Of a DNA stretch of 64,000 nt, positions 1-64,000 are shown piece after piece; the first letter of the stretch is position 1, and the number at the start of each line of letters is the position of its first letter. Made by a program: the position numbers and the translations under genes. Under the pieces are notes generated by a model. It was not told the origin of the DNA. It worked only from the letters and a program-made list of their open reading frames with translations, and did no database searches. Origin of the DNA: Candidatus Omnitrophota bacterium (GTDB taxonomy: Bacteria > Ratteibacteria > UBA8468 > B48-G9 > JAFGKM01); contig JAMWDI010000004.1 of the NCBI GenBank assembly GCA_023819375.1, positions 124,001 through 188,000 on the forward strand, in the 5' to 3' direction.

Positions 1-1
1 G

Positions 2-604
2 GACTTTGATTTTCTTGAAAATCCTTTGAAAAATTATATTGAAAACTTATCTGAAAAAACTCCTGTTCCTGGCGGCGGGAGTGCCTCTGCTTTGCTTTCA
101 TGTCTCTCTTCTTCTCTTTTAAATATGGTTTTAAATTATACAATAGGCAAAAAAGGATATGAAAAATATGAAGATGAGATGAAAAAGTTGAGAGAGGAAA
201 ATGAAAAAATTATGAAAGAATGTTTAAATTTTATAGAAGAGGACAGCAAGATTTATTTAAAAATTGATAAAAATTTAAGAGAAAAAAAGGATTGTGAAGA
301 GTTTTTGAGAGAATCTGTTTTTCTTCATCTTAAAATATGTGAAAATATGTTAAAAGTGGTTAATTTCTGTGAAATTGTTGCTGAAAAAGGAAATAAGAAT
401 TTGATTTCAGATACTGCTATTTCAAATATTTTTGCTTATTCCTCATTTCTTAGTTCAAAAATAAATATACTTATTAATCTTAAATTTCTGAAGGACAAAA
501 ATTTTAAGAGTGAAATAAAAGAAAAACTGAAAAAAATTGAGGAAGAAATTAGAATAAAAAGTCAGGAAAATCACGAAAAAATGGTTAAAAAAATGGAGGA
601 ATAA
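2..604 (+). CDS. fchA: Methenyl-THF cyclohydrolase (FchA), 5' end outside window
   Basis: Cyclodeaminase/cyclohydrolase family protein that hydrolyses 5,10-methenyl-THF to 10-formyl-THF or runs the reverse in the methyl branch of the Wood-Ljungdahl pathway. The family signature PVPGGGSASA lies near the start, followed by the expected all-helical body and charged C-terminus. The reading frame is open to the left edge: residues before the TTG at 26 (DFDFLENP) are in frame and look native, so the true start lies at or just beyond the edge and the TTG is not the start. folD begins one base after the stop. FchA beside a FolD that lacks its catalytic lysine suggests that FchA supplies the cyclohydrolase step. 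The family call is firm; the start is unknown. Confidence 0.9.
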   Translation, partial: DFDFLENPLKNYIENLSEKTPVPGGGSASALLSCLSSSLLNMVLNYTIGKKGYEKYEDEMKKLREENEKIMKECLNFIEEDSKIYLKIDKNLREKKDCEEFLRESVFLHLKICENMLKVVNFCEIVAEKGNKNLISDTAISNIFAYSSFLSSKINILINLKFLKDKNFKSEIKEKLKKIEEEIRIKSQENHEKMVKKMEE

Positions 605-605
605 A

Positions 606-1463
606 ATGGGAAATTTAATTGATGGGAAAATTATAAGTGAAAAAATAAAGGAGGAAGTAAAAAAGGAAATAGAATTTTTAAGATCAAAAGGTATAGTCCC
701 GAAACTTGTTAGTATTTCCGTTGGAGAAAATCCAGCAAGTTCTGTTTACATAAATCAGCAGAAAAAAAATTGTGAGAAAATAGGAATTGATTATGAGGTT
801 TTAAATCTCCCTGAAAATTTAACTGAAGATGAAATATGTGAAAATATTGAGAAATTAAATCGTGATGAGAATATTACAGGAATAATTTTGCAACTACCTT
901 TACCAAAAGGAATAGATACAAGAAAAGTTCAGTCAAAAATTTCTTATTTGAAAGATGTTGAAGGAGTTAATCCATCAAATATGGGATGGATTGTTTATGG
1001 CAGACCATATGTTGGTCCTTGTACTGCTCTTGCAGTTAAAGAAATTATTGAATATCTTAATATTGACCTTTATGGAAAAGAGGTTGTTATGGTTGGACAT
1101 TCTGATATTGTTGGTAAACCTGTTGCTTTACTTTTAGTTGATAAATTCGCAACTGTTACGATATGTCATATAGGAACTTATGATGCTGGTAAACTTGAAG
1201 AACATGTGAGAAGAGCAGAGATTTTAATTGTCGCTGTTGGAAAAGCAAATTTAATACCAGGTGAATGGATTAAAGAGAAAGCAATAGTTATAGATGTAGG
1301 AATAAATAGAGTTGGTGATAAAATTGTAGGAGATGTAGAATTTGAAAAAGCAAAAGAAAAAGCAAGTTGGATTACACCTGTTCCAGGAGGTGTAGGTCCA
1401 GTTACAACCTCAATTTTATTGAGAAATACAGTTTTACTTGCGAAATTGCAGAAGGGAGTATAA
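606..1463 (+). CDS. folD: Methylene-THF dehydrogenase FolD with altered cyclohydrolase site
   Basis: 285 residues, normal FolD length. It oxidises 5,10-methylene-THF to methenyl-THF with NAD(P), or runs the reverse during acetogenesis. Visible family marks are NPASSVY near residue 45, QLPLP near 100, GHSDIVGKP near 164 and ITPVPGGVGP near 256. The Tyr-x-x-x-Lys motif of bifunctional FolD reads Y48-I-N-Q-Q52, so glutamine replaces the lysine tied to cyclohydrolase activity, and the usual CTPxG stretch is CTALA. The start has a GGAGG ribosome site overlapping the end of fchA. I infer a mainly monofunctional dehydrogenase paired with the neighbouring FchA. The family is certain; loss of cyclohydrolase activity is inference from residues. 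Confidence 0.93.
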   Translation: MGNLIDGKIISEKIKEEVKKEIEFLRSKGIVPKLVSISVGENPASSVYINQQKKNCEKIGIDYEVLNLPENLTEDEICENIEKLNRDENITGIILQLPLPKGIDTRKVQSKISYLKDVEGVNPSNMGWIVYGRPYVGPCTALAVKEIIEYLNIDLYGKEVVMVGHSDIVGKPVALLLVDKFATVTICHIGTYDAGKLEEHVRRAEILIVAVGKANLIPGEWIKEKAIVIDVGINRVGDKIVGDVEFEKAKEKASWITPVPGGVGPVTTSILLRNTVLLAKLQKGV

Positions 1464-1465
1464 AA

Positions 1466-2290
1466 ATGGAAAAATTAAAGGTTATATGGTTTCAAGCAGG
1501 AACTTGTACAGGTTGTACTATTTCTCTTTTGAATTCATCCTCTATAAAAGTAAAAAATCTACTTCTTGATGAAATAGTTCCTGGTAAAATTATTTCTCTA
1601 ATTTTTCAATCAACAATTATGGCTGGTAGTGGAGAAAAAGTAATTGAAATTGTGAAAGAGGAATCTGAAAAGGGGAATTTTTTTCTTGTTGTTGAGGGTG
1701 CAATTTCAACAAAGGATGAAGGGATTTACGGGAAAATTGGAGAGAAAACATTTTGTGAGGTTATTTTTGATCTTGCAAAAAAAGCAGATGGAATAATATG
1801 TCTTGGAAGTTGTTCTTCTTTTGGTGGAATACCTAAGGCAAGTCCGAATCCCACAGGATGTAAATCAGTTAATGAAATTCTGGAAGAAAAAAATATTAAA
1901 AAGATGCTAATAAACATTCCAGGCTGTCCACCACATCCTGATTGGTTCATTGGAACAATCTCAAAAATTATGACTTTAAACAGAATAGAATTAGATGAAT
2001 TGAAAAGACCTATTGATTTCTATGGAAAATTAATTCATGAAAATTGTCTAAGGAGACCATTTTTTGATAAAGGGAAATTTGCAAAATCATTTAAAGAAGA
2101 GGGATGTCTCTATTTGCTTGGCTGTAAAGGCCCTTATACTTATGCTGATTGTCCTTTAAGAGAGTGGAATGGTGGAGTAAACTGGTGTGTAAAGAATAAT
2201 TTCCCATGTTTAGGTTGCACTGAACCCGAATTTATTGAAAAAAATATTCCATTTTTTAAAAAGAAAGAAATTGAAAAAATTGGAGAGTGA
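1466..2290 (+). CDS. [NiFe] hydrogenase small subunit, no Tat signal
   Basis: 274-residue electron-transfer subunit of a [NiFe] hydrogenase. Near residue 10 it has WFQAGTCTGCTISLLN, giving the first two cysteines of the proximal [4Fe-4S] cluster; GSC near 112 and PGCPPHP near 150 complete that cluster. The C-terminal half has a HENC plus a cysteine-rich run ending CLGCTEPEF, as expected for medial and distal clusters. No twin-arginine leader precedes the first motif, so the enzyme should be cytoplasmic, unlike periplasmic group 1 enzymes. The motifs look closest to group 1/2 sequences, but I cannot place the group by eye. ATG at 1466 follows the folD stop by two bases and has GGGAG upstream; an in-frame start 33 codons earlier lies inside folD and is rejected. 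Confidence 0.92.
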   Translation: MEKLKVIWFQAGTCTGCTISLLNSSSIKVKNLLLDEIVPGKIISLIFQSTIMAGSGEKVIEIVKEESEKGNFFLVVEGAISTKDEGIYGKIGEKTFCEVIFDLAKKADGIICLGSCSSFGGIPKASPNPTGCKSVNEILEEKNIKKMLINIPGCPPHPDWFIGTISKIMTLNRIELDELKRPIDFYGKLIHENCLRRPFFDKGKFAKSFKEEGCLYLLGCKGPYTYADCPLREWNGGVNWCVKNNFPCLGCTEPEFIEKNIPFFKKKEIEKIGE

Positions 2291-2293
2291 AAA

Positions 2294-3832
2294 ATGGGAA
2301 AGAAAATAATAATTGATCCAGTAACAAGAATAGAAGGGCATCTTAAAGTTGAAATTGAAATTGAAAACAAAAGAGTTGTTGATGCTAAATGTAGTGGAAT
2401 GTTATATAGAGGTATAGAAAAAATTTTGATAGGGAAAGACCCAGAAGATGCAACTCAAATAACTCAAAGAATATGCGGAGTTTGTCCTATTGCTCATGCT
2501 TCTGCTTCAACTCTTGCTTGTGAAGATGCTTTTGGAATAACTGAAAAGATACCTTCAAACGCTTTACTCGTGAGAAATTTAATTCATGCTTCTAATCATA
2601 TTCATAATTCAATATTGCATTTTTATCATTTATGTTTACTTGACTTTGTAGATGTAAGAAAAATAAAAAAGGGAATTAGTAGTGAAATAGAACTTCTCTG
2701 TAAATTTTTAGAAAGAGATAATTATTATCCATTTAATGTTGAAGAGGGTGATTTTAGATTACCAGAAGATGTAAATATTAGATGTCTTCAAAATTATATA
2801 AAAGGCCTTGAAATAAGAAGATATGCTCATCAACTTTTAAGTATATTTGGTGGCAAAATGCCACATAATTGTGGTTTTATTCCAGGTGGAGTTACCCAGA
2901 AAATTGATGCAGGAAAAATAGAAAATGCTATTGGAAAAATAAAAGACATAAAAGAATTTATTGAGTTTTATTATTATAGAGATTTAAAGGAGATTGCAAG
3001 TTATTATAATGATTATTTTGAAATAGGCTCGTCCTACGGTAATTTTCTTTCATATGGAGTATTTCCTATAAGAGAAGATGGAACAATTAAAAGATTTCAG
3101 CCATCTGGTATTATTTACGAAATTGAAAAAAATGAGGAGATTAATTATAAGGAAATAACTGAACATATAATAAATTCTTGGTATGAAGGTGAAATAGAGA
3201 AACCAGAAGAAGATTTTCCCGAAATAAATTTTGAAAAGAAAACAGGTTATTCTTGGATAAAGAGTCCGAGATATAAAGATAAACCTTTTGAAGTTGGACC
3301 TTCTGCAAGAATTTTGATTGCTTACAAAAAAAATATAAGCCCTTGGAAAGAAGAAATTGAGAAAATTTTAAATGAATTTAAAATTGATATTTCAAAATTT
3401 AATTCTGTTATGGGTAGGCATTTGGCACGATTTATTGAAGCAAAAGTTCTTATAAATGAATGTTTAAATTGGTTATTAAAAATAAATCCAGAAGAAGAAT
3501 TTTATATTGAGTATGAAGTTCCCGAAGAAGGTATAGGTATAGGATTAAGTGAAGGAGCACGTGGTGCTGTCGGTCACTGGATAAAAATAAAAAACAGGAA
3601 AATTTCTCATTATCAAGTAATTTCACCAACTACATGGAATGCTTCTCCAAAAGACAAAAATGGAAATCCTGGCCCTATAGAAAAATCACTCATTGGAACA
3701 AAAATTGAAAATGAGGAAAATCCAGTTGAAATTTTGAGAATAATAAGATCTTATGATCCATGTCTTGCTTGTGCTGTTCAAATTATTGACAAAAAGAAAT
3801 TAAAAAGGAAAGAATTTATAATATGGGAGTGA
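2294..3832 (+). CDS. [NiFe] hydrogenase large subunit
   Basis: 512-residue catalytic subunit that binds the Ni-Fe(CN)2CO centre. The N-terminal nickel motif RICGVCPIAHA is at about residues 56-66 and the C-terminal motif DPCLACAVQ is near 489-497. IDPVTRIEGH at the N-terminus and SPTTWNASPKD before the last motif are also typical. The C-terminal motif normally ends in His (or Arg), after which a dedicated protease removes the tail; here it is Gln (codon CAA), followed by a 16-residue lysine-rich tail. All four nickel cysteines are present, so the enzyme should be functional. It starts three bases after the small subunit and overlaps the maturation protease gene by 10 bases. Confidence 0.94.
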   Translation: MGKKIIIDPVTRIEGHLKVEIEIENKRVVDAKCSGMLYRGIEKILIGKDPEDATQITQRICGVCPIAHASASTLACEDAFGITEKIPSNALLVRNLIHASNHIHNSILHFYHLCLLDFVDVRKIKKGISSEIELLCKFLERDNYYPFNVEEGDFRLPEDVNIRCLQNYIKGLEIRRYAHQLLSIFGGKMPHNCGFIPGGVTQKIDAGKIENAIGKIKDIKEFIEFYYYRDLKEIASYYNDYFEIGSSYGNFLSYGVFPIREDGTIKRFQPSGIIYEIEKNEEINYKEITEHIINSWYEGEIEKPEEDFPEINFEKKTGYSWIKSPRYKDKPFEVGPSARILIAYKKNISPWKEEIEKILNEFKIDISKFNSVMGRHLARFIEAKVLINECLNWLLKINPEEEFYIEYEVPEEGIGIGLSEGARGAVGHWIKIKNRKISHYQVISPTTWNASPKDKNGNPGPIEKSLIGTKIENEENPVEILRIIRSYDPCLACAVQIIDKKKLKRKEFIIWE

Positions 3833-4317
3833 AATTACTTGTTTTTGGGATTGGGAATACTTTAAGAATGGATGATGGGATAGGTGTTTATCTTGTGAGA
3901 GAACTGGAGAATTATTTTGACAAAGAAGAGATAAAAATTTATGAAATAGGGACAGAGACGTGGAGATTATTTTCAATAATTGAAGAGGAAGAATGTGAAA
4001 ATGTTGTGATAGTAGATGCAATAAATTTAAATTTTATACCAGGCTTTGTTTACTTAAGCAAAAATCCAGAAATTAAAGATTTTTGTTCTTTTTCACTTCA
4101 TGAAAAAAATTATCTTTCAGAGATAGATTTTGAATTTCTTCCGAGTAAAAATATTTACATTTTTGGAATTGAACCTTATAAAACAGACTGGGGAATTGGG
4201 CTTTCTGAAATTTTGAAGAAAAAATTTAATGAAATTTTAGAAAAGTTAGTTGAATTGTGTAATTCAATAATTAAAAAGGAGAAAAAAGATGATTTACTCG
4301 GAATTGAAACCCTTTGA
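3823..4317 (+). CDS. Hydrogenase maturation protease (HybD/HycI family)
   Basis: 164 residues, standard for nickel-dependent endopeptidases that cut the C-terminal tail of the hydrogenase large subunit after nickel insertion. Diagnostic features are GIGNTLRMDDGIG near residue 9, with the two aspartates including the first nickel ligand, VDAIN near 62, and GIEPYKTDWGIGLS near 125. It sits directly behind its presumed substrate and overlaps it by 10 bases, so the two are likely translated together. Its substrate carries Gln rather than His at the cleavage position, so this protease may have an adapted specificity; that is inference. Confidence 0.9.
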   Translation: MGVKLLVFGIGNTLRMDDGIGVYLVRELENYFDKEEIKIYEIGTETWRLFSIIEEEECENVVIVDAINLNFIPGFVYLSKNPEIKDFCSFSLHEKNYLSEIDFEFLPSKNIYIFGIEPYKTDWGIGLSEILKKKFNEILEKLVELCNSIIKKEKKDDLLGIETL

Positions 4318-4963
4318 TGAAATTTTAAAATTACTGAAAGAGGAAAAAGTGTTTTTGATTCTTTGTAATGGATGTGCAGAAGTATGTAAAGTTAGTGATG
4401 AAGAAAATATTAAAGAAATTGAAAAAAAATTGAGAGAAAATGGGAAAATAATTGAAGGCAAAGTTAAAATTGATTTTTTATGTAGTAAAAATTTAATAAT
4501 CAGAAAACTTTCAAGATATACTGAAAAACTTTTAAATTCTTCATCAATTCTTGTTTTTTCATGTGGAATAGGAGTTCAATGTGTTTCAAAAATGATTGAT
4601 CTACCTGTTTACCCTGCAACAAATACAGTTTATCTTGGTGGCTTTCAGGGATTGTGGCCAGGAGAAGAAAGATGTTTAGAGTGTGGAACATGTTTTCTTG
4701 GAATAACAGGAGGAATTTGTCCAATTACTTTTTGTACAAAACAACTTGTGAATGGACCTTGTGGAGGGACAAATAAAGGTAAGTGTGAGATTGATTCAGA
4801 GAAAGATTGTGGTTGGGCTTTGATATACGAAAAACTTAAAAAAATAGGAAAACTTGAAATTTTGAAAGAATATCAGGAACCAAGAAATTATAAACTTGTT
4901 GAAGTTCCATCTAATTTGAGAAAAAAAGTATTTTTTGATATTGATAAAAATGAGGAGTTATAA
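4289..4963 (+). CDS. metV: MetV-like cysteine-rich partner of methylene-THF reductase
   Basis: 224 residues matching the MTHFR C-terminal / MetV family, a cysteine-rich protein that forms a complex with MetF in acetogens and relatives. Cysteines occur as CNGCAEVC near residue 25, CGIGVQC near 91 and a dense run CLECGTC - GGICPITFC - GPCGGTNKGKC between about 131 and 168, with metal and cluster binding expected. It overlaps the end of the protease gene by 29 bases, has AAGGAG upstream of the ATG, and abuts metF. In known systems MetVF needs a further electron-input module; the hydrogenase in the same operon is a candidate here, which is inference. Confidence 0.87.
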   Translation: MIYSELKPFDEILKLLKEEKVFLILCNGCAEVCKVSDEENIKEIEKKLRENGKIIEGKVKIDFLCSKNLIIRKLSRYTEKLLNSSSILVFSCGIGVQCVSKMIDLPVYPATNTVYLGGFQGLWPGEERCLECGTCFLGITGGICPITFCTKQLVNGPCGGTNKGKCEIDSEKDCGWALIYEKLKKIGKLEILKEYQEPRNYKLVEVPSNLRKKVFFDIDKNEEL

Positions 4964-5845
4964 ATGGAAATATCAAATTTACAGAAAAAATTGAATGAAG
5001 GAAAATTTGTTATAACTTCTGAAATTGGGCCAGGGAAAGGAACAAACCTTGAATTTTTAAAAGAGGCAGAAATATTGAAAGATAAAGTTGACGCTATAAA
5101 TGTAACAGATTTACAGAGTTCGGTCATGAGACTTGGCTCACTTTGTGTTTGCCATCTACTTGTTGAAATGGGAATAGAACCTATTTTTCAAATTACCTGC
5201 AGAGATAGAAACCGGCTTGCTTTACAGTCAGATTTACTTTCTGCTTATGTTCTTGGAATAAGAAATGTTTTGTGTTTAACAGGAGACCACCCAATTTTAG
5301 GAGATCATCCAGAAAGTAAGCCTGTATTTGATTTAGATTCAGTTTCCCTTTTGAAAGTCGCAAGTGAATTGATGGAAGGTAGAGATATGAAAGGTAATCA
5401 ATTAGATGGAAAACCTTCCTTTTTCCTTGGAGCAGTTGTAAGTCCAGGATATGAACCTCTTGAGTTACAGATAATAAAAATGGAAAAAAAGATTATGGCT
5501 GGTGCAAAATTTTTTCAGACGCAGGCAATTTATGACTTGAAAAAATTTGAAGAATTTATGAAAAGAGTTGAAAAATATAAAGTTCCAATTTTAGGTGGTA
5601 TTGTCCTTTTAAAATCAGCAGGTATGGCAAAATATATGAATGAGAATGTTGCTGGAGTTACAGTTCCTGATAGATATATAGAAATGTTGGCAAAAGCAAA
5701 GAAAGAGGATAGAGTTAAAATAAGTTTAGAGATAGGAGCAGAACTTATAAAAGGAATGAAGGATATGTGTTCAGGTATTCATATAATGCCTCTTGGATGG
5801 GACAAATATGTTCCTGAACTTCTTTATCTTTCTGGTTTAATTTGA
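4964..5845 (+). CDS. metF: Methylene-THF reductase
   Basis: 293-residue TIM-barrel flavoprotein that reduces 5,10-methylene-THF to 5-methyl-THF, the last tetrahydrofolate step of the methyl branch. Family marks include an N-terminal TSEIGPGKG, the DAINVTDLQ strand, QITCRDRNR and LCLTGDHP, all typical of the short MetF seen with MetV. No extra iron-sulfur or NAD domain is fused. A GAGGAG ribosome site sits before the ATG. Its last 22 bases overlap the convergent queC gene, so the operon ends here. Together with fchA, folD and metV it covers all steps from formyl-THF to methyl-THF; formyl-THF synthetase is not in the window. Confidence 0.92.
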   Translation: MEISNLQKKLNEGKFVITSEIGPGKGTNLEFLKEAEILKDKVDAINVTDLQSSVMRLGSLCVCHLLVEMGIEPIFQITCRDRNRLALQSDLLSAYVLGIRNVLCLTGDHPILGDHPESKPVFDLDSVSLLKVASELMEGRDMKGNQLDGKPSFFLGAVVSPGYEPLELQIIKMEKKIMAGAKFFQTQAIYDLKKFEEFMKRVEKYKVPILGGIVLLKSAGMAKYMNENVAGVTVPDRYIEMLAKAKKEDRVKISLEIGAELIKGMKDMCSGIHIMPLGWDKYVPELLYLSGLI

Positions 5846-6483
5846 GATTTTTTTATTTCTGAAATTGCCTTTTCCCTTATTCTGCAAGAAGGACATTTTC
5901 CACACGGCCTTTTTTCATTTTTATAACAGGACCATGTCAACGAAAGATCAAGACCATAGGATATTGCTCTTTTAATTATTTCTTTTTTTGATAAATTTAT
6001 TAGTGGAGCAAGCAATTTTATCCTTTTACCTGAAACTGTTTTTTTTGTTGCAACATCTATAAGTTTTTGGTATCTTTTTATATATATAGGTCTACAATCA
6101 GGATATCCTGAAAAATCAACAGAGTTTACGCCTATAAAAATTGCATCTGCAGAAATACTTTCTGCATAACCAAGTGCAAGTGAAATAAAAATTGTATTTC
6201 TTGCAGGAACATAAGTTGAAGGTATCCCTCTAATCTTTCTTTCAGGTATTTTAATTTCATCTCTTGTAAGTGCTGATTTTAAAAATTTTAAATTTATCTT
6301 CAAAATTAAATGTTCTTCTGCTTTTAAAAACTTTGCAACTTTCTTTGCAGATAATAATTCTTTTCTGCTCTTCTGCCCATAATCAATTGTTAAACAATAA
6401 ATTTTATATCCTTTTTTCTTTGCAATATAAGCAGATAAGAAACTGTCAATACCACCTGAAATTAAACAAACTGCTTTTTTCAT
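5824..6483 (-). CDS. queC: 7-cyano-7-deazaguanine synthase QueC
   Basis: 219 residues. ATP-dependent conversion of 7-carboxy-7-deazaguanine to preQ0 in queuosine biosynthesis. The PP-loop SGGIDS is at residues 9-14, the TIDYGQKS strand follows, and the C-terminal zinc site is formed by cysteines in WSCYKNEKRPCGKCPSC. Its ATG overlaps the stop of queE by four bases, so the two genes are coupled. Its 3' end overlaps metF on the opposite strand by 22 bases. QueD and QueF are not in the window. QueG-like proteins lie at 11-19 kb, but that cluster is too large and divergent to be explained as queuosine synthesis. Confidence 0.95.
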   Translation of the reverse strand: MKKAVCLISGGIDSFLSAYIAKKKGYKIYCLTIDYGQKSRKELLSAKKVAKFLKAEEHLILKINLKFLKSALTRDEIKIPERKIRGIPSTYVPARNTIFISLALGYAESISADAIFIGVNSVDFSGYPDCRPIYIKRYQKLIDVATKKTVSGKRIKLLAPLINLSKKEIIKRAISYGLDLSLTWSCYKNEKRPCGKCPSCRIREKAISEIKKSQIKPER

Positions 6484-7076
6484 TTTATTTTTAAAATTTT
6501 TTGAATTTGAAATCTAAAATACCAGTTTTTTTCTGGATTTTTTTTTAAAAAATTAACAATATCTTTAGAAATCTTTTTGTCATTATTAAGTGGTTGTAAA
6601 ATAACAGGACTTTCTATTTTTCTATCAATAAATTCAAAAGTCTTTTTATTAATAATAACATATTTAAACTCATTGGCTACTTTTTTAAATTTGTTGTCGT
6701 AACCTGAAGGATGATAAATTTTACCTTCTTCTTTTGGACTTACCGTTATCCAATGAAATTTTATATCTCTCCATATAGTCCCATTTGTTTCAACTGATAT
6801 CCAGTAGTTTTTTCTTTTAAGGAATTCAAAGAGATATTCTATTTCCTGTAAATAAGGTTCTCCTCCTGTAAAGCACACTCTTTTGCAATCAAATTTTTCT
6901 ACCTCTTTTAATATTTCTCTTGCCTCCATTTCTTTACCATTTTCCCAAGCATATTTTGTATCACACCATGAACATCTTAAATTGCATCCTGTAAATCTTA
7001 TAAAAACAAATGGCAATCCCTGAAGTAATCCCTCTCCCTGAATAGAATAAAAGATCTCATTTATCCGATATATCAT
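6480..7076 (-). CDS. queE: 7-carboxy-7-deazaguanine synthase QueE (radical SAM)
   Basis: 198 residues. Radical SAM enzyme converting 6-carboxytetrahydropterin to 7-carboxy-7-deazaguanine. IFYSIQGEG near the N-terminus is a QueE hallmark, and the cluster motif C-x3-C-x2-C appears as CNLRCSWC, followed by TGGEPYLQ and VETNGT. I chose the ATG at 7076: the first conserved residues follow at once, and a promoter (7101-7129) predicts transcription beginning near 7094, which rules out the longer in-frame start at 7157. Only a weak GGA ribosome site is seen. Translationally coupled to queC. Confidence 0.93.
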   Translation of the reverse strand: MIYRINEIFYSIQGEGLLQGLPFVFIRFTGCNLRCSWCDTKYAWENGKEMEAREILKEVEKFDCKRVCFTGGEPYLQEIEYLFEFLKRKNYWISVETNGTIWRDIKFHWITVSPKEEGKIYHPSGYDNKFKKVANEFKYVIINKKTFEFIDRKIESPVILQPLNNDKKISKDIVNFLKKNPEKNWYFRFQIQKILKIK

Positions 7077-7100
7077 TTTCAATCCAGAAACTTTAAAATA

Positions 7101-7129
7101 ATTTAAATAACTATATCTTTTACTGTCAA
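7101..7129 (-). promoter_or_regulatory. Promoter of queE-queC
   Basis: Read on the minus strand, TTGACA (7129-7124) is followed after 17 bases by TTAAAT (7106-7101), giving a predicted start of transcription near 7094 and an 18-base leader. A perfect -35 with a fair -10. It decides the queE start codon. Confidence 0.55.
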
Positions 7130-7150
7130 ATTTTTCACAATATACAAAAC

Positions 7151-7179
7151 TTGTCAAAAAAAATTGATCATGGTAATAT
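7151..7179 (+). promoter_or_regulatory. Promoter of tRNA-Asn
   Basis: TTGTCA at 7151-7156, a 17-base spacer, then TAATAT at 7174-7179; transcription would begin about six bases before the mature tRNA. The -35 overlaps a TTGACA on the other strand (7157-7152). Confidence 0.5.
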
Positions 7180-7191
7180 ATAAAAATAGGT

Positions 7192-7263
7192 TCCGGTGTA
7201 GCTCAACGGTAGAGCAGGCGGCTGTTAACCGCAAGGTTGTAGGTTCGAATCCTACCACCGGAG
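7192..7263 (+). tRNA. tRNA-Asn (anticodon GTT)
   Basis: Cloverleaf read by eye: acceptor stem TCCGGTG pairs with CACCGGA (7256-7262); D stem GCTC/GAGC; anticodon loop CTGTTAA with GTT at 7224-7226; five-base variable loop; T stem GTAGG/CCTAC around TTCGAAT. The discriminator is G at 7263. The outermost anticodon-stem pair is G-A. The full CCA tail is not encoded (CCT follows), so it must be added after transcription. It is isolated between genes on the opposite strand. Confidence 0.97.
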
Positions 7264-7402
7264 CCTTTTTATAAGGTAGGAAAATAAAATCTGTTATATA
7301 TAAATCAAGATTAACAATTGGGAAAAGGCGAAAAGAAAAATTTTTTGACTTTCATAATTTTCTATTTTATAAATCTAAAAAATCTCTGATAAGAAATAGA
7401 AT

Positions 7403-9292
7403 TTAACCAAGGGTGAAAGATATAGGGGTTTTTGTTAACCAACTTATAATAATCCATAAACCAGCAGCAGTGAAACTTCCAAAAACCATCCCAAGGAAAA
7501 ATATTTTTACTGTAGAGTAAACTTTTGCTCCACCGTATTTTAATATTACTGTCTTTGCTATCCAAGCAAGAAAAATAGAAAACCAAGTATGATAAATAGG
7601 ATGGGGTATTCCAATAGTAAGTCCAATAGGTGATATAGGCCATCCAGGAATTTTACTTCTTGCTAAAAGAATTAAAATCATTAAGAGTGCTCCAACTATA
7701 GCAAATAAAAACTGTTTTTTACCGAAGATTACAGGATCTCTCATTATGTTTTTTATATACTCAGCCATAAAACTTGATGCATATCCGAATTGCCAGGAAG
7801 ACAAATTTATTCCGCCAAATTTATAAGCAAGGAAAAGAACTGTAATTGTTGAACTTATTAAAGTAAATATTATAGAAAGGAAAATGCCTAAAAGGAGTTT
7901 ATTTAAATTTAGTTTAAAATTGTTAGCAAGTTTCAATCCATTAGATGTTGAAGCCATAACAGAAGTTCTAATGTCTGCAGCCCAAGGGAAAGTTAAACCG
8001 AGAGAAACCAATCCTTGATTTCCAATTAATTTGGAACCAAACGTATAGATTGTTACTGCTGAAGGGATAATTGGAGCCCTATAATATGCAAGTCCTGTTT
8101 GTGAAATAATTCTTGTTAGTCCAAGGAAGATAAGAATAGTTATTATAATAAAGTATATGGAAATTGAGAGTTTAAGCCCTGATTTACTTATCCACCAAAC
8201 ACTGAAGATAAAGCAAAAAATAAATCCCCAGAAAGAAATTTTGTATAAAAATTTTTCTTCTTCCATATCTTTTATTTTTCCTATGCTAATTAGAAATATC
8301 TGTTTTAAATGTCTTCTTGCAAACCATAAACAACTTAATGATAAAATCATTAAAGCACCGAAGGACTGAAAAGCAACTTCTTCACAGGCTGGATCTGAAT
8401 AGGGAAGAAACATTCCTATAGAATAACCAGTCATTTTTAAGAAACCAGTTTCAAGAATAAAGATAAAAGCAAAAAGCCAAACACTTAAAAGAACATCTTT
8501 TGGTATTAAAAAAGCAAGTCCAATAACTTCAAATCTAACAGATAATATTAAAGAAATTGAGCGCCTGAAGATAGGGAGAGATTTACTAAGCACAGGGCCT
8601 TTAAAAATAGGAAAAAGATTTGAAAGTCCAATAAGAGAATAAAGGATAAATGGAATAAGAAAGCCAAGATAAAATAACTTATTTTTATGGATTGGATTTT
8701 CTTCATTTGCCATTTCAATAACAGGTTCAGTTAAGGGATAAGTTAATTTTTCTCTTTCAATCCACTGCTTACTTAACATTAGAATTAGAAAAATTAACAA
8801 AAAATAAAAAATAATTATGAATATGTACCAATTAAATAAAGGAGTTATCCATTGATTCCATGGAATTTTTGTATTTTTAGGAAGTCCTTCATATAAATAC
8901 CAAATTGTTTTGTAATCCTTTGGAAATAAATGGGATGGTAAGTAAGGATGAATCATTTCATCCCATCTATTAGTTGGTGTTGCATAGTAAAAAATACCAC
9001 CAAGAAGACCTATTAAATTCATAGTAAATCCCCAAGATGGAATAGCGCAAGCAACAATCATCATTATATAAACTGTAATAAGTTCAGATGGTGTTAAATA
9101 TAATTTTTTTATAAATTTTTTACTGAATTGATTAAAAAGTAGGATATAAATAAAAAAAATAAAAATTGCCCAACCAGTTGAATAATCAGCGGCTAAAGGA
9201 GAACCATGGATATAAAGAACATTTAAAGGTTCAAGGACTCCAATCAAAATACAAAAAATTATACCAATTATTATTGATTTTAAAGAAACCAT
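7403..9292 (-). CDS. Large polytopic membrane protein, DUF6785-like (OPT-type transporter)
   Basis: 629 residues with about 14 hydrophobic segments spread over the whole length, including paired helices near residues 1-60, 150-175, 205-225 and several between 350 and 620. Sequence character (YLTPSELITVYIMMIVACAIPSWG, LGLTRIISQTGLAYYRAP) fits the DUF6785/DUF6784 transporters related to oligopeptide transporters that are common in Lentisphaera- and Planctomycete-like genomes; the substrate is unknown. It stands alone, with its own promoter only a few bases before the start codon (9302-9329). Nothing nearby identifies the substrate. The family call is moderate; that it is a transporter is likely from topology. 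Confidence 0.75.
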   Translation of the reverse strand: MVSLKSIIIGIIFCILIGVLEPLNVLYIHGSPLAADYSTGWAIFIFFIYILLFNQFSKKFIKKLYLTPSELITVYIMMIVACAIPSWGFTMNLIGLLGGIFYYATPTNRWDEMIHPYLPSHLFPKDYKTIWYLYEGLPKNTKIPWNQWITPLFNWYIFIIIFYFLLIFLILMLSKQWIEREKLTYPLTEPVIEMANEENPIHKNKLFYLGFLIPFILYSLIGLSNLFPIFKGPVLSKSLPIFRRSISLILSVRFEVIGLAFLIPKDVLLSVWLFAFIFILETGFLKMTGYSIGMFLPYSDPACEEVAFQSFGALMILSLSCLWFARRHLKQIFLISIGKIKDMEEEKFLYKISFWGFIFCFIFSVWWISKSGLKLSISIYFIIITILIFLGLTRIISQTGLAYYRAPIIPSAVTIYTFGSKLIGNQGLVSLGLTFPWAADIRTSVMASTSNGLKLANNFKLNLNKLLLGIFLSIIFTLISSTITVLFLAYKFGGINLSSWQFGYASSFMAEYIKNIMRDPVIFGKKQFLFAIVGALLMILILLARSKIPGWPISPIGLTIGIPHPIYHTWFSIFLAWIAKTVILKYGGAKVYSTVKIFFLGMVFGSFTAAGLWIIISWLTKTPISFTLG

Positions 9293-9301
9293 GTTAGAGT
9301 T

Positions 9302-9329
9302 ATTTTACTTATAATTTTTCTGATGTCAA
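9302..9329 (-). promoter_or_regulatory. Promoter of the membrane transporter (near-leaderless)
   Basis: Minus strand: TTGACA (9329-9324), 16-base spacer, TAAAAT (9307-9302). The start codon at 9292 follows the -10 by nine bases, so the mRNA should have only a few untranslated bases. No ribosome site is present. The rest of 9293-9499 is AT-rich with no gene seen. Confidence 0.6.
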
Positions 9330-9499
9330 AATTAACTCTCTTAAATATTTGTCTTTCTAATTCTCTCATTTTTCTTAATCTTCAACTTTTCTCTTACGTT
9401 TTCTCTGCATGTAAAATTTCCATCCCTTTACAATATTTTTCCCTTGATTTTCCTTTAAATTTGAGACACATTCCTTAAAAGTTTTAACAGTTTTAAAAA

Positions 9500-10654
9500 T
9501 TATTTTTTCTGACTATTGTTTAACTTTACATTGTTAAAAAGAATATTTTTGCAATTGCGACATATTATACTATTATCTGAAAAATTTTCCATTTCTAAAT
9601 TATTAAATGAGATATTATGAATTTCTATTTCGCTGTTTCCCTCTATAGTTAAAGGTCCTCCACTTTTTATAATTTTTATATTAGAAAAATTTATATCTGA
9701 AATTCTTTCCAATTTAATTCCTTCTTCAACAGTTATCCATATAGGATTTAATTTGCTTTCAATTATTACATTTGAAAATAAAATATCATGAACATTTGCG
9801 CAACCCTTACTATTTTCCAGTAAATAAACTTTTGGAAATTGAAATATAATTCCTCTTGTTCCTTCTATTATTAAATTTTTAAATACACAATTTTTTATTT
9901 CTCCATCAGAAGGACATTCAATTCTTATTCCATTACAATCTGTTTTTAAAATACAATTTGAAACAGTTATATTTTCACAACTAACCTCTTCTTTATAAAA
10001 TTGTTTTATACAACGAACTGCAATACAATCATCTTGAGTATCCATAATACAATCACTTATAACAACATTTTTACAACTGTCAACATCTATTCCATCTATG
10101 TTTCTCATTCTTCTATCCCCGTATATTTTAACCTTATGAATATTTATATTCTCGCATTTCATTAACCAGATTGTCCAACAAGCAGAATTTACAAAAGAGA
10201 TGCCTTCAAAAAAAACATTTTTACAATTATAAAACATAACTATTCTTGGCCTTGGAATTTCTGGTTTTTTATAATAATCTTTATAAAAAGAAAGTCCAGA
10301 ACCATTTATTTCTCCACTTCCTGTTATTCCTAAATTTTCAGAATCAACTGCAATAATAAGTGCATTTTTTGTAATTTCTTTTTTGGGCTCTATCTTTTCC
10401 ATAATAAAACCTTCTGCATCAAGTTCCTTATAGTCATTTAAACTTTCACTTCCGATAATTTTGCTTCCGTTTTCAAGATAAAGTTCAACATTACTTTTAA
10501 GAAAAATTGTTCCTGTTTTATATATTCCAGGTTGAAATATAATTCTTCCTCCTCCATTTTTATAACAGGTATCTATTGCTTTTTGTATCTTTTCTGTATT
10601 AATCGTTTTTCCATCTGGTCTTACCCCAAATTCAGTTATTCTATAAGTACTCAT
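9500..10654 (-). CDS. GH28-like right-handed beta-helix protein with altered active site
   Basis: 384 residues of polygalacturonase (GH28) type, without a signal peptide, hence probably cytoplasmic. The N-terminus FGVRPDGKTINTEKIQKAID and PGIYKTGTIFLKSN are typical of the fold. The catalytic region shows NIDGID near 188 and TQDDCIA near 206, matching two aspartate motifs, but the usual G-H-G motif reads C-N-G (CNGIRIE, near 240) and the following R-I-K reads R-I-E. It may act on oligosaccharides with changed chemistry or be inactive. An AAGGAAAG ribosome site precedes the ATG, whose ATGA overlaps the stop of a reading frame continuing from the upstream gene. Last gene of the IclR-led operon. 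Confidence 0.8.
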   Translation of the reverse strand: MSTYRITEFGVRPDGKTINTEKIQKAIDTCYKNGGGRIIFQPGIYKTGTIFLKSNVELYLENGSKIIGSESLNDYKELDAEGFIMEKIEPKKEITKNALIIAVDSENLGITGSGEINGSGLSFYKDYYKKPEIPRPRIVMFYNCKNVFFEGISFVNSACWTIWLMKCENINIHKVKIYGDRRMRNIDGIDVDSCKNVVISDCIMDTQDDCIAVRCIKQFYKEEVSCENITVSNCILKTDCNGIRIECPSDGEIKNCVFKNLIIEGTRGIIFQFPKVYLLENSKGCANVHDILFSNVIIESKLNPIWITVEEGIKLERISDINFSNIKIIKSGGPLTIEGNSEIEIHNISFNNLEMENFSDNSIICRNCKNILFNNVKLNNSQKK

Positions 10655-10749
10655 TTTCTTTCCTTTTTATCTGAAACAATTACAACTTTTGCACTACTAT
10701 TTATTATATCTCCACCTCTAACTTTCATTCCCAACTTTCCCCAATTTTC
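10651..10749 (-). other. 32-codon in-frame extension after the DUF1284-like stop
   Basis: Directly after the TAA of the preceding gene (10752-10750) the same frame stays open for 32 codons (beginning ENWGKLGMKVRGGD) and ends in TGA at 10653-10651, overlapping the GH28 ATG as ATGA. An ATG inside, at 10728, would give a 25-residue peptide. It could be a former C-terminus cut off by a nonsense mutation, a readthrough tail or a short coupled peptide. The ATGA junction is typical of real gene ends, which argues that the frame was translated. Confidence 0.35.
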
Positions 10750-11721
10750 TTATTTATCTTTCGGTTTTACTCCCGGTATTCCCATCCCTTTATTTCTTCC
10801 CTTTTCATAGTATCCTTTATAAACATTACTACATATTCTCCATTCAGAAGAAGTTTCTTTACAATCTTTGTATCCACATATTTCTTTTGCTGATTTAATC
10901 CTCTTGAACAACCTTTCAAATAATTTCTTTGCGGTTAATATCATACCATAATTCATATCAAGTTTGAATAAAACATCTAAATCTTTTTTCTCATCTCTTA
11001 AGTTCATAGAAAAACCACCTATACAAAGATTTTTTTCAGGTATATAAGCACTACAAGGAGGACATATCATACAGGGACCTTCAATAAGTTTAATTGGTAT
11101 TTCTGGATTTTTTCTTATTCTTTCAATAACTTCATAAAGATTATCCTCTAATATAGGTTGGTTTTTGCTTTCGGAAAAGCAAACCATACACATAAGATGA
11201 TGGGGTCTTATTTTTAGAATTTTTGATTTATAAATTTTTTTAACAGATATCTTTTTTGATTTTTTTCTTTCTTCAAGTGAACGACCCGGAAAAATTGAAT
11301 TAATACCTTCTTCTCTTAATTTTTCATAATCTGATTTTTCTGAATATTGACATCCTTTCCAGATTTTTGAATTTGGAATTCCTTTACATATCTCTTTTGT
11401 AGTTTCAATTGAATTAAATAATTTTTCTATAATAAATCTTGCAGGCATAATCGCTCCAGGGAAAAGGCCTATTAAACGAAGTATATCAAAATCCTGTTTT
11501 TTTCTGAATAATTCTTTTTTGTTTTTGATATTTTGAGGATTTTGATAAGAATAACTACCAGCAACTCTACAAACCAACATGATAGGTCTTTCTGGATTTT
11601 TAATTATTTTGTCAAGAATTGCTCTCAATTTTTTATCTTCTTTTGAATTTTTAAATCCTCTCTTTAATTTACATAAAATACAAAATAATTGATAAGGATG
11701 AACTTTAATATATTTTCTCAT
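10750..11721 (-). CDS. Cysteine-rich protein, tandem DUF1284-like
   Basis: 323 residues in two related halves. The second half begins near residue 168 with IRPHHLMCMVCFSES, the signature of DUF1284, and continues with GPCMICPPCSAY, where cysteines could bind a cluster. The first half begins HPYQLFCILCKL and keeps the arrangement with fewer cysteines, so it looks like a diverged duplicate. Both halves share a phrase of the type P-I-x-L-V/I near the middle and a later CKGI/CGYKDC. Function is unknown. It lies between QueG-like iron-sulfur genes and the GH28-like gene with two bases to its upstream neighbour, so it belongs to the operon. The frame continues beyond its stop (see next downstream entry). 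Confidence 0.6.
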   Translation of the reverse strand: MRKYIKVHPYQLFCILCKLKRGFKNSKEDKKLRAILDKIIKNPERPIMLVCRVAGSYSYQNPQNIKNKKELFRKKQDFDILRLIGLFPGAIMPARFIIEKLFNSIETTKEICKGIPNSKIWKGCQYSEKSDYEKLREEGINSIFPGRSLEERKKSKKISVKKIYKSKILKIRPHHLMCMVCFSESKNQPILEDNLYEVIERIRKNPEIPIKLIEGPCMICPPCSAYIPEKNLCIGGFSMNLRDEKKDLDVLFKLDMNYGMILTAKKLFERLFKRIKSAKEICGYKDCKETSSEWRICSNVYKGYYEKGRNKGMGIPGVKPKDK

Positions 11722-11723
11722 AA

Positions 11724-12770
11724 TTATCCCTTCTTAACTTTATATGGCAATAACCATCTTTTTCTTTTTATAAATTCCCCTCCTTTAAATCTCTGTTCAA
11801 TAACTTCTTTTTTCTCAAGGTAATTAAAACAACTTCTCATACAACCTCTTGAACCACATATTCCAAAACTTCCACCTTCTCCCCATTTTTGTAACATGGC
11901 ATGCCCTTCTATGATATAACCCGATGGGAACTCCTCTGTTTTTCTCCATCTTCCTGTTGATAAAGTCCAGCAAAATTTATATGCAGTCTCTTCTGAAAAA
12001 TCCTGTTTTCTTGCGTCTATATTCCAGCCAGGGAAATCTTTATGTATAAAAGGAGAAACTCTTGAATCACCCCCATGATAACTTAATGTACATTTTCCAA
12101 GATGTATATCAGCCCATTCATAAACATAGTCCTCAATTTTTATCTGGATTTTTTTATTTTCTTTTATATGAGGTATTGCATAAGAAGGACAGTCATTTAC
12201 ACATTCCATACATCTTTTACAGATACTACCTGGTTTTATAAGTGGATCTGGTTCAACTTCAAGGTCAGTTATAATTGCATGTAATCTCTGTCTTGGTCCA
12301 AATTTTTTAGTTAAAAAAACTTTACTCCATCCAATTTCCCCAAGTCCAGCACAAATACCTGCAATCCTTATAGCAAGATGAACATCAGGAGGTGGGAAAT
12401 TTTTTCTTAATGGTTTTACTGGAGGTTGGGCTTCTGGTACTCCTGGATAATAAGGGACTGCTTCATATCCAAAATCTTCAATAAAACAGGCAAGTTGATA
12501 AAGAGGTTCAGGAATAAAAAAAGTATTTAAAAGACCATGATAATCAAAATAAGTATAAGAAATCCAGTTTGTCCCTTCTTCTATTCCACGCCAACCACCC
12601 CTTAATATTCTTTTTCCAACAACTATAACTGTTTTACCTTCTGGAAATATGTTTTTCGGATTCATTCTTTCTGGAGCATTTTTGAATCTTTCAATATTTG
12701 CAAAACCAATTAAATCAAGTCCAAACTTATAACCTGTTTCTCTTATTAACTCTTTCGTTAGTTTTTTCAT
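11724..12770 (-). CDS. QueG/reductive-dehalogenase-like 4Fe-4S protein (copy 4)
   Basis: 348 residues. The N-terminal region (GLDLIGFANIERF, then FPEGKTVIVVGKRI) and the segment GLGEIGWSKVFLTKKFGPRQR at 150-170 are shared by all QueG-like proteins in this cluster, as is the ferredoxin motif CKRCMECVNDCP near 195. A late GICGSRGCMRSCFNYLEK could supply ligands of a second cluster. QueG and reductive dehalogenases with this plan use cobalamin. No Tat signal is present, so it is cytoplasmic. Start set at ATG 12770 because AGGAG precedes it; the longer TTG start at 12788 would lie before that site. It has an insertion around 225-290 not seen in copy 3. Confidence 0.75.
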   Translation of the reverse strand: MKKLTKELIRETGYKFGLDLIGFANIERFKNAPERMNPKNIFPEGKTVIVVGKRILRGGWRGIEEGTNWISYTYFDYHGLLNTFFIPEPLYQLACFIEDFGYEAVPYYPGVPEAQPPVKPLRKNFPPPDVHLAIRIAGICAGLGEIGWSKVFLTKKFGPRQRLHAIITDLEVEPDPLIKPGSICKRCMECVNDCPSYAIPHIKENKKIQIKIEDYVYEWADIHLGKCTLSYHGGDSRVSPFIHKDFPGWNIDARKQDFSEETAYKFCWTLSTGRWRKTEEFPSGYIIEGHAMLQKWGEGGSFGICGSRGCMRSCFNYLEKKEVIEQRFKGGEFIKRKRWLLPYKVKKG

Positions 12771-12777
12771 TTTTCTC

Positions 12778-13626
12778 CTATTCTTCAATTATCTCGCCAC
12801 TTTTATCAATTTTCCATACAGGTCTTTTTCTAAATTTTTCATTAAATAAATTTTTTATTCTTTTTGTTTCTTCAAGATGAAAAAGACAGGTTCTTGAGCA
12901 TAAAGCAGCAATTCTATCTGGTTTTCCATTTTCATAATACATATTTGGTAAGACACCGTTTTTACATTTTTTACATATTTCATAATCAATTTCTGCAACT
13001 ATCATCTTTTTATCACATATTTCAATTTCTTTCTCTTTTTCCTTTATTGCTCCAAGTGGACATATCTTTAAACATTCTTTACATAAATCACATATATTTT
13101 CTTTCTTTATTTGATCTGGTTCAATTTCTGCATCTGTAAGTATTATTTGAAATCTTTGCCTTGGACCAAATTCTTCAGTTAAGAATATCCTACAATATCC
13201 AATTTCTCCAAGTCCTGCTCTAATTGCTGTATCTTCAATATCTATTAAAACATTTGGTGCTGGTTTCCCTTTTTTAACAGGTATTCCCATTGGTGGAACT
13301 TCAATTGGTATATCAGGCAAAGGAACTGCTTCATATCCGTTATCCTCAAGAAATTCACATATTTTAAAAGTTGTTAAAGCAAGTATTCTATTGTTTAACC
13401 ATTGATATCCATATAGATTATACAGGTGAAATTGTGTTCCTTCTTCAATTCCTCTTAAAGCCCCTCTTGTTATTCTCTTTCCTATTACAATTATACTTTT
13501 TACTTCTGGGAATATACTTTCTGGGTGGTGTTGTTTGTTAATTCCTTTAAACCTATCTATGCTTGCAATACCTATTAAATCTGCTTTAACTTCTTTTGCA
13601 AACTCTATTAATCTTTCTTTTTCCAT
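12778..13626 (-). CDS. QueG/reductive-dehalogenase-like 4Fe-4S protein (copy 3)
   Basis: 282 residues, the shortest member of the cluster. It shares VKADLIGIASIDRFKG at the N-terminus, ALRGIEEGTQF near 60, GLGEIGYCRIFLTEEFGPRQR near 140-160, and the cluster motif CDLCKECLKICP near 183. Further cysteines in YEICKKCKNG and ALCSRTCLFHLEE near the C-terminus could bind a second cluster. Eight bases separate it from copy 4. The GIEEGT phrase is shared with copies 2 and 4 but not with the fused protein, which groups these three. Function is unknown beyond likely redox chemistry with a corrinoid. Confidence 0.75.
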   Translation of the reverse strand: MEKERLIEFAKEVKADLIGIASIDRFKGINKQHHPESIFPEVKSIIVIGKRITRGALRGIEEGTQFHLYNLYGYQWLNNRILALTTFKICEFLEDNGYEAVPLPDIPIEVPPMGIPVKKGKPAPNVLIDIEDTAIRAGLGEIGYCRIFLTEEFGPRQRFQIILTDAEIEPDQIKKENICDLCKECLKICPLGAIKEKEKEIEICDKKMIVAEIDYEICKKCKNGVLPNMYYENGKPDRIAALCSRTCLFHLEETKRIKNLFNEKFRKRPVWKIDKSGEIIEE

Positions 13627-13642
13627 AAATAAAATCTTCCTT

Positions 13643-14674
13643 TTAAAATTTTTTAACTATGACTTCTTTAAAAACATTTTCACAGTAAGAACAATTTTGA
13701 CATAGTTTATTACATTTTGTTATTTTTTCAAACCAATCATCTGGAAATCTTGAATTTTCAATTATATAAGGATATAAAATTTTACTATGAGATGGTTCAA
13801 ATAAATCAAGTAAGTTGCCTTGATATTTTTCATCATAATATGCTTTTATAACTTTTTCAGGGTCCTGATTTGTCCTTGTTGCAAGTTTAACAACATCAAA
13901 ATATTTTTCATAATGATGCAAATCTTCTGGCCTTATCCACGAAGAATATGAAATTAAATATTTCCAGTTTTCTTTTTCTTTGTAAAAAGACCAGCAATTA
14001 CCAGGTATATTATCTGTCAAATTTGCTTTTGTAAATATTTCTGCTTCATGTGAAATAACATTATCATGAAAAGATTGAACAGGGCAGAAATTTATACAAC
14101 CACTATTTACAAGAATAGATAATTTTTTCCCTTTTTTATTACACCAATCTTTAATTTCTTCTATTCTTTCAAAATCCCTATTATACTCTCTTTGCATAAC
14201 AAAATCATCAAATAAATCTTCTAATTGCTCCATCTGTTTTATTTTTCCGATTCTCATATTTACACTTGCTCTTACTTCAATATCTTTAAAATTTTTCTTA
14301 ATTATATATGCAATAACTGGAGAGAAAGAAGTTATAGAATCAAGACCTATATTTTCCTGTAAATAATCAATAATTGAAATAACCATATTAGTAAGATTTA
14401 TTGATAATGAATTTTCACCCCAGCAGGAAGCATTCAAAAGTAAATTAAGTTTTATTCCAAGTTTTTTTATTTTTTTTAATTCATATTCAAGTTGTTTCTG
14501 TACAAACCAATTTATATATCCAACCTTCTCAGCAATCGGTCCTCTTCCGCTGGGTAAATTAAGCCATGGGAAATAAACTTCTTCAATTCTATCCTTATAT
14601 TTTTCAACAATATCTGAAAAAATTTGCTCCTCTTCTTTAAACTGATATCCAATAGAAAATTTTATTTTTCCCAT
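13643..14674 (-). CDS. Peptidase U32-like TIM-barrel protein with cysteine-rich tail
   Basis: 343 residues. The central segment SGCINFCPVQSFHDN near 193 and the overall pattern of alternating strands and helices (KIKFSIGYQF start, EVYFPWLNLPSG, NLLLNASCWG, EVRASVNMRIG) fit the U32 family, whose members such as UbiU/UbiV and tRNA hydroxylation factors carry a [4Fe-4S] cluster and act in oxygen-independent redox chemistry. The C-terminus has C-x3-C-x2-C-x2-C (CNKLCQNCSYC), a likely cluster site. It overlaps the neighbouring QueG-like gene by 13 bases and lies within the operon, so it probably works with it. The U32 call rests on pattern only. Confidence 0.55.
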   Translation of the reverse strand: MGKIKFSIGYQFKEEEQIFSDIVEKYKDRIEEVYFPWLNLPSGRGPIAEKVGYINWFVQKQLEYELKKIKKLGIKLNLLLNASCWGENSLSINLTNMVISIIDYLQENIGLDSITSFSPVIAYIIKKNFKDIEVRASVNMRIGKIKQMEQLEDLFDDFVMQREYNRDFERIEEIKDWCNKKGKKLSILVNSGCINFCPVQSFHDNVISHEAEIFTKANLTDNIPGNCWSFYKEKENWKYLISYSSWIRPEDLHHYEKYFDVVKLATRTNQDPEKVIKAYYDEKYQGNLLDLFEPSHSKILYPYIIENSRFPDDWFEKITKCNKLCQNCSYCENVFKEVIVKKF

Positions 14675-15576
14675 TCAATATACCATACCTTTCTTTTTCT
14701 AAAAGGTTCCTTAAATTTGTTTTTTAATTTTCCTTCTTTTTCAAGATGTATCATACATGCTCTTATACACCCTCTTGCTCCTTCAATTGCTCTGGAATAT
14801 ATAATGACAGAACTTAGTTCTCCTATAAATGGATTGTATTTTTTATAAGGTGCCAATCCTTGAAATCCTTTTGTGCATGCGTCAACGTTTAGTTTTCCCC
14901 ATTCTACTTCAGTTCCTATCGCTTTAAATCTAACTTTAACCGTTTCTTTTAAACTTATTGCTCCTGCTGAACATTCTTTTACACATAACATACATCTATC
15001 ACAAATTGGTGGCCCTTCATAAATAGGATCTGGCTCAAGAGGAGCATCTGTTAAAATACATGCAAATCTCTGCCTTGGCCCAAATTCAGGTGTTAATAGT
15101 AGTTTACTATATCCAATCTCTCCAAGTCCTGCAAGGTATGCAGCAATCCTAAAATGAATAAATACATCAGGAGCAGGTTTTTCAGGAGATACAGAACAAG
15201 ACCAGTTTTCTTTGGGTTTTCCTGTTGCATAATCAATAGCGGGCCAGTTGTAATAATCATTAGGTATTGGTGTTGCTTCATATCCATAATCTTCAATAAA
15301 TCTCGCCAAATGATAAAGAATAAAAGGCATATAAATCATATTTATACTTCCATATCCCTGTGAAGAATAGGAGAGAAAATATGTTCCTTCCTCTATACCC
15401 CTTAAAGTTCCTCTTGGTATTCTTAAAGCAAGTACTATTAAAACTTTAGCATCTGGATTTATATATCTTGGGTCCATTTGCTTTGGTGCTCCTTCAAATC
15501 TGTTTACATCTGCAATTCCAACCAAATCTGCTCCTAATTTTTTTGCTACTTCTTTTACTTTTTTTGATGTTAACAT
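14662..15576 (-). CDS. QueG/reductive-dehalogenase-like 4Fe-4S protein (copy 2)
   Basis: 304 residues. Shared landmarks are LGADLVGIADVNRFEGAP at 14-31, TLRGIEEGTYF, GLGEIGYSKLLLTPEFGPRQR near 160-180 and the ferredoxin-like CDRCMLCVKEC near 205. The proline that normally follows the fourth cysteine is serine here. Later cysteines VDAC and GARGCIRACMIHLEKEG can provide ligands of a second cluster. GGAGGAGG precedes the ATG, one of the strongest ribosome sites in the cluster. Likely cytoplasmic and corrinoid-dependent by family; the substrate is unknown. Confidence 0.76.
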   Translation of the reverse strand: MLTSKKVKEVAKKLGADLVGIADVNRFEGAPKQMDPRYINPDAKVLIVLALRIPRGTLRGIEEGTYFLSYSSQGYGSINMIYMPFILYHLARFIEDYGYEATPIPNDYYNWPAIDYATGKPKENWSCSVSPEKPAPDVFIHFRIAAYLAGLGEIGYSKLLLTPEFGPRQRFACILTDAPLEPDPIYEGPPICDRCMLCVKECSAGAISLKETVKVRFKAIGTEVEWGKLNVDACTKGFQGLAPYKKYNPFIGELSSVIIYSRAIEGARGCIRACMIHLEKEGKLKNKFKEPFRKRKVWYIEWEK

Positions 15577-15592
15577 TTTTACCTCCTCCTTT

Positions 15593-17095
15593 TTATCTTT
15601 TAATTCTTATTTCATCTTCTCCATCTTTTGTTTCTACAACAAACTCAGCATCTCTTGGAATATCTTGAGGACTTCCTTTTACATAACATAGTGGCTCTTT
15701 ATTTAAATTTATTCCTTCTTTTATAAGTTTTTCTCTTAAAATTTCTGTATCAAGTTTTCTTGGCGAAATATTTTCTTTTATTGAAAGAGCAGACGCAGTT
15801 CCAGCAGCATGTCCCATAGTTATACATGTCATTATCAGTCGTGTTCCTGACTGTGCTTCAAAATCAGTTGAAATACATCTACCTGCAACAAGAAGATTAT
15901 CTATTTTTTTAGGAATAAGACATCTATAAGGAATTTCATAATACTGGCCTGGTTTTAAGTATGCTCTATATTTCCCTTTTGGATTATTTTTTACACAACA
16001 TATTCTTCCATCTTCTCTTTCTTTATCTGTACAAAAAGCAGGTTCAATTGGTTGAGATAAATGAGTATGTTTTATATGAGGAAGATCATCTATTGGATTA
16101 TGTATATCAAAACCATGAGTGTCTCTTGCTATTGCATCTTTAAATTTTCTTGCAAGAGCTATATCTTTTCCTGTTAATTTATATTCACCAACTATCCTCC
16201 TTGACTCTCTAATCCCCAAAATTGATGCAGTATAACTTAAAAATGCCTTTTCAAATCCAATTACATTTTCTCTATAAAATTCAACAAGTTTCTGTATCTG
16301 GTCTCTCTGTTCAATTACTATTCTTGTTAAATCTTCTGCATCTGTTGTTCTACATTTTCTACTATGGGCAGTACACACATATACTTCTGTTTTTTCTTCT
16401 GGTCTATTTGGGAATGATCCTAAATATCCTTTTTCTACAAGTCGTGGCAATTTCCCTTCTTTTACTGCTTTTTCTATTTTCATCTGAACAGTTGAGTAAA
16501 AGTCAGATGAAGAAAATGAATTTAAATCAACATTTGACATAACAAAATCAAGAGAAACTGCTTGATTATAACCATCCATCAAATCCCATCCAGTCTCAAC
16601 AGGAACTCCTGCAAAATATGAAATTTCTGCATCTCCTGTACAATCAATAACTCTTTTTGCTAAAATTGCACTTCTTCCTGAAATATTTTGAATTATTACT
16701 CCTTTTATTTCATTATTTTCAACTATTGAATCAATAACATAAGTCCAGTATAAAATTTTAACACCTGACTCAATTGCCATTTTTTCCATGATATATTTTG
16801 TTATTTCAGGATCACAAATTCTATTTTCTCCAAGTCCTCTTTTTTCCTTTAACCTTTCAAGCAATTCTTTACCAATTCCTTCAGGATAACCAGCCATATA
16901 ACATACAAGACCTAAAGTTACAAGTCCACCAAGAGCACCATATTTTTCAACAAGCATTGTATTTGCTCCATTTCTACTTGCACTTATAGCAGCACCAAAT
17001 CCAGCAGTTCCTCCACCAACTACAAGAACATCAACTTCATATTTAACTTTTACTTCTTCATTAAACTTTATTTTTCCTCCTTCTATCTTTACCAT
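15593..17095 (-). CDS. FAD-dependent oxidoreductase (FAD_oxidored type)
   Basis: 500 residues. The dinucleotide-binding motif VLVVGGGTAGFGAA is at about 24-37, followed by LVEKYGALGG, and the C-terminal FAD contact is LLVAGRCISTDFEAQSGTR near 420. The middle holds RVIDCTGDAEIS, usual for this family, in which flavin oxidises or reduces small organic acids or sugars. HSRKC and ICCVKN give scattered cysteines with no clear cluster. It overlaps the fused QueG-like gene by seven bases, so it is co-translated and probably passes electrons to or from that protein. A second, separate family member lies at 41219-42574. Confidence 0.85.
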   Translation of the reverse strand: MVKIEGGKIKFNEEVKVKYEVDVLVVGGGTAGFGAAISASRNGANTMLVEKYGALGGLVTLGLVCYMAGYPEGIGKELLERLKEKRGLGENRICDPEITKYIMEKMAIESGVKILYWTYVIDSIVENNEIKGVIIQNISGRSAILAKRVIDCTGDAEISYFAGVPVETGWDLMDGYNQAVSLDFVMSNVDLNSFSSSDFYSTVQMKIEKAVKEGKLPRLVEKGYLGSFPNRPEEKTEVYVCTAHSRKCRTTDAEDLTRIVIEQRDQIQKLVEFYRENVIGFEKAFLSYTASILGIRESRRIVGEYKLTGKDIALARKFKDAIARDTHGFDIHNPIDDLPHIKHTHLSQPIEPAFCTDKEREDGRICCVKNNPKGKYRAYLKPGQYYEIPYRCLIPKKIDNLLVAGRCISTDFEAQSGTRLIMTCITMGHAAGTASALSIKENISPRKLDTEILREKLIKEGINLNKEPLCYVKGSPQDIPRDAEFVVETKDGEDEIRIKR

Positions 17096-19314
17096 TTTTT
17101 CTTCTCCCCTTTATACTTACAATTTCTTATACATTCTTCACAAATATTTAAATGCCTTTTTTGAACCCCTAATTTTAAATTCATTAAATTTTCAATTAGT
17201 TTTCTGGTTTTATTTTTTGTAGGAACTTTAAAATCTACATTTATACCCATATATTTTGGCCCTTCTTTACCTATAAGTCCATATCTTTTAGCCCAATCAC
17301 AAGAAAATTCATCAATTACAGGTATTTCAAAAATTTTATTTTCTATTTCAATTTTCACATTTTTTCTTTTTATTGCAGAGGTTGGGCAGTTTTTTATACA
17401 TTCATAACAATCTTCACAAAAATTTTCACCATTATAAAGAGGATCATTTTCAAACTCAAAATCAGTTATTATACTAAAAAATCTCTGTCTTTGCCCAAAT
17501 TCTTTAGTTATAGGTACTCCATTTTTTCCAATATATCCAAGTCCTGAAAGCAAAACAGAATAAGAATTACTTCTATTATCTGGCAAAAACCCTCTTGAAC
17601 TTAAAATTTTTGATGAAAGACCAGTTAAATCATAAGAATAAATTCCTTTATATCCACAATCATTTAATTTTTTTATAATTTTATAGGCAATGTCTGTTAA
17701 AAGATTTAATGATTCAAATTGACTGAAAGCATAAGGTCCAACTGTTTCTGCAGGTGTTATTTTTGCTGTATCAAGACAAGCATCGGGATAATGAAGTCCT
17801 ATAACAATTACTGATTTTGCATCTTTTAAATAATCTTTTGGTTCTTTTAAATTAATTTTTTCTCTTTTAATTATAGGACTTATAGGTGCATAAATGTGAG
17901 ATATATCATATACCATTTCAACTTCTTCAGGCAAATTAAATTTTTTTAAAAATTCTTTTTTAAACTTCTCAAATCTATTGATGTTGAAAAATCCAACTAA
18001 ATCTGCACCACATTCTTTACAGAAATTCCTAAATTTTTCTTTTTCAATTTTTTCTTTTTCAATTTTCCTTTTAATTTTAATTTCTTTTAGTTTTGCACTT
18101 ACAAGGATTGTTGAGAAAATTGTATCTTCTTCCCATATCCCAATTTTTTGAGCGGTAAGATTATCATCTATCTTTGTTCCAGTTATTCCAGAATATCCAT
18201 TTATATCAAAATAATGTGCAATATCAAAAGAGGCGTATTGTATTAATCTATGTTTTATATAATTTTCAATTTCTGTGTCATAATCTTTAGGTTTTTTTAT
18301 TCCTATTGAAATTACTGAAGAAACATCTGGCAAATGTAATTTGGGATTTATTGAAAAATCATTTTTAAAGAAATTCACATTCTTTATACAAAGGAAATCA
18401 ATCAAATATTTATCAAAAATTTTCTTAATTTCCTCAATTTTTATTTCCTTCTTTTCCTTTTTTCTTCTTGGTGCTCTACAATAATTTTTATCATAATATC
18501 TTTTACTTGGAACCATACAGAATTTTAGGCAACATCCTTCTTCTCCTGCAAAAAGTCCATATTTTTCAAGATTTTCAATTATTACATTCTCATCTATTTT
18601 TTCAGGTATTTTTAAAAATAGATTAAGACAGAAATTTTCAGCCCATCCACATCTCCATTTATTTGTATCTGGGAACTTAAATATTCTACCATCTATTTCT
18701 ATTTCATTTATTTTTTTGACTTCCTTTCTAAATGAATCTGTTGGACAATTTTTAACACATTCCATACATCTATCACATAATTTTTCTCCTTCATACATTG
18801 GATCTGGAATAAGTTCTGCTGATGTAATGATTGTAACAAGGCGAACCCTTGGTCCAAATTCTGGATGCAAAAATAAGCCACTCCATCCAATTTCACCAAG
18901 TCCACAAGCAACAGCAGCATACCTGTGAGCAATGTCTGGAGCAAAATGTATTTTTAAATCCTTATATCCTTTATATCTCCAAATATTGCTTGAAACAATA
19001 GGAAGTGTATCATAACCTTTGTTTTCAAGAAATTTTGCCATTAAAAATGAAATATCATCAAGTTTTGGATTCATAACTGAACTTTGACTTCCATAAGGAC
19101 CTATATTATGAGGAGTGGGCTCTCCACCAAGTTCAACACTGGCATCAAGATGATGGATACCGCAAACAATAACACTCTTCGCACTTGGCAATAAATCTTC
19201 TGGACTCATTCTTTTTGGAGCATTTTTAAATCTCTCAATACTTCCAATCCCTACTATATCTGCACCAAGTTTTTTTGCATATTCTTTAACTTCTTTTGTT
19301 AAATTTTCATTCAT
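17089..19314 (-). CDS. Fused QueG/reductive-dehalogenase-like protein, two full modules
   Basis: 741 residues, more than double the usual length. Module A (1-290) has LGADIVGIGSIERFKNAP, GLGEIGWSGLFLHPEFGPRVR and CDRCMECVKNCP near 198. A linker region (290-425) resembles the N-terminal part of the fold (LPDVSSVISIGIKKP, YFDINGYSGITGTKIDDN) but has no cluster motif. Module B (425-741) begins CKECGADLVGFFNINRF and has GLGYIGKNGVPITKEFGQRQR and CEDCYECIKNCP near 650, ending with CEECIRNCKYKG. So it reads as two working modules with a decayed partial copy between them. It overlaps the IclR gene by four bases (ATGA) and is the first structural gene of the operon. Confidence 0.77.
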   Translation of the reverse strand: MNENLTKEVKEYAKKLGADIVGIGSIERFKNAPKRMSPEDLLPSAKSVIVCGIHHLDASVELGGEPTPHNIGPYGSQSSVMNPKLDDISFLMAKFLENKGYDTLPIVSSNIWRYKGYKDLKIHFAPDIAHRYAAVACGLGEIGWSGLFLHPEFGPRVRLVTIITSAELIPDPMYEGEKLCDRCMECVKNCPTDSFRKEVKKINEIEIDGRIFKFPDTNKWRCGWAENFCLNLFLKIPEKIDENVIIENLEKYGLFAGEEGCCLKFCMVPSKRYYDKNYCRAPRRKKEKKEIKIEEIKKIFDKYLIDFLCIKNVNFFKNDFSINPKLHLPDVSSVISIGIKKPKDYDTEIENYIKHRLIQYASFDIAHYFDINGYSGITGTKIDDNLTAQKIGIWEEDTIFSTILVSAKLKEIKIKRKIEKEKIEKEKFRNFCKECGADLVGFFNINRFEKFKKEFLKKFNLPEEVEMVYDISHIYAPISPIIKREKINLKEPKDYLKDAKSVIVIGLHYPDACLDTAKITPAETVGPYAFSQFESLNLLTDIAYKIIKKLNDCGYKGIYSYDLTGLSSKILSSRGFLPDNRSNSYSVLLSGLGYIGKNGVPITKEFGQRQRFFSIITDFEFENDPLYNGENFCEDCYECIKNCPTSAIKRKNVKIEIENKIFEIPVIDEFSCDWAKRYGLIGKEGPKYMGINVDFKVPTKNKTRKLIENLMNLKLGVQKRHLNICEECIRNCKYKGEKKKW

Positions 19315-20063
19315 ATTTTATCTCCAAGTTTTAATGTAATTTCTTCACCTGCTTTTTTTAATTCATTTATAATTCTTTCTCTATTTCCTTTTCTAAACCT
19401 TACTGTTGGTAGATAAACACCAAGAGAGGCAATAATTTTTTTATCAGAACTGAAAATTGGAACTCCAATTGCTACTGTTCCTTCTTTTTCTATAATTTCA
19501 ATTTTCCTTTTTCTTATTTTTTCAAATTCCTTTTTTAAATCTCTAAAATTTCTAATATTGTTCCAGGTTTCTTTGGGATATCCATTCTTTCTTATATACT
19601 CCTTAACCTCTTTTTCAGGTAAATATGAAAGCAGAATTCTTCCTGTTGCAGTTGAATAACAGGATGCTTTCTGGAACATATTCAAATTTACATTTAAAAG
19701 ATTATTTTCATAACTAACTTGTGCAATTGTATATCTTTCCCCCTTATAAAAAATACCAAGAACAACAGATTCTTTTATATTTTCTGCCAAATTTTTCATA
19801 ACAGGTTCAGATATTTTAATTAGAAAATTTTTGCTTAAAAGAGGATAAAAAATATTTAATAATTTTTCAGAAATCCTATATTTTTTTGTATTTTTGTCTT
19901 TCTCAAGGTATCCGAGAGAAAGTAATGTTGATAAAAGAGAGTGGGTTGTAGTAATTTTTAGATTTAAAAATTTTGAAATTTCTCCAACACTTAAACCTTC
20001 ATTTTCAGAATTTGAAATTATCTCTATTATTTTCATTATTTTTTCTACAACTTTTACTTTCAT
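19311..20063 (-). CDS. IclR-family transcriptional regulator
   Basis: 250 residues: winged helix-turn-helix at 1-60 (LSVGEISKFLNLKITTTHSLLSTL) and an effector domain with GERYTIAQVSYEN, YSTATGRILLSYLPEKEV and VAIGVPIFSSDKKI, the usual IclR order. I set the start at ATG 20063; longer in-frame starts up to 20300 run through the promoter and divergent gene and give non-homologous sequence. It is the first gene of the QueG-like operon and overlaps the next by four bases, so it probably controls its own operon. A palindrome at 20070-20092 lies across its -10 box. The effector is likely a small acid or sugar derivative by family habit; unknown here. Confidence 0.9.
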   Translation of the reverse strand: MKVKVVEKIMKIIEIISNSENEGLSVGEISKFLNLKITTTHSLLSTLLSLGYLEKDKNTKKYRISEKLLNIFYPLLSKNFLIKISEPVMKNLAENIKESVVLGIFYKGERYTIAQVSYENNLLNVNLNMFQKASCYSTATGRILLSYLPEKEVKEYIRKNGYPKETWNNIRNFRDLKKEFEKIRKRKIEIIEKEGTVAIGVPIFSSDKKIIASLGVYLPTVRFRKGNRERIINELKKAGEEITLKLGDKI

Positions 20064-20069
20064 TTTACG

Positions 20070-20092
20070 ATATTGTCGTATTATTACAATAT
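20070..20092. promoter_or_regulatory. Inverted repeat, candidate IclR operator
   Basis: ATATTGT at 20070-20076 and its exact complement ACAATAT at 20086-20092, separated by nine bases. It covers the -10 box and the predicted transcription start of the iclR-like gene, a position suited to autorepression. A smaller ACGA-x5-TCGT repeat overlaps its left arm. Confidence 0.5.
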
Positions 20093-20116
20093 TATCATAA
20101 AAATTTTTCTTGTCAA
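20089..20116 (-). promoter_or_regulatory. Promoter of the IclR / QueG-like operon
   Basis: Minus strand: TTGACA (20116-20111), 16-base spacer, TAATAT (20094-20089). Transcription would begin near 20082, leaving a leader of about 19 bases without a clear ribosome site. Confidence 0.6.
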
Positions 20117-20187
20117 ATTTTTTTCTCTTTTGGGTTAAAATATAATATCCAGATGGAATAAGGTATAATTTAGTAAAAGGAGATAAA

Positions 20188-20679
20188 ATGAGAAATTTAT
20201 TTTTTCTTTTTTTTCTTTTTACACTTATGGGGTGTGCATCTAAAGAAGCAAAAAAAGCACCCGAGGTAGTATTTAATACAATTGATGGGAAAGTAATCAA
20301 AATAACAGATTATAAAGGAAAGAAAATTGTTTTAAATTTCTGGTCTGTTAATTGTTCTGCCTGTATAAGGGAAATACCAGAAATTGTGGATTTTTATAAT
20401 GAAAATAAGGAAAAAGTTGGAGTTATTAGTGTTGTTATTTTAAGTTCTAAAAAAGATGTTGAAGATTTGATAAAAAAATATAAAATAAATTTTCCAATCT
20501 GTTTAGGTGATGAAAAAATTGCTGATTTATTTGGTGGAATAATATTTTTACCTACTACTTTTATAATTGACGAAGATGGATATATAAGATTAAAGATAAA
20601 TGGAGCGATAGGAAAAGTTGAATTGGAAAAAATTTTAAAATCTCTTGATTATAATGAGAAGGCCAAAAAAACAGAGTAA
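20188..20679 (+). CDS. TlpA-like thioredoxin lipoprotein
   Basis: 163 residues. The N-terminus is a short hydrophobic signal ending LMGC, a lipobox with Cys at residue 15, so the protein should be anchored outside the cytoplasmic membrane. The thioredoxin-fold domain has NFWSVNCSACIREIP near 50, giving the redox pair C-x2-C (CSAC), and the cis-proline strand FLPTTFIIDEDG near 118. It is a thiol-disulfide oxidoreductase of the TlpA/ResA type. AAAGGAG precedes the ATG, with a TATAAT further upstream near 20163. Its 3' end overlaps convergent ccdA by 45 bases; CcdA is the usual supplier of electrons to such proteins, so the pair fits functionally. Confidence 0.88.
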   Translation: MRNLFFLFFLFTLMGCASKEAKKAPEVVFNTIDGKVIKITDYKGKKIVLNFWSVNCSACIREIPEIVDFYNENKEKVGVISVVILSSKKDVEDLIKKYKINFPICLGDEKIADLFGGIIFLPTTFIIDEDGYIRLKINGAIGKVELEKILKSLDYNEKAKKTE

Positions 20680-21309
20680 AACACCAATTGAAATTTCAAT
20701 TTTTTCGTAATAATTTTTCATTTTATTCAAAAGTGAAGTCAATCCTTTTATGAATATAGAAAGAATTATAAAAGGTATTCCCATCCCAAAAGAATAAGAG
20801 AATAAAAGCAAAATTCCCCTTTTGACAGTTTTTTCCATTGAAGCAAGTATTAAAATTGAAGAAAGGACAGGTCCGACACAAGGAGTCCAGGCACCTGCAA
20901 GTCCCATTCCAAGTATAAATGCATTTAAATATCCAATATTTATTTTTTTAAATCTAAATCTTCTTATTTCATAAAATTTTCTGATTTTTAAAATGCCAAT
21001 GATATGTAAACCAAAAATTATCATTAAAATTCCACCTATATATCTTAAAAAATTTTTTCCAGTCCCAATGAAATTACCTAAAAATGAAGCAGTCGCTCCA
21101 AGTGAAACAAAAACAGTTGTAAAACCAAGAACAAAGAGAAAACTTGGAAATAAGATTTTACTGTAAGAAATTTTTTTGTTTTTGAATTCTTCAATTGAAT
21201 AACCTGTAATATAGGATAAATAAACAGGAATTAAAGGTAAAACGCAGGGACTGAAAAATGAAAGTAATCCACTGAAGAAACAGAAAAATACAGAGTAATT
21301 TTTAATCAT
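20635..21309 (-). CDS. ccdA: CcdA-type thiol-electron transporter
   Basis: 224 residues, six hydrophobic segments. The two conserved cysteines lie in FFSPCVLPLIPVYLSYITG near 20 and AGAWTPCVGPVLSS near 140, the signature of CcdA/DsbD membrane domains that pass electrons from cytoplasmic thioredoxin to extracytoplasmic thiol proteins. Its start overlaps the end of the upstream HAD gene by eight bases, so the two are co-transcribed. It converges on and overlaps the TlpA-like gene, its likely partner. No cytochrome c genes are nearby, so it need not act in cytochrome maturation. Confidence 0.92.
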   Translation of the reverse strand: MIKNYSVFFCFFSGLLSFFSPCVLPLIPVYLSYITGYSIEEFKNKKISYSKILFPSFLFVLGFTTVFVSLGATASFLGNFIGTGKNFLRYIGGILMIIFGLHIIGILKIRKFYEIRRFRFKKINIGYLNAFILGMGLAGAWTPCVGPVLSSILILASMEKTVKRGILLLFSYSFGMGIPFIILSIFIKGLTSLLNKMKNYYEKIEISIGVLLCFFGLLIIIKRF

Positions 21310-22138
21310 TTTTAAGTAAAAATCTATTTAAAAAATGTGAAATACAAGATTGATCATTTGTATATTCAGAAACAAATTTTACAACTTTTTTCACTTTTTC
21401 TTTCGCATTTTTAGGAGCAACTGAAATTCCTGCAAAAAGAAGCATTTCAATATCATTTTCACCATCTCCAAATGCTATTATTTCATTTCTTTTTATTCCA
21501 TAATATTTTGCAAGAACCTCAAGGCCTTTTCCCTTGTTAACTTCCTTTTTCATAAATTCAAGATATTCAGGGTTTGTTTTGACAATATTTAAAGAATTTC
21601 CAAAAATTTTTTTAAAATAATCATATTGATAATCCCTTGTTCTTGTTTCATCGGGATTTTCTGCATCTGTAATAAGTATTAATTTTGTTGGTTTTTTGTT
21701 TTTCATAATTTCAAGGTTTTCAATAAAATTATATTTTGCAGAGGTTTGTTTTGAATAAATTTCAGCATATTTTCTTAAAGATTCATCCTTTTGAGCATAA
21801 AGAATATCGTTGTAATAAAAGTTTAATAGAAATCTATTTTTAACGCAATAATCAATGATAAATCTTGAATATTTTAAAGGAACAGGTTTATGATAGATTA
21901 TTTTTCTTTTTTCCTTTTTACTCAATCTTACCATAGCCCCATTATAAACAATTAAAGGTGTATCTATTTCAAGAATTTCAGAATAGATTGAAACGCAATC
22001 TGTCATTCTTCCTGATGCAAGAGCAACAATTACTCCTTTTTGTGCAAATTTCTTTAAAGTTATTTTGTCTTCTTTACTTATTTTTCCTTTGCTATCTAAT
22101 AAAGTTCCATCAAGGTCAATTGCAATTAATTTTATCAT
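21302..22138 (-). CDS. Cof-type HAD phosphatase
   Basis: 278 residues. HAD motif I is DLDGTLLDS at about 8-16, motif II falls in VALASGRM near 37, motif III Lys near 205 (NKGKGLEVL) and motif IV is FGDGENDIEML near 222. The C2 cap between them is typical of the Cof subfamily, which hydrolyses sugar phosphates, nucleotides or cofactor phosphates with broad range. Its start codon lies eight bases after a perfect TATAAT (22152-22147), so the message should be leaderless. The divergent ParA gene shares the upstream region. Substrate not predictable. Confidence 0.9.
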   Translation of the reverse strand: MIKLIAIDLDGTLLDSKGKISKEDKITLKKFAQKGVIVALASGRMTDCVSIYSEILEIDTPLIVYNGAMVRLSKKEKRKIIYHKPVPLKYSRFIIDYCVKNRFLLNFYYNDILYAQKDESLRKYAEIYSKQTSAKYNFIENLEIMKNKKPTKLILITDAENPDETRTRDYQYDYFKKIFGNSLNIVKTNPEYLEFMKKEVNKGKGLEVLAKYYGIKRNEIIAFGDGENDIEMLLFAGISVAPKNAKEKVKKVVKFVSEYTNDQSCISHFLNRFLLKND

Positions 22139-22146
22139 TTGGGATA

Positions 22147-22174
22147 ATTATACATTACAAATTTGAAATTACAA
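22147..22174 (-). promoter_or_regulatory. Promoter of HAD-ccdA (leaderless)
   Basis: Minus strand: TTGTAA (22174-22169), 16-base spacer, TATAAT (22152-22147); eight bases then separate the -10 from the ATG at 22138. It overlaps the divergent parA promoter, so the two may compete for polymerase. Confidence 0.55.
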
Positions 22175-22191
22175 AAAATGTATTGTATATT
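22163..22191 (+). promoter_or_regulatory. Promoter of parA (leaderless)
   Basis: TTGAAA at 22163-22168, 17-base spacer, TATATT at 22186-22191. The ATG at 22199 falls where transcription should begin, which supports that start over the ATG six bases later, whose GGAG would be too close to work. Confidence 0.5.
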
Positions 22192-22198
22192 TAATCAG

Positions 22199-22975
22199 AT
22201 GGAGATGAAAATTATTGCTTTTTCTAATCAAAAGGGTGGTACTGGCAAAACAACAATTTGTGTTAATCTTGCAGCAGGTCTTGTTAAATTGAATGAGAGG
22301 GTTTTGATAATTGATCTTGATCCTCAGGGAAATTCAACAGTAAGTGTAGGTATAAATTTAAAGCCTGATGATTTAACAGTAAGAGAATTCATTCTTGGAG
22401 AGGCAAGGATTGAGGATGTTATGGTTGATAGTTATATGGCAGATCTTTCAATAATACCTTCTAATCCTGATCTTGCCCACGTTGAAATTGAGATTGCAAA
22501 TAAAAGTAAAAATCAATTTTATTTAAAAAGAGCAATTGAAAATTCAAAAGAAGTATTAAAATCTTTTGATTACATTTTTATAGATTGTCCTCCATCTCTT
22601 TCAATTCTTACAATAAATGGGTTGTGTGCATCAAATTATGTTTTAATACCTGTTCTTGTAGATTACCTTTCACTACAAGGGCTTTCTAATTTGCTTGAAA
22701 CAATAGAGCAAGTAAAGAAAAAATTGAATCCAGGACTTGAAATTCTTGGAATTATCCCAAATATGCTTGATTATAGATTGAAAATTACAGAAGAAAGTTT
22801 GGAATTGTTGAAAGAAAATTTTAATGAGAAGGTTTTTAAAAATGGTATTAAAATTTGCAGTAGATTAAGAGAATCTCCGTCTTTTGGTAAAGCCATATTT
22901 GATTATGCCAGAAATTCACAGGCAGCAGTTGATTTTTTAAATCTGGCAAAAGAATTTAAAAGGAGATTAAAATGA
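22199..22975 (+). CDS. ParA/Soj-family ATPase
   Basis: 258 residues. The deviant Walker A motif SNQKGGTGKTT begins near residue 8, IIDLDPQGN near 38 and the Walker B-like FIDCPPSLS near 124, all diagnostic of ParA ATPases that position DNA or protein cargo on the nucleoid. It lacks the N-terminal HTH of plasmid ParA. The stop overlaps the following ribbon-helix-helix gene by four bases, so the two form a unit. The pilus motor genes begin 250 bases downstream under a separate promoter; a role in placing pilus machinery is possible but unproven. No parS-like repeat seen. Confidence 0.9.
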   Translation: MEMKIIAFSNQKGGTGKTTICVNLAAGLVKLNERVLIIDLDPQGNSTVSVGINLKPDDLTVREFILGEARIEDVMVDSYMADLSIIPSNPDLAHVEIEIANKSKNQFYLKRAIENSKEVLKSFDYIFIDCPPSLSILTINGLCASNYVLIPVLVDYLSLQGLSNLLETIEQVKKKLNPGLEILGIIPNMLDYRLKITEESLELLKENFNEKVFKNGIKICSRLRESPSFGKAIFDYARNSQAAVDFLNLAKEFKRRLK

Positions 22976-23184
22976 AAAGATTGGGACCACAGACGAAAAA
23001 ATTATTTGAAATAAAAAAGAGTGAAGAAAAAGAAAGTAAAAAATTACAGCAAAAGACAAAAAAATATACTTTTATTCTTCCTGTAGATTTGATGAAAGAG
23101 GTTAAACATAAAGCAGTTGAAGAAGAAAAGACAATTTCCCAATTTGTTATTGATGCTCTGAAAAATTATCTGAAAATAACCTAA
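22972..23184 (+). CDS. Small ribbon-helix-helix protein, ParA partner
   Basis: 70 residues. The first half is charged and probably disordered (KKSEEKESKKLQQKTKK); the second half, KYTFILPVDLMKEVKHKAVEEEKTISQFVIDAL, has the strand-helix-helix pattern of ribbon-helix-helix DNA-binding proteins. A disordered basic N-terminus followed by this fold is the layout of ParG-type partners, which stimulate ParA through the tail. ATG overlaps the parA stop (ATGA), so translation is coupled. It may be the DNA- or cargo-binding half of the system. Confidence 0.72.
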   Translation: MKRLGPQTKKLFEIKKSEEKESKKLQQKTKKYTFILPVDLMKEVKHKAVEEEKTISQFVIDALKNYLKIT

Positions 23185-23185
23185 C

Positions 23186-23215
23186 TTGACAGATTTTTAT
23201 TTTGAAGGGTAAAAT
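23186..23215 (+). promoter_or_regulatory. Promoter of the pilus motor operon (leaderless)
   Basis: TTGACA at 23186-23191, 18-base spacer, TAAAAT at 23210-23215. The start codon of pilB (23225) is nine bases after the -10, with no ribosome site between. Confidence 0.6.
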
Positions 23216-23224
23216 AAAGTTGCT

Positions 23225-24943
23225 ATGCCGACAAAGAGGGAAATTATTAATATTATCCAAAATGTAGGGCTGTGGGATAGAAAAAGTATTGAATCTGCAC
23301 TTGAGGAACAAGAAAGGACTGGTCAGCCATTAAGAGAGATTTTTCAGGGGAGGGGAATGCTTCCTTTTGGAGAAATAAGTCCTTCCTTTTATTTTCAACT
23401 TGGAATAGTTCAAAGAGAATTACCTTTAAGAGAAATCCCCCCAGAAGTAATAAGTATTCTTCCCCCTAAAGTAGTTAAACAACATAGAATTGTTCCATGG
23501 GAAAAAAGAGAAGACACCCAAACACTTATTTTTGTTACAGATGATCCTATAAATATTCTTGCTGCTGATTATTTTAAAAAAATTGCTGGTATTGAAGGAA
23601 TAAAAAATGTTGAGATTATTGTTACTTTTAAAGAAGAGATAGACCAGTTACTTGAAAAATATTATGGACAGGAAGAGATGGAAGATTTAACTGCTATGCT
23701 TCAGGAGGCAAGCAGTGCTACAATAGATCTTGATTTGCCAAATATTGAAGAAGTTGAAGAAGATGAGGAAGCACTTGCTTTACAGGCACCTGTTGTTAAA
23801 ATTGTCAATTTGATATTTGTTGAAGCATTAAGAAGAAGAGCAAGTGATATACATCTTGAACCTCTTGAAAAAAAATTCAGAGTTAGATTTAGAATAGATG
23901 GTGTATTATATGAAATTGTTTCACCCCCAAAAAGAATAGAAAAGGCAGTAATAGCAAGAATAAAACTTATGTCAAAAATGGATATTGCAGAGAAACGTCT
24001 TCCACAGGATGGCAGAATAATGCTTGATATTGGTGGAAGACCGATTGATTTCCGAGTTTCAACATTGCCAGGGATTTATGGAGAAAGTGTTGTATTGAGA
24101 ATTCTGGATAAAACAAGAATGCTTATAGGACTTGATAAACTTGGTTTCTTACCTGATGACCTTGAAAAATGGAATAGAATTTTACAATTTACAGGCGGTC
24201 TTGTTCTTGTTACAGGTCCAACAGGTTCGGGAAAAACAACGACTCTTTATGCTTCACTTCAAAAATTAAATACAATTGATAGGAAAATTATGACAGTTGA
24301 AGAACCTGTTGAATATCAAATACCAGGAATAAACCAGACACCAGTTAATCCAGAAATAGGTTTAACTTTTGCAAATGTTTTAAGAGCATTTTTAAGACAA
24401 TCCCCAGATGTTATACTTGTTGGAGAAATTAGAGATAAAGAAACAGCAGATATTGCATTAAGAGCAGCATTAACAGGACATCTTGTATTTTCAACTTTAC
24501 ATACAAATGACGCTCCAAGTGCAATAACAAGATTAATTGATCTTGGAATGCCTCCATTTTTGGTTGCTTCTGCAGTTCAAGGAGTTATGGCTCAAAGATT
24601 GGTAAGAGTTTTGTGCCCATACTGTAAAGAAAAAATTGAACCAGATGAAAAGTTAAAAAGAGCACTTAAAATAAAAGAAGGGGAAGAAGTAAATGTTTGT
24701 CAACCTAAAGGATGTAATGAATGTGGATTTACAGGTTTTTATGGAAGAATTGGAATTTTTGAAATATTCATAATGAATGATGAATTGAGAGAACTCACTT
24801 TAAAAAGAGTTAGTGCTTCTGAATTGAGAGAAGCAGCAATAAAAGCAGGGATGAGAAGTATGTATGAAGACGGTATTTTAAAGGTAAAAATGGGAATAAC
24901 AACACTTGATGAAGTTATATCAGTTACAGGACAGGAGGAATAA
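23225..24943 (+). CDS. pilB: Type IV pilus/type II secretion assembly ATPase (first copy)
   Basis: 572 residues. Residues 1-160 form the GspE N-terminal domain; an acidic linker (IEEVEEDEEAL) follows near 177; then the ATPase core with Walker A GPTGSGKTTT near 332, an Asp box, Walker B near 397 (DVILVGEIRD) and a His box near 425 (GHLVFSTLHTND). A tetracysteine metal site is formed by CPYC near 463 and CQPKGCNEC near 494. It powers pilin assembly. pilT starts at the base after its stop. A second copy of the same length follows pilT; this one keeps the canonical Walker A serine. Confidence 0.94.
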   Translation: MPTKREIINIIQNVGLWDRKSIESALEEQERTGQPLREIFQGRGMLPFGEISPSFYFQLGIVQRELPLREIPPEVISILPPKVVKQHRIVPWEKREDTQTLIFVTDDPINILAADYFKKIAGIEGIKNVEIIVTFKEEIDQLLEKYYGQEEMEDLTAMLQEASSATIDLDLPNIEEVEEDEEALALQAPVVKIVNLIFVEALRRRASDIHLEPLEKKFRVRFRIDGVLYEIVSPPKRIEKAVIARIKLMSKMDIAEKRLPQDGRIMLDIGGRPIDFRVSTLPGIYGESVVLRILDKTRMLIGLDKLGFLPDDLEKWNRILQFTGGLVLVTGPTGSGKTTTLYASLQKLNTIDRKIMTVEEPVEYQIPGINQTPVNPEIGLTFANVLRAFLRQSPDVILVGEIRDKETADIALRAALTGHLVFSTLHTNDAPSAITRLIDLGMPPFLVASAVQGVMAQRLVRVLCPYCKEKIEPDEKLKRALKIKEGEEVNVCQPKGCNECGFTGFYGRIGIFEIFIMNDELRELTLKRVSASELREAAIKAGMRSMYEDGILKVKMGITTLDEVISVTGQEE

Positions 24944-26089
24944 ATGGCGAAAAGAATAGAAGAACTTCTGGAATTTGTGGTTAGAGAAAATGCTTCAGAC
25001 CTTCATTTAAATGTTGGTCTTCCACCTATGGCACGATTACATGGGGGTCTTCATAAACTTGATAGTGAACCTTTGACACCAGAAGATACTGTAAACTATA
25101 TGAAAGCAATAACATCAAGAGAACATCAGGAAGAGTTACAGAGAGTCGGAGGAACAGATTTTGGATTTGCCTTTAAAGATTTGGCAAGATTTAGAGTAAG
25201 TGTTTTTAAAGAAAGAGGACATGTTGCTCTTGCTTTGAGATTGATTCCTTATAAATTTTTAACCTTCCAAGAAATAGGCCTTGATGAAAATACAATGAAA
25301 TATATATTAACAAGACCAAGAGGATTGATACTTGTCACAGGTCCAACAGGTTCAGGAAAAACAACAACTCTTGCAACAATGATTGATTGGATAAATACAA
25401 ATCTTGACAAACATATAATAACGATAGAGGACCCAATAGAATATTATCATCCTCACAAAAGATCAATAATTAGTCAGAGAGAACTTGGAGTAGATGTTCC
25501 AACATTTGCAGAGGCATTAAGAAGAGGATTGAGACAGGATCCAGATGTATTTCTTGTTGGTGAAATGAGGGATCTTGAAACAATTGAAGCAGCAATAACA
25601 GCAGCAGAAACAGGTCATATTGTATTTGCTACATTACATACGACAGGTGCAGCAAGGACAGTTGATAGAATTGTTAATGTTTTTCCAGTTGCACAACAGG
25701 AACAAATACGTGTTATGCTTTCAGTTTCAATTTTAGCAATTATATCTCAAGTATTGTTAAAAAGAATAGATAAACCAGGAAGAGTTGCTGCTTTTGAAAT
25801 AATGATTGCTACGCCCTCAATTCAGAATTTGATAAGGGAAAGGAAAACTTACAGGATCATTTCAGAAATACAGACAGGTGGAAAATGGGGAATGGTTACA
25901 ATGGATTCCTTTTTAATGAAATTATTTAAGGAGGGGAAAATTGGTCTTGATGATGTTTTGACATACTCCTATGACCCAGAAAACGTGAAGGCACAACTTG
26001 TTGCAGAAGGTGTCCTTGGAGAAGAGGTTCTTGCTGAAAAAAGGAAAGAAGGAATAGAAGCAGAAATGGAAAGAGAAGGGGTAAAATAA
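24944..26089 (+). CDS. pilT: Pilus retraction ATPase PilT
   Basis: 381 residues. Opening NASDLHLNVGLPPMARLHG is the PilT N-terminal signature; Walker A GPTGSGKTTT at about 132-141; DPDVFLVGEMRDLETI holds Walker B, and GHIVFATLHTTGAARTVDRI the His box. No tetracysteine motif, which separates it from the two PilB proteins. It disassembles the pilus and drives twitching or DNA uptake in systems that retract. Its presence argues for a retractable type IV pilus rather than a pure type II secretion system. The C-terminus after about 350 is an acidic/charged extension. Its stop overlaps the ATG of the second pilB by one base. Confidence 0.94.
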   Translation: MAKRIEELLEFVVRENASDLHLNVGLPPMARLHGGLHKLDSEPLTPEDTVNYMKAITSREHQEELQRVGGTDFGFAFKDLARFRVSVFKERGHVALALRLIPYKFLTFQEIGLDENTMKYILTRPRGLILVTGPTGSGKTTTLATMIDWINTNLDKHIITIEDPIEYYHPHKRSIISQRELGVDVPTFAEALRRGLRQDPDVFLVGEMRDLETIEAAITAAETGHIVFATLHTTGAARTVDRIVNVFPVAQQEQIRVMLSVSILAIISQVLLKRIDKPGRVAAFEIMIATPSIQNLIRERKTYRIISEIQTGGKWGMVTMDSFLMKLFKEGKIGLDDVLTYSYDPENVKAQLVAEGVLGEEVLAEKRKEGIEAEMEREGVK

Positions 26090-27807
26090 TGACTGCAAGA
26101 AAATTACTTGGGCAAATGTTAATAGAGGAAGGGCTTATAACAGAACAACAACTGAGAATTGCTTTAGAAAAACAGAGACAAACAGGTCATTTCCTTGGCA
26201 GAATTCTTGTAGATCTTGGTTTTGTTTCAGAAAAAGATTTAAAAAGAGTGTTAAGTATTCAAGCAGGTGTTGAGATGATTGATTTGAAAAATACAGTTAT
26301 TGACAGGAAAGCAATTGAAGTTTTTCCATCTGCTCTTGCAAAAACTTATAATGTAATGCCTGTAAAACTTGAAAAAGATACAATAACTCTTGCAGTTGGA
26401 GATACATTGAGTTTAAATATTCAAGATGATATTTCATTTATTCTTGGATATAAAATCAAAATGGTTCTTGCTGATGAAAATGATATTAAGGAAGCAATTG
26501 AAACACACTATGGAAAAGAAATAGAAACAATAGATGACCTTATAAAATGGCTTGCTCAAGATGTTGAAGAAATGGAAGAACTTGAAGCAATAGCAAGCCA
26601 AGGAGAATATGCAACAATTACATCCCTTGAAGAAATTGCTTCTTTACCACCTGTAGTAAAATTATTTGATTTGATTTTGCTTCAAACTGTAAGAGATAAT
26701 GCCTCTGACGTGCATCTTGAACCATTTGAGGATGATTTTAGAATAAGGTATAGAGTTGATGGTGTTTTATATGATCTTGTTCATCCACCAAAAGGACTTG
26801 CTTTTGCACTATTCTGTAGATTTAAAATTATGGCTGGAATGGATATAGCAGAAAGAAGATTACCACAAGATGGAAGAATTGAATTATCAGTTATGGGAAG
26901 AGCAGTTGACTTGCGTGTGAATACGGTTCCAACTGTTTTTGGTGAATGTCTTGCAATTCGTGTTCTTGATAGAGGAAAGACAATCTTTGAACTTGAAAAT
27001 TTAGGTCTTTTACCAGAAGATATGGAAAAAATAGAGAAGATGATAAAAAAACCTCATGGAATAATTCTTGCAACAGGACCTACTGGATGTGGTAAAACAA
27101 CAACTTTATATGCTATCTTAAGGAAATTAAATACACCAGATGTAAAAGTAATAACAACAGAGGACCCAGTTGAATACATGCTTGAGGGAGCAATACAGGT
27201 ACCAATAAAAGAGCACATAGGACTTACTTTTGCAAGGTGTTTAAGAAGTATATTAAGACAGGACCCTGATATCATACTTGTTGGTGAAGTAAGGGATTTT
27301 GATACAGCACAGATGGCAATTCAGGCTTCATTGACAGGTCACATAGTTTTAAGTACACTTCACACAAATGATGCTCCAACTACAATTTACCGACTTGTAG
27401 ATATGAATGTTGAACCATTTTTACTTGCTTCTACAATTGAAGGAGTTATTGCACAACGACTTGTTAGAGTTTTGTGTCCAAGATGTAAAAAAGAATATAG
27501 ACCAACAAAACAGGAATTAATGCAGGTTGGATTAACTCCTGAAAAAGCAGAAGGAATGAAATTTTATAAGGCAGTTGGTTGTCCTTTCTGTAGAGGCGGA
27601 TATAAAGGAAGAACAGGTATTTTTGAAATTTTGACTCCAAATGAAAAATTCTGGCAGGCAATATATGAAAGAAGACCACTTGGAGAAATAAGAGAAATTG
27701 CTGTAAGGGAATGTGGAATGAAAACATTGCTTGAAGATGGACTTAAAAAGATAGATATGGGTATAACAACTATAGAGGAAGTAGCAAGAGAAGTTCATGG
27801 TTATTAA
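26089..27807 (+). CDS. Type IV pilus/type II secretion assembly ATPase (second copy)
   Basis: 572 residues, the same length and plan as the copy at 23225. N-terminal GspE-type domain (LLGQMLIEEGLITEQQL), ATPase core with NASDVHLEP near 205, Walker A GPTGCGKTTT near 327 (Cys in place of the usual Ser), DPDIILVGEVRD and GHIVLSTLHTND, and cysteines CPRC near 464 and CPFC near 500. The N-terminal halves of the two copies differ more than the cores, so they may dock on different inner-membrane partners, one for pili and one for prepilin secretion. That division is inference. Confidence 0.93.
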   Translation: MTARKLLGQMLIEEGLITEQQLRIALEKQRQTGHFLGRILVDLGFVSEKDLKRVLSIQAGVEMIDLKNTVIDRKAIEVFPSALAKTYNVMPVKLEKDTITLAVGDTLSLNIQDDISFILGYKIKMVLADENDIKEAIETHYGKEIETIDDLIKWLAQDVEEMEELEAIASQGEYATITSLEEIASLPPVVKLFDLILLQTVRDNASDVHLEPFEDDFRIRYRVDGVLYDLVHPPKGLAFALFCRFKIMAGMDIAERRLPQDGRIELSVMGRAVDLRVNTVPTVFGECLAIRVLDRGKTIFELENLGLLPEDMEKIEKMIKKPHGIILATGPTGCGKTTTLYAILRKLNTPDVKVITTEDPVEYMLEGAIQVPIKEHIGLTFARCLRSILRQDPDIILVGEVRDFDTAQMAIQASLTGHIVLSTLHTNDAPTTIYRLVDMNVEPFLLASTIEGVIAQRLVRVLCPRCKKEYRPTKQELMQVGLTPEKAEGMKFYKAVGCPFCRGGYKGRTGIFEILTPNEKFWQAIYERRPLGEIREIAVRECGMKTLLEDGLKKIDMGITTIEEVAREVHGY

Positions 27808-27831
27808 TTTATAAAAAATTAAGGGGGTAAA

Positions 27832-29151
27832 ATGGCTCTCTTTCAATATAATGCAATAGATAGTTCTGGAAAGCCATTAAGTGGAACAATAGATGCTTCA
27901 GGAGTTAGTGATGCTATAGCGAAATTGAAAAGTATGGGTTATTTTGTTACAAGTGTTACTCCAGCAAAGGGTACACCTACTAAGACAACTGAAAAAGGAA
28001 AGACTACACAAACCAAGACAACAAAAAAAAGTAGTGCAAAAGGGCTTTCAATTTCCATATCCCTTCCCTTTCTCGGAAATAAAATAAAACCAAAAGAGTT
28101 AATGATAATAACAAGACAGTTGGCAACATTAATTGGTGCAGGCCTTCCTCTTTTAAGATCATTGAGAGTTTTAAAAGAACAGAGAAGAGGAGCAGCAAGT
28201 AATATTCTTGGTAAAATAGCAGATGACATTGAACAAGGAGCATTATTTTCAGAAGCATTAAGTAAGCATCCCAGCAGTTTTCCAAGAATATATGTTGCTA
28301 TGGTCAAAGCAGGTGAAGCAGGTGGTGCTCTTGAAATTGTTTTATCAAGACTTGCAGATTTTATGGAAAAAGAAGCAAAATTAAGAGGAAAAATAAAATC
28401 AGCAATGGCATATCCAACAGTTGTTCTTATAGTTACAATTGGTATGTTAACTTTTATTATGTTAAAAATAGTTCCTACATTTATTCAAATATTTCAGGAT
28501 ATGGAAGTTGGAGACCTACCAGCACCTACAAAACTTGTTATTGCAATATCTAAACTACTTGCTCAGAAGTCACCATTTGTAGTAATGGGAATTTTTGCTC
28601 TCTTCATTTTTTATAGAATACTGTTAAAAATCAAATTTACAAGATACTGGATTGATATGCTTAAATTGAGGATTTTTCTTTTTGGACCAATAATTTCAAA
28701 AACAATAATTGCAAGATTCGCAAGGACATTTGCTACATTGATTTCAAGTGGTGTTCCAATTTTACAATCTTTACAGATTGTTAGAGATACTGTTGGAAAT
28801 GAAGTAATAGCAAATGGAATAAATGAAATAAGAAACAGGGTAAGAGAAGGAGAAGGGATTGCCGGTCCAATGTTAAGAACAAAAGTATTTCCACCTATGG
28901 TAACAAACATGGTTGCAGTTGGAGAGGAAACAGGACAGATGGATGCGATGCTTGATAAAATTGCTGATGCTTATGAAGCAGAAGTAGATTCAGCAGTTGC
29001 AGCACTTGCTTCAATGATAGAACCAATAATGATTGTATTTCTTGGTGGAGTTGTAGGATTTATTGTTATTTCTCTTTACATGCCATTAATAAAAATTGCT
29101 ATGAGTTTATCAGGAGCAACCGGAGGAGGTGGTGAAGGTGGTGGTGAGTAA
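27832..29151 (+). CDS. pilC: Inner-membrane platform protein PilC/GspF
   Basis: 439 residues. N-terminal [21 protein letters not shown] is the usual opening. Two GspF domains follow (about 88-210 and 290-415), each with a long hydrophobic helix pair; [15 protein letters not shown] and [15 protein letters not shown] are the repeated motifs. Between residues 42 and 72 is a Thr/Lys-rich linker of low complexity that typical PilC lacks or has in a different form, and the C-terminus ends in a glycine-glutamate tail. It couples the ATPases to the pilin fibre. GGGGG-type ribosome site lies before the ATG. Three prepilin-like genes follow in the same direction. Confidence 0.93.
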
Positions 29152-29165
29152 AAAAGGAGAAAATA

Positions 29166-29909
29166 ATGAGAAAAAAAACAGGTTTTACTTTAATGGAAGT
29201 TCTTATAGTGATTGCCATCATTTCATTTCTTGTTGGTTTACTCCTGCCTGCTTTATCCTCTGCAAGAGAAAGAGCAAGAAGAACGACCTGTGTGAATAAT
29301 TTGAAACAATTAAGTGCTGCCTTTGAAATGTACGCTGAAGACCATTTTGAAAAATTTCCAGATGGAGAGACTGCTTTATATATAGGTACAATAAATTCTT
29401 CTTTTAAATCAATTTATCCATTTTATATCAATACTGCTCAAACCTTTTATTGTCCAAGTTCAAGAGTTAGAGGATTGTTGCCACCAGAAAGTATTGGAGA
29501 AAAGTCTAATTTGCTTCCTTTAAATGATGGTGATCCTAAACCTGGTTATAGTTGGAAAGATTATAGAAATGAATGGTATGCTTCCTATTCTTTTGTTTTT
29601 GGTTTAAGCACTGGAAATAAATCAACAAAACCAGTTCCTATGATAAGTGATAGAGGAATTTATAATACAAGAGATTTATCAGGTTATCCAAATCTTTCTG
29701 GTTGCAATCCTAAAACTGGAAATCATGAATGGGGAATAAATGTTTTATATATTGATGGATCTGTTAACTGGATAAATCTAAAAGATATTATATTTTCCTT
29801 GGATGCTGATGATGGAAGCCCTCGTATGGGAAATGTTGCTGCAAGACCAAATGGATATTCAGTTGTTCTCAATGAAGATGCAGAAAAAACAGAATGGGGA
29901 GAGGATTGA
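29166..29909 (+). CDS. Prepilin-like protein, DG-motif type (1)
   Basis: 247 residues. A class III leader MRKKTG is cut before Phe, with Glu at +5 ([13 protein letters not shown]), followed by the hydrophobic pilin helix and [18 protein letters not shown], the common neck of this family. The globular part ends with [12 protein letters not shown], the conserved Asp-Gly motif near the C-terminus. Such proteins are very numerous in Lentisphaera- and Planctomycete-like bacteria; their role is unclear, possibly minor pseudopilins or surface adhesins. First of three prepilin genes behind pilC, with GGAG at the start. Confidence 0.87.
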
Positions 29910-29933
29910 TATTTTTATTTAAAGGAGGACAAA

Positions 29934-30614
29934 ATGAGAAAAAAAGGTTTTACGCTTGTAGAGATGCTTGTTGTTATTGCGATAATTGCTGTTCTTGCTT
30001 CACTTTTGTTTCCTGCTTTAAGTTCTGCAAGAGAAAAAGCGAGGAGAGCAACCTGTATGAATAATTTAAAACAGATAGGTCAGATTATTATCATGTATGC
30101 TGATGATAATTATGAAACATTTCCTTATTCTGGTGAAAATTGTGATACTATAAGAGATGCAGAAATTGGGGATGAATTTAAAACATCCATTGAAATTTAT
30201 TTTGATAATTACCAGTTCTTTTACTGTCCGTCTAATAAAGCAAGATATTCAAGGTATAAGGAAAACTGGAATAGTGGTTTAATTGGTTATACATATCTTG
30301 CCAATATTGACAAAAATTATGTTGATGATAACTATGAGTATTTAATACCTGAAACTTCTGCGAATAAAAGCATTAATAGATTGATTTTAATGAGTGATAG
30401 GATTATTTATAATAAAAATCAAAACAGATGGGTAGAAGCAAATCATCCATCAGCAATCCAAAATCCAGAAAGTGAACCTCAAAAAGGAAAATTTTCTGCA
30501 GGTGGCAATTTTCTTTATGGAGATAGTAGTGTAAGATGGGTATCAGAGTTACAATTAGACACTGAAATTGTAAGTAGTTCTGGTTATTCTCAGAGATTAA
30601 AATTAAGTGAATAA
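29934..30614 (+). CDS. Prepilin-like protein, DG-motif type (2)
   Basis: 226 residues. Leader MRKKG, then [22 protein letters not shown] with Glu at +5, and [19 protein letters not shown]. The C-terminal motif is altered to [12 protein letters not shown], with Gly-Asp where the other copies have Asp-Gly. The mid region is acidic, rich in Asp, Glu and Tyr, unlike the basic prepilins further along. AAAGGAGG before the ATG. It probably belongs to the pilus/secretion operon with pilC and its two neighbours; exact place in the fibre unknown. Confidence 0.85.
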
Positions 30615-30628
30615 AAAAGGAGAAAAAA

Positions 30629-31270
30629 ATGAGAAAAAAAGGATTTACAACAATTGAATTACTCGTTGTTATGGTTATTATTGCTTTTCTTGCAGGTCTT
30701 TTATTACCAGCGATAAGAAAATCAAGAAGCAAAGCATTAATAGATAAAGCAAAAGCAGAAATGGCAAATTTAGCAAGTATAATGACAATGGTAAAAATGG
30801 ATACTGGTTATTATGTAGAATTAAGATCTCTTGCATGTCCTATAATAGATGAAGATAACGAAGGAATATATATTGATTTATCAAGTAATGATTGTGCTAC
30901 TAATTCAGAAACAGTTTTTGCTTATTATAATAGAACAACTGGAAAGGACGATACTAGTTTTGAATCTCAATTAAGTAAATATGAAACACCAAACTGGGAT
31001 GGACCTTATATCACTTATCAACCAAATGCAACATATCAAGGAGGTAATGGTTCTGTTCCTGTTGTTGCTGCTTCTGGATGGGCAACTCCTTTGGAAAAAA
31101 AAGTTCCCTATGGTACTCCTCTTGACCCTTGGGGACATACATATCTTATTGCTTATAATGATACAGAAAAAGTTATGATAATTTATTCAGCAGGACCAAA
31201 TGGAAAGATAGAGACTCCTGCCGGTGAAACAGAGCCTCGTGGGGATGACCTACTCTACAAATTTCGCTAA
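30629..31270 (+). CDS. Prepilin-like protein, GspG-like tail (3)
   Basis: 213 residues. Leader MRKKG, then FTTIELLVVMVIIAFLAGLLLPAI with Glu at +5. Unlike the other six it lacks the DG motif; its tail has PYGTPLDPWGHTYLIAY and IYSAGPNGKIETPAG followed by GDDLLYKFR, which matches the major pseudopilin (GspG) pattern of DPWGxxY, SxGPDG and GDDI. It is therefore the best candidate for the main fibre subunit of this system, while the DG-type proteins would be accessory. AAAGGAG ribosome site. Last gene of the run that begins at pilB. Confidence 0.85.
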   Translation: MRKKGFTTIELLVVMVIIAFLAGLLLPAIRKSRSKALIDKAKAEMANLASIMTMVKMDTGYYVELRSLACPIIDEDNEGIYIDLSSNDCATNSETVFAYYNRTTGKDDTSFESQLSKYETPNWDGPYITYQPNATYQGGNGSVPVVAASGWATPLEKKVPYGTPLDPWGHTYLIAYNDTEKVMIIYSAGPNGKIETPAGETEPRGDDLLYKFR

Positions 31271-31305
31271 TTATTAAATTTTCTAAAACTTCTTTTATTC
31301 ATTTT

Positions 31306-31524
31306 TTATCTGATTAAAATTTTTCTCACTGTTTTCTTTGTCTTTTCATATGTCTGAATTATAAACTTCTTTGCCATTATCTTATCTGCCATTAACAATT
31401 CTCTATAACTGGATAATATATTTCTAAATTCTTCATTCTTTTCTAAAAATCTCTTCTGTAATCTTTTTGCCTCTCTTTTACTCTGTGAAATAAATGCCTC
31501 TCTTAGCCATATATTACTTCTCAT
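31306..31524 (-). CDS. Small basic helical protein, function unknown
   Basis: 72 residues, opposite in direction to its neighbours. The sequence is strongly helical and charged (QSKREAKRLQKRFLEKNEEF) with no membrane segment or cysteine. Composition looks like a real protein rather than a shadow frame. Upstream on its own strand AGGTAGA occurs twice in 18 bases (about 31529-31546), the nearer copy placed like a ribosome site. No family recognised. It sits in the 347-base gap between two prepilin genes, and could be a regulator or a fragment. Confidence 0.4.
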   Translation of the reverse strand: MRSNIWLREAFISQSKREAKRLQKRFLEKNEEFRNILSSYRELLMADKIMAKKFIIQTYEKTKKTVRKILIR

Positions 31525-31560
31525 ATCTTATCTACCTTGTCTACCTAAAAAGATTTTTTA

Positions 31561-31589
31561 TTGACAAAATAAATAATTATAGATAAAAT
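31561..31589 (+). promoter_or_regulatory. Promoter of the prepilin pair at 31.6-33.1 kb
   Basis: TTGACA at 31561-31566, 17-base spacer, TAAAAT at 31584-31589. A leader of about 20 bases follows with AAAGGAGGTGA (31602-31612), a near-perfect ribosome site, in contrast to the leaderless genes elsewhere in the window. Confidence 0.6.
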
Positions 31590-31610
31590 ATATATAAAAT
31601 GAAAGGAGGT

Positions 31611-31686
31611 GAGAAAGATGAAAAGAGGTTTTACTTTAATAGAACTTCTTGTTGTAGTGGCAATAATTGCGATTCTGGCTGCTATG
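31611..31686 (+). repeat. 76-base identical block, copy A
   Basis: Runs from seven bases before the ATG of the prepilin gene at 31618 through the codons of its leader and hydrophobic helix. Read by eye, it is identical base for base to 32385-32460, while sequence beyond both ends differs. Confidence 0.85.
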
Positions 31687-32364
31687 CTTTTACCGGTTTT
31701 GGGAAGGGCAAGAGAAAGGGCAAGAACATCTTTATGTATGAATAATTTAAAACAAATTGCACTTGCGATTTTAGTTTATACCAATGATTATGATGGTTAT
31801 TTTCCTTCAAATTATACTTGCAGACAGGGTTGGGGTGGTTGGCCTGGTCCAGAAGCAGGATTAAACGCAAGATTTCCTGTTTGGAGTCATATATTATGGA
31901 GGGATGGATATATAAAAGATAAGAAAATTTTTGCCTGTCCAAGTTATAGAGAAAAAAAGGGTGTGCCAAATGAATGGTTAAATGGGAAATATGTTGGAGC
32001 AAGGGATTATGGTATGAATGGTTTCTTAAATGATTTATATATAGGTGGAAGAATACTTAAAATAGATAGGATTAAATCTCCTTCTTTTATGTTTATGATT
32101 TTAGAAGGATTTAGAGAAGATATAACAGATAGATATGCAGCGGGTATTTATGCTTATCTTAATGATGCGGCAATAAGATATTTTAGAGCAAGTGCACATC
32201 TTGAAACAAGAAATGTCTGGGGTTCTTATCTTTATGGAAAAGGTGGAACAAATGTTGCTTTTTGTGATGGACATGTAGAATATATAACTGATTCAACAAT
32301 GAGAGGAACTATGTTTGGAACTAAAAATTACTATTTATACTGGGATGCCAGAGTAACTTACTAA
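31618..32364 (+). CDS. Prepilin-like protein, DG-motif type (4)
   Basis: 248 residues. Leader MKRG, helix [22 protein letters not shown], neck [21 protein letters not shown]. The C-terminus has [12 protein letters not shown], the DG-HV form of the family motif. Many Trp, Tyr and Gly residues occur in the globular domain ([22 protein letters not shown], then CPSYREKKG), a frequent pattern in this family. I chose ATG 31618, eight bases after GGAGG, over the GTG at 31609. Together with the next gene it forms its own transcription unit. The first 76 bases match those of the next gene exactly. Confidence 0.87.
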
Positions 32365-32384
32365 TTTTAAATTATATAAAAAGA

Positions 32385-32460
32385 GAGAAAGATGAAAAGA
32401 GGTTTTACTTTAATAGAACTTCTTGTTGTAGTGGCAATAATTGCGATTCTGGCTGCTATG
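32385..32460 (+). repeat. 76-base identical block, copy B
   Basis: Second copy of the block at 31611-31686, in the same direction, 774 bases downstream. It covers the ribosome-binding region, leader peptide and pilin helix of the prepilin gene starting at 32392. Confidence 0.85.
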
Positions 32461-33129
32461 TTGTTGCCAGCATTATCAAAAGCGAGGGAAAGGGCAAGAC
32501 AGGTAAGTTGTATGAATAATATGAAACAACTTGGATTTGCTGTTTTAATGTATGTAAATGATTATAATGAATTTACTCCTCCGAGAGGATATAAATGGGG
32601 GACTTCATATCTTTACTTCCCTAAACTTCTTACTTTATGTGGATATATAAAAGTTCCTTTAAAAGATTTTGATAGTCGCGGATTTACAGATAAAGGAGTT
32701 TTTAAATGTCCAAGTGCAATAATTCCTTACCCTGGATATAAATTTGGAGGCATAGGAATAGTTATAGGGGTAGATACTGGTGGTCATTATATGCCTGGAG
32801 GTAATTTGTGGACTATGTGGTGGGATGATCACTGGCAGTTCCGTCCTCCTGCAAAATATGGGAAGATTAAACATCCTGACAAAAAAGCAATGCTTGGTGA
32901 TTCTGAAGAAAGAGGAATGAATGCAGCATACATTCAATGTCCTATATGCTATTCAAATCTTGGATCTCCATGGCCTGAGATTGGTCAAACACAAATTATT
33001 GGATATCTTCCTTATAGACGACATTTAGGTGGTGGTAATGTATGTTTCTGGGATGGCCATGTTGAATGGGTGAGATATCAAGATGCGAAAGCAAATAAAA
33101 ACGATATATGGGGTCATTATGAATGGTAA
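32392..33129 (+). CDS. Prepilin-like protein, DG-motif type (5)
   Basis: 245 residues. The leader and helix are identical to copy 4; the neck [19 protein letters not shown] and globular domain then diverge. Aromatic-rich loops ([14 protein letters not shown]) and a CPICYS motif occur; the tail has [12 protein letters not shown]. The ribosome region AAGAGAGAAAG is weak, so translation may depend on the upstream gene 27 bases away. A signal-peptide-bearing beta-helix protein follows 27 bases downstream, so prepilin and carbohydrate-type protein may be expressed together. Confidence 0.87.
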
Positions 33130-33156
33130 TTATTAAGTGGAAAAAAGGAGTTAGTG

Positions 33157-34824
33157 ATGAAAGTTTGTAAAAGTTTGATATTTTTTTTAATTTCTTCTTT
33201 TATTTTTTGTGAAATAATAAATATTAAAGAAATTGGAGTAAAAGGAGATGGGACAGATGAAACAGAAATGGTTCAGAAAATTTTTAATGAAGTAAAAGAT
33301 GGAACAGGTATATATTTTCCTGCAGGTAAATATTGTATAAGAGCAGTAAAAATAGAAGACAAAAAAGGGCTAAAAATTTTTGGAGACGGAAGCCAATCAC
33401 AGATAATTTGTGCCAAAAAAGAAGAACCAAATACTCATATTTTTGATTTTATTGATTGTGATGATCTTACAATTGAAAATTTAACTTTTGATACATCTGG
33501 AGTAGAAAAATTTGGAGGGATAGGGATTTATGGTGGAGATAGAATTAGAATTATAAATAATAGATTTACAGACCCTTTACTTATAGAATCTCTTGCAGAA
33601 AAAGGACCAATGACAGATAGATATGCTCTTTTAGCAATTGGCTGTAGAAACTTTTATTTTATAGGAAATATAGTTGAAAATTTACAAGTAGAATTTAACC
33701 ATATAAAGAGTGGATTTTTTCTTAACAACAAAATTTATAATCCAATACATATGGGATTTGTTACAGCAACTACAACAAGAGGGGCATATTTAGAAGATGT
33801 AATAATATCAAACAATATAATTGAAAATCCTTTGGGATATGCAATTGGAGCAGGTTATGATCCTTCATATGAAAATATAAAAATTAAAAATATTATAATA
33901 TCAAATAATATAATCAAATGTAGACCAAGAATAACAACAGATAATTTTGGAATTTTTTTAGGTACAAGACCTGGTATTAAATTGCGTGCTAAAAATTGTT
34001 TTTGGCAGAATATTCAGATTGTAAATAATCTTATAATTTACTACCCTTTAAATAATCTAAATTCTGAATTTGGGGGAATTATGCTTTCTCAACCTGAGGG
34101 AACAGATATTTATTTTGAGAATGTTGTTATTAAAGGAAATCAGATTCTTTTTAATGGGAAAGTTGATCATAAATCTAAAGTTGTATACAAATATTCCGAT
34201 GGAAGACTGGTAGCAGAATATCCTTTTTGGAGAGAAGGATTTTGTGGAATATATGGATATAAAATAAAAAATTCATTGATAGAAGGGAATTTCATAAGAG
34301 GGTTTCCTATAGGTATACATCTAAAGAATATTGAAAATTTGACTATTTACAATAATGTTGCTTTAAATCAAACAGAATTTGGATATATAATTGAAATTTC
34401 AAATGGTAATAATATTTTTAAAGAAAATATATTTATAGGAGATATTAAGGATCCGATCAAAGTCAAGGATATTAAAGAAACAGATACAATTGCTCAGTCT
34501 ATCGTTAAGAATACTAAAATAGACAATATGTTTGATTATTTATTGCCATGGCCTTTATTTGAAGAAAAGAAAGAATTTCAAGAAGGGATGATCGGAGAAA
34601 TAGAGATGATTGGAGAAATAATAGATTTTTTACCTTCTGCTGATTGTATTATATTTAAAAGAGAAGATGGTCAGATTATGAATTTAAGAATATCTCCGTG
34701 GAAAAGAAAATATGCTGCAAGAAAGGGGATAAAGAAATGTAAAATAATTTGTGAGAAAATACTTCCTTCTGAAGAAATCAGGATTAAAAAGATTGAAAGT
34801 TTAAACGGTGAAATTGTTAAGTGA
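33157..34824 (+). CDS. Exported right-handed beta-helix protein
   Basis: 555 residues. Signal peptide at 1-19 (MKVCKSLIFFLISSFIFC), then the pectate-lyase-3 style opening IGVKGDGTDETEMVQKIF and GIYFPAGKYCI, and many beta-helix turns of the type IIISNNIIEN and VVIKGNQILF through about 430. A different C-terminal domain (430-555) is charged and lacks the repeats. It may be a polysaccharide lyase, epimerase or hydrolase; catalytic residues cannot be assigned by eye. ATG at 33157 has AAAGGAG at the right distance; the GTG one codon earlier is less likely. Function on plant- or algal-type polysaccharide is inference. Confidence 0.75.
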   Translation: MKVCKSLIFFLISSFIFCEIINIKEIGVKGDGTDETEMVQKIFNEVKDGTGIYFPAGKYCIRAVKIEDKKGLKIFGDGSQSQIICAKKEEPNTHIFDFIDCDDLTIENLTFDTSGVEKFGGIGIYGGDRIRIINNRFTDPLLIESLAEKGPMTDRYALLAIGCRNFYFIGNIVENLQVEFNHIKSGFFLNNKIYNPIHMGFVTATTTRGAYLEDVIISNNIIENPLGYAIGAGYDPSYENIKIKNIIISNNIIKCRPRITTDNFGIFLGTRPGIKLRAKNCFWQNIQIVNNLIIYYPLNNLNSEFGGIMLSQPEGTDIYFENVVIKGNQILFNGKVDHKSKVVYKYSDGRLVAEYPFWREGFCGIYGYKIKNSLIEGNFIRGFPIGIHLKNIENLTIYNNVALNQTEFGYIIEISNGNNIFKENIFIGDIKDPIKVKDIKETDTIAQSIVKNTKIDNMFDYLLPWPLFEEKKEFQEGMIGEIEMIGEIIDFLPSADCIIFKREDGQIMNLRISPWKRKYAARKGIKKCKIICEKILPSEEIRIKKIESLNGEIVK

Positions 34825-34918
34825 TATGCAAATTAATTTTTTCTATACTTTTTTGAAATGTCTTTAGATACAAAGAACTGTTCTATTAAACCACCTCTAT
34901 TTATTGTAACCCAGTAAA

Positions 34919-35095
34919 GTAAAAACCAGAAAGAATATTGATATAATAGTGATTGGATTTGAAGATTACAGAGAACCAACAAAAAAGAATTTATTAATTA
35001 TTTGAAAGAAATTGGTAAAAATGATATTGCATAAAAAGTTGAAGAAAATAGAATACCTGAACCTTCATACAGTTGGGATTTTTATGAGGAATAAA
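34919..35095 (+). pseudogene. Remnant of a protein-coding gene (one frameshift, one stop)
   Basis: A frame reading KTRKNIDIIVIGFEDYREP (from about 34922) shifts within a run of A residues at 34981-34986 and continues as EFINYLKEIGKNDIA, then meets a TAA at 35032-35034 and continues KVEENRIPEPSYSWDFYEE to a final stop at 35093-35095. Restoring one A and one sense codon yields a continuous protein-like C-terminus of about 57 residues. The front of the gene is gone. No family recognised. The rest of the 376-base gap (34825-35200) holds only the lacI-like promoter and operator. Confidence 0.55.
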
Positions 35096-35165
35096 AGATA
35101 ATATCTAATCAACAAGACGATTTTTTAAATACCAAAGAAAATCATTATATTTTCTCCAAAAAAAT

Positions 35166-35194
35166 TTGACAAATTTATTAATACGTGTTAGTTT
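35166..35194 (+). promoter_or_regulatory. Promoter of the LacI-type gene (leaderless)
   Basis: TTGACA at 35166-35171, 17-base spacer, TAGTTT at 35189-35194. The ATG at 35201 falls at the predicted transcription start. There is no ribosome site. The -10 is weak. Confidence 0.45.
35178..35191. promoter_or_regulatory. Candidate LacI-family operator
   Basis: TTAATACGTGTTAG, an imperfect palindrome (10 of 14 positions symmetric) centred on CG, which is the usual centre of LacI-family sites. It lies between -35 and -10 of the regulator's own promoter, so the protein would repress itself. Confidence 0.5.
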
Positions 35195-35200
35195 ATTAAC

Positions 35201-36241
35201 ATGAGAGAAGTTACAATGAAAGATATTGCAAAAAAAGCAGGAGTTTCATATACAACTGTTTCTCTTACACTTAATGGGAAGGGGGATTTATATAAAATCA
35301 AGAAGAAAACACAGGATAAAATTTTCAGGATTGCAAAAGAATTAAACTATAAAGGAAATATTTATGCAAGTTATTTAAGAAAAAGAAGAAGTAATTTTGT
35401 TGGAATAGTTGGTTCTACATATAATGTTCCAGTAAGGCAATATAGACAAAATTTAATTGCAGAAAAACTTAAAAGAATGGGATTTGATATAATTATTCAG
35501 GATTTTCACTGGAGAAAGGATAGTTATATCTCGCTTATAGATGAAGTTTTAAAATTTAAACCAATAGGGCTTATAATTTCGGAACCAGATGATCTTTCTT
35601 TGATGTACTATTTAAAGGATATAAAAAAATGGATTCCTGTAATTTTAATAGATGGACCTGAATATGATGGATTTGACCAGATTAGAATTGACAGAGAAAA
35701 AATTCCTTATATTGCAGTTCATCATTTGTGGAAAAGTGGATATAAAAATATTTATTTTACAATTCCATTTACTAAGGTAATATCCTATTGGGCAATAAAG
35801 GAAAGATATATGGGTTTTAAAAGGGCTTTTGAAGAAATTTTTGGTAAAAATAATGGAATAGAAAAGAATATGCTTTGGATAGATGAAAGTATTCAAAATC
35901 CTTATATGATAGGTTATAAAATAGCAGAGAAATATTTTGAAAAGTTCAAAAAAGATACAGGAATTGTTGCTTTAAATGACCAGATTGCAATTGGAATTAT
36001 GAAAAATTTACTTGAAAAAAATAAAAAAATTCCAGAAGAGATTGGCATTGTTGGAAGTGAAAATTTACCAGAAGGAGAATTTGTTATAATTCCTCTTACT
36101 ACAATAAGTTTTTCAATTGATAAATTAGTTGATAATGTGATTGAAATATTTTTGAAAAGAATAAATGGAGATAATAAGGATGTATTTAAAATAAAAATAA
36201 AACCAGAGATAATAATAAGAAAATCCACAGAAAGGAGGTGA
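35201..36241 (+). CDS. LacI-family transcriptional regulator
   Basis: 346 residues. N-terminal helix-turn-helix [22 protein letters not shown] and hinge helix near 50, followed by a periplasmic-binding-like effector domain with [26 protein letters not shown] and [11 protein letters not shown]. Its likely target is the locus behind it: a prepilin, a LamG protein and a large CBM9/GH123-like enzyme on the same strand. The stop lies four bases before the prepilin ATG, and the ribosome site for the prepilin (AAAGGAGGTGA) is inside its last codons. The effector is probably a sugar. Confidence 0.92.
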
Positions 36242-36245
36242 AAAA

Positions 36246-36989
36246 ATGAGAAAGAATGGTTTCACTTTAATAGAATTACTTGTTGTAGTAGCAATAATTA
36301 CAATTCTTGCTGCAATGCTTTTACCTGCATTAAGTAGAGCAAGGGAAAATGCAAGGAGAAGTGTATGTTTAAATAATTTAAAACAGATAGGTCTTGCAAT
36401 TCATATGTATGCGCAGGATTACGATGACAATCTACCAACAAGATTGCCTCCACCTAGTTATGATGGACATGCTTTATGGTCAGGTAATGGTTATTATTGT
36501 GCACTTGGATTATTATTTCAAGGATATAGAGAATATGGAAAAGGTAAATATATTGCAGGGCCTGAGACATTTATATGTCCAAGTGCAAGAAAGACTTGGT
36601 CTTCTTTTGCTACTTTAAGAGGAATTAAAAATAATTTTGAAGTTGTAGGCCCTAATAAAGATGCAAGAGCAAATTATTCATATAATATCTCTAACATAAT
36701 TTATGCTCCACCTGGATTTGCTTCTTGGGCTACTGTATATGGAAAATTATCAAGAGCAGTTGGAACTTCATATGCCTGTGCCGCTGATGCATTTAGTGTT
36801 GATTATGGATGGTTAAATCATCCTGATCCTAAAGATATTGGGCTTCCAGTTGGCTTTAATGTTTTATTATGGGATGGAAGTGTAAAGTGGATAGATGATA
36901 GGCATCATATTGTCTGTAATAGAAGTTCTTCAAATAGAAAACATAATCTTAATTTGTATTCTGATTTCTGGAGTTTTAAATTCAGATGA
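36246..36989 (+). CDS. Prepilin-like protein, DG-motif type (6), in LacI locus
   Basis: 247 residues. Leader MRKNG, helix [24 protein letters not shown], neck [21 protein letters not shown]. The tail has [23 protein letters not shown] before the ATG is the strongest ribosome site in the window. Its ATGA stop overlaps the start of the LamG gene, so prepilin and LamG protein are translated together. A prepilin placed between a sugar-type repressor and carbohydrate-active genes is repeated at 52.3-54.3 kb. Confidence 0.88.
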
Positions 36990-37750
36990 TAAAAAAATTT
37001 ACTTTTATATTTTTTACTTTTATCTTACTTTGCTTTTGTGAAAATGGCAGAATAATTTATAAAGGGGAAGGTATCTTTTCCTTTGAAGAATTAACAGTTG
37101 AGATGTGGATAAAATTTAATTTTGATCCTAATGAAAAAACTGATAAAGTCTGGATACCAAAGGGTTCTATTTTAAATTTTGAAATACCTGAAGAAAAAAC
37201 AATTTTTTCAATAAGTTGTGGACTTAAGGCAGGGAGAAAAGGGGAAGAGGACTCAAGATGTTATTTAAGAATTGGGTTTTGTATAGAAGGGAAAGAAATA
37301 CCATATCCTGTTCTTATTGATTGTTCTAATTTTAGCAATAACTGGCATCATATAGCAATTTTATGGCAGGAGGGTAAAAAATTAACTATTTATATTGATG
37401 GAAATGAAATTTTAAAGAGTTCATTACAGGAAAAAATTAAGAAAGATTTTGTAGGAAAATCAAAATTAATAATAGGAACTCCTCTTGTCTGGTTTTACGA
37501 AAATCAAATTGAAATAGATGAAATAAGGATATCTTCAATTGCAAGAAAGAAAGAGGAACTCTCAATTTATAAAAATATTATTGACCCATATGTTCTTTTT
37601 TATGAGAATTTTGAAAATATCAAAGAAGAAAATGGAGAAATTTTTACAGAACCATATATTGTGTCAATTGAAAGTAAAGGAAAATATAAAATAGAAAATG
37701 GAAAAATTGTTGAAGGCAAATTTGGAAAAGGATATTTATTTTCCAAATAG
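36986..37750 (+). CDS. Exported LamG/concanavalin-like domain protein
   Basis: 254 residues. Hydrophobic signal at 1-18 ([17 protein letters not shown]), then one jelly-roll domain: [11 protein letters not shown] near 36, [22 protein letters not shown] near 113-136 and [13 protein letters not shown] near 168, which are LamG hallmarks. LamG domains bind glycans or other surface ligands. The ATG overlaps the prepilin stop by four bases. A Cys at 18 could be a lipid site but the lipobox is poor. It probably binds the same polysaccharide that the next gene product handles; that is inference. Confidence 0.8.
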
Positions 37751-37759
37751 GGGGATTGA

Positions 37760-40700
37760 ATGAGGAAATTTTTTATTTTGTTTTTAATTTGTTCCTTCTT
37801 TTCTTTTTCTTATGTTAAAAAATATGAAGAAATTGAAAAAGATGAATTTATTACATATAGATACCCAGTTATTAGAATACCATATGTTGAGAAAAAACCA
37901 GTTATAGATGGTATTGTAGATAAAGAAGAATGGGGAAATTTTGCTTTACTTTCACCTTTGATATCTTTACAAACAGGGAAAATGGTTGATGGGATTGGGA
38001 ATATTTATGCTGGATATGATAATGAAAATATTTATTTTGCCTTTCAATTTGGTAGACCTACTTATGCAGGTGAGCCAATTGCAGGTGATGAACCGTTAAA
38101 TGTTTGGGCAGATGATTGCATAGAATTTTTTATTAGACCTATTTTTGGAGAAAAATGGGAATATTCATTTGTTGGGAATGTTAAAAGTATTTATGAAGAG
38201 GGAAAAAGAACACATTCAACAGATAAAAAATGGAAAATAAAATGGAATTTCAAGGCAAGAAAAACTGATTTTGGTTGGGAAGGTGAAATGGAGATACCCT
38301 TAAAGGATATAGGGATAGAAAAAATTGAAAAAGGGAAAGTTATTGAAATAGCACCAACAAATAATCAAAAATCTCCAGTCGTAATGCAATCTTGTTGGAC
38401 TTATTTAAGAGACTGGTTTAGTCATTATGATTTTGGATATTTAATTTTAGGTGATAAGATACCATCTATAAGAATTTTGAAAGTAGGAGAGATAGATAAA
38501 AATCAGATAGGAGTTTTAATTGAAATTTCAAATTTTACAGATAAAAAATTTAATTATGATATTGAAATCTTTCTTTATAAACCTCTTTTGGAAGGATTAA
38601 ATTATTTTAAATTTGTTGATGAAACATCAAATCCACTTGGAGCGCAGGCAGAAGTGGAACCAGAGACGGAAGCAAAGGATGTAATTTGTGAAGTAATGAA
38701 AAAATTGGAAGTTATTAAAGAATATAGAAAAAGTATAGAAATTGGAGAGAATTCTTCGGTAAGAATACCATTTTTATATGACTTTGAGGGAAAAGGTGAT
38801 TTTGTTATTTACTATAAAATAAAGGATAAAAATGAGAATAAAATAATTGCATCATCAGCAATTCCATTTGAAAAAAAGTTACCTTTGACAATTAAAATAA
38901 TACCTTATATCTTATCTAAAGGTATTCTCGAAACTACAGTTGAATATTCAAAATTGAAAATAGATGAAAATTTTAATATAGAAATTTCTCTTATTGATGA
39001 TGGAAAAACCCTGAAAAAATTAGAAAAAAAGGTTGATATTGAAAATCAAAAAAGTATATTTGAAATTCCTGTTAAAGATTTAATTCCAAAAAGTTATAAA
39101 ATAAAATGTCAAATAAAAGATGAAGACAAAATCAAAGGCGAAATAGAGGAAATTTATAATATCCCACCCATTCCTGAATGGTGGGATAATAAATTTGGTT
39201 ATCCCGAAGTTTATGATGTAGTTCCAGAACCATGGAAACCTATGGAAAAAAAGAAAAATGGATTTAGTGTATGGAATAGAGAAATTATTTTTGATGAAAT
39301 TAATGAAATAAAAAGTATAAAGAATTCTGGTAAAGAAATGCTAACAGGGCCAATAAGATTAAATTTTGAATTTTCTGATCCTTTTGAATTTGGCAGAACA
39401 GAATGTATTGAAAGCAAAAAAACAAAGATAACATATAAAAAGGAATTTAAAAATGAAAAGCTAAAAGGGAAAATAATTCTTGAAAATGAATTTGATGGAT
39501 TTATGAAATATACACTTCTAATTGAACCCAAAGAAAAAATTGAGATAAAAAATCTTTTATTTGAAATACCATTAAAAAGGGAAATTGCTGAATATTACCA
39601 GAGAGGAAGCGTTGGGACACCATCTTCCTATCATGAAAGTTTAAAAGATCATAAAGATTATGGAAAAATACCAGAAAAAGGATTTAAGTTGCCTTTTGTT
39701 GAAGAAATATGGATAGGTAATGAAGAAATGGGAATAGAATATGTATGTGAAACAGATCAAAATTTTTCAAATTTAAATGATAAAGAAGTGGTTGAAGTTA
39801 AAGTTGATGGGAAAAATGTTATTTTAAAAATAAATTTTGTTAATAAACCAAAAGTTATAGAAAAACCTATTACATATCAATGGGCAATAATACCTACACC
39901 TGTAAAACCCATGAACAAAGAGTTTTTGCATAATCTATATTTAACCCAATCTGGATTTTCAATAGAAAAAACTCTTGATAAAATACCGGAAACTACTTTT
40001 AGATTTATTGATGCAATTGTTGAGGGGGGAGCAAATGCTTTTTGTCAATGGGCCTGGAATAATCCTGAAAGTGTTTGGAATATAGATTTTGGTGCACCTG
40101 GATATAGGCCAACCGAAGAGAATAAGAAAAGAGAAAAGTTGTTTAGAGAAATTATTGACTATGCCCACAAGAAAGGAATTAAATGGGTTATAATTTATGC
40201 AATATGGAATACATATCCTGATTGGCCAAATTTAAAAAATTATTGGGAAGAAACTGCTTTATATCCACTTTTACCAGGTTTTGGCGCTTATATGTATTGT
40301 CCTCAAAAGCCATTTAGCGATTGGTATATTTATACTTTAAAAGAAACAATTGAAAAATTAAATATAGATGGTGTATATCTTGATAGTTCTGCACATCCAA
40401 GATTATGCACAAATATCCATCATGGTTGTGGATACATAGATGAAGATGGTAAAGTTCATGGAACATATCCAATATTTGCAACAAGAGAATTTCATAAAAG
40501 GATTTATTTTTTATTTCATGGTGGATTGAAAAAAAATGGACTTGTATATGCTCACAATTCTCATTTTATTTATGCCTGTATTGAATCATTTGTAGATGTT
40601 CATCATTGTGGAGAAGGTTCAACATTAACAAGAGATATTTTAATTCCAAAATTTTATGGATATCCTTTTGGAATACCTGTAAGTTTTACAAGATGGAATA

Positions 40701-41209
40701 ATCCTGTCTATCCTGAGACAAGAATGAATTCCTGGAGGTTTGTTTTACAATGTGATTCAACGATCAAAAGTCATCCTTCAATGATAATAAGTAAGAATAT
40801 TTTTCCTGAGTATAAAGGTTTTGGTAGGGAATACTATATTAAACTTGGTTATGACACAAAAGGGGAGGTTGTTTATAAAATATGGCAACTTTACAAAAAA
40901 TTTGATTTTGAAAATTCTATATGGATACCAAATTGGAAAATTGAGAAATATGCGAAAGTGGAAGATCCTGATATATGGATATGTATGCATTTAAATAAAG
41001 GTAAGGAAGCGATAGTTGTTGTATCTTCTTTTAAAGATGAAAATTTTGATGGATTTATTGAATTTAACTGGAAAGAGATGGGATTTGAATATCCAAAATT
41101 TAAAATAATTGACTGGATAATAGACCAGGAAATAAAACCAGAGGAAAAGGGTGTAAAATTAAATGTAAAAGAAAAACTGTTTAGAGTATTTTATATATCA
41201 AAAGATTGA
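37760..41209 (+). CDS. Large exported CBM9 / GH123-like enzyme
   Basis: 1149 residues. Signal peptide at 1-18. Residues 40-230 form a CBM9/DOMON-like sugar-binding domain (KKPVIDGIVDKEEWGNF, YDNENIYFAFQF, DDCIEFFI). A beta-rich region follows to about 470, then a domain of DUF6067/GH123-like type beginning IPEWWDNKFGYPEVYDVVPE. A TIM-barrel part has WVIIYAIWNTYPDWP near 810 and DGVYLDSSAHPRLCTN near 872, whose aspartates are candidate catalytic residues. It likely acts on an amino- or neutral-sugar polymer outside the cell. Last gene of the LacI locus; it converges on a minus-strand gene nine bases on. Confidence 0.75.
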   Translation: MRKFFILFLICSFFSFSYVKKYEEIEKDEFITYRYPVIRIPYVEKKPVIDGIVDKEEWGNFALLSPLISLQTGKMVDGIGNIYAGYDNENIYFAFQFGRPTYAGEPIAGDEPLNVWADDCIEFFIRPIFGEKWEYSFVGNVKSIYEEGKRTHSTDKKWKIKWNFKARKTDFGWEGEMEIPLKDIGIEKIEKGKVIEIAPTNNQKSPVVMQSCWTYLRDWFSHYDFGYLILGDKIPSIRILKVGEIDKNQIGVLIEISNFTDKKFNYDIEIFLYKPLLEGLNYFKFVDETSNPLGAQAEVEPETEAKDVICEVMKKLEVIKEYRKSIEIGENSSVRIPFLYDFEGKGDFVIYYKIKDKNENKIIASSAIPFEKKLPLTIKIIPYILSKGILETTVEYSKLKIDENFNIEISLIDDGKTLKKLEKKVDIENQKSIFEIPVKDLIPKSYKIKCQIKDEDKIKGEIEEIYNIPPIPEWWDNKFGYPEVYDVVPEPWKPMEKKKNGFSVWNREIIFDEINEIKSIKNSGKEMLTGPIRLNFEFSDPFEFGRTECIESKKTKITYKKEFKNEKLKGKIILENEFDGFMKYTLLIEPKEKIEIKNLLFEIPLKREIAEYYQRGSVGTPSSYHESLKDHKDYGKIPEKGFKLPFVEEIWIGNEEMGIEYVCETDQNFSNLNDKEVVEVKVDGKNVILKINFVNKPKVIEKPITYQWAIIPTPVKPMNKEFLHNLYLTQSGFSIEKTLDKIPETTFRFIDAIVEGGANAFCQWAWNNPESVWNIDFGAPGYRPTEENKKREKLFREIIDYAHKKGIKWVIIYAIWNTYPDWPNLKNYWEETALYPLLPGFGAYMYCPQKPFSDWYIYTLKETIEKLNIDGVYLDSSAHPRLCTNIHHGCGYIDEDGKVHGTYPIFATREFHKRIYFLFHGGLKKNGLVYAHNSHFIYACIESFVDVHHCGEGSTLTRDILIPKFYGYPFGIPVSFTRWNNPVYPETRMNSWRFVLQCDSTIKSHPSMIISKNIFPEYKGFGREYYIKLGYDTKGEVVYKIWQLYKKFDFENSIWIPNWKIEKYAKVEDPDIWICMHLNKGKEAIVVVSSFKDENFDGFIEFNWKEMGFEYPKFKIIDWIIDQEIKPEEKGVKLNVKEKLFRVFYISKD

Positions 41210-41218
41210 ATTTAAATT

Positions 41219-42574
41219 TCAATAATAACCTTCTTGTTCTTTAAGAATTTTTTGAATTTTTTTTACATCTATTTTATCAATTGGAACATCTTTATCAAGA
41301 GAAATATATCCTGCAATTCCACCTGCATGCCCAATTGCCATACAGGTAGCCATAACTCTTATTGAAGCCATTGCTTTATGTTCTGCTGAAATACATCTTC
41401 CAACAACGATTAAATTTTTTGAACCCTCAGGGATTAGACATTTATAAGGTATACTGAAATAATCATTTTCAAGAGGTCCTAATTTTCTTTTTGTAGGTAA
41501 ATAATCTCTAAATTTTTCTAAAGCAATACAATATTCTTTTGTAGAACACTCTTTTGTACATAAATGGACATTATCTTTCGTTCTTCCAAGAGGACAATGT
41601 ATATCTATCCAGTAGGTCCCTCTACCTATACTATCTTCTGTCTTTTTGCCCTCTATTATATCTTGTTCTGTCAGAGTATATAAGCCCTTAATTTGCCTTG
41701 TTTCTCTTGCTCCTATATTTGTTGGTAAACATGAAATATATGAATTTTCAAATCCAGTTACATTTTCTTTTAAAAATTTCCAATATTTATAAATTTGATC
41801 CCTTAAAAAGATTTCTCCATAAGTTAAATCAAAAACATCTGTTCCATCTCCACTATATCTTAATACATTGAAACTTCTTTCTCCTTTTCTAATAGTACTT
41901 CCTTTTCCTCCAAGTTCTTCATTATAAATTTTCAATTCACCTTTTTCTCTAAGTTTTCTTAATTTTTCCTTTGCTTCTTCAACAATTCTTTTCGTAATTT
42001 TATCCTCGTCAATCCCGGCAATTTTAAAAATACATCCAAGTGCCTGTGTTTTTCCATCAAAAAATCTACCTTTTACACATTTAAATCCGGATAAATAGGC
42101 AATATCAGCATCTCCTGTTGCATCAATGAATATTTTCCCTTTAATTTTCATTTTTCCACTTTTATTTACAACTTCTATTTCTTTTATTTCACCATTTTCA
42201 ACTATAGAACTACAAACAAAAGAGTGGTACAAAATTTCCACTTTTTCTTCAAGTAATAATTTTTCACAGGATATTTTTAAAATTTCAGAATCAAATGGTA
42301 TTCCCCCTTTTTTATATGCAGTATCCCATTTTTCACATCCACCAAATTTATTGGTTTTTTCAATTAAAAATTTTAAAAATCCACCCACTGCAGGTTCTCT
42401 TTCATTCAAATAATGCCCCAAAATACTTCCAACAAGCCCATTTGTTGCCATTCCTCCTAAAAATCCATATCTTTCTATAAGTAAAACTTTTGCTCCAAGT
42501 TTAGCACAAGCCCAAGCAGAAGCCATTCCTGAAGGACCCCCTCCAACAACAATAATATCTCTTTCTATTACCAT
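41219..42574 (-). CDS. FAD-dependent oxidoreductase (FAD_oxidored type), second copy
   Basis: 451 residues. IIVVGGGPSGMASAWA at 6-21 and LLIERYGFLGGMATNG near 32 are the nucleotide and flavin contacts; FIDATGDADIAYLSG near 148 and LIVVGRCISAEHKAMASIR near 385 are shared with the protein at 15593-17095, to which it is a diverged homologue. CPLGRTKDNVHLCTKECSTKEYC near 325-350 is cysteine-rich and may bind a cluster. It is a single-gene unit. Substrate unknown; the family includes enzymes acting on organic acids and on oligosaccharide-derived compounds. Confidence 0.83.
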   Translation of the reverse strand: MVIERDIIVVGGGPSGMASAWACAKLGAKVLLIERYGFLGGMATNGLVGSILGHYLNEREPAVGGFLKFLIEKTNKFGGCEKWDTAYKKGGIPFDSEILKISCEKLLLEEKVEILYHSFVCSSIVENGEIKEIEVVNKSGKMKIKGKIFIDATGDADIAYLSGFKCVKGRFFDGKTQALGCIFKIAGIDEDKITKRIVEEAKEKLRKLREKGELKIYNEELGGKGSTIRKGERSFNVLRYSGDGTDVFDLTYGEIFLRDQIYKYWKFLKENVTGFENSYISCLPTNIGARETRQIKGLYTLTEQDIIEGKKTEDSIGRGTYWIDIHCPLGRTKDNVHLCTKECSTKEYCIALEKFRDYLPTKRKLGPLENDYFSIPYKCLIPEGSKNLIVVGRCISAEHKAMASIRVMATCMAIGHAGGIAGYISLDKDVPIDKIDVKKIQKILKEQEGYY

Positions 42575-42598
42575 TTTTTAAAATTTTAAAATTTTTAA

Positions 42599-42627
42599 AT
42601 GATACAACTTATTTCAAAAAAAATCAA
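42599..42627 (-). promoter_or_regulatory. Promoter of the FAD oxidoreductase
   Basis: Minus strand: TTGATT (42627-42622), 17-base spacer, TATCAT (42604-42599), then an AT-only leader of about 18 bases without ribosome site. Confidence 0.45.
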
Positions 42628-42736
42628 TAGAGGAAAAAAGAATTAAGAGAAATATCATAAGTATTTTAACTCTAATCCAGCATTCTTCTATAAGCACAGA
42701 TTACATTTTTCTTTATTGCTTTTACCTTTTATTAAG

Positions 42737-43678
42737 TTATAAATTATATTTCCCACAATTTGAACCAATTCTGCCGAGAAGTTTTCCATTTTCATAAATA
42801 TTGACAAGTTCACAATTATTTGTGCATTTATCACAAATAGTTGTTTCTGTTGAATAATCTTTTTCTAAAAATTCATATCCTTTAAATTTAAAATTACTAT
42901 TTTCTTTCTCTAAAGATAAAATTGCAACACCAATTGCTCCTATTAAAAAACTATATTCTGGAACATAAACTTTTTCTCCAAGATAATCTTCTATTGCTTT
43001 TACTATTGCTTTGTTTTTACTTACACCACCGCAGAAAACATAAGGTGGAAAGATAGATTTTCCTTTAGCAAGCATACTAAAATAATTTCTTACAAGGGCA
43101 TAGGCAACTCCCATTAGAATATCTTCCTTTTTAAAACCAAGATTTATTTTACTAACACAACAGGATGTTCCAAAAACAGCACATTTGCCACTTATATTGG
43201 CAGGAGATTTACTTTTTAATGCATAATCTGAAAATTCTTCTACTTTTATTCCCAATCTTGCAGAAACATTTTCTATATATGCTCCACAATTAGCAGAACA
43301 TATTGTATTCATCGCAAAATCAACAAGAACACCATTTTTTATAATTAAGATTTTGCTATCTTCAAAACCCATTTCAAAACAAGTTGCATTTTCAGGAAAA
43401 TAATTCATAACTCCAATTGCTGTTGCAGTTATTTCAGTTGTTGTAATATTTGAAGAAAGCAAAATTGAACCAAGTTTTCTCCCAGCCCCTATAATTCCAC
43501 AAGAGATAATAGTTACATTTTTATTTCTATCAAATAATTCCTTTAATGCTTTTTTAAGTGTTTCAATTATTCCCAAGTTTCTCGTATAAATAAAATCAAC
43601 AACTTCCTTTTTCTTATTTATTAAAACACATTTAATTGTTCCATTACCAATATCTATACCAAGTGCAAGTTTCTCCAT
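42737..43678 (-). CDS. BcrAD/BadFG-type ATPase activase
   Basis: 313 residues, ASKHA fold. LGIDIGNGTIKCVLI at 5-19 is the phosphate-1 loop; CSANCGAYIEN near 128 carries the cysteine that with FGTSCCVSK near 168 bridges the [4Fe-4S] cluster in such activators; the adenosine motif is FCGGVSKNKAIV near 212. Such proteins use ATP to push a low-potential electron into an acyl-CoA dehydratase, a benzoyl-CoA reductase or a double-cubane protein. The C-terminus adds CDKCTNNCELV near 280, another cluster-like motif. Overlaps its upstream neighbour by 25 bases. Confidence 0.85.
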   Translation of the reverse strand: MEKLALGIDIGNGTIKCVLINKKKEVVDFIYTRNLGIIETLKKALKELFDRNKNVTIISCGIIGAGRKLGSILLSSNITTTEITATAIGVMNYFPENATCFEMGFEDSKILIIKNGVLVDFAMNTICSANCGAYIENVSARLGIKVEEFSDYALKSKSPANISGKCAVFGTSCCVSKINLGFKKEDILMGVAYALVRNYFSMLAKGKSIFPPYVFCGGVSKNKAIVKAIEDYLGEKVYVPEYSFLIGAIGVAILSLEKENSNFKFKGYEFLEKDYSTETTICDKCTNNCELVNIYENGKLLGRIGSNCGKYNL

Positions 43679-44574
43679 TTTTTCCTCCTTATTAATTCAC
43701 AAAAAGCATTTATTCTGTTGTCAATATTAACCTCAGAAACATTTTCATCAAACCTTAAAACCATAAAAGGGATATTATTTTCATCACATATTTTTTTTAT
43801 AAAAGGTTCTGCAACACATTCAGGCATACAAGTTAAGGGCATAGCCAAAATAATTCCATCATAGCCTTTTCTTATAAAATAGATTGAATTTACAATGCTA
43901 TCAAAACCATGTCCTGCAATCATTTCTCCTTTTAATAATTTTTTTGCTATTTTTCTCTCTTTCCATTTTTCAATTCTGTCAAATTTTAAGCCATGCCTAA
44001 TAAATTCACTTACATTCATCCCGATATCAACTTGTGCTCCATAATTCCTTAATTTTTGAACAAGGTTAAAATTTGCACTTGGTTCAATACAAGTATAAAA
44101 TTCTCCAACTATACCAATTTTAATATCACCTTTATTATTTTCCTTATCTCTTTTTTCAACTTCTTTTATATCTTCCCATGTTTCTTTTACAATTTTAATA
44201 AGATTGAATTTATTAATTTCTGGTGCAATTTTGAAAATCCAAGAAAATAAATTCTTTGCTTTTGGAACGACCATTTTAAATTTATATCCTAATTCCCTTA
44301 ACGCCATCTCCGCCATCACATAATAACATCTATATCTACAAAATCCTTGACTATTATACATAATTAGTGTATCTGCCCCTCTTTCCAGAGCATCAATAAA
44401 AGAGGAAAGAACGACTTTATATGGAAAACACATCATTTCTGGTGAAAAAAGGACTCCCTTTTCAATTAATTTTTTCCCGACAGGATTTGGTTCTATAACT
44501 TCTAACCCTAACTTTTTGAAAAATTTGACGCCAACTTCTGTGTAAATTCCAATTCGCGGAAAAGAAATCTTCAT
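43654..44574 (-). CDS. 2-hydroxyacyl-CoA dehydratase / double-cubane-like protein
   Basis: 306 residues. SPEMMCFPYKVVLSS near 44, MYNSQGFCRYRCYYV near 73 and LTCMPECVAEPF near 250 supply cysteines in the pattern of HgdB/BcrC-like or activase-related (DUF2229-like) proteins. In many genomes this part is fused to an activase; here it is a separate gene directly before it, overlapping by 25 bases, so the two must act together. No second dehydratase subunit is near, making an acyl-CoA dehydratase less likely than a single-subunit reductase or an activator. Its start is eight bases after TATAAT (leaderless). Confidence 0.75.
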   Translation of the reverse strand: MKISFPRIGIYTEVGVKFFKKLGLEVIEPNPVGKKLIEKGVLFSPEMMCFPYKVVLSSFIDALERGADTLIMYNSQGFCRYRCYYVMAEMALRELGYKFKMVVPKAKNLFSWIFKIAPEINKFNLIKIVKETWEDIKEVEKRDKENNKGDIKIGIVGEFYTCIEPSANFNLVQKLRNYGAQVDIGMNVSEFIRHGLKFDRIEKWKERKIAKKLLKGEMIAGHGFDSIVNSIYFIRKGYDGIILAMPLTCMPECVAEPFIKKICDENNIPFMVLRFDENVSEVNIDNRINAFCELIRRKKWRNLHLV

Positions 44575-44582
44575 TTTTAAAA

Positions 44583-44611
44583 ATTATACCTGTATTAATA
44601 AGGGATAGTAA
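44583..44611 (-). promoter_or_regulatory. Promoter of the activase pair (leaderless)
   Basis: Minus strand TATAAT at 44588-44583, eight bases before the ATG at 44574. The -35 is poor (TTACTA at 17 bases). Confidence 0.5.
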
Positions 44612-44614
44612 ATC

Positions 44615-44643
44615 TTAAAAAAATTATGTAATTGAGGTATAAT
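44615..44643 (+). promoter_or_regulatory. Promoter of the small membrane protein (leaderless)
   Basis: TTAAAA at 44615-44620, 17-base spacer, TATAAT at 44638-44643, eight bases before the ATG at 44652. It mirrors the divergent promoter: both read GGTATAATTTT at the -10. Confidence 0.55.
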
Positions 44644-44651
44644 TTTAAATA

Positions 44652-44867
44652 ATGATTGATTTTAATAGTCCTGAATGGAAAGAAAAGTTAAAGGGAAAAA
44701 GCGCTGAAGAAATTGCAAAAATTGTTGGTGAATATTATGAAGCAAAATATAAAAAAGAATATCCTGTTTTTCCCTGGAAAGTTTTAATTGCAATAATTTT
44801 TTTCTTTCTGTTGATTATTATTATATTGATTATTTTTATGAATTATCTTAAAAAAATTGCTTTTTAA
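44652..44867 (+). CDS. Small single-span membrane protein
   Basis: 71 residues. A soluble N-terminal 43 residues (FNSPEWKEKLKGKSAEEIAKIVGEYYEAKY) with amphipathic helices is followed by one strong transmembrane helix (VLIAIIFFFLLIIIILIIFM, about 44-63) and a short tail KKIAF. A consensus TATAAT eight bases upstream supports that it is expressed. No family recognised. It stands alone on the plus strand; its end overlaps the next minus-strand gene by four bases. It may be a membrane-anchored regulator or small complex subunit. Confidence 0.65.
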   Translation: MIDFNSPEWKEKLKGKSAEEIAKIVGEYYEAKYKKEYPVFPWKVLIAIIFFFLLIIIILIIFMNYLKKIAF

Positions 44868-45724
44868 ATTTCTGAAAGAATTGATTTTATATATTCAAGA
44901 TCCTGTTTCGCAAAATATTCTCTATCTCCTTCTCTTGGTGCTTCTATACAGATAGGACCTTTATAATTATTCTCTTTCAAAAGTTTTAAAAATTCTCTAT
45001 TATTTATAATTCCATCGCTTAAAGGACACATTATATAATTTAGGTGTTCAATACCTTTTACAATAAAGAGATTCTTAAGATGAACATAATATAATTTTTC
45101 TCCACATTTTTCTATTGATTCCTTTAAAGAAGTTGCATCTTTACGGAGTATAATATTTCCATAATCAAGATTTATACCAACATTTTTTTTACCTATTAAA
45201 TCAACCAATTTTGTTGTACTTTCTACTGTGTCATGTAAATAACAATTATGAATTTCAAAGGCAAAGTAAAAGTCAAGTTCTTCTGCAAGTTCACCAAGTA
45301 TTTTAAAACCATTCACAGCCCATTCCCAATGACAATCTTTTGCATAATTTGAACCATGTTTTTCAAAATGATGATAGGGAAATTCAGGATTTATAAGTGG
45401 CCCTGTAGTAGTATTGCAGACAGTAAGTTTAAAATATTTTGAGGCTTTTCTGTAAAAATTTACTGCATCATCAATTTCTTTCTTTCTTACATCTGGATTT
45501 TCATCCATTAAATTTGGACCAGGAGCACCAAATAAAATATATTTAAGTTTTGATTTTTCTACACTTTTTGCTAATTTCTCTAAATATTCATCATCTTTCA
45601 TATTTTTTATACTCCTTCTAAATTCAATACCATCAAAGCCAAGTTTTACTGCCTTTTCACATATTTCGTCAAATGTTTGTCCTTGTTCCATATAGTTGAT
45701 ATGCATAATAATAAGGTTTTCCAT
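44864..45724 (-). CDS. Xylose-isomerase-like TIM-barrel protein
   Basis: 286 residues of the AP endonuclease 2 / sugar phosphate isomerase-epimerase family. GFDGIEFRRS near 30 gives the first Glu; FAFEIHNCYLHD near 153 the metal-binding Glu and His; VGINLDYGNI near 182 the Asp; VHLKN near 210 a His; CIEAPREGDREY near 262 a late Glu. Metal-dependent isomerase or epimerase; often found with Gfo/Idh oxidoreductases as here. It has its own promoter (45751-45778) and an AAAGGAG ribosome site, so it can be expressed apart from the Gfo/Idh gene upstream. Confidence 0.85.
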   Translation of the reverse strand: MENLIIMHINYMEQGQTFDEICEKAVKLGFDGIEFRRSIKNMKDDEYLEKLAKSVEKSKLKYILFGAPGPNLMDENPDVRKKEIDDAVNFYRKASKYFKLTVCNTTTGPLINPEFPYHHFEKHGSNYAKDCHWEWAVNGFKILGELAEELDFYFAFEIHNCYLHDTVESTTKLVDLIGKKNVGINLDYGNIILRKDATSLKESIEKCGEKLYYVHLKNLFIVKGIEHLNYIMCPLSDGIINNREFLKLLKENNYKGPICIEAPREGDREYFAKQDLEYIKSILSEI

Positions 45725-45750
45725 TTTTATCTCCTTTTAAGTAAAAAAGA

Positions 45751-45778
45751 ATTAAATCACAAATAGTTTTCAAGTCAA
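45751..45778 (-). promoter_or_regulatory. Promoter of the TIM-barrel isomerase gene
   Basis: Minus strand TTGACT (45778-45773), 16-base spacer, TTTAAT (45756-45751), then about 20 bases of leader with AAAGGAG before the ATG at 45724. Confidence 0.45.
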
Positions 45779-45780
45779 GT

Positions 45781-46809
45781 TTAGTAATTTTCTAATTTAA
45801 TGGGTTTTCCTTCCTTTGCTGATTGGTCAGCTTTAAAAATTATTTTATGAGTAATTGCTGCATCTTCAAGGTCTGGAAATGGTTTTTTATCATTTAAAAT
45901 ACAATCTACTAAATGGTTCACCTCTCCTTCAAAAGGATGATGTCTGACATCTCCACTGTCAGGTAGAATAGTTGGAATTGTAATATAACCTATTTGACCA
46001 GGAAATTTTTCAGGAGCATATATGTTATTATTTCTTATAGTCCCTTTAGAACCAAATAGTTCAATATTAAAAATGTAGGGTGTTTTACAATCAAGAGAAG
46101 AAGCAACTTTTCCAATTGTTCCATCTTCAAATTTAATTAACGTTACACTTGTAGGATCATACTCATATTCTTTAAAGTCAGGATTTTTACTCCTTGTTGA
46201 ATAAGAAAAAACTTCAACTGCTTTTTTATTCATAAACCATAATAAAGCATCTAAAGCATGACATCCTGCTGAAAGTAATGAACTACCTCCTATATCTTTT
46301 TTTACATTCCATTGGTATTGTTTATACCAAGGCCCTATTCCATGAAAGTAATCAACTTCTGCATAATAAATTTCACCAATTATTCCATCTTTTAAAAGTT
46401 TATCTATCGTCATCAAAAGAGGATTCCAATGTAAAACAAAACTTACAAGTGTTTTGACTTTATTCTTTTTTACAGCAGAAATCATTTTATTTAAATCCTC
46501 TTCATTTAAAGCAACTGGTTTTTCAATTAATATATGCTTTTTATATTCAGCACACATTATTGTTTCTTCAGGATGTAAATTGTTTGGAGTACAAATAGAA
46601 ACAATATCAATTTCTTCCTTTTCAAGCATTTCTTTTAAATCAGTATAAATTCTTGCCTTAAATCCATATTCATTCAGTTTCTTTTCTGCTGACTCTCTTG
46701 TTCTTCCACAAACAGCAACAAGTTCACAATGTGGATTTGCTATATAAGCAGACATATGTTCACCAGATACCCACCCAGTTCCAACAACTGCTACTTTTAA
46801 TTTTTTCAT
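45781..46809 (-). CDS. Gfo/Idh/MocA-family oxidoreductase (1)
   Basis: 342 residues. Rossmann opening VAVVGTGWVSGEHMSAYIA; the EKP motif in HILIEKPVALNEED near 93 with the catalytic Lys; C-terminal domain with GGSSLLSAGCHALDALLWF near 176 carrying the active-site His. NAD(P)-dependent oxidation or reduction of a sugar or cyclitol. ATGA overlap with the gene before it; AAGGAGG upstream. A different Gfo/Idh protein begins the same operon (51314-52276), so two separate redox steps on sugar-like compounds are likely. Confidence 0.9.
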   Translation of the reverse strand: MKKLKVAVVGTGWVSGEHMSAYIANPHCELVAVCGRTRESAEKKLNEYGFKARIYTDLKEMLEKEEIDIVSICTPNNLHPEETIMCAEYKKHILIEKPVALNEEDLNKMISAVKKNKVKTLVSFVLHWNPLLMTIDKLLKDGIIGEIYYAEVDYFHGIGPWYKQYQWNVKKDIGGSSLLSAGCHALDALLWFMNKKAVEVFSYSTRSKNPDFKEYEYDPTSVTLIKFEDGTIGKVASSLDCKTPYIFNIELFGSKGTIRNNNIYAPEKFPGQIGYITIPTILPDSGDVRHHPFEGEVNHLVDCILNDKKPFPDLEDAAITHKIIFKADQSAKEGKPIKLENY

Positions 46810-48773
46810 TTTGTTCCTCCTTTTTGTAAAATTGATTTAATAAATTCTTCAATTACTTTATATTTCCAATCTTCTATCCAGGATGGAGAACTTGGTGAAA
46901 TATAAAGTTTTGTGAAAATCCATAAAGCACCTGCTTCCTCATATGAAATTTTAAAAGCATCTTTTAAGTATCTTTCAGTAGGTCTATTTTCAATCCATGA
47001 TGGGTGTGGAGTTAAATAAATGCATGGAATAATTATTTTATCAGGACATAACTTATAATATTGATTTATTTCTAAATGTAATGAATTAGAGGAAACCCCA
47101 CAATCAGGAGTAAGACGGAAACTATGTTGATAACCCCAGAGAATTACGTCAAAATAAGGTAAATATCCTTTTTTTACAAAATTTTCCAAGTGTTCATAGT
47201 AAACGCATACACCAAACTTTAAATCTGGATTTATACTTTTTATTTTCTCATAAATTTTTTTTGTATAATCAAGTGTAAAGAAATTTAAATTTGCATCAAA
47301 ATCATCTATCATTAAAATTTTTAAATTTTTTAATTCTGTAGATATTTTTGAAATTTCTTCAACCCATTTTACATAATCCATATCATAAGGAGGATATTTT
47401 CTTTCACTAATAGGTTTATACCTATTTATTGGTGCTTCACTTGGTGGAACAAGATAAACTATAACATTTATTCCTTCTTTTTCTCCTCTTCTACAAAATT
47501 CAGGTAATGCTTTTAAAACTTTTTCAGAATTTACTTGTATAACATATCCATACCATTTTATCCCTAAATTTTTAACTCTCATAATAATTTTTTCAATTTC
47601 AGGTTCACCATTTTGATTAAATTCCATACCTCCATATAATACAACCATCTCTTCAAAAGATAGTTTTTGCATTCTTTCTTTTTTTATCTTAATATTTTCT
47701 TGCTTTACTTTATCAATGTCTTCAACTTTTATCTTTCTTTTTATAAATAGTGTTCCATCAAGATATCCTTCAACTGTATAGTCTCCTGGTTTTGTTGGCG
47801 AAAAAGATATTTTAATTTCTTTTCTTTTATCACCCACATTTAAATTTATCTCTTTTTCTTTTTTTTCAATTATATTTTCCCCCTCTTTCAATAAAAAAAT
47901 AGGATTTTTCTTTTCCTCTTTCTTCAAAATTTCACTGGATATAAGAAAATAAGAAAGTTCTATATTTTCATTTTTGCTGTATACTGTGGAAAACTCATTT
48001 TCTTTTAAAATAAACACTATGGGTATGCTTTCATTGTCAACATTTACAGTTTTTAAAGTAGGTAAGTTCCTTCCCTCTTTTGCCAAATTATATTTTTCCT
48101 TAATTTCATCTTCTTTTAAAGGTCTTAAATAAATTTTAATTTCGTCTATAATACCTTTAAATGGCCAACCCATCCTAATTCCTTCTCCATAACAACCTAT
48201 TTTTATATCTGCAAAATTATTTCCAACAAGACCCTTTTCACATTTTCCTTTAGCCATTAATTGACCATCTACATATAAAAGTAGATCTTCTCCATCTCTA
48301 ACAGCAACTATGTAATGCCATTGACCGTCTGCTATATCAATCCCTTTAATTATAGTTCTTTTATTTTCAATATAATTTCCAAATTGAATAACTCCTTCAT
48401 AATATCCAATCCACCATGCTGATTCTTCTCCAGAACCTGTCCATTTAGAAATATATATTTGTGAATCTTTACTTGTATGCTTTGTCCAAAACTCTATAGA
48501 ATAATCACCTGAGAAACCCAATCCAATCTTATTGCTTTCTTTACAGAATAAATAACCATTTCCTTCAAGCAAGATACCATTTCCAATAATACCTTTTGTT
48601 TTCTTTACTTTACCATAAATAGTTAAATGATTACCTTCGCCTGAATAATCATTGACTATTCCTTCCCCTTCGTCAAAACTCCAAAATGCAACAAGTTTCC
48701 TTTCAGGTATATTATCTGAATATGAAAAAAGCAATATGAGTAAAAAAATAAAAATTAATTTTTTAAAATTCAT
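46806..48773 (-). CDS. Exported LamG plus TIM-barrel glycosidase-like protein
   Basis: 655 residues. Signal peptide at 1-20. LamG domain at about 25-215 (LVAFWSFDEGEG, YSIEFWTKH, GQWHYIVAVRDGEDLLLYVDG, GIIDEIKIYLRPL). Residues 235-350 look beta-rich. The last part (365-655) is barrel-like: LGIKWYGYVIQV, INVIVYLVPPSEAP, KNLKILMIDDFDANLN and DVILWGYQHSF; the MIDDFDA segment could hold catalytic acids. An enzyme that binds and trims a glycan is likely; no GH family assigned. ATG 48773 chosen (GGGGGTGG upstream) over GTG two codons earlier. Overlaps the gene before it by 11 bases. Confidence 0.7.
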   Translation of the reverse strand: MNFKKLIFIFLLILLFSYSDNIPERKLVAFWSFDEGEGIVNDYSGEGNHLTIYGKVKKTKGIIGNGILLEGNGYLFCKESNKIGLGFSGDYSIEFWTKHTSKDSQIYISKWTGSGEESAWWIGYYEGVIQFGNYIENKRTIIKGIDIADGQWHYIVAVRDGEDLLLYVDGQLMAKGKCEKGLVGNNFADIKIGCYGEGIRMGWPFKGIIDEIKIYLRPLKEDEIKEKYNLAKEGRNLPTLKTVNVDNESIPIVFILKENEFSTVYSKNENIELSYFLISSEILKKEEKKNPIFLLKEGENIIEKKEKEINLNVGDKRKEIKISFSPTKPGDYTVEGYLDGTLFIKRKIKVEDIDKVKQENIKIKKERMQKLSFEEMVVLYGGMEFNQNGEPEIEKIIMRVKNLGIKWYGYVIQVNSEKVLKALPEFCRRGEKEGINVIVYLVPPSEAPINRYKPISERKYPPYDMDYVKWVEEISKISTELKNLKILMIDDFDANLNFFTLDYTKKIYEKIKSINPDLKFGVCVYYEHLENFVKKGYLPYFDVILWGYQHSFRLTPDCGVSSNSLHLEINQYYKLCPDKIIIPCIYLTPHPSWIENRPTERYLKDAFKISYEEAGALWIFTKLYISPSSPSWIEDWKYKVIEEFIKSILQKGGTK

Positions 48774-50016
48774 AACCACCCCCTTTTAGGTTCTTTAAAA
48801 TTTCCTTAAAACTGTCAATCAGGACTTCTCCAACATTCTCTTTAAATGGGAAAAATGTTGTGAATAAAGGAGCAATTGTTGATGCATATCTTTTTTCTTT
48901 AAAATCTTCTTCGTCAGGAATATAACCAACATAATCATTTGAGTATCCAAAAAGAAAGTTATATTTAGAAAAAGACAATTTTTTTAATTCTAAACCAAAT
49001 ATTGTAAAAATTTCCCCAGGAGCAACAAAAAATGAACAAATATCGCTAAAACAAATAAATTGTATCTCTGTTGGTAAAAAATCTCTGCAATTTTTATCAA
49101 TTTTGTACAGAGTGATTTTTTTCCATTTTGGGAGAAATTTATCCCAATTTCTATATTCTTTTTCTCTAAATTCATTATAAAATTCCTCAACATCTTTTTT
49201 TGTAGGAATTTTTAAAGGTAAATTTATAATTTCAGTCATATTTTTAATCTTTAAATTGTCTTTATATTCCAGTTTATTTATTACTTTTAAAATTTCCTCA
49301 CCTACTTTTTCTCCATAAAATTTTGCCTTTTCAAAATCTCTTTGCCATCCCTCTTTTATATTTATATCTCCACAAAATCCTTGAAAGAAAATACTCTCAC
49401 AATTTAAATCATTTTTTATTTTTTCGTTTGTATAAAATGGCCAATCACAAGTAAAAAGTCTATTTTCATGACTTAAACTTATACAGTGAGCATTATAGTT
49501 GTATAAAAATATCTTTTCTTTTTTATTTTCAAAAAACATAATTCTTAAACTTTTATCATAAGGTCCATTTTGTTTTGTTCTGTTATAAGCAATATCTACT
49601 TCTGTTTCTATAAACCCAATTTTTCCTTCTGAAGAATTTAATTTTGCATTAACAGCACTTTTCAATATTTTTTCTTCAAGGACAACCATATATCTTCTAC
49701 TTATTTTTCCAAGGCCTTCAAGATATAAAGTTGCAGGGCCTGAATGTGTATGAGTGGATGAAATTGTTATATTCTGGGAAGATATGCCTATGTTGTTAGA
49801 AATTTTTTCTTTTATTCTAACAATATTTTCTCTATTTATTCCTATTAAGTCACAGGAGATAAGTAAAATCTCATTTTCTCCATCATTTAAATATATACTT
49901 TTAGCATAAAGTGGGTCATGAATTCCTTCAGATTTTCTATTTAAATAAAAGCCATAACCACCCAGTTCAACACTAAATTTGGGAGTAATATCAATTTTAC
50001 TATAACCTATTTTCAT
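48763..50016 (-). CDS. Neutral ceramidase-like hydrolase with changed active site
   Basis: 417 residues of the neutral/alkaline non-lysosomal ceramidase N-terminal family. IGYSKIDITPK at the start, NITISSTHTHSGPATLY near 82 and YNAHCISLSHENRLFTCDWP near 170 match zinc-site regions. The usual GDVSPN containing the nucleophile Ser reads FCGDINIKEG, so that serine is missing. No signal peptide. In Lentisphaera-like genomes such genes are common in sugar loci rather than lipid loci, so the substrate here is probably not ceramide. The start overlaps the DegT stop by four bases. Confidence 0.78.
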   Translation of the reverse strand: MKIGYSKIDITPKFSVELGGYGFYLNRKSEGIHDPLYAKSIYLNDGENEILLISCDLIGINRENIVRIKEKISNNIGISSQNITISSTHTHSGPATLYLEGLGKISRRYMVVLEEKILKSAVNAKLNSSEGKIGFIETEVDIAYNRTKQNGPYDKSLRIMFFENKKEKIFLYNYNAHCISLSHENRLFTCDWPFYTNEKIKNDLNCESIFFQGFCGDINIKEGWQRDFEKAKFYGEKVGEEILKVINKLEYKDNLKIKNMTEIINLPLKIPTKKDVEEFYNEFREKEYRNWDKFLPKWKKITLYKIDKNCRDFLPTEIQFICFSDICSFFVAPGEIFTIFGLELKKLSFSKYNFLFGYSNDYVGYIPDEEDFKEKRYASTIAPLFTTFFPFKENVGEVLIDSFKEILKNLKGGGYEF

Positions 50017-51296
50017 TTCAATTCATCTATATTTTTTCTTAATTTGTAAAAACCTTCTGCTATATCTTCCATGTCTTTTTTTGTTCCGAGAAGCAACCTA
50101 TGAACAATCCATATTGTTCTTCCTTTACAAACTTCTTCTACATTTTTACATGTTTCTTTAAACTTTTCATAATCAATTGGATTTTTTCTGCCTTTCATAA
50201 ATGGAGAGTCACTTGAAAAATCAAGATTTTTAAATAATGGGTTATGATAAAGAGGATATAAATAACCAGATGATAAAGGGATTCCTTCTGCTTCCATTGC
50301 TTTTAATATTTTTTCAAGTGGAATATTATCCCATTCTTCAGGGAAATACCTTAAAATTGCAAGATGATGAGAGAATGTCTTTTGTTTTGGATTTAGTTTT
50401 ATAGGTTTTATTCCAGGAAGGTCTTTTAATAATTCAACAAGATAGTTGTAATTTTTCATTCTTATCTCTGTTTGTTTTTTCAATCTCTTTAATTGAGTAA
50501 GTAATAATGCTCCTTGGAATTCACTCATCCTTAAATTCCATCCCAATCTTACATGTTCATACCATAAGCCATTTTTTTCTCTTCCATAATGTCTTAAAGA
50601 CCAAGAAAGTTCTGCAAGTTTGTCGTCATTTGTTGTTATTGCTCCTCCTTCTCCTGCAGTTAAATTTTTTGACTGTTGGAAACTAAAAATTCCCATATCT
50701 CCAATTCCACCTGCACTTCTTCCGTCTTTATAAAATACATAATGTGCATGTGCTGCATCTTCAATTACTTTCAAATTATACTTTTTGCTTATCTCCATTA
50801 TCTTATCCATATCTGGCATATTGCCACTAAAATGTACAGGTATAATTGCTTTTGTCCTTTCTGTTATTGCTTCCTCAATTTTATTTGCATCTATTTGATA
50901 TGTTTCAGGATCAATATCAACAAAAACAGGTAAAGCATAATGATTTAAGACACACATAACAGTTGCAATAAATGTATAAGGAGTTGTTATTACTTCATCT
51001 CCAGGGCCAATCCCAAGTGCACGAACACATATTTCAAGAGCAGAAGAACCACTATTTACAGCAATACAATGTTTTACTTTTTGAACTTCTGCAAATTTCC
51101 TTTCAAATTTTTCAACATATGATAATCCTTTAACTTTTCCTGAAGCAAATTCTATTGGAGAATATGCATACATCCACCATTTTCCACTTCTTAAGACTTT
51201 CAAAATTTCTCTTTCTTCTTCTTTTCCAAATATAGGCCAACCTGGAAATGGTTTTTTTCTTACTGGTTTCCCTCCATTTATCGCAAGTTTAGCCAT
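50013..51296 (-). CDS. DegT/DnrJ/EryC1/StrS sugar aminotransferase
   Basis: 427 residues, PLP-dependent. VNSGSSALEICVRALGIGPGDEVITTPYTF near 80 is the typical cofactor-binding stretch, VIEDAAHAH near 174 carries the Asp for the pyridine ring, and FSFQQSKNLTAGEGGA near 204 holds the Schiff-base Lys. It transfers an amino group to a keto-sugar, or a related keto compound. AAGGAGGA before the ATG. Placed between Gfo/Idh and ceramidase-like genes, it may make an amino-sugar or amino-cyclitol from the oxidised product, or work in the reverse direction. Confidence 0.9.
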   Translation of the reverse strand: MAKLAINGGKPVRKKPFPGWPIFGKEEEREILKVLRSGKWWMYAYSPIEFASGKVKGLSYVEKFERKFAEVQKVKHCIAVNSGSSALEICVRALGIGPGDEVITTPYTFIATVMCVLNHYALPVFVDIDPETYQIDANKIEEAITERTKAIIPVHFSGNMPDMDKIMEISKKYNLKVIEDAAHAHYVFYKDGRSAGGIGDMGIFSFQQSKNLTAGEGGAITTNDDKLAELSWSLRHYGREKNGLWYEHVRLGWNLRMSEFQGALLLTQLKRLKKQTEIRMKNYNYLVELLKDLPGIKPIKLNPKQKTFSHHLAILRYFPEEWDNIPLEKILKAMEAEGIPLSSGYLYPLYHNPLFKNLDFSSDSPFMKGRKNPIDYEKFKETCKNVEEVCKGRTIWIVHRLLLGTKKDMEDIAEGFYKLRKNIDELK

Positions 51297-51313
51297 ACTT
51301 ATTCCTCCTTTTT

Positions 51314-52276
51314 TTATAATCTTTCGTAATAGATCTTTTCAATAAGTTCCATAGTTTTTAGAGCATCAGTAAGATTTGTTAAAGGTTGTTTCTTTTGTTT
51401 TAAACAATCAATAAAATGTCGATTTTCATTATAGAAGCCTGCAATTTTATAAAAATCAGTACTTCCAACAATTTCTTCACTTTTTAAAGATATACATTCT
51501 TCTTTGCCATTCATAAAAATAGTTGCAATTTTTTCTGGTTCAACATATGCAGTTATGCCTTTGGCATGAAGTTCTATACTGAAAATTCTTTTTCCTCCTA
51601 TATAATTAGAAACTAAAAGACCTGTTGCTCCTGATTCAAATTCTAAAATTGCGTTGAAATTATTTTCATAATTTTTGTACCATTTTTTAATTAATGAAGA
51701 AACTTTTTTTACTTCTCCTCCTATCCATCTTAAACAATCTACTGCATGAATTATGTCACTTGTTAAAAGATCAATAGCACCTCTAAAATATGGTGTCTCA
51801 TCGTTAAAAAATTTTATAAAACGAACAATACATAAAATTACAGGGCCATTTCTTTCAACCAATTCCTTCACTTTAAGAGTTAATGGGCTAAATCTTCTTT
51901 GGAAACCTACCATAGTAATACATCCAAATTTTTCAGATTTTAAAGCCATCTGTCTTGTTTGTTCTTTACATATTCCAGGGGGTTTTTCAATAAAAATATT
52001 TAATTTTCTTTCTAAACAATCTATTGCAGGATCAAAAATAATGTGGGGAGGTAAAGCAATGTAGACTGCATCTAGTGCTAATTTTTCTATCATTTCTTTA
52101 TAATTATTAAAAGTATTTACAATTTTATATTTTTCTTTTATCTCTACAAGTTTGTTTTCATCAATATCACAAACTCCACATATTTCAACATCTTCAAAAG
52201 ACGATAAAGATGGCAAATGTGCTAATTTTACAATGTTACCACACCCTATAATTCCAATTTTGACTTTGTTATTCAT
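51314..52276 (-). CDS. Gfo/Idh/MocA-family oxidoreductase (2)
   Basis: 320 residues. VKIGIIGCGNIVKLAHLPSL opening, EKP motif in NIFIEKPPGICKEQ near 92, and the C-terminal part with LLTSDIIHAVDCLRWIGG near 172. The variant ligand set (SDIIHAVD in place of the usual GxHxxD) suggests a different substrate from the Gfo/Idh gene at 45781. Its ATG follows the prepilin stop with no free base for a ribosome site, so translation depends on that prepilin gene. Confidence 0.88.
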   Translation of the reverse strand: MNNKVKIGIIGCGNIVKLAHLPSLSSFEDVEICGVCDIDENKLVEIKEKYKIVNTFNNYKEMIEKLALDAVYIALPPHIIFDPAIDCLERKLNIFIEKPPGICKEQTRQMALKSEKFGCITMVGFQRRFSPLTLKVKELVERNGPVILCIVRFIKFFNDETPYFRGAIDLLTSDIIHAVDCLRWIGGEVKKVSSLIKKWYKNYENNFNAILEFESGATGLLVSNYIGGKRIFSIELHAKGITAYVEPEKIATIFMNGKEECISLKSEEIVGSTDFYKIAGFYNENRHFIDCLKQKKQPLTNLTDALKTMELIEKIYYERL

Positions 52277-52277
52277 C

Positions 52278-53021
52278 CTAAAAAGTAAAAACTTTCATAT
52301 TAACAGTTATTCCATAATTTACACCAGGATTTAAACTTCCACTTGCATTTCTTGAACCCTTTAGACACGCCCTTAATCTTGATGGCTCACATGCTTCTAC
52401 ATGTCCATCTGAAAAGAGTGTGTTACACTTTCCCATATGTCTAAAATGAAATGTGTGATAATCTACAGGAGATGAAGTATCAAATACATAATTTAAACAT
52501 AATCCATATTGGCTATTTCTTGAAAGATAAAGTGAATCAGCAAGAAGAATAAAATTTGATGGTTTTGTAATTTTTGGGAAATAAATATAAAATACATATC
52601 CTCCTGGAACAGGACGCATATAAAATGTCCCAACATCATCAGGTGGGGCTGTTATACTTGAAACATATTGATTTACTCCATAAACATATTGCCATCCCTT
52701 GTAAACTTTTGGCTCAGCAGATGGACAGACTAATATTGTAGGTTTACCTACTTTAGGTTCAGGAAGATAAGAACTTATAGGTCCTGTTAACCATATATTC
52801 CAATATTGAATAGGTGAACTTCTGTAAACAGTCCAGTATCCATCGTAATCGTTTGCATACATTAAAATTGCTTGTCCTATTTGCTTTAAGTTATTGAAGC
52901 ATACTGCCTGTCTTGCTCTTTCACGTGCTTTTGATAAAGCAGGTAGCAACATCGCTGCTAAAATTGCTATGATTGCCACCACAACAAGCAACTCTATTAA
53001 TGTAAAACCTCTTCTTTTCAT
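52278..53021 (-). CDS. Prepilin-like protein, DG-motif type (7), in ROK locus
   Basis: 247 residues. Leader MKRRG, helix [24 protein letters not shown], neck [21 protein letters not shown]. The tail has [15 protein letters not shown]. Codon choice in the leader differs from the identical-protein leaders at 31.6 and 32.4 kb, so those are not simply protein constraint. AAAGGGGGGTGA precedes the ATG at 53021; GTG at 53030 rejected. Preceded by the ROK regulator and followed, with one base between, by Gfo/Idh. Confidence 0.87.
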
Positions 53022-53075
53022 TTTTATCACCCCCCTTTCTTATTTTATTTTTTATTTCTAAACAATACCTTTCCA

Positions 53076-54269
53076 TTATTCTTCACCTCCTTTTATTATT
53101 CGGTTTTTAAATATGTCTGCAATACATAAATTTGTCCCTTTTAAGATTCCTTCATTTTCATCAATATTAGAAAATTCAATTTTTAAATCTTCAAGAAGTA
53201 GTGGTAATGCCTCTTTTAATATTGAATTTTTAATTATTGAAAGAAGGAAATCACCTGCTTTTATAAGAGGACCACCAAAAACAATTACATCAGGATTAAA
53301 AATGTTGACTAACATTGCGCTCACTTTTCCTATATACTTTCCAGCATTTTCTATTACTTCAATACACAATTTATCTCTTCTATTTATGCATTCCACTATA
53401 TCTTCAATTTTTATTTTCTCTATATTGCCATTTACAATCTTTTCTATCTCTGAATGAACCCCCTCTTTTAAGCCATTTTTTATTTTTTCAATTATAGAAC
53501 TTATGTTTGCAAATTTCTCAAGACATCCATAATTCCCACAATAACATCTCTCCCCATCTTTTTCTACAATTATATGTCCTATTTCTCCACAGTTTCCACT
53601 ACTTCCATAAAATATTTTTCCATTTAGAATTATTCCAAGTCCAATTCCTTCTCCAAGATATATGTATAGAAGATTTTTTGTATTTTCATTTTTCCTTATT
53701 TCAAATTCCATCCTTGCAAGAACATCAGGATTATCAAAAAGAAAAATATCTTTTTTAAATTCTTCTTCTAAAATTTTTCTCAAATTAATTCTTTCCCATT
53801 TTTTCCAACCACATAATCCTAAAACTTCCCCTGTTTTTATATCTATGGCTCCAAGTAAAGATATTCCTATATTTTTCCATTTCGCTTCATCTAATTTAGA
53901 ATTTTCTTTTAAGTTTTTTATAAATGATATCATTCTTGAAATAAAAAGTTCCTCATCCTTTTCTGAAAATTCTTTATCCTCTTTGAAAATTATTTTATTC
54001 CCATAATTTGTCACTCCACCTATTATTTTATTTCCATCATAAGATATAATTATTGAATGATAAAAGTCTGGATTTATTCTGTAAAAACTTAGTCTTCTTC
54101 CTCTCCCTCTGATAATTTTTCCGTCTTTTACAATTTTCCCTTCATTAATTAGAATTTTTATAATTTTGCTAACTGTTATATTTCCAATACCTGATTTTTC
54201 TACAATTTCTTTTCTTGATAAAGGTTCTTTTTCTAAAATTAATTTTAAAATTAAATTTTTTTTCTTCAT
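53076..54269 (-). CDS. ROK-family transcriptional repressor
   Basis: 397 residues: N-terminal winged helix (LSRKEIVEKSGIGNITVSKIIKIL) and a ROK domain with IYLGEGIGLGIILNGKIF near 196, GNCGEIGHI near 218, and the zinc motif CYCGNYGCLEKF near 234. The usual catalytic segment is DNPDVLARMEFE, without the full END-type motif, so it probably senses but does not phosphorylate sugars. XylR/NagC-type control of the operon behind it (prepilin, Gfo/Idh, DegT and others) is likely. A minus-strand TTGACA lies at 54317-54312 with only a weak -10. Confidence 0.9.
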   Translation of the reverse strand: MKKKNLILKLILEKEPLSRKEIVEKSGIGNITVSKIIKILINEGKIVKDGKIIRGRGRRLSFYRINPDFYHSIIISYDGNKIIGGVTNYGNKIIFKEDKEFSEKDEELFISRMISFIKNLKENSKLDEAKWKNIGISLLGAIDIKTGEVLGLCGWKKWERINLRKILEEEFKKDIFLFDNPDVLARMEFEIRKNENTKNLLYIYLGEGIGLGIILNGKIFYGSSGNCGEIGHIIVEKDGERCYCGNYGCLEKFANISSIIEKIKNGLKEGVHSEIEKIVNGNIEKIKIEDIVECINRRDKLCIEVIENAGKYIGKVSAMLVNIFNPDVIVFGGPLIKAGDFLLSIIKNSILKEALPLLLEDLKIEFSNIDENEGILKGTNLCIADIFKNRIIKGGEE

Positions 54270-54584
54270 TTTTCTTTTCTTTTTTTATATTTTTAAACAT
54301 AATTTTATTTTTGTCAAATTTTTTTATTTCAAAAGTAAAATGTTTTGCATTTTTTTTGTTTAAAATATGTAAAAATGTTTAAGAATTAAATAAAATTTCA
54401 AAATAACAATTTTTTATTTTATAAAGGTTAACAAGAGCAGCATGTAAAGGAAGAATTTAAAAATTTTACTTTATAGGTCTAATAAGTTGGTTAATTTGTT
54501 AGTAGTGGTTTATTAATAAAATTGATTTAATCACAGAAAAAAACTGGAAGTGTACTTTTCTGGATTTAAAATTTAGTTCTTAAT
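54270..54584. promoter_or_regulatory. Non-coding gap with candidate ROK operator
   Basis: AT-rich 315-base gap with no gene seen. It holds the ROK promoter -35 (TTGACA, minus strand, 54317-54312) and, just upstream of it, a perfect palindrome AAAATG-TTTTG-CATTTT at 54337-54353 that could bind the regulator. The remaining 230 bases show nothing I can name. Confidence 0.35.
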
Positions 54585-55820
54585 TCATGCGTTTATTCCT
54601 GCAACATAACCAGTAGAAAAACACATTTGTAAATTGTAACCGCCTGTTTTCCCATCTACATCTATTACTTCACCTGCAAAATAAATATTATTTACAATTT
54701 TAGATTCCATAGTTTTTGGATTTATTTCGTCAACACAAATTCCTCCTCTTGTAACCATACTATCATAAAAAGGACGTGGTTTTTTTACTGTTAATTGGAA
54801 ATTTAGAAGTTTTTCTATAATTATATTTCTCTCCTGTTTTGTTAACTGATTGACTTTCTTATATGGATCAAGTGATGCTAAAAGTAAAAATTCATAAATT
54901 AAACCAGATGGCAAAAGATTTTTCATAAAATTTTTTAAAATTTTGTTTTGATTTTCTTTTATTTCTTTTTGTAATCTTTTATCAAGAATTTCTTTATTTA
55001 AGGCAGGTTTGAAATTTATTATTAATTTTATCTCGCCTTTTTCAAAGTTTTCAGAAATGTCTCCACTTATATTTAAAATTGCAGGTCCACTTACTCCATA
55101 ATGAGTAAACAAAACTTCTCCAAATTCTTCTCCTATTTTTTTATTACTTAAAAAAGCACTTACTTTTACATTTTTTAAAGTTATTCCTTGCCAATTTTTT
55201 AAGAATTTTTCTTTAATTTCAATTCCACATAAAGCAGGACATGGTTTTATAATTTTATGACCAAACTTTTCAGCAAAAATAAAACCATCTCCTTCAGAGC
55301 CAGTTTTAGGAAAACTTTTACCCCCTGTGGCAATAACAATTTTCTTACTTTTTAGAATTCTTTTGTCAGTAATAACCTTAAACTCATCCTTTAAATTTTC
55401 AATATCAATGACTTTCTCTTTCAAAAAAAGTTTAACTTTGTTTCTATCTAACATTTTTCTTATTGTTTTGACTACATCTTCTGCGTTTTCACTTTCTGGA
55501 TAAACTCTTTTGCCTGTATCAATTTTTAATTTAAGACCATTTTTTTCAAAAAACTCATAAAGGTCTTGATTAGAAAACTGATAAAAGACATTTATTAAAA
55601 ATTTTCCATTTTTATATTTTGAAAGATATTCATCATTTATTTCATTCATATTTGTTAAGTTGCATTTTCCTTTGCCTGTTAAAAGTAGTTTTTTACATAT
55701 TTGATTATTTTTATCAATTATTGCAGTTTTTCTTTTTCTTTCAGATGAAAAAATACCTGCAAAACTTCCTGCTGGTCCCCCTCCAACTATAACTACATCA
55801 AATTCTTCAATGTTATTCAT
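54585..55820 (-). CDS. HI0933-like flavoprotein (BaiN family)
   Basis: 411 residues. DVVIVGGGPAGSFAGIFSSE at 8-27, LLLTGKGKCNLTNMNE near 46-61, VIATGGKSFPKTGSEGDG near 160 and FAGEVIDVDGKTGGYNLQ near 382 are the family marks. Broadly conserved flavin reductases of unclear role; one relative reduces a bile-acid intermediate. Its ATG overlaps the stop of the radical SAM gene upstream by four bases, so the two are one unit. Gene is of normal length and appears intact. Confidence 0.88.
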   Translation of the reverse strand: MNNIEEFDVVIVGGGPAGSFAGIFSSERKRKTAIIDKNNQICKKLLLTGKGKCNLTNMNEINDEYLSKYKNGKFLINVFYQFSNQDLYEFFEKNGLKLKIDTGKRVYPESENAEDVVKTIRKMLDRNKVKLFLKEKVIDIENLKDEFKVITDKRILKSKKIVIATGGKSFPKTGSEGDGFIFAEKFGHKIIKPCPALCGIEIKEKFLKNWQGITLKNVKVSAFLSNKKIGEEFGEVLFTHYGVSGPAILNISGDISENFEKGEIKLIINFKPALNKEILDKRLQKEIKENQNKILKNFMKNLLPSGLIYEFLLLASLDPYKKVNQLTKQERNIIIEKLLNFQLTVKKPRPFYDSMVTRGGICVDEINPKTMESKIVNNIYFAGEVIDVDGKTGGYNLQMCFSTGYVAGINA

Positions 55821-56749
55821 TTTCGCCTGTAATATTTTTCTTTTTTATATATAACTTCAACAATATCACCTCTATTAATTAGATTTTTAAGCACGTCAAA
55901 AGAACCGCCATTTTCATTTAGAAATTTTTTAATTTCATTTTCGCTCATAGGATGAACAGATATAATACTTAAAATATCCTTAATTAAATCGCCGGTGAAA
56001 CCAAATTTACCTCCTTTTTTTTCTTCAATAATTTTCACATTTAAGTTCATACTTTTAAGAATAATATAAGCAAGATCAATTTTTTCTTTTTCAGGTATTT
56101 CTACCCATTTTTCTGCCGGTGGTCTTGTTGGATAACCAATATAGGCAATTACTGGTTTTATCTTTTTTAAGAATATCCCTATTTTTTCTATCTCTTCTTT
56201 CTTATCATTTATTTTTTTTACTAACAGAGTCTCTGTTAATAACTCACCTTTAAATTCCTTTGCAAAAATTTCAATCCCTTTCAGTATATTTTCAAATTTA
56301 ATATTTGAAATTGGTCTATTTATTTTTTTCCAAGTTGTTTTATTAACTGTATCTATCTTTAATGATACACAATCTGCTTTTTTTAAATCATTTCTTACAT
56401 CTTCTCTCCATATCAAAGAAGCATTTGTAATAACAGCAATTTTAATCCCAAAATCTTTTAAAACTTCTATTTCTTCTCCAAGGTTTACGTCAAGAGTTGG
56501 TTCACCATCAGGAACAAAAGAAATATAATCAATTTTTTTGTCTTTTAAGTTTTCAATTGCTTCCTTTACTTGTCTTTTTATTTCTTCAGGTTTATAAAAT
56601 TCTTTTCTTTCCTTATAATAAAATTCAGTTTTTCCAATTTGACAGTAAATACAGGAATAACTACATTTTTTAGGGAAAGAAATATTGTTAATTCCTAAAC
56701 TTTGTCCAAAACGTCTTGAAGGCACAGGGCCAAAAACTATTCTTTCCAT
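55817..56749 (-). CDS. Radical SAM protein, COG0731-like
   Basis: 310 residues. GPVPSRRFGQSLGIN at 7-21 is a family opening, and the cluster motif is CSYSCIYCQIG near 29 (C-x3-C-x2-C). FVPDGEPTLDVNLG and VITNASLIW follow as SAM-contact strands. The last 70 residues look like a winged-helix domain (HPMSENEIKKFLNENGG). Members resemble wybutosine-synthesis enzymes but bacterial ones have no settled function. Start codon is seven bases after TATAAT (56762-56757), hence leaderless. First gene of a two-gene unit. Confidence 0.85.
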   Translation of the reverse strand: MERIVFGPVPSRRFGQSLGINNISFPKKCSYSCIYCQIGKTEFYYKERKEFYKPEEIKRQVKEAIENLKDKKIDYISFVPDGEPTLDVNLGEEIEVLKDFGIKIAVITNASLIWREDVRNDLKKADCVSLKIDTVNKTTWKKINRPISNIKFENILKGIEIFAKEFKGELLTETLLVKKINDKKEEIEKIGIFLKKIKPVIAYIGYPTRPPAEKWVEIPEKEKIDLAYIILKSMNLNVKIIEEKKGGKFGFTGDLIKDILSIISVHPMSENEIKKFLNENGGSFDVLKNLINRGDIVEVIYKKEKYYRRK

Positions 56750-56756
56750 ATAAAAA

Positions 56757-56762
56757 ATTATA
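56757..56762 (-). promoter_or_regulatory. -10 box of the radical SAM gene (leaderless)
   Basis: TATAAT on the minus strand, seven bases before the ATG at 56749. No good -35 at 16-18 bases. Confidence 0.45.
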
Positions 56763-56806
56763 CTTCTTTTTTATATTTTGACGAATGTTTATAAAGTTTT
56801 TCATAT

Positions 56807-56953
56807 ATGTTCAGGATTTTGAAGATAATCTGTCTGGAAAGAATTAATCATTGCAAGGAAAGAAATATAGAAGATGACTTAAATGAATTACAAAGGAGAG
56901 GGCAAATAGATGTGAAAAAATTGTTTAGAATTCTTTATAATATCAAATTTTAA
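56807..56953 (+). CDS. Possible 48-residue ORF or gene tail
   Basis: ATG at 56807 to TAA at 56951-56953. The product begins MFRILKIICLERINHC and ends RILYNIKF; the middle (RNIEDDLNELQRRGQIDVKK) is polar and protein-like, more so than a random AT-rich frame. No ribosome site. It may be a small gene or the end of a decayed one. It fills most of the 200-base gap 56750-56949, and its stop overlaps the end of the UroD-like gene. Confidence 0.28.
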   Translation: MFRILKIICLERINHCKERNIEDDLNELQRRGQIDVKKLFRILYNIKF

Positions 56954-57963
56954 AACCTTTGTGATGTAAACATTTCTACTATTGTAATTATGTTTTCAAG
57001 TGGAGTTTCAGGTCTTATAGGTTTTGCACATCCAAGAATATAACCCCCACCTTTTCCCATTTCTTTACATAACCTTTCTATTTCTTTTTTTAGTTGTTCT
57101 GGTTTTCCAAAAGGTATTATACTCTGACTTCCAAGTCCTCCCCAGAAAGTAATTTTATCTCCATATCTTCTTTTTAAATTATAAGGGTTCATATTCCTTG
57201 CTTCTGGTTGTACAGATTGTAAAACATCAAGACCAATTTCAACAATATCATCCATAATGTCATAAATAGAACCGCAACAGTGGCTTAAAACAACTTTTCC
57301 ACTTTTTTTAACCTTTTCATATAATTTTGCAACTTTTCCCTTTATAAACTTTCTCCATCTTTCAGGCCCAAGTATAACTCCTCTTTGATCCCCCCAGTCA
57401 TCTGAAAACATAACTCCATCAATTGGTAATTCAAGACAGATGTCAAGAAAACTGTTTTGTAATTTGTAAATTTTATTCAACAGTTCTTCATAAAAATCTG
57501 GTTTTGTAACTGACCAGATTAAAGCGTTTTCAAAACCGCAAATTGTCCATGTTCTTTCAAATAATCCAAATCCAATTCTTGCTACAATAAATTTATCTTT
57601 ATTTTCTTCTATAAATCTTTTAACTTCACAAATTCTTTCTTCTTCAATAAATTCTTCTATATCAGGGAATCTATAATTTTTAAAATCAGGTTGGGTTAAT
57701 CCTGGTTTTTCAAGATGCATTGGTTTTAAATCTATCCTCCATATACTTCCATAAATATCAATAACATAATTTTTGTCCATCTCTTTCCTTTTTTCAGTAT
57801 CAATTGGGCTTACACTTAAAATATAATTCTTTATTTTCTCTTTCCAAATATCATAAAATTTCTTATATTTCTCAATTGTTTCTTCTTCAAAATCAATAGT
57901 ATAAGGAATAAAATCTGTTTGCTTATGATTAATCACTTCATAGACAAGTTCTTTCTGAGTCAT
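56950..57963 (-). CDS. Uroporphyrinogen decarboxylase-fold methyltransferase
   Basis: 337 residues of the UroD/MtaA superfamily. Zinc-binding pattern H-x-C plus distant C is present: VVLSHCCGS near 225 and ILGCAKPIRPETPLENI near 308, as in corrinoid-protein:acceptor methyltransferases and unlike true decarboxylases. It could move a methyl group from a corrinoid protein to a thiol or tetrahydrofolate acceptor. It is the last gene of an operon with an MttB-like methyltransferase, which would load the corrinoid. No corrinoid protein is in the window; the operon runs off the right edge. Confidence 0.82.
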   Translation of the reverse strand: MTQKELVYEVINHKQTDFIPYTIDFEEETIEKYKKFYDIWKEKIKNYILSVSPIDTEKRKEMDKNYVIDIYGSIWRIDLKPMHLEKPGLTQPDFKNYRFPDIEEFIEEERICEVKRFIEENKDKFIVARIGFGLFERTWTICGFENALIWSVTKPDFYEELLNKIYKLQNSFLDICLELPIDGVMFSDDWGDQRGVILGPERWRKFIKGKVAKLYEKVKKSGKVVLSHCCGSIYDIMDDIVEIGLDVLQSVQPEARNMNPYNLKRRYGDKITFWGGLGSQSIIPFGKPEQLKKEIERLCKEMGKGGGYILGCAKPIRPETPLENIITIVEMFTSQRF

Positions 57964-57965
57964 TT

Positions 57966-60143
57966 TTACAAATCAAGAAAATGGAAGACTTTTTCTAAAC
58001 TAAAAGTAAATTTTCCATCTATAGTTTTCCCTATTTTTGCATTTTTACAATAAATACATTTTAACCTTTCTTCTGCTTTTATTTTAAATTTTATGGATTT
58101 ATCTTTCTTTTCACATTCTATATCAAAAGGTATATCTCTTAAAGTAATATTTCTAATTTCAAAATTTTTAAGTTCAGAATACCAAAATGGAGCAAAAAAT
58201 ATTATATTATTTCTCCCATCTATCTGTATTCCACAAACTCTTCTTATTAAAATATCGTTAAAAATACCACCCCATCCATAATTAAAAATATTATGTGTTG
58301 AATAGGGAAAACCAGTAAAAGGATTGTAATTTTCATAACAGTTTGGTTCTCCTGTGGCAATACATAAATTTATCGTTTTTTCAATCAATTCTTTGCCTGT
58401 TTCTAAAAAATTATTTCTTATAAGTGATTCAATAATCAACCAGTTTATATTTGGCCAAACCCTTCCGTTCCAGTAACTTTGATATTCGTCAAGAGAGTTA
58501 AAATAAGGATCATCAAGAGAAAGAGTTGGAATAGGATAATTTGTCCAGAATTCTTTTGGATTTAAAAGGTGTTTCAAAATTTTCTTTTTTTTATTTTCAT
58601 CAGGAATAAAACCAAGCATCGGGATCATTCCGCCTGGTGTTTTAACAAAGATTTTTTCTTCATCTATATACATATCTAAATAAAGCCCTATATTTTCATC
58701 CCACATTTTTTCTATTTCTTTTTTTAATACTTTTTCTCTTTTTTCATATTCTTTCAAAATATCTTCGCAATTTAATTCCTTTGCCATTTTCTTTATTAAA
58801 TATCTGCCAAGATAAATATATAAATTAAAATCTGGTGAAAAAATGTATCTATTTTCTTTAATAAGTGGAGAATTTCTCTGAATAAATGGTGGTTCTGGAA
58901 TGTATCTTCTTGAATTATCCCATCCACTTTCTCCTGGAACTTTTAAATAAACAAGTCCTTTCTCCATTCTGTATTTTTCCAAGTATCTATCAAATCTTAT
59001 AAGTGCAGGTAAGAATTCTTTCAAAATTTCTTTACTTCCTTTTTTTAAATATATATCCCATATTGCAATAGGCAAAATAAATGGTTGAACAAGTTCTTTT
59101 GTTATAATCTCATCAATCGCAAGAGTAAATGGTAAATGTCCTTCACTTGATTGATTTTGAATTATGTTTCTCAAAGAAGAAATTGAAATTTCAGTATTAA
59201 TATATTTTTCATAAATTGAATGAAAAGCAGAATCCCAGAACCATTGAGGAAGTAGTCTAAATTTTGAAGGACATGTAAATGGATTTTTAAAATTTCCTTC
59301 TTTAAAATCATAGATATTGCTATAAGACACATAATTACAGAAATAATAAATTTTATTTAATTTTAAAGAATTTGAATTAAAATATGGGACTTTCTTAATA
59401 AAAAACTCATTTAAAAATTTTTTCCTTTCTTCAAAGAAAAATTCAGGGTTTTCTATTGCTTTTTTAACTTTTTTTATTCCTTCATCCTTATTTTTGGAAT
59501 AAGAAACTGCAAAAACAATTTTTTCCCATTCTGCATGAATAGAAAAAAGAGTGGATTTCAGTTTAATTGGTATTTCAAGATAAAATTTATCGTTTTCTTT
59601 TTTAAGGGTGAAATTTTTGTTAAAAGAAAAGATTTTATAGAAATTTCTATGTACACCATCTTTTTCAAACAGATAAAAAATATTATCAATTAAATTAAAT
59701 TCATAATCAAATTTTTCTTTTTCTACATAATTTTCATCAAAAAACAGATCTTTTTTTTCAAACAAAATTCTCGGAACTATTTCACAAACGATTTTAAAAT
59801 TGCAGTCAACCTCATTTGATAAAAAAATTAAATCTACAAAAACATCATCCCATATAGTCTTTCTTTCCTTTATGTAAGTTCTTCTGTAGCCTATATATTC
59901 CGCTTTAATTTCAAAAGGATTCCATGAATAATTGGTAATATAAACACCTTTTCTTCCTTCTGGAGAAATAATATAAATATTAGCGTCAGACCCATCCAGA
60001 GGGCTACAATGATCAAAATTTTTACCTTTCCCATCCCATATGTTTAAACTGCCACCACCTAAAAATGAAGTATATGAAGTCAAAAATTTATCTGAAATTT
60101 CAAATTTATCTTTTCTTTTCAATAGATTTTCAATATCAATCAT
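57966..60143 (-). CDS. GH63/MGH1-like six-hairpin glycosidase
   Basis: 725 residues without signal peptide. A beta-sandwich N-terminal region (1-255) precedes an alpha/alpha barrel with RLLPQWFWDSAFHSIYEKY near 298, SSEGHLPF near 330, WDNSRRYIPEPPF near 410 and QSYWNGRVWPNINWLIIES near 557; such Trp/Arg/Asp motifs mark GH63/GH37-like hydrolases, including mannosylglycerate hydrolases. Asp in WDS and a late Glu would be the catalytic pair. Cytoplasmic cleavage of an imported glycoside is likely. It lies two bases from the UroD-like gene and overlaps the next gene by four. Confidence 0.78.
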   Translation of the reverse strand: MIDIENLLKRKDKFEISDKFLTSYTSFLGGGSLNIWDGKGKNFDHCSPLDGSDANIYIISPEGRKGVYITNYSWNPFEIKAEYIGYRRTYIKERKTIWDDVFVDLIFLSNEVDCNFKIVCEIVPRILFEKKDLFFDENYVEKEKFDYEFNLIDNIFYLFEKDGVHRNFYKIFSFNKNFTLKKENDKFYLEIPIKLKSTLFSIHAEWEKIVFAVSYSKNKDEGIKKVKKAIENPEFFFEERKKFLNEFFIKKVPYFNSNSLKLNKIYYFCNYVSYSNIYDFKEGNFKNPFTCPSKFRLLPQWFWDSAFHSIYEKYINTEISISSLRNIIQNQSSEGHLPFTLAIDEIITKELVQPFILPIAIWDIYLKKGSKEILKEFLPALIRFDRYLEKYRMEKGLVYLKVPGESGWDNSRRYIPEPPFIQRNSPLIKENRYIFSPDFNLYIYLGRYLIKKMAKELNCEDILKEYEKREKVLKKEIEKMWDENIGLYLDMYIDEEKIFVKTPGGMIPMLGFIPDENKKKKILKHLLNPKEFWTNYPIPTLSLDDPYFNSLDEYQSYWNGRVWPNINWLIIESLIRNNFLETGKELIEKTINLCIATGEPNCYENYNPFTGFPYSTHNIFNYGWGGIFNDILIRRVCGIQIDGRNNIIFFAPFWYSELKNFEIRNITLRDIPFDIECEKKDKSIKFKIKAEERLKCIYCKNAKIGKTIDGKFTFSLEKVFHFLDL

Positions 60144-60946
60144 ATAATTCCTCCCCTTTTTAATATACTATAACCAACTTCATAAAAAAACTTTTCAAGA
60201 TAATCTTTACAACCAATCCTTTCAAAAAATTTTTTAATATCATTTATATAAGCAGGAATTCTATCATAATAAATATCTGAACCAAATAAAATTTTCCCTT
60301 TTTTTATTATGCTGTTTTCACCAAGAACTTTATTATCTATCCAGAAAATCTCTTTAAAAAATTCATAATTTCGTGAATAAATACATGGCCCTGACAGATC
60401 AAAATAAATATTTGGGTTTACTCTTGCAACTTCAACTGCTTCTTCATACCAAGGATAACCAAGGTGTGCTCCAATTATTATAAGTTTTGGAAAATTTCTT
60501 GAAATTGTTTCAAGATACACAGGTCTCATTCTAGAAGAAGATATGTTTTCTTGCTTGTTTTCTGCAGTTTTTCTTGAAACAATTCCTGTATGAAATAAAC
60601 AAATTAAATTTTCTTTTTCTGCTTTCTCATAAATAGGAAAATATTCTTCATCATCATAATTTTTTAACGGCCCTATAAATTTTAAACCTTTAAATCCAAT
60701 TTTTAAAAATTTGTCTATTCTTTCTTTTTTGTCAATTCCAAGACGAAAATGGGCAAAAGGTATAACAAAGGAAGGATATTTTTTATAAATTTTAATAACT
60801 TCCTCATTTCCCAAAATATATTCCCAATAGTTTCCCTCAATACCAGCCAGAACAATTTTTTCACATTTTATTTTTTTAATAATCTCCTTTAATTTTTCTT
60901 CTACTTTCTCAATTTTATATAAATGTGAATGAATATCTATTATCAT
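60140..60946 (-). CDS. Amidohydrolase-family protein
   Basis: 268 residues. IIDIHSHLYK at 2-11 gives the H-x-H metal motif; GLKFIGPL near 95 corresponds to the strand-4 region; CLFHTGIVSRK near 118 and LIIIGAHLGYPWYEEA near 157 provide further His; FGSDIYYDR near 222 the catalytic Asp. This is the amidohydrolase 2 set used by decarboxylases and lactonases. ATGA overlap with its downstream neighbour. Perhaps opens a lactone or removes a carboxylate from the sugar acid or methylated compound handled by this operon; that is inference. Confidence 0.83.
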   Translation of the reverse strand: MIIDIHSHLYKIEKVEEKLKEIIKKIKCEKIVLAGIEGNYWEYILGNEEVIKIYKKYPSFVIPFAHFRLGIDKKERIDKFLKIGFKGLKFIGPLKNYDDEEYFPIYEKAEKENLICLFHTGIVSRKTAENKQENISSSRMRPVYLETISRNFPKLIIIGAHLGYPWYEEAVEVARVNPNIYFDLSGPCIYSRNYEFFKEIFWIDNKVLGENSIIKKGKILFGSDIYYDRIPAYINDIKKFFERIGCKDYLEKFFYEVGYSILKRGGII

Positions 60947-60948
60947 TT

Positions 60949-62325
60949 TTATTTTAGTTTTTTTACTGCTTTTTCCCAGATTTTATTAAGTTCTTCTGAC
61001 TGTTTTTCATCTCTTTTAAAGTTATGCTTATTTAAAATTTCAATTGCTTTTTCTCTTGCTTTTTGCCATATTGATTTCTTTCCATTCTTTTCCCATATGT
61101 TGAATGTTTCATTTGAAAATATTTCAGAAACAAATAAATTCCTTTTATAATTTTGAAGTGTTTCAGGATGAGTGAGAAAAGTATTTTCTTTTAAAATACA
61201 TTCTTCCATTAATTCTATATTCATTTTATTCTCATCAAATTCAACACCTTCTAACAAACTTAAACAACTTTTTAAAATTTCATACTGAATTATTACCTGT
61301 TCAATAGAAGCAATTTCATCTATACAACACATTCCTGCCCAACCAAACATTTTAAAGCCCATAAGTAAAGACAATATAACTCCTGCAGAGGAAAATCCTA
61401 CTTGTGCATCTCCTGGATATTTTCCCATAGTATTGAAAACTTTTGCCATAATTTCTATTCCGTAAAATTTTCCTATCTGATATAGTAATAAATTTAACTT
61501 TATAAAATCTGGTCCCCCAAATACTATACTTCCATATTTCATGTCAAATGGATAAACAAATGGAGAAAAATATACTTCATTATTAGGAGATAAAATTTTT
61601 AAAATTGAGGCCCCTCCTATAACTTCTGCTATACTCTGGGCAATTGAAGAAAAGAAATCAACAGGGGAGGTTGCCCCAATCATAGGCATTGTTCCAACCG
61701 AAAAAGTTGTTTTTTTATCAAAATATCTTGAAGCATTTTCAATTAAGAATTTATCAAAAGCCATAGGACTTATCATATGCATACCAATTTCATATTTCCC
61801 TTCTATAAGACAAATAATTTCCTGAACTATATCAAAAACATAATTATCACTAAAAATGCCAGCCCCATATATTCTATCTGAAACATCAAGGCAAAACTTA
61901 TAAGTTGCAATTTCTGCTAATTTTTGGGGTAAATCTGATGGAAATACAAGAGCACAACCATAAGCACCAAGAGTATGAGCAATTTTTGTAAAAATAATTA
62001 AATCATTTAAAGTTGGCTTCCTTATCTCACCTGTATATAGGTCATAACATCTTAATGAATATCCAGAAACGTAAAATTTAATTTCCTTATTTTGTTCTTT
62101 TTGTTTTTTTGGGAATGGCCCAAATAATTCTTCAATTTTTTCTGGTTTTATGTAAACTCTATTATTCTTTATAAAAATATTTTTATCCTGTGGTATCATT
62201 TTTAAAATATTTTCAGAAGGAATGAGAATTCCAATTTTTTCAATCAATCTTAAGGCAAAATCATGTATTTTTTTTATTTCTTCATCTGTAAGACCACCTT
62301 TTAATTCCCACGTTATCTTTCTCAT
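60949..62325 (-). CDS. MttB-like corrinoid methyltransferase, no pyrrolysine
   Basis: 458 residues of the trimethylamine methyltransferase superfamily. LTDEEIKKIHDFALRLIEKIGI at 13-34, GAGIFSDNYVFDIVQEI near 155 and TMPMIGATSPVDFF near 210 are typical. No in-frame TAG occurs, so it is the non-pyrrolysine branch; characterised members demethylate glycine betaine, proline betaine, carnitine and related compounds by transferring methyl to a corrinoid protein. Overlaps the isomerase-like gene before it by four bases. Neighbours are sugar-type enzymes, unusual for this family and hinting at a methylated sugar or polyol derivative. Confidence 0.85.
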   Translation of the reverse strand: MRKITWELKGGLTDEEIKKIHDFALRLIEKIGILIPSENILKMIPQDKNIFIKNNRVYIKPEKIEELFGPFPKKQKEQNKEIKFYVSGYSLRCYDLYTGEIRKPTLNDLIIFTKIAHTLGAYGCALVFPSDLPQKLAEIATYKFCLDVSDRIYGAGIFSDNYVFDIVQEIICLIEGKYEIGMHMISPMAFDKFLIENASRYFDKKTTFSVGTMPMIGATSPVDFFSSIAQSIAEVIGGASILKILSPNNEVYFSPFVYPFDMKYGSIVFGGPDFIKLNLLLYQIGKFYGIEIMAKVFNTMGKYPGDAQVGFSSAGVILSLLMGFKMFGWAGMCCIDEIASIEQVIIQYEILKSCLSLLEGVEFDENKMNIELMEECILKENTFLTHPETLQNYKRNLFVSEIFSNETFNIWEKNGKKSIWQKAREKAIEILNKHNFKRDEKQSEELNKIWEKAVKKLK

Positions 62326-63149
62326 TTTTTAAATGTTCCCAAAATTATATCAACTTTAATTGAAATTAAATAAATATCTTCTACAGGATAAAAAATATGA
62401 GGGTTTTTTTCAACTATTAAATATCCTGAATAATTTATTTCATTAAGTGTTTTTTTAAATTTTGCCCAGTCAACGTCTCCATCTAAAATTGGAACAAAAA
62501 TATTTTCTTTTTCTTTAAAATCTTTTAAATGTATTTGAATAATATAATCCTTAAGAATTCTTAACCAACTATCTGGATATCCATAGCCGATAACATTTCC
62601 TGTATCAAAATAGATTTTAATATATTGACTTCCAACCTTTTCTATAAAATCTAAAAAACTCAAAGGTGTCAATAAAAATTTATTTCTTACATTTTCAATT
62701 CCAATATAGATTTTATATTCTTCAGCAATTTTAGAAATTTCTCTAAAAAAATTCAAAGCATTTTGATAACCGGTTAAATAATCAATATTTTCATTTATCC
62801 ATCCTTCACATATAAGAACAACTTTGCAGTCCAATTCTTTTGCAATTTCAATACTTTTTTCAGTAAGTTTTAACAATCTTTTTCTTTTGTTTAAAGAAGT
62901 AGTTGGTAACAATCTGTAAGTTTCAACACATAATAAAGAAGGAATTTCTAATTTAAAATTTTTTGCTATATCTTTAATCTCTTTAATAAAACTCTTTGAT
63001 GACTTAATATTTAATCTCCCACCTTCACTAAAGAAGTTTAATTCTATTCCATAAAATCCTGCTTTTTTTCCTATATCAAATATTTTCTCGTAGTTAAGTT
63101 TTTCTGGAAATGCACTTTCATTTATTCCTTTTTTAATATTCATCTGCAT
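62322..63149 (-). CDS. Xylose-isomerase-like TIM-barrel protein (2)
   Basis: 275 residues, same superfamily as the protein at 44864-45724. AGFYGIELNFFSEGGRLN near 31 (first Glu), IYIGIENVRNKF near 146 (metal Glu), IYFDTGNVIGYG near 178 (Asp) and QIHLKDFKE near 205 (His), then LDGDVDWAKF and VEKNPH. Metal ligands appear complete, so it is probably an active isomerase or epimerase. Its ATG lies inside the end of the M24-like gene (17-base overlap), showing tight co-translation in this operon. Confidence 0.85.
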   Translation of the reverse strand: MQMNIKKGINESAFPEKLNYEKIFDIGKKAGFYGIELNFFSEGGRLNIKSSKSFIKEIKDIAKNFKLEIPSLLCVETYRLLPTTSLNKRKRLLKLTEKSIEIAKELDCKVVLICEGWINENIDYLTGYQNALNFFREISKIAEEYKIYIGIENVRNKFLLTPLSFLDFIEKVGSQYIKIYFDTGNVIGYGYPDSWLRILKDYIIQIHLKDFKEKENIFVPILDGDVDWAKFKKTLNEINYSGYLIVEKNPHIFYPVEDIYLISIKVDIILGTFKK

Positions 63150-63999
63150 TTCCTACAAGTTTTTGAACATTGTAAGGAAGTTTATTTAATTCTTCAACTT
63201 TTTTTCCAAATTTTCCACAAGTATTCTCTATAACCACAAAATCCATATCAGGTATAATAACATCATTCCAATAATCCCCAATTCCTCTTACTGCTACATC
63301 AAGCATTATAACTATTTGATTACCAAGAGGTTGTGTTGAATTCAATGTTATTGCTCCATAAAATTCCTGACACTCAGTATATCCTGCATTATGAGTTCCT
63401 GTATATGGTTTCAATTTTTCAAGTTCAATTTTTTTACCATAAATTTTACTTACTTCATCTGATTTTGATCTGAAAAAGTCTACAAGTGCCTTTTCCTGTA
63501 AATATGCAGGTAAATTTTCTTCACTTATTTTTTTCAACCAGAAAAGCCCTACTTTATATGCTTCTTCAATAAAACTAAACCAATATTTCTGATTTTCAGT
63601 TAATTTTTTTGGATTTTTAACTGCAATGACAGACCTTCTCACACAACTATTTAAACCATCTCTTTTTGGAGCAACTCCAAGATGAACATAGTCACCCTCA
63701 TTTATAACTCTATTTAATGCCTTTCCTATTAAAGTTCTATTTGCTGTGTTGGCTCCAACCATTATGTCCCACCCAAATTCTTCTGCACCAAGTTCTTTTG
63801 CAACAAGATATCCCCATCCTGCAACCTGAGTTTCAAGCATTCCAGGTTTTAAAACTGCAAGCATACATCTTAAAACAGTATCTCCAATCATACAGGAATC
63901 TCTGATAAGCCGCATTTCATTATCACTTTTTTCATATTTAATTTTGTAATAAATTTCCTGTGCATCAACAACATTTTCTTTCCCATAAACTTTTTCAAG
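63133..63999 (-). CDS. M24/creatinase-fold protein lacking metal ligands, 5' end outside window
   Basis: Reading frame open to the right edge; in-frame residues before the ATG at 63915 (EIYYKIKYEKSDNEMRLIRD) show that the gene continues beyond the window. About 288 residues visible, covering the pita-bread domain. VLKPGMLETQVAGWG and INEGDYVHLG fit M24. The two metal aspartates (D-x-G and S-D in peptidases) read G and S-C (DGLNSCVRRS), and the late glutamates also seem replaced. So it is not a normal metallopeptidase; creatinase shows that this fold can hydrolyse C-N bonds without metal. First visible gene of the methyltransferase operon. Confidence 0.72.
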   Translation of the reverse strand, partial: LEKVYGKENVVDAQEIYYKIKYEKSDNEMRLIRDSCMIGDTVLRCMLAVLKPGMLETQVAGWGYLVAKELGAEEFGWDIMVGANTANRTLIGKALNRVINEGDYVHLGVAPKRDGLNSCVRRSVIAVKNPKKLTENQKYWFSFIEEAYKVGLFWLKKISEENLPAYLQEKALVDFFRSKSDEVSKIYGKKIELEKLKPYTGTHNAGYTECQEFYGAITLNSTQPLGNQIVIMLDVAVRGIGDYWNDVIIPDMDFVVIENTCGKFGKKVEELNKLPYNVQKLVGNADEY

Positions 64000-64000
64000 A

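Follow-up and report, generated by a model that had tools for sequence, protein, structure and literature searches.

The operon at the start of the window (the whole 64,000-nucleotide stretch of DNA analysed here) likely encodes a soluble, cytoplasmic H2:methylene-THF oxidoreductase, in which a hydrogenase and a MetV subunit matched to it form an exchangeable electron-input module. H2 would then probably feed the methyl-group-forming step of carbon fixation directly in several uncultured bacterial groups, the hydrogenase replacing the usual NADH-using partner. Which electron donor methylene-THF reductase uses matters greatly for the energy balance of acetogenesis and is a subject of continuing debate; if a hydrogenase-linked type is real, H2 would be the direct donor in methylene-THF reduction.

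Operon Organization

Open reading frames and profile searches show that fchA-folD-hyS-hyL-hyD-metV-metF form one tight operon on the plus strand (window 1-5845). Intergenic gaps are 0-3 bases, and hyL/hyD and hyD/metV overlap by 10 and 29 bases, respectively. The coordinates, gene order and tight spacing given in the first-pass annotation were thus reproduced. The features are as follows:

1..604, + strand: fchA, methenyl-THF cyclohydrolase (FTCD_C PF04961, 2.7e-42)
606..1463, + strand: folD, methylene-THF dehydrogenase/cyclohydrolase (PF02882/PF00763)
1466..2290, + strand: hyS, leaderless [NiFe] hydrogenase small subunit, 274 aa (PF14720, 4.6e-32; PF01058; alignment)
2294..3832, + strand: hyL, [NiFe] hydrogenase large subunit, 512 aa (PF00374, 2.2e-137; NF033181, 572 bits)
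2468..2485, + strand: RICGVC, N-terminal Ni ligand motif of hyL
3755..3781, + strand: DPCLACAVQ, C-terminal Ni ligand motif of hyL, with Q where H normally precedes the maturation cut
3823..4317, + strand: hyD, hydrogenase maturation protease (PF01750, 4.8e-13; TIGR00072)
4289..4963, + strand: metV, Fe-S subunit of methylene-THF reductase (PF12225, 6.6e-32)
4919..4948, + strand: RKKVFFDIDK, C-terminal tail motif of hydrogenase-linked MetV
4964..5845, + strand: metF, flavin subunit of methylene-THF reductase (PF02219, 1.7e-34)

The ATG start codon of fchA lies just 5' of the window (G000:C9:123999, G000 being the window genome), and its full open reading frame was read in the contig. The operon is preceded by a rhamnulokinase-like gene, the 5' neighbour of fchA, and followed by queC on the opposite strand. 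MetF (PF02219) and MetV (PF12225) encoded together indicate, by gene content, a MetVF-type methylene-THF reductase; the window genome encodes no PF12225 protein other than the cassette MetV. No Hdr, Mvh or RnfC2 gene was found within the operon, as the first-pass annotation had also read it.

Sequence Features of the Hydrogenase

HyL carries both group 1 motifs, RxCGxC and DPCxxC (RICGVC and DPCLAC). The Fe-S ligands of HyS are complete (C14, C17, C116, C154, H191, C194, C214, C220, C229, C241, C248, and C251), and the alignment shows that those for the proximal, medial and distal clusters are all kept. Judged by its sequence, the hydrogenase is catalytically complete. The solved chains nearest to HyL are 4kl8_L and 1cc1_L (about 385 bits), both from [NiFeSe] hydrogenases. 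With the group 1 [NiFe] uptake hydrogenases, of which the [NiFeSe] type (4kl8, 1cc1) is nearest, the window enzyme has in common both subunits and the Ni and Fe-S ligands, a likeness drawn from motifs, solved-chain matches and trees of the retrieved sequences. It differs from them in its linkage to MetVF and in having no Tat leader, no C-terminal anchor and no cytochrome partner gene in the operon. HyS begins with MEKLKVIWFQAGTCTGC, and in an alignment with relatives both a Tat leader and a hydrophobic C-terminus are absent, in agreement with the cytoplasmic location that had been proposed from the missing leader. Tat-type relatives have RRxF leaders, and several have hydrophobic C-termini as well; both are found in the Carboxydothermus islandicus and Dehalococcoidia relatives.

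Two further features of the hydrogenases were noted. The six cassette genomes of the window's phylum all have DPCxxCxxQ in HyL, while other retrieved hydrogenases, including those of cassettes outside the phylum, have H before the maturation cut. In the tree, Tat-type HupL-like hydrogenases of Chloroflexota (L036, L151, L153-L162) adjoin the MetV-linked Chloroflexota hydrogenases; since they are neighbours, one may derive from the other.

Recurrence of the Cassette

The arrangement hyS-hyL-(hyD)-metV-metF is present in 19 genomes of four phyla, counting the window genome and one cassette cut by a contig end. It occurs in two more genomes of the same genus (G023 and G024), in a second genus of the family (G021, whose contig ends in hyD) and in a second family of the order (G004 and G008). 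Outside the phylum it was found in five genomes of the phylum sampled around an Elusimicrobia genome, five of the phylum sampled around a Spirochaetota-labelled genome, and three Chloroflexota genomes, of which one lacks hyD. One Elusimicrobia cassette (L007) sits between fhs and fchA-folD-CODH-ACS. The same order recurring in four phyla argues that it did not arise by chance. Conservation in relatives was one of two points on which the first-pass annotation had staked its reading, and the cassette is both conserved across these phyla and swapped with an RnfC2 module at the same locus (see below).

Within the hydrogenase group scoring >400 bits, HyS is leaderless wherever metV lies downstream and has a Tat leader where metV is missing, with two uncertain calls (L145, a weak SRKDFLK leader, and L163, unreadable). 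All MetV-linked hydrogenases may or may not share one origin, which the AU test did not reject (p=0.31), nor was one origin rejected for the MetVs (p=0.28). A Dehalococcoidia genome (G038) has a MetV beside Hdr-like genes (L105) in addition to a hydrogenase-MetVF cassette lacking hyD (L106).

The general possibility of operon reshuffling is all that speaks for a chance neighbourhood, in which the folate operon would have taken up an unrelated cytoplasmic hydrogenase that has nothing to do with MetVF functionally. Against it stand the conservation of the order in four phyla and the leader loss that goes with metV adjacency, together with the mutual exclusion with RnfC2 and the co-inheritance with MetV described next, and we give this explanation hardly any credence.

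Exchange with the RnfC2 Module

MetV was detected in 27 of 35 genomes of the window's phylum. Many of these genomes have, at the corresponding locus, fchA-folD, a gene for a protein of about 700 aa, and metV-metF. In this protein a MetV domain is joined to RnfC (PF12225 + PF13375 + PF01512), as it is in RnfC2 of type III enzymes (PMC8760232). The common locus reads rhamnulokinase-fchA-folD-X-metV-metF, where X is the hydrogenase in the window and the RnfC2 fusion in G015; G019 also has the fusion version, as far as its contig extends. RnfC and MetV searches of the phylum found fusions of 621-708 aa in 14 genomes and contig-cut ones in 2 more. Hydrogenase and fusion were found together in none (6 hydrogenase vs. 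16 fusion genomes, some of them incomplete). Within the window's own genus, G026 carries the RnfC2 version next to a MetF close to that of the window.

In the MetF tree, the window genus forms one starred group (99/97) in which hydrogenase and RnfC2 types are mixed, and the AU test rejected placing all hydrogenase-linked MetFs of the phylum in one clade (p=2e-6). In the MetV tree, the hydrogenase-linked MetVs of the phylum, from both families, form one starred clade (96/93) and the RnfC2-linked MetVs another; here the AU test rejected the window genus as one clade (p=8e-5). The groups were defined by gene content before tree building, and these two one-clade tests were picked after the trees had been seen. 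By these phylogenies MetF tracks the species and MetV tracks the partner, which implies that partner and MetV were exchanged together upstream of a resident MetF. One module, [hydrogenase+MetV] or [RnfC2+MetV], has thus taken the other's place next to an unchanged MetF; either state may be the older one. The pattern suggests that MetV adapts the reductase to its electron source, and it amounts to a natural exchange experiment, in which a single genus combines the same MetF with either an H2 or an NADH module.

The C-terminal Tail of MetV

The tail motif was present in 16 of 18 hydrogenase-linked MetVs, across four phyla, and in none of 41 others, namely 11 with other neighbours from the first alignment and 30 Bacillota MetVs that served as an independent control (Fisher p=1e-12, uncorrected for kinship and with the motif defined from the same alignment). 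One Chloroflexota cassette lacks the motif (L149) and another keeps it partly (L106). The tail may dock the hydrogenase. A structure model of MetV built from three sequences had a mean pLDDT of 52.6, too low to inform docking, and a search for solved structures matching MetV by sequence found none. As a possible marker of hydrogenase linkage, the third cysteine of the MetV sequence CNGCAEVC was rejected, being absent in G024 and the Chloroflexota cassettes. The tails of other MetVs look partner-specific too: those of Bacillota (L166-L195) sort into classes, e.g., DGGPRKxVRED and PRNLNLR, that seem to match the neighbouring genes.

Comparison with Known Enzymes

The hydrogen-dependent CO2 reductase (HDCR) consists of an [FeFe] hydrogenase and a formate dehydrogenase. 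Like the predicted window enzyme, it is soluble and ties H2 to a single reduction within the Wood-Ljungdahl pathway, but the proteins are unrelated and the step is a different one; the window genome has no PF02906 protein and hence no [FeFe] hydrogenase by that profile.

Four subunit types of methylene-THF reductase, I-IV, are recognized (PMC8760232; PMC9430772), and the window enzyme would likely add a fifth. Type III, MetVF-RnfC2 of Acetobacterium woodii, resembles the window enzyme in its MetV and MetF core, its adjacent extra electron-input module and its solubility, and stands at the same locus in relatives. In the window, however, a [NiFe] hydrogenase that uses H2 stands in for the NADH-using RnfC2, there is no second MetV domain, and no RnfC2 with an N-terminal MetV domain, the hallmark of the type, was found in the window genome. 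In type IV, MetVF-HdrCBA-MvhD of Moorella and Sporomusa, electrons reach MetVF through Fe-S partner proteins, as is proposed for the window enzyme, and methylene-THF reduction is driven by H2 in membranes of Sporomusa (PMC9430772). There the hydrogenase is periplasmic and probably attached to the membrane through cytochrome b, with MetVF tied to the membrane via Hdr/MvhD, whereas the window hydrogenase is cytoplasmic and encoded within the operon, and no HdrCBA-MvhD gene lies in or adjoining it. Type II, MetVF alone in Clostridium ljungdahlii and Thermoanaerobacter kivui, has the same MetV and MetF subunits and is ferredoxin-dependent in vitro with no partner; in contrast, the window operon has hydrogenase genes directly upstream of metV, an arrangement conserved in 19 genomes.

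The full text of open-access papers yielded no description of a hydrogenase-MetVF operon, and the Sporomusa membrane chain was the only H2-dependent methylene-THF reduction found in it. This agrees with the first-pass annotation, to which no described complex of this make-up was known.

Proposed Electron Transfer and Alternative Explanations

In the proposed enzyme, HyL would split H2 and electrons would pass through the HyS clusters to the MetV clusters, the MetF flavin and finally methylene-THF; hydrogenase and MetV would occupy the place held in relatives by the MetV-RnfC2 fusion and its own MetV (type III, NADH-dependent). That the subunits form a complex and pass electrons along this route is inferred, and the direction is argued from redox potentials. 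The H2 potential is -414 mV. Methylene-/methyl-THF lies at about -200 mV (PMC9430772), so that the reductive direction would be favoured by roughly 0.2 V, or roughly -41 kJ/mol. The step being scalar and soluble, no energy would be conserved in it. That H2 is the electron source of MetVF, as first suggested, is supported by agreement with all genome-level predictions tested, and direct transfer from hydrogenase to MetV would be the simplest form of our inference.

MetVF alone accepts electrons from reduced ferredoxin, as purified type II enzyme does in vitro (PMC8760232), which makes a diffusible relay possible. The genes might then be merely co-regulated, the hydrogenase reducing soluble ferredoxin or another carrier and MetVF being an ordinary ferredoxin-dependent type II enzyme. 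Stable complexes are not always formed even by established partners: Sporomusa HdrBCA-MvhD did not co-purify with MetVF (PMC9430772). A free-carrier enzyme would have no need of a matched MetV, yet MetV shares its inheritance with the hydrogenase rather than with MetF or the genome, and the hydrogenase-linked MetV has its own tail. The hydrogenase also replaces a subunit known in a complex, RnfC2 of A. woodii (PMC8760232). We therefore regard a soluble carrier as unlikely. Alternatively, the complex could be real and work in reverse, oxidizing methyl-THF and releasing H2 to syntrophic partners. The methylamine- and URO-D-type methyltransferase-like proteins in the window (60949-62325 and 56950-57963; resemblance only) would fit this, and MetVF-RnfC2 is slowly reversible when pulled (PMC8760232), but the reaction would run about 200 mV uphill at standard conditions and require H2 to be very low and the methyl-THF ratio high, which makes it quite improbable. 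CODH/ACS in the genome is compatible with either direction and does not discriminate.

Metabolic Context

The window genome encodes CODH/ACS and, elsewhere, HypF. It also has an Rnf operon, whose clear RnfC (439 aa) carries no MetV fusion; NADH would therefore be available too, which counts against H2 as the donor. A second hydrogenase is group 4-like with Mrp-type subunits, and RICGIC and DPCYCC are retained in its large subunit. Most relatives encode a group 4-like large subunit whether or not they have the cassette, so by itself it does not explain the module exchange. This hydrogenase may make part of the H2 inside the cell: it would oxidize ferredoxin and pump ions, and the H2 would then be used by the cassette enzyme. 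If so, the route from ferredoxin to methyl-THF would conserve energy through an intracellular H2 cycle. The wider proposal, a fifth class of methylene-THF reductase in at least four phyla with hydrogenase as a subunit and H2 as direct donor, combined with such a cycle, we put at slightly under an even chance. A hydrogenase-linked type could explain the pathway in groups with Ech/Mbh-like, not bifurcating [FeFe], hydrogenases.

NuoE-, NuoF- and NuoG-like proteins adjoin CODH/ACS (L110 15367-18462, G000:C3), which suggests a link of CODH to NAD. Several paralogous QueG (epoxyqueuosine reductase)-like Fe-S proteins, with an FAD-dependent protein among them, are encoded on the minus strand at 11724-19314 of the window (named by eye). 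The products of 56950-57963 and 60949-62325 resemble, by eye, URO-D-type and MttB-type (methylamine) methyltransferases, possible methyl sources. A CRISPR-like repeat array at about 6300-12300 of L221 (G000:C3), whose repeat translates as SQSPLKRVIFSN/VAIPFKTGHFFQ, is followed by Cas-like genes.

Follow-up and report, generated by a model that had tools for sequence, protein, structure and literature searches.

What does an uncultured anaerobic bacterium do with five modules of the class III B12 enzyme superfamily in a single operon? In this superfamily, RdhA otherwise removes halogens from pollutants and QueG finishes a tRNA base; to our knowledge, these two reactions, dehalogenation and epoxyqueuosine reduction, are the only ones characterised in the class. 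The locus comprises eight genes, all on the minus strand, in a tightly packed operon at positions 10750–20063 of the window, the whole stretch of 64,000 nucleotides that was analysed. We favour the reading that it encodes an inducible, cytoplasmic reductive system of class III (RdhA/QueG-type) corrinoid/Fe-S enzymes that is separate from both families (rough probability 0.6). Starting with the operon's first gene, the features are:

19311–20063, minus strand: IclR-family regulator, 250 aa (IclR_C 2.2e-25, HTH_IclR 2.9e-07)
17089–19314, minus strand: fusion of module Q4, a half-module and module Q5, 741 aa (TIGR00276 87.8 bits, TIGR02486 85 bits, both below cut-off)
15593–17095, minus strand: FAD-dependent oxidoreductase, an optional neighbour (PF12831 2.5e-105)
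14662–15576, minus strand: module Q3, 304 aa (TIGR02486 52.6 bits; Q3 clade support 98)
13643–14674, minus strand: U32-like Fe-S protein, 343 aa, partner of Q3 (PF01136 19.6 bits against a cut-off of 22.4)
12778–13626, minus strand: module Q2, 282 aa (TIGR02486 48 bits; Q2 clade support 97)
11724–12788, minus strand: module Q1, 354 aa, proposed catalytic subunit (TIGR02486 50.1 bits)
10750–11721, minus strand: tandem DUF1284 protein, cysteine-rich, 323 aa, a local addition (PF06935 3.8e-09)

From 10750 towards 20063 the gaps between the genes are +2, −11, +16, −13, +16, −7 and −4 bp. A preliminary description, made from the letters of the sequence, had named these genes and all of them were found where it placed them; its upper boundary, 20063, is the ATG of the IclR gene. 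Promoter-like sites are no more frequent than in shuffled sequences and terminator-like sites are rarer, and no cobalamin riboswitch was found in the 64-kb window at the gathering threshold.

The count of five complete modules in four genes holds: Q1, Q2 and Q3 are separate proteins, and the fusion carries Q4 (residues ~1–285), a degenerate half-module without an Fe-S motif (~290–425) and Q5 (~430–741). The GLGEIG and GPRQR motifs are present in the module alignment as had been claimed and are common to B12 enzymes; Q1–Q3 share in addition the signature RxxRGxxRGxEEGT. Membership of the superfamily is far beyond chance (TIGR02486 E 3.6e-13 for Q1, 50 bits; TIGR00276 E 6.8e-25 for the fusion, 88 bits). 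Against the curated cut-off for QueG (TIGR00276, 200 bits), however, the four module genes reach only 25–88 bits, and against that for RdhA (TIGR02486, 160 bits) the modules reach 48–85 bits, i.e. they fall 75 to 112 bits short. The same genome has a separate true QueG (TIGR00276, 264 bits) and the modules are therefore not QueG substitutes; no RdhA above the TIGR02486 cut-off was found among 13 genomes of the order searched. The tree shows five module classes, each apart from the QueG clade and the RdhA clade; nearly all relatives are metagenome-assembled genomes (MAGs). Support for one clade of all modules varies between 15 and 90 with the rows included. The proposal that the modules are neither QueG nor canonical RdhA is thus upheld by the family scores. 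Full-text searches, confined to open papers and not covering subscription papers, returned no description of such a system, in line with its earlier designation as a candidate undescribed system. The modules apparently form an undescribed branch of the B12/iron-sulfur family, apart from QueG and RdhA.

Class III enzymes combine a B12-binding nitroreductase-type fold with a following two-[4Fe-4S] ferredoxin domain. This arrangement was predicted for Q1 and the fusion (Z 15–18), as the preliminary description had anticipated, and the motif alignment agrees for all five modules, with Q2 and Q3 assigned by sequence only. The AlphaFold2 model of Q1 (pLDDT 94, pTM 0.91) matches RdhA 8q4h with Z 16.6, QueG 5d6s with 16.2, PceA (4uqu) with 16.0 and NpRdhA (4ras) with 15.5; the model of the fusion (pLDDT 90.2, pTM 0.92) matches QueG with Z 17.9 and RdhA with up to 17.0. 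Altogether the modules resemble RdhA in fold (Z 15–17) and in the two-cluster ferredoxin motif, and QueG (5d6s, 5d08) in fold (Z 16–18) and cluster architecture. The cysteines aligned with the proximal cluster, as assigned in QueG (PMC4646009), are invariant in Q1 and Q2 (64/64 pairs), and Q1, Q3 and Q4 apparently have three conserved cysteines only for this cluster. In Q2 the distal-cluster cysteines are intact in 33/64 sequences, with at least four separate damage events on the tree. A coupled loss, with Q1 C2 changed to Asp where the Q2 distal cluster is broken, was seen in 11/11 loci (Fisher p 1e-4); it was rejected as not significant once phylogeny was respected (three independent pairs).

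The modules retain an arginine that is used by dehalogenases and absent from QueG. The final Arg in GPRQR corresponds in the alignment to PceA Arg305 (NpRdhA Lys488), a position held by Arg/Lys in 5/5 RdhA references and by Leu in 5/5 QueG references, and Arg occupies it in 67 of 70 module rows. Q1 Tyr83 and Arg168 are invariant (66/66). Tyr83 is a candidate active-site residue that sits just ahead of the corresponding helix, its register to PceA Tyr246 being taken from sequence alone; the equivalent position in the Q2 alignment shows no conserved Tyr. No module protein has a Tat leader or a hydrophobic anchor segment, which bears out the earlier observation: in a scan of the operon proteins the highest 19-residue hydropathy window (1.68) lies in the DUF1284 protein. 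None of the packed genes resembles an anchor gene, so that both the Tat leader and the RdhB anchor gene of respiratory-type RdhA are missing here. An RR near the TTG start of Q1 (12788) is followed by no hydrophobic stretch and drops out altogether if translation begins at the ATG at 12770, which is probably the true start because homologues begin there. The best reading of these data is that the modules are cytoplasmic.

Reductive dehalogenases in the narrow sense, cytoplasmic and catabolic and with natural or man-made organohalides as substrates, could share many of these traits: the Arg of dehalogenase type, the Tyr in Q1, RdhA as the best fold match of Q1, and the absence of Tat signals, as in catabolic enzymes of this kind (PMC13101508). 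We nevertheless regard this explanation as unlikely, given that the modules score 75 to 112 bits below the RdhA cut-off and lie outside the RdhA clade, and that the genes scanned around them encode peptidases, glycosidases and sugar regulators, among which no gene for dehalogenation was recognised. In contrast to RdhA, the modules are also short (280–355 aa), lie almost without exception beside one another or are fused two to a chain, carry the RxxRGxxRGxEEGT signature (Q1–Q3) and have frequently lost the distal cluster (Q2).

CblC and CblD follow RdhA and QueG among the fold matches, which raises the option of corrinoid handling or redox maintenance, either CblC-like cobamide processing or reductive reactivation of corrinoid methyltransferases. 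URO-D-type proteins adjoin modules in three loci and the host genome carries corrinoid-protein, B12-binding domains (PF02310, 94 bits), both in favour of this option. However, Z to CblC (about 9 for Q1) is far below that to RdhA and QueG (about 16), and CblC lacks the ferredoxin domain (PMC4646009) whose proximal cysteines are invariant in the modules; regulators of the substrate-sensing type and clusters of up to six modules fit catabolism better. We consider corrinoid handling improbable.

A role as QueG paralogues, acting on tRNA, other RNA or a nucleotide in a queuosine-type modification, is very improbable. Two observations speak for it: queC lies 3–5 kb downstream together with a radical SAM gene like queE (5824–7157) and tRNA-Asn(GTT), and the AU test does not reject Q4 as sister to QueG (p-AU 0.49). 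Q4 has an invariant Asp (D127) close to where QueG has Asp130. The QueG rows nevertheless form their own group (support 97–99) and the phylogeny, a test suggested at the outset, places no module within true QueG. None of the modules passes the QueG cut-off, which the genome's own QueG does; the modules have Arg where QueG has Leu, and a tRNA base would hardly call for control by IclR or AraC. The queuosine link through queC, queE and tRNA-Asn was rejected, as none of the other fetched clusters has queC or queE next to it. Nitroreductase-like flavoproteins with Fe-S domains, holding FMN in the B12-type fold, are just as remote an explanation: nitroreductases share the core fold, which like that of CblC/MMACHC can hold B12 or FMN, but they match the Q1 and fusion models at much lower Z (4–8) than RdhA and QueG, lack the ferredoxin domain, and the modules keep the cysteines of the proximal cluster as well as the B12-enzyme motifs GLGEIG and GPRQR.

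The favoured reading, a separate inducible system, also draws on what is conserved around the modules. Of the 68 loci that allow the test, 64 have Q2 immediately upstream of Q1 and 4 do not (3 loci where the contig is cut off are left out); this adjacency spans at least 11 named phyla. Phages gave one weak match, and the matches in plasmids were confined to QueG, RdhA and distant relatives. Frequent additions to the pair are the Q4-Q5 fusion and a Q3-U32 pair. The IclR regulator recurs beside modules in many relatives, in support of the proposed IclR control: among 92 neighbours scanned, IclR was found in 14 and AraC in 4. In three Oscillospiraceae loci an AraC gene is divergently oriented to Q3-U32 or Q2-Q1. 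Of the cluster as first drawn, the Q2-Q1 pair and the regulator thus stand as the conserved core, whereas the FAD oxidoreductase belongs to a subset (a close copy in locus L055, 86%; partial or distant copies in few other loci) and the DUF1284 protein has no relative in the fetched loci. For this reason 'flavin-based', the earlier label, does not define the system, although the FAD oxidoreductase is a possible electron donor. DUF1284, GH28, DUF6785 and TlpA were rejected as parts of the system, not being conserved across fetched clusters. A natural Q2-Q1 fusion in locus L088 was dropped as evidence for a heterodimer: the N-terminus of Q1 is missing at its junction, which looks as though a deletion had joined two paralogues.

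Q3 often adjoins the U32-like gene, whose product has eight invariant cysteines in 18 relatives (84, 193, 197, 227, 321, 325, 328 and 331). Its weak PF01136 match and conserved cysteines recall the U32 oxidases (UbiU/UbiV, TrhP, RlhA). Unlike these it stays below the Pfam gathering score (19.6 against 22.4 bits), and in place of the motif CX6CX15CX3C (PMC11574389) it shows other cysteine spacing and an extra C-terminal CX3CX2CX2C. The conserved neighbours did not lead to a substrate, as the regulators alone recur: no conserved transporter or dedicated enzyme that would name one was found beside Q2-Q1, and sugar- or polymer-related neighbours (solute-binding family 5, GH20, GntR/LacI sensors, arabinofuranosidase) occur in few loci each.

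The reductases probably work in Q2-Q1 pairs, with a small organic molecule as substrate; both the pairing and the substrate class are inferred. Each module would bind base-off cobamide, as the predicted fold and the superfamily suggest. Gene order points to a Q2-Q1 heterodimer, with Q1 as the putative catalytic subunit and Q2 as its partner. Electrons from ferredoxin or a flavoprotein would enter the distal cluster of Q1 and travel via the proximal cluster to cobalt, which they would reduce to Co(I). This Co(I) would then cleave a carbon-halogen or carbon-oxygen bond of the substrate reductively, with Tyr83 and Arg168 as presumed proton donor and anchor. The IclR protein would sense substrate or product. 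In the fusion the same chemistry would take place within one chain, and Q3 with its U32 partner would handle a related or downstream compound. We lean slightly towards a non-halide (C-O) substrate that arises when plant material or polysaccharides are fermented. A fuller version of this proposal is tentative, at less than even odds: a two-subunit class in which a Q2-Q1 heterodimer takes electrons via Q1, the Q2 distal cluster being dispensable, and carries out reductive C-O cleavage (dehydroxylation, deoxygenation or ether cleavage) of a non-halide substrate in anaerobic polymer fermenters, with gene transfer between phyla.

Annotation pipelines may label such proteins QueG or dehalogenase, and both functions would then be overstated in MAG surveys. 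The modules are a distinct set that spans several phyla and is built on a fixed core of two genes; its genes are short enough for expression, and the set's own regulator offers a handle for inducer discovery. Natural variants of the redox chain, in which the distal cluster is lost and the proximal one kept, provide a test of the electron route to cobalt. The authors of the QueG structure proposed further mechanistic diversity in class III B12 enzymes (PMC4646009); if the two-subunit C-O reading is true, it would add a third reaction type to this class.

The preliminary description had recognized an IclR-led operon in this region, and the observation was confirmed: the minus strand carries eight closely spaced genes.

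20063 to 10750, minus strand: eight-gene run with intergenic gaps of −13 to +16 bp; order 5′ to 3′: IclR, 741-aa two-module fusion, FAD oxidoreductase, Q3, U32-like, Q2, Q1, tandem DUF1284
20063, minus strand: ATG start of the IclR gene
12770, minus strand: ATG, most likely the start of Q1 because homologues begin there

Q1, Q2 and Q3 are single-module genes resembling epoxyqueuosine reductase (QueG) and reductive dehalogenase (RdhA), and Q4 and Q5 are the complete modules of the fusion, with a degenerate half-module between them. The host MAG (1.73 Mb, 94% complete), which contains the window, carries a second Q4-half-Q5 fusion copy (C2:4488-6815, locus L009), which shares 47% identity with the first, stands apart from the rest of the operon and has an amidohydrolase and GntR-type regulators nearby. 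As an example of clusters within the host's order, a relative of the same genus has IclR, fusion, FAD, Q3, U32, a second Q3-type module, Q2 and Q1.

The modules are genuine members of the RdhA/QueG superfamily and fall in neither of the two families: best scores were 48–85 bits against TIGR02486 (RdhA, cut-off 160) and 25–88 bits against TIGR00276 (QueG, cut-off 200). A separate QueG of 264 bits is encoded at C2:276045-276890 of the host genome. The nearest solved structures by sequence were RdhA 8q4h and 4uqu, NpRdhA 4ras and QueG 5d08. Q1–Q3 share a signature, RxxRGxxRGxEEGT, which was not seen in Q4, Q5, QueG or RdhA.

Structure prediction, which the preliminary description had proposed, yielded models whose fold matches RdhA and QueG (Z 15.5–17.9). 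The Q1 model, built with 91 homologues (pLDDT 94, pTM 0.91), matched RdhA 8q4h (Z 16.6, 234 residues, 3.9 Å), QueG 5d6s (Z 16.2, 211 residues, 3.0 Å), PceA (Z 16.0) and NpRdhA (Z 15.5), and more weakly CblC (Z ∼9) and FMN nitroreductases (Z <5). For the fusion model (pLDDT 90.2, pTM 0.92) we found Z 17.9 with QueG and up to 17.0 with RdhA, individual alignment rows covering one side of the fusion, Q4 or Q5. By homology, Q2 and Q3 should fold as Q1 does.

Tyr101 and Asp130 of QueG correspond to Tyr246 and Asn272 of PceA, whereas PceA Arg305 has no equivalent in QueG (PMC4646009). In a profile alignment with 4uqu the final Arg of the module motif GPRQR aligns with PceA Arg305. A joint alignment showed Arg in 67/70 module rows at this column, like the Arg/Lys of all five RdhA references and unlike the Leu of all five QueG references, which argues that GPRQR, the motif by which the preliminary description had defined the family, is a dehalogenase-type feature. 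At the same site NpRdhA has GPRSK, the Lys of which we take to be Lys488; a K488Q variant was among the PDB entries in the Q1 structure comparison. Tyr83 of Q1 is invariant (66/66) and would directly precede the helix of the catalytic Tyr, in a register that we infer. The alignment contains no conserved Tyr at the corresponding Q2 position; Q2 Asn125 is invariant (38/38) and lies near the PceA Asn272/QueG Asp130 position.

A phylogeny against QueG and RdhA, likewise proposed earlier, separated the modules from both. In a first tree of 81 rows (SH-aLRT support) Q2, Q3, Q4 and Q5 each formed one side of a branch (97–99), and QueG (97) and RdhA (88) stood apart from the modules; Q1 as its own class was weak (52), while Q1–Q3 together reached 98. 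After removal of long branches the module classes held, but support for a single clade of all modules fell to 15 and a Q4+QueG grouping was not rejected (p-AU 0.49). A position of the modules outside QueG and RdhA is therefore supported by the trees, a single third branch not proven. Two further, uncharacterised QueG/RdhA-like proteins, both plasmid-borne, form long branches in the tree: one from Priestia, annotated as SCP2 sterol-binding (L178, 5926-7269), and one from Monoglobus (L176, 5845-6534).

Two peptide patterns were run against 84,980 species genomes, and 80 loci were kept, a lower bound with this choice of patterns. At least 11 phyla are named in the records, among them Armatimonadota, Bacillota, Planctomycetota, Omnitrophota, Kiritimatiellota, Lentisphaerota, Verrucomicrobiota, Chloroflexota, Spirochaetota and Hydrogenedentota; the named relatives are all MAG records as far as titles show. 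Of 71 Q1 genes, 64 have Q2 immediately upstream (64/68 testable, with three cut by contig ends and four exceptions). Fourteen loci contained Q4/Q5 and fifteen contained Q3, the U32-like gene directly following Q3 in most loci with both. In the Q1-Q2 tree, sequences from different phyla are intermingled (those of Spirochaetota, Lentisphaerota and Kiritimatiellota, for example, group at 100), which suggests spread by horizontal transfer. At L088 (7746-9491) Q2 and a Q1 without its N-terminus share a single reading frame, which probably arose by deletion between the two paralogues or by an assembly error.

In QueG the distal cluster is bound by C184, C187, C190 and C243, and the proximal cluster, adjoining B12, by C194, C210, C236 and C239 (PMC4646009). 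We scored cysteines by this assignment in 64 loci holding both Q1 and Q2: the proximal-type cysteines were invariant in all 64 (three in Q1, four in Q2), and the Q2 distal set was intact in only 33. Its C2, C3 and C8 were lost together in four loci, and supported branches require at least four separate events of change in this set. The Q1 distal set is kept, except that 11 loci have Asp in place of C2, and Q2 is damaged in every one of them; this coupling (Fisher p 1e-4) was not significant after phylogeny control (three independent pairs). Judging from the pattern of cysteine loss, Q1 would be the subunit that receives electrons.

Recurrent neighbours were regulators: IclR accounted for 14 of the 92 neighbours scanned and AraC for 4. 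In three Oscillospiraceae loci an AraC gene is divergently oriented to Q3-U32 or Q2-Q1. Among the rarer neighbours, solute-binding family 5, creatininase, URO-D, GH20, GntR/LacI sensors, arabinofuranosidase and FAD-linked oxidases each occurred in at most three loci; the set fits fermenting, polymer-degrading hosts. A GAPDH-pyruvate:ferredoxin oxidoreductase run after Q2-Q1 in three related genomes (L133, L138 and L142, the last with Q1 only) might point to ferredoxin as the electron donor. B12-binding-domain proteins are found in the host (94 bits) and in nearly all relatives in its order (27/28).

Elsewhere in the window, genes for MTHFR, a methylene-tetrahydrofolate reductase C-terminal-type protein and the large subunit of a NiFe hydrogenase are grouped at 2294-5845 and suggest hydrogen/one-carbon electron supply. 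The queC gene and a radical SAM gene resembling QueE (5824-7157) adjoin a queuosine-type tRNA-Asn(GTT) (7192-7265); this group is not conserved near the other clusters. Downstream of the operon and in the same orientation are genes for a GH28-type glycosidase and for a membrane protein with DUF6785/DUF6784 (7403-10654), which are not conserved with it in relatives. Just past the IclR gene lie genes for a lipoprotein of TlpA/ResA type and a membrane protein of CcdA/DsbD_TM type (20188-21309), likely a disulfide-handling pair. At 41219-44574 a second FAD_oxidored paralogue has a BadF/BcrA-type ATPase and a protein of the 2-hydroxyglutaryl-CoA dehydratase type as neighbours, another low-potential reductive set.

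The earlier interpretation, a reductive pathway distinct from QueG and respiratory dehalogenases, was partly supported: scores and tree agree with superfamily membership outside both families, but the genes neighbouring the scanned loci identified no substrate. A two-subunit enzyme with a non-halide substrate is a tentative proposal that we consider somewhat less likely than not. Binding of a corrinoid by the modules is, in our view, likely. As a whole, the system would comprise cytoplasmic, inducible, corrinoid-dependent reductases, probably Q2-Q1 pairs, with a small organic substrate, a reading to which we assign a probability of about 0.6.
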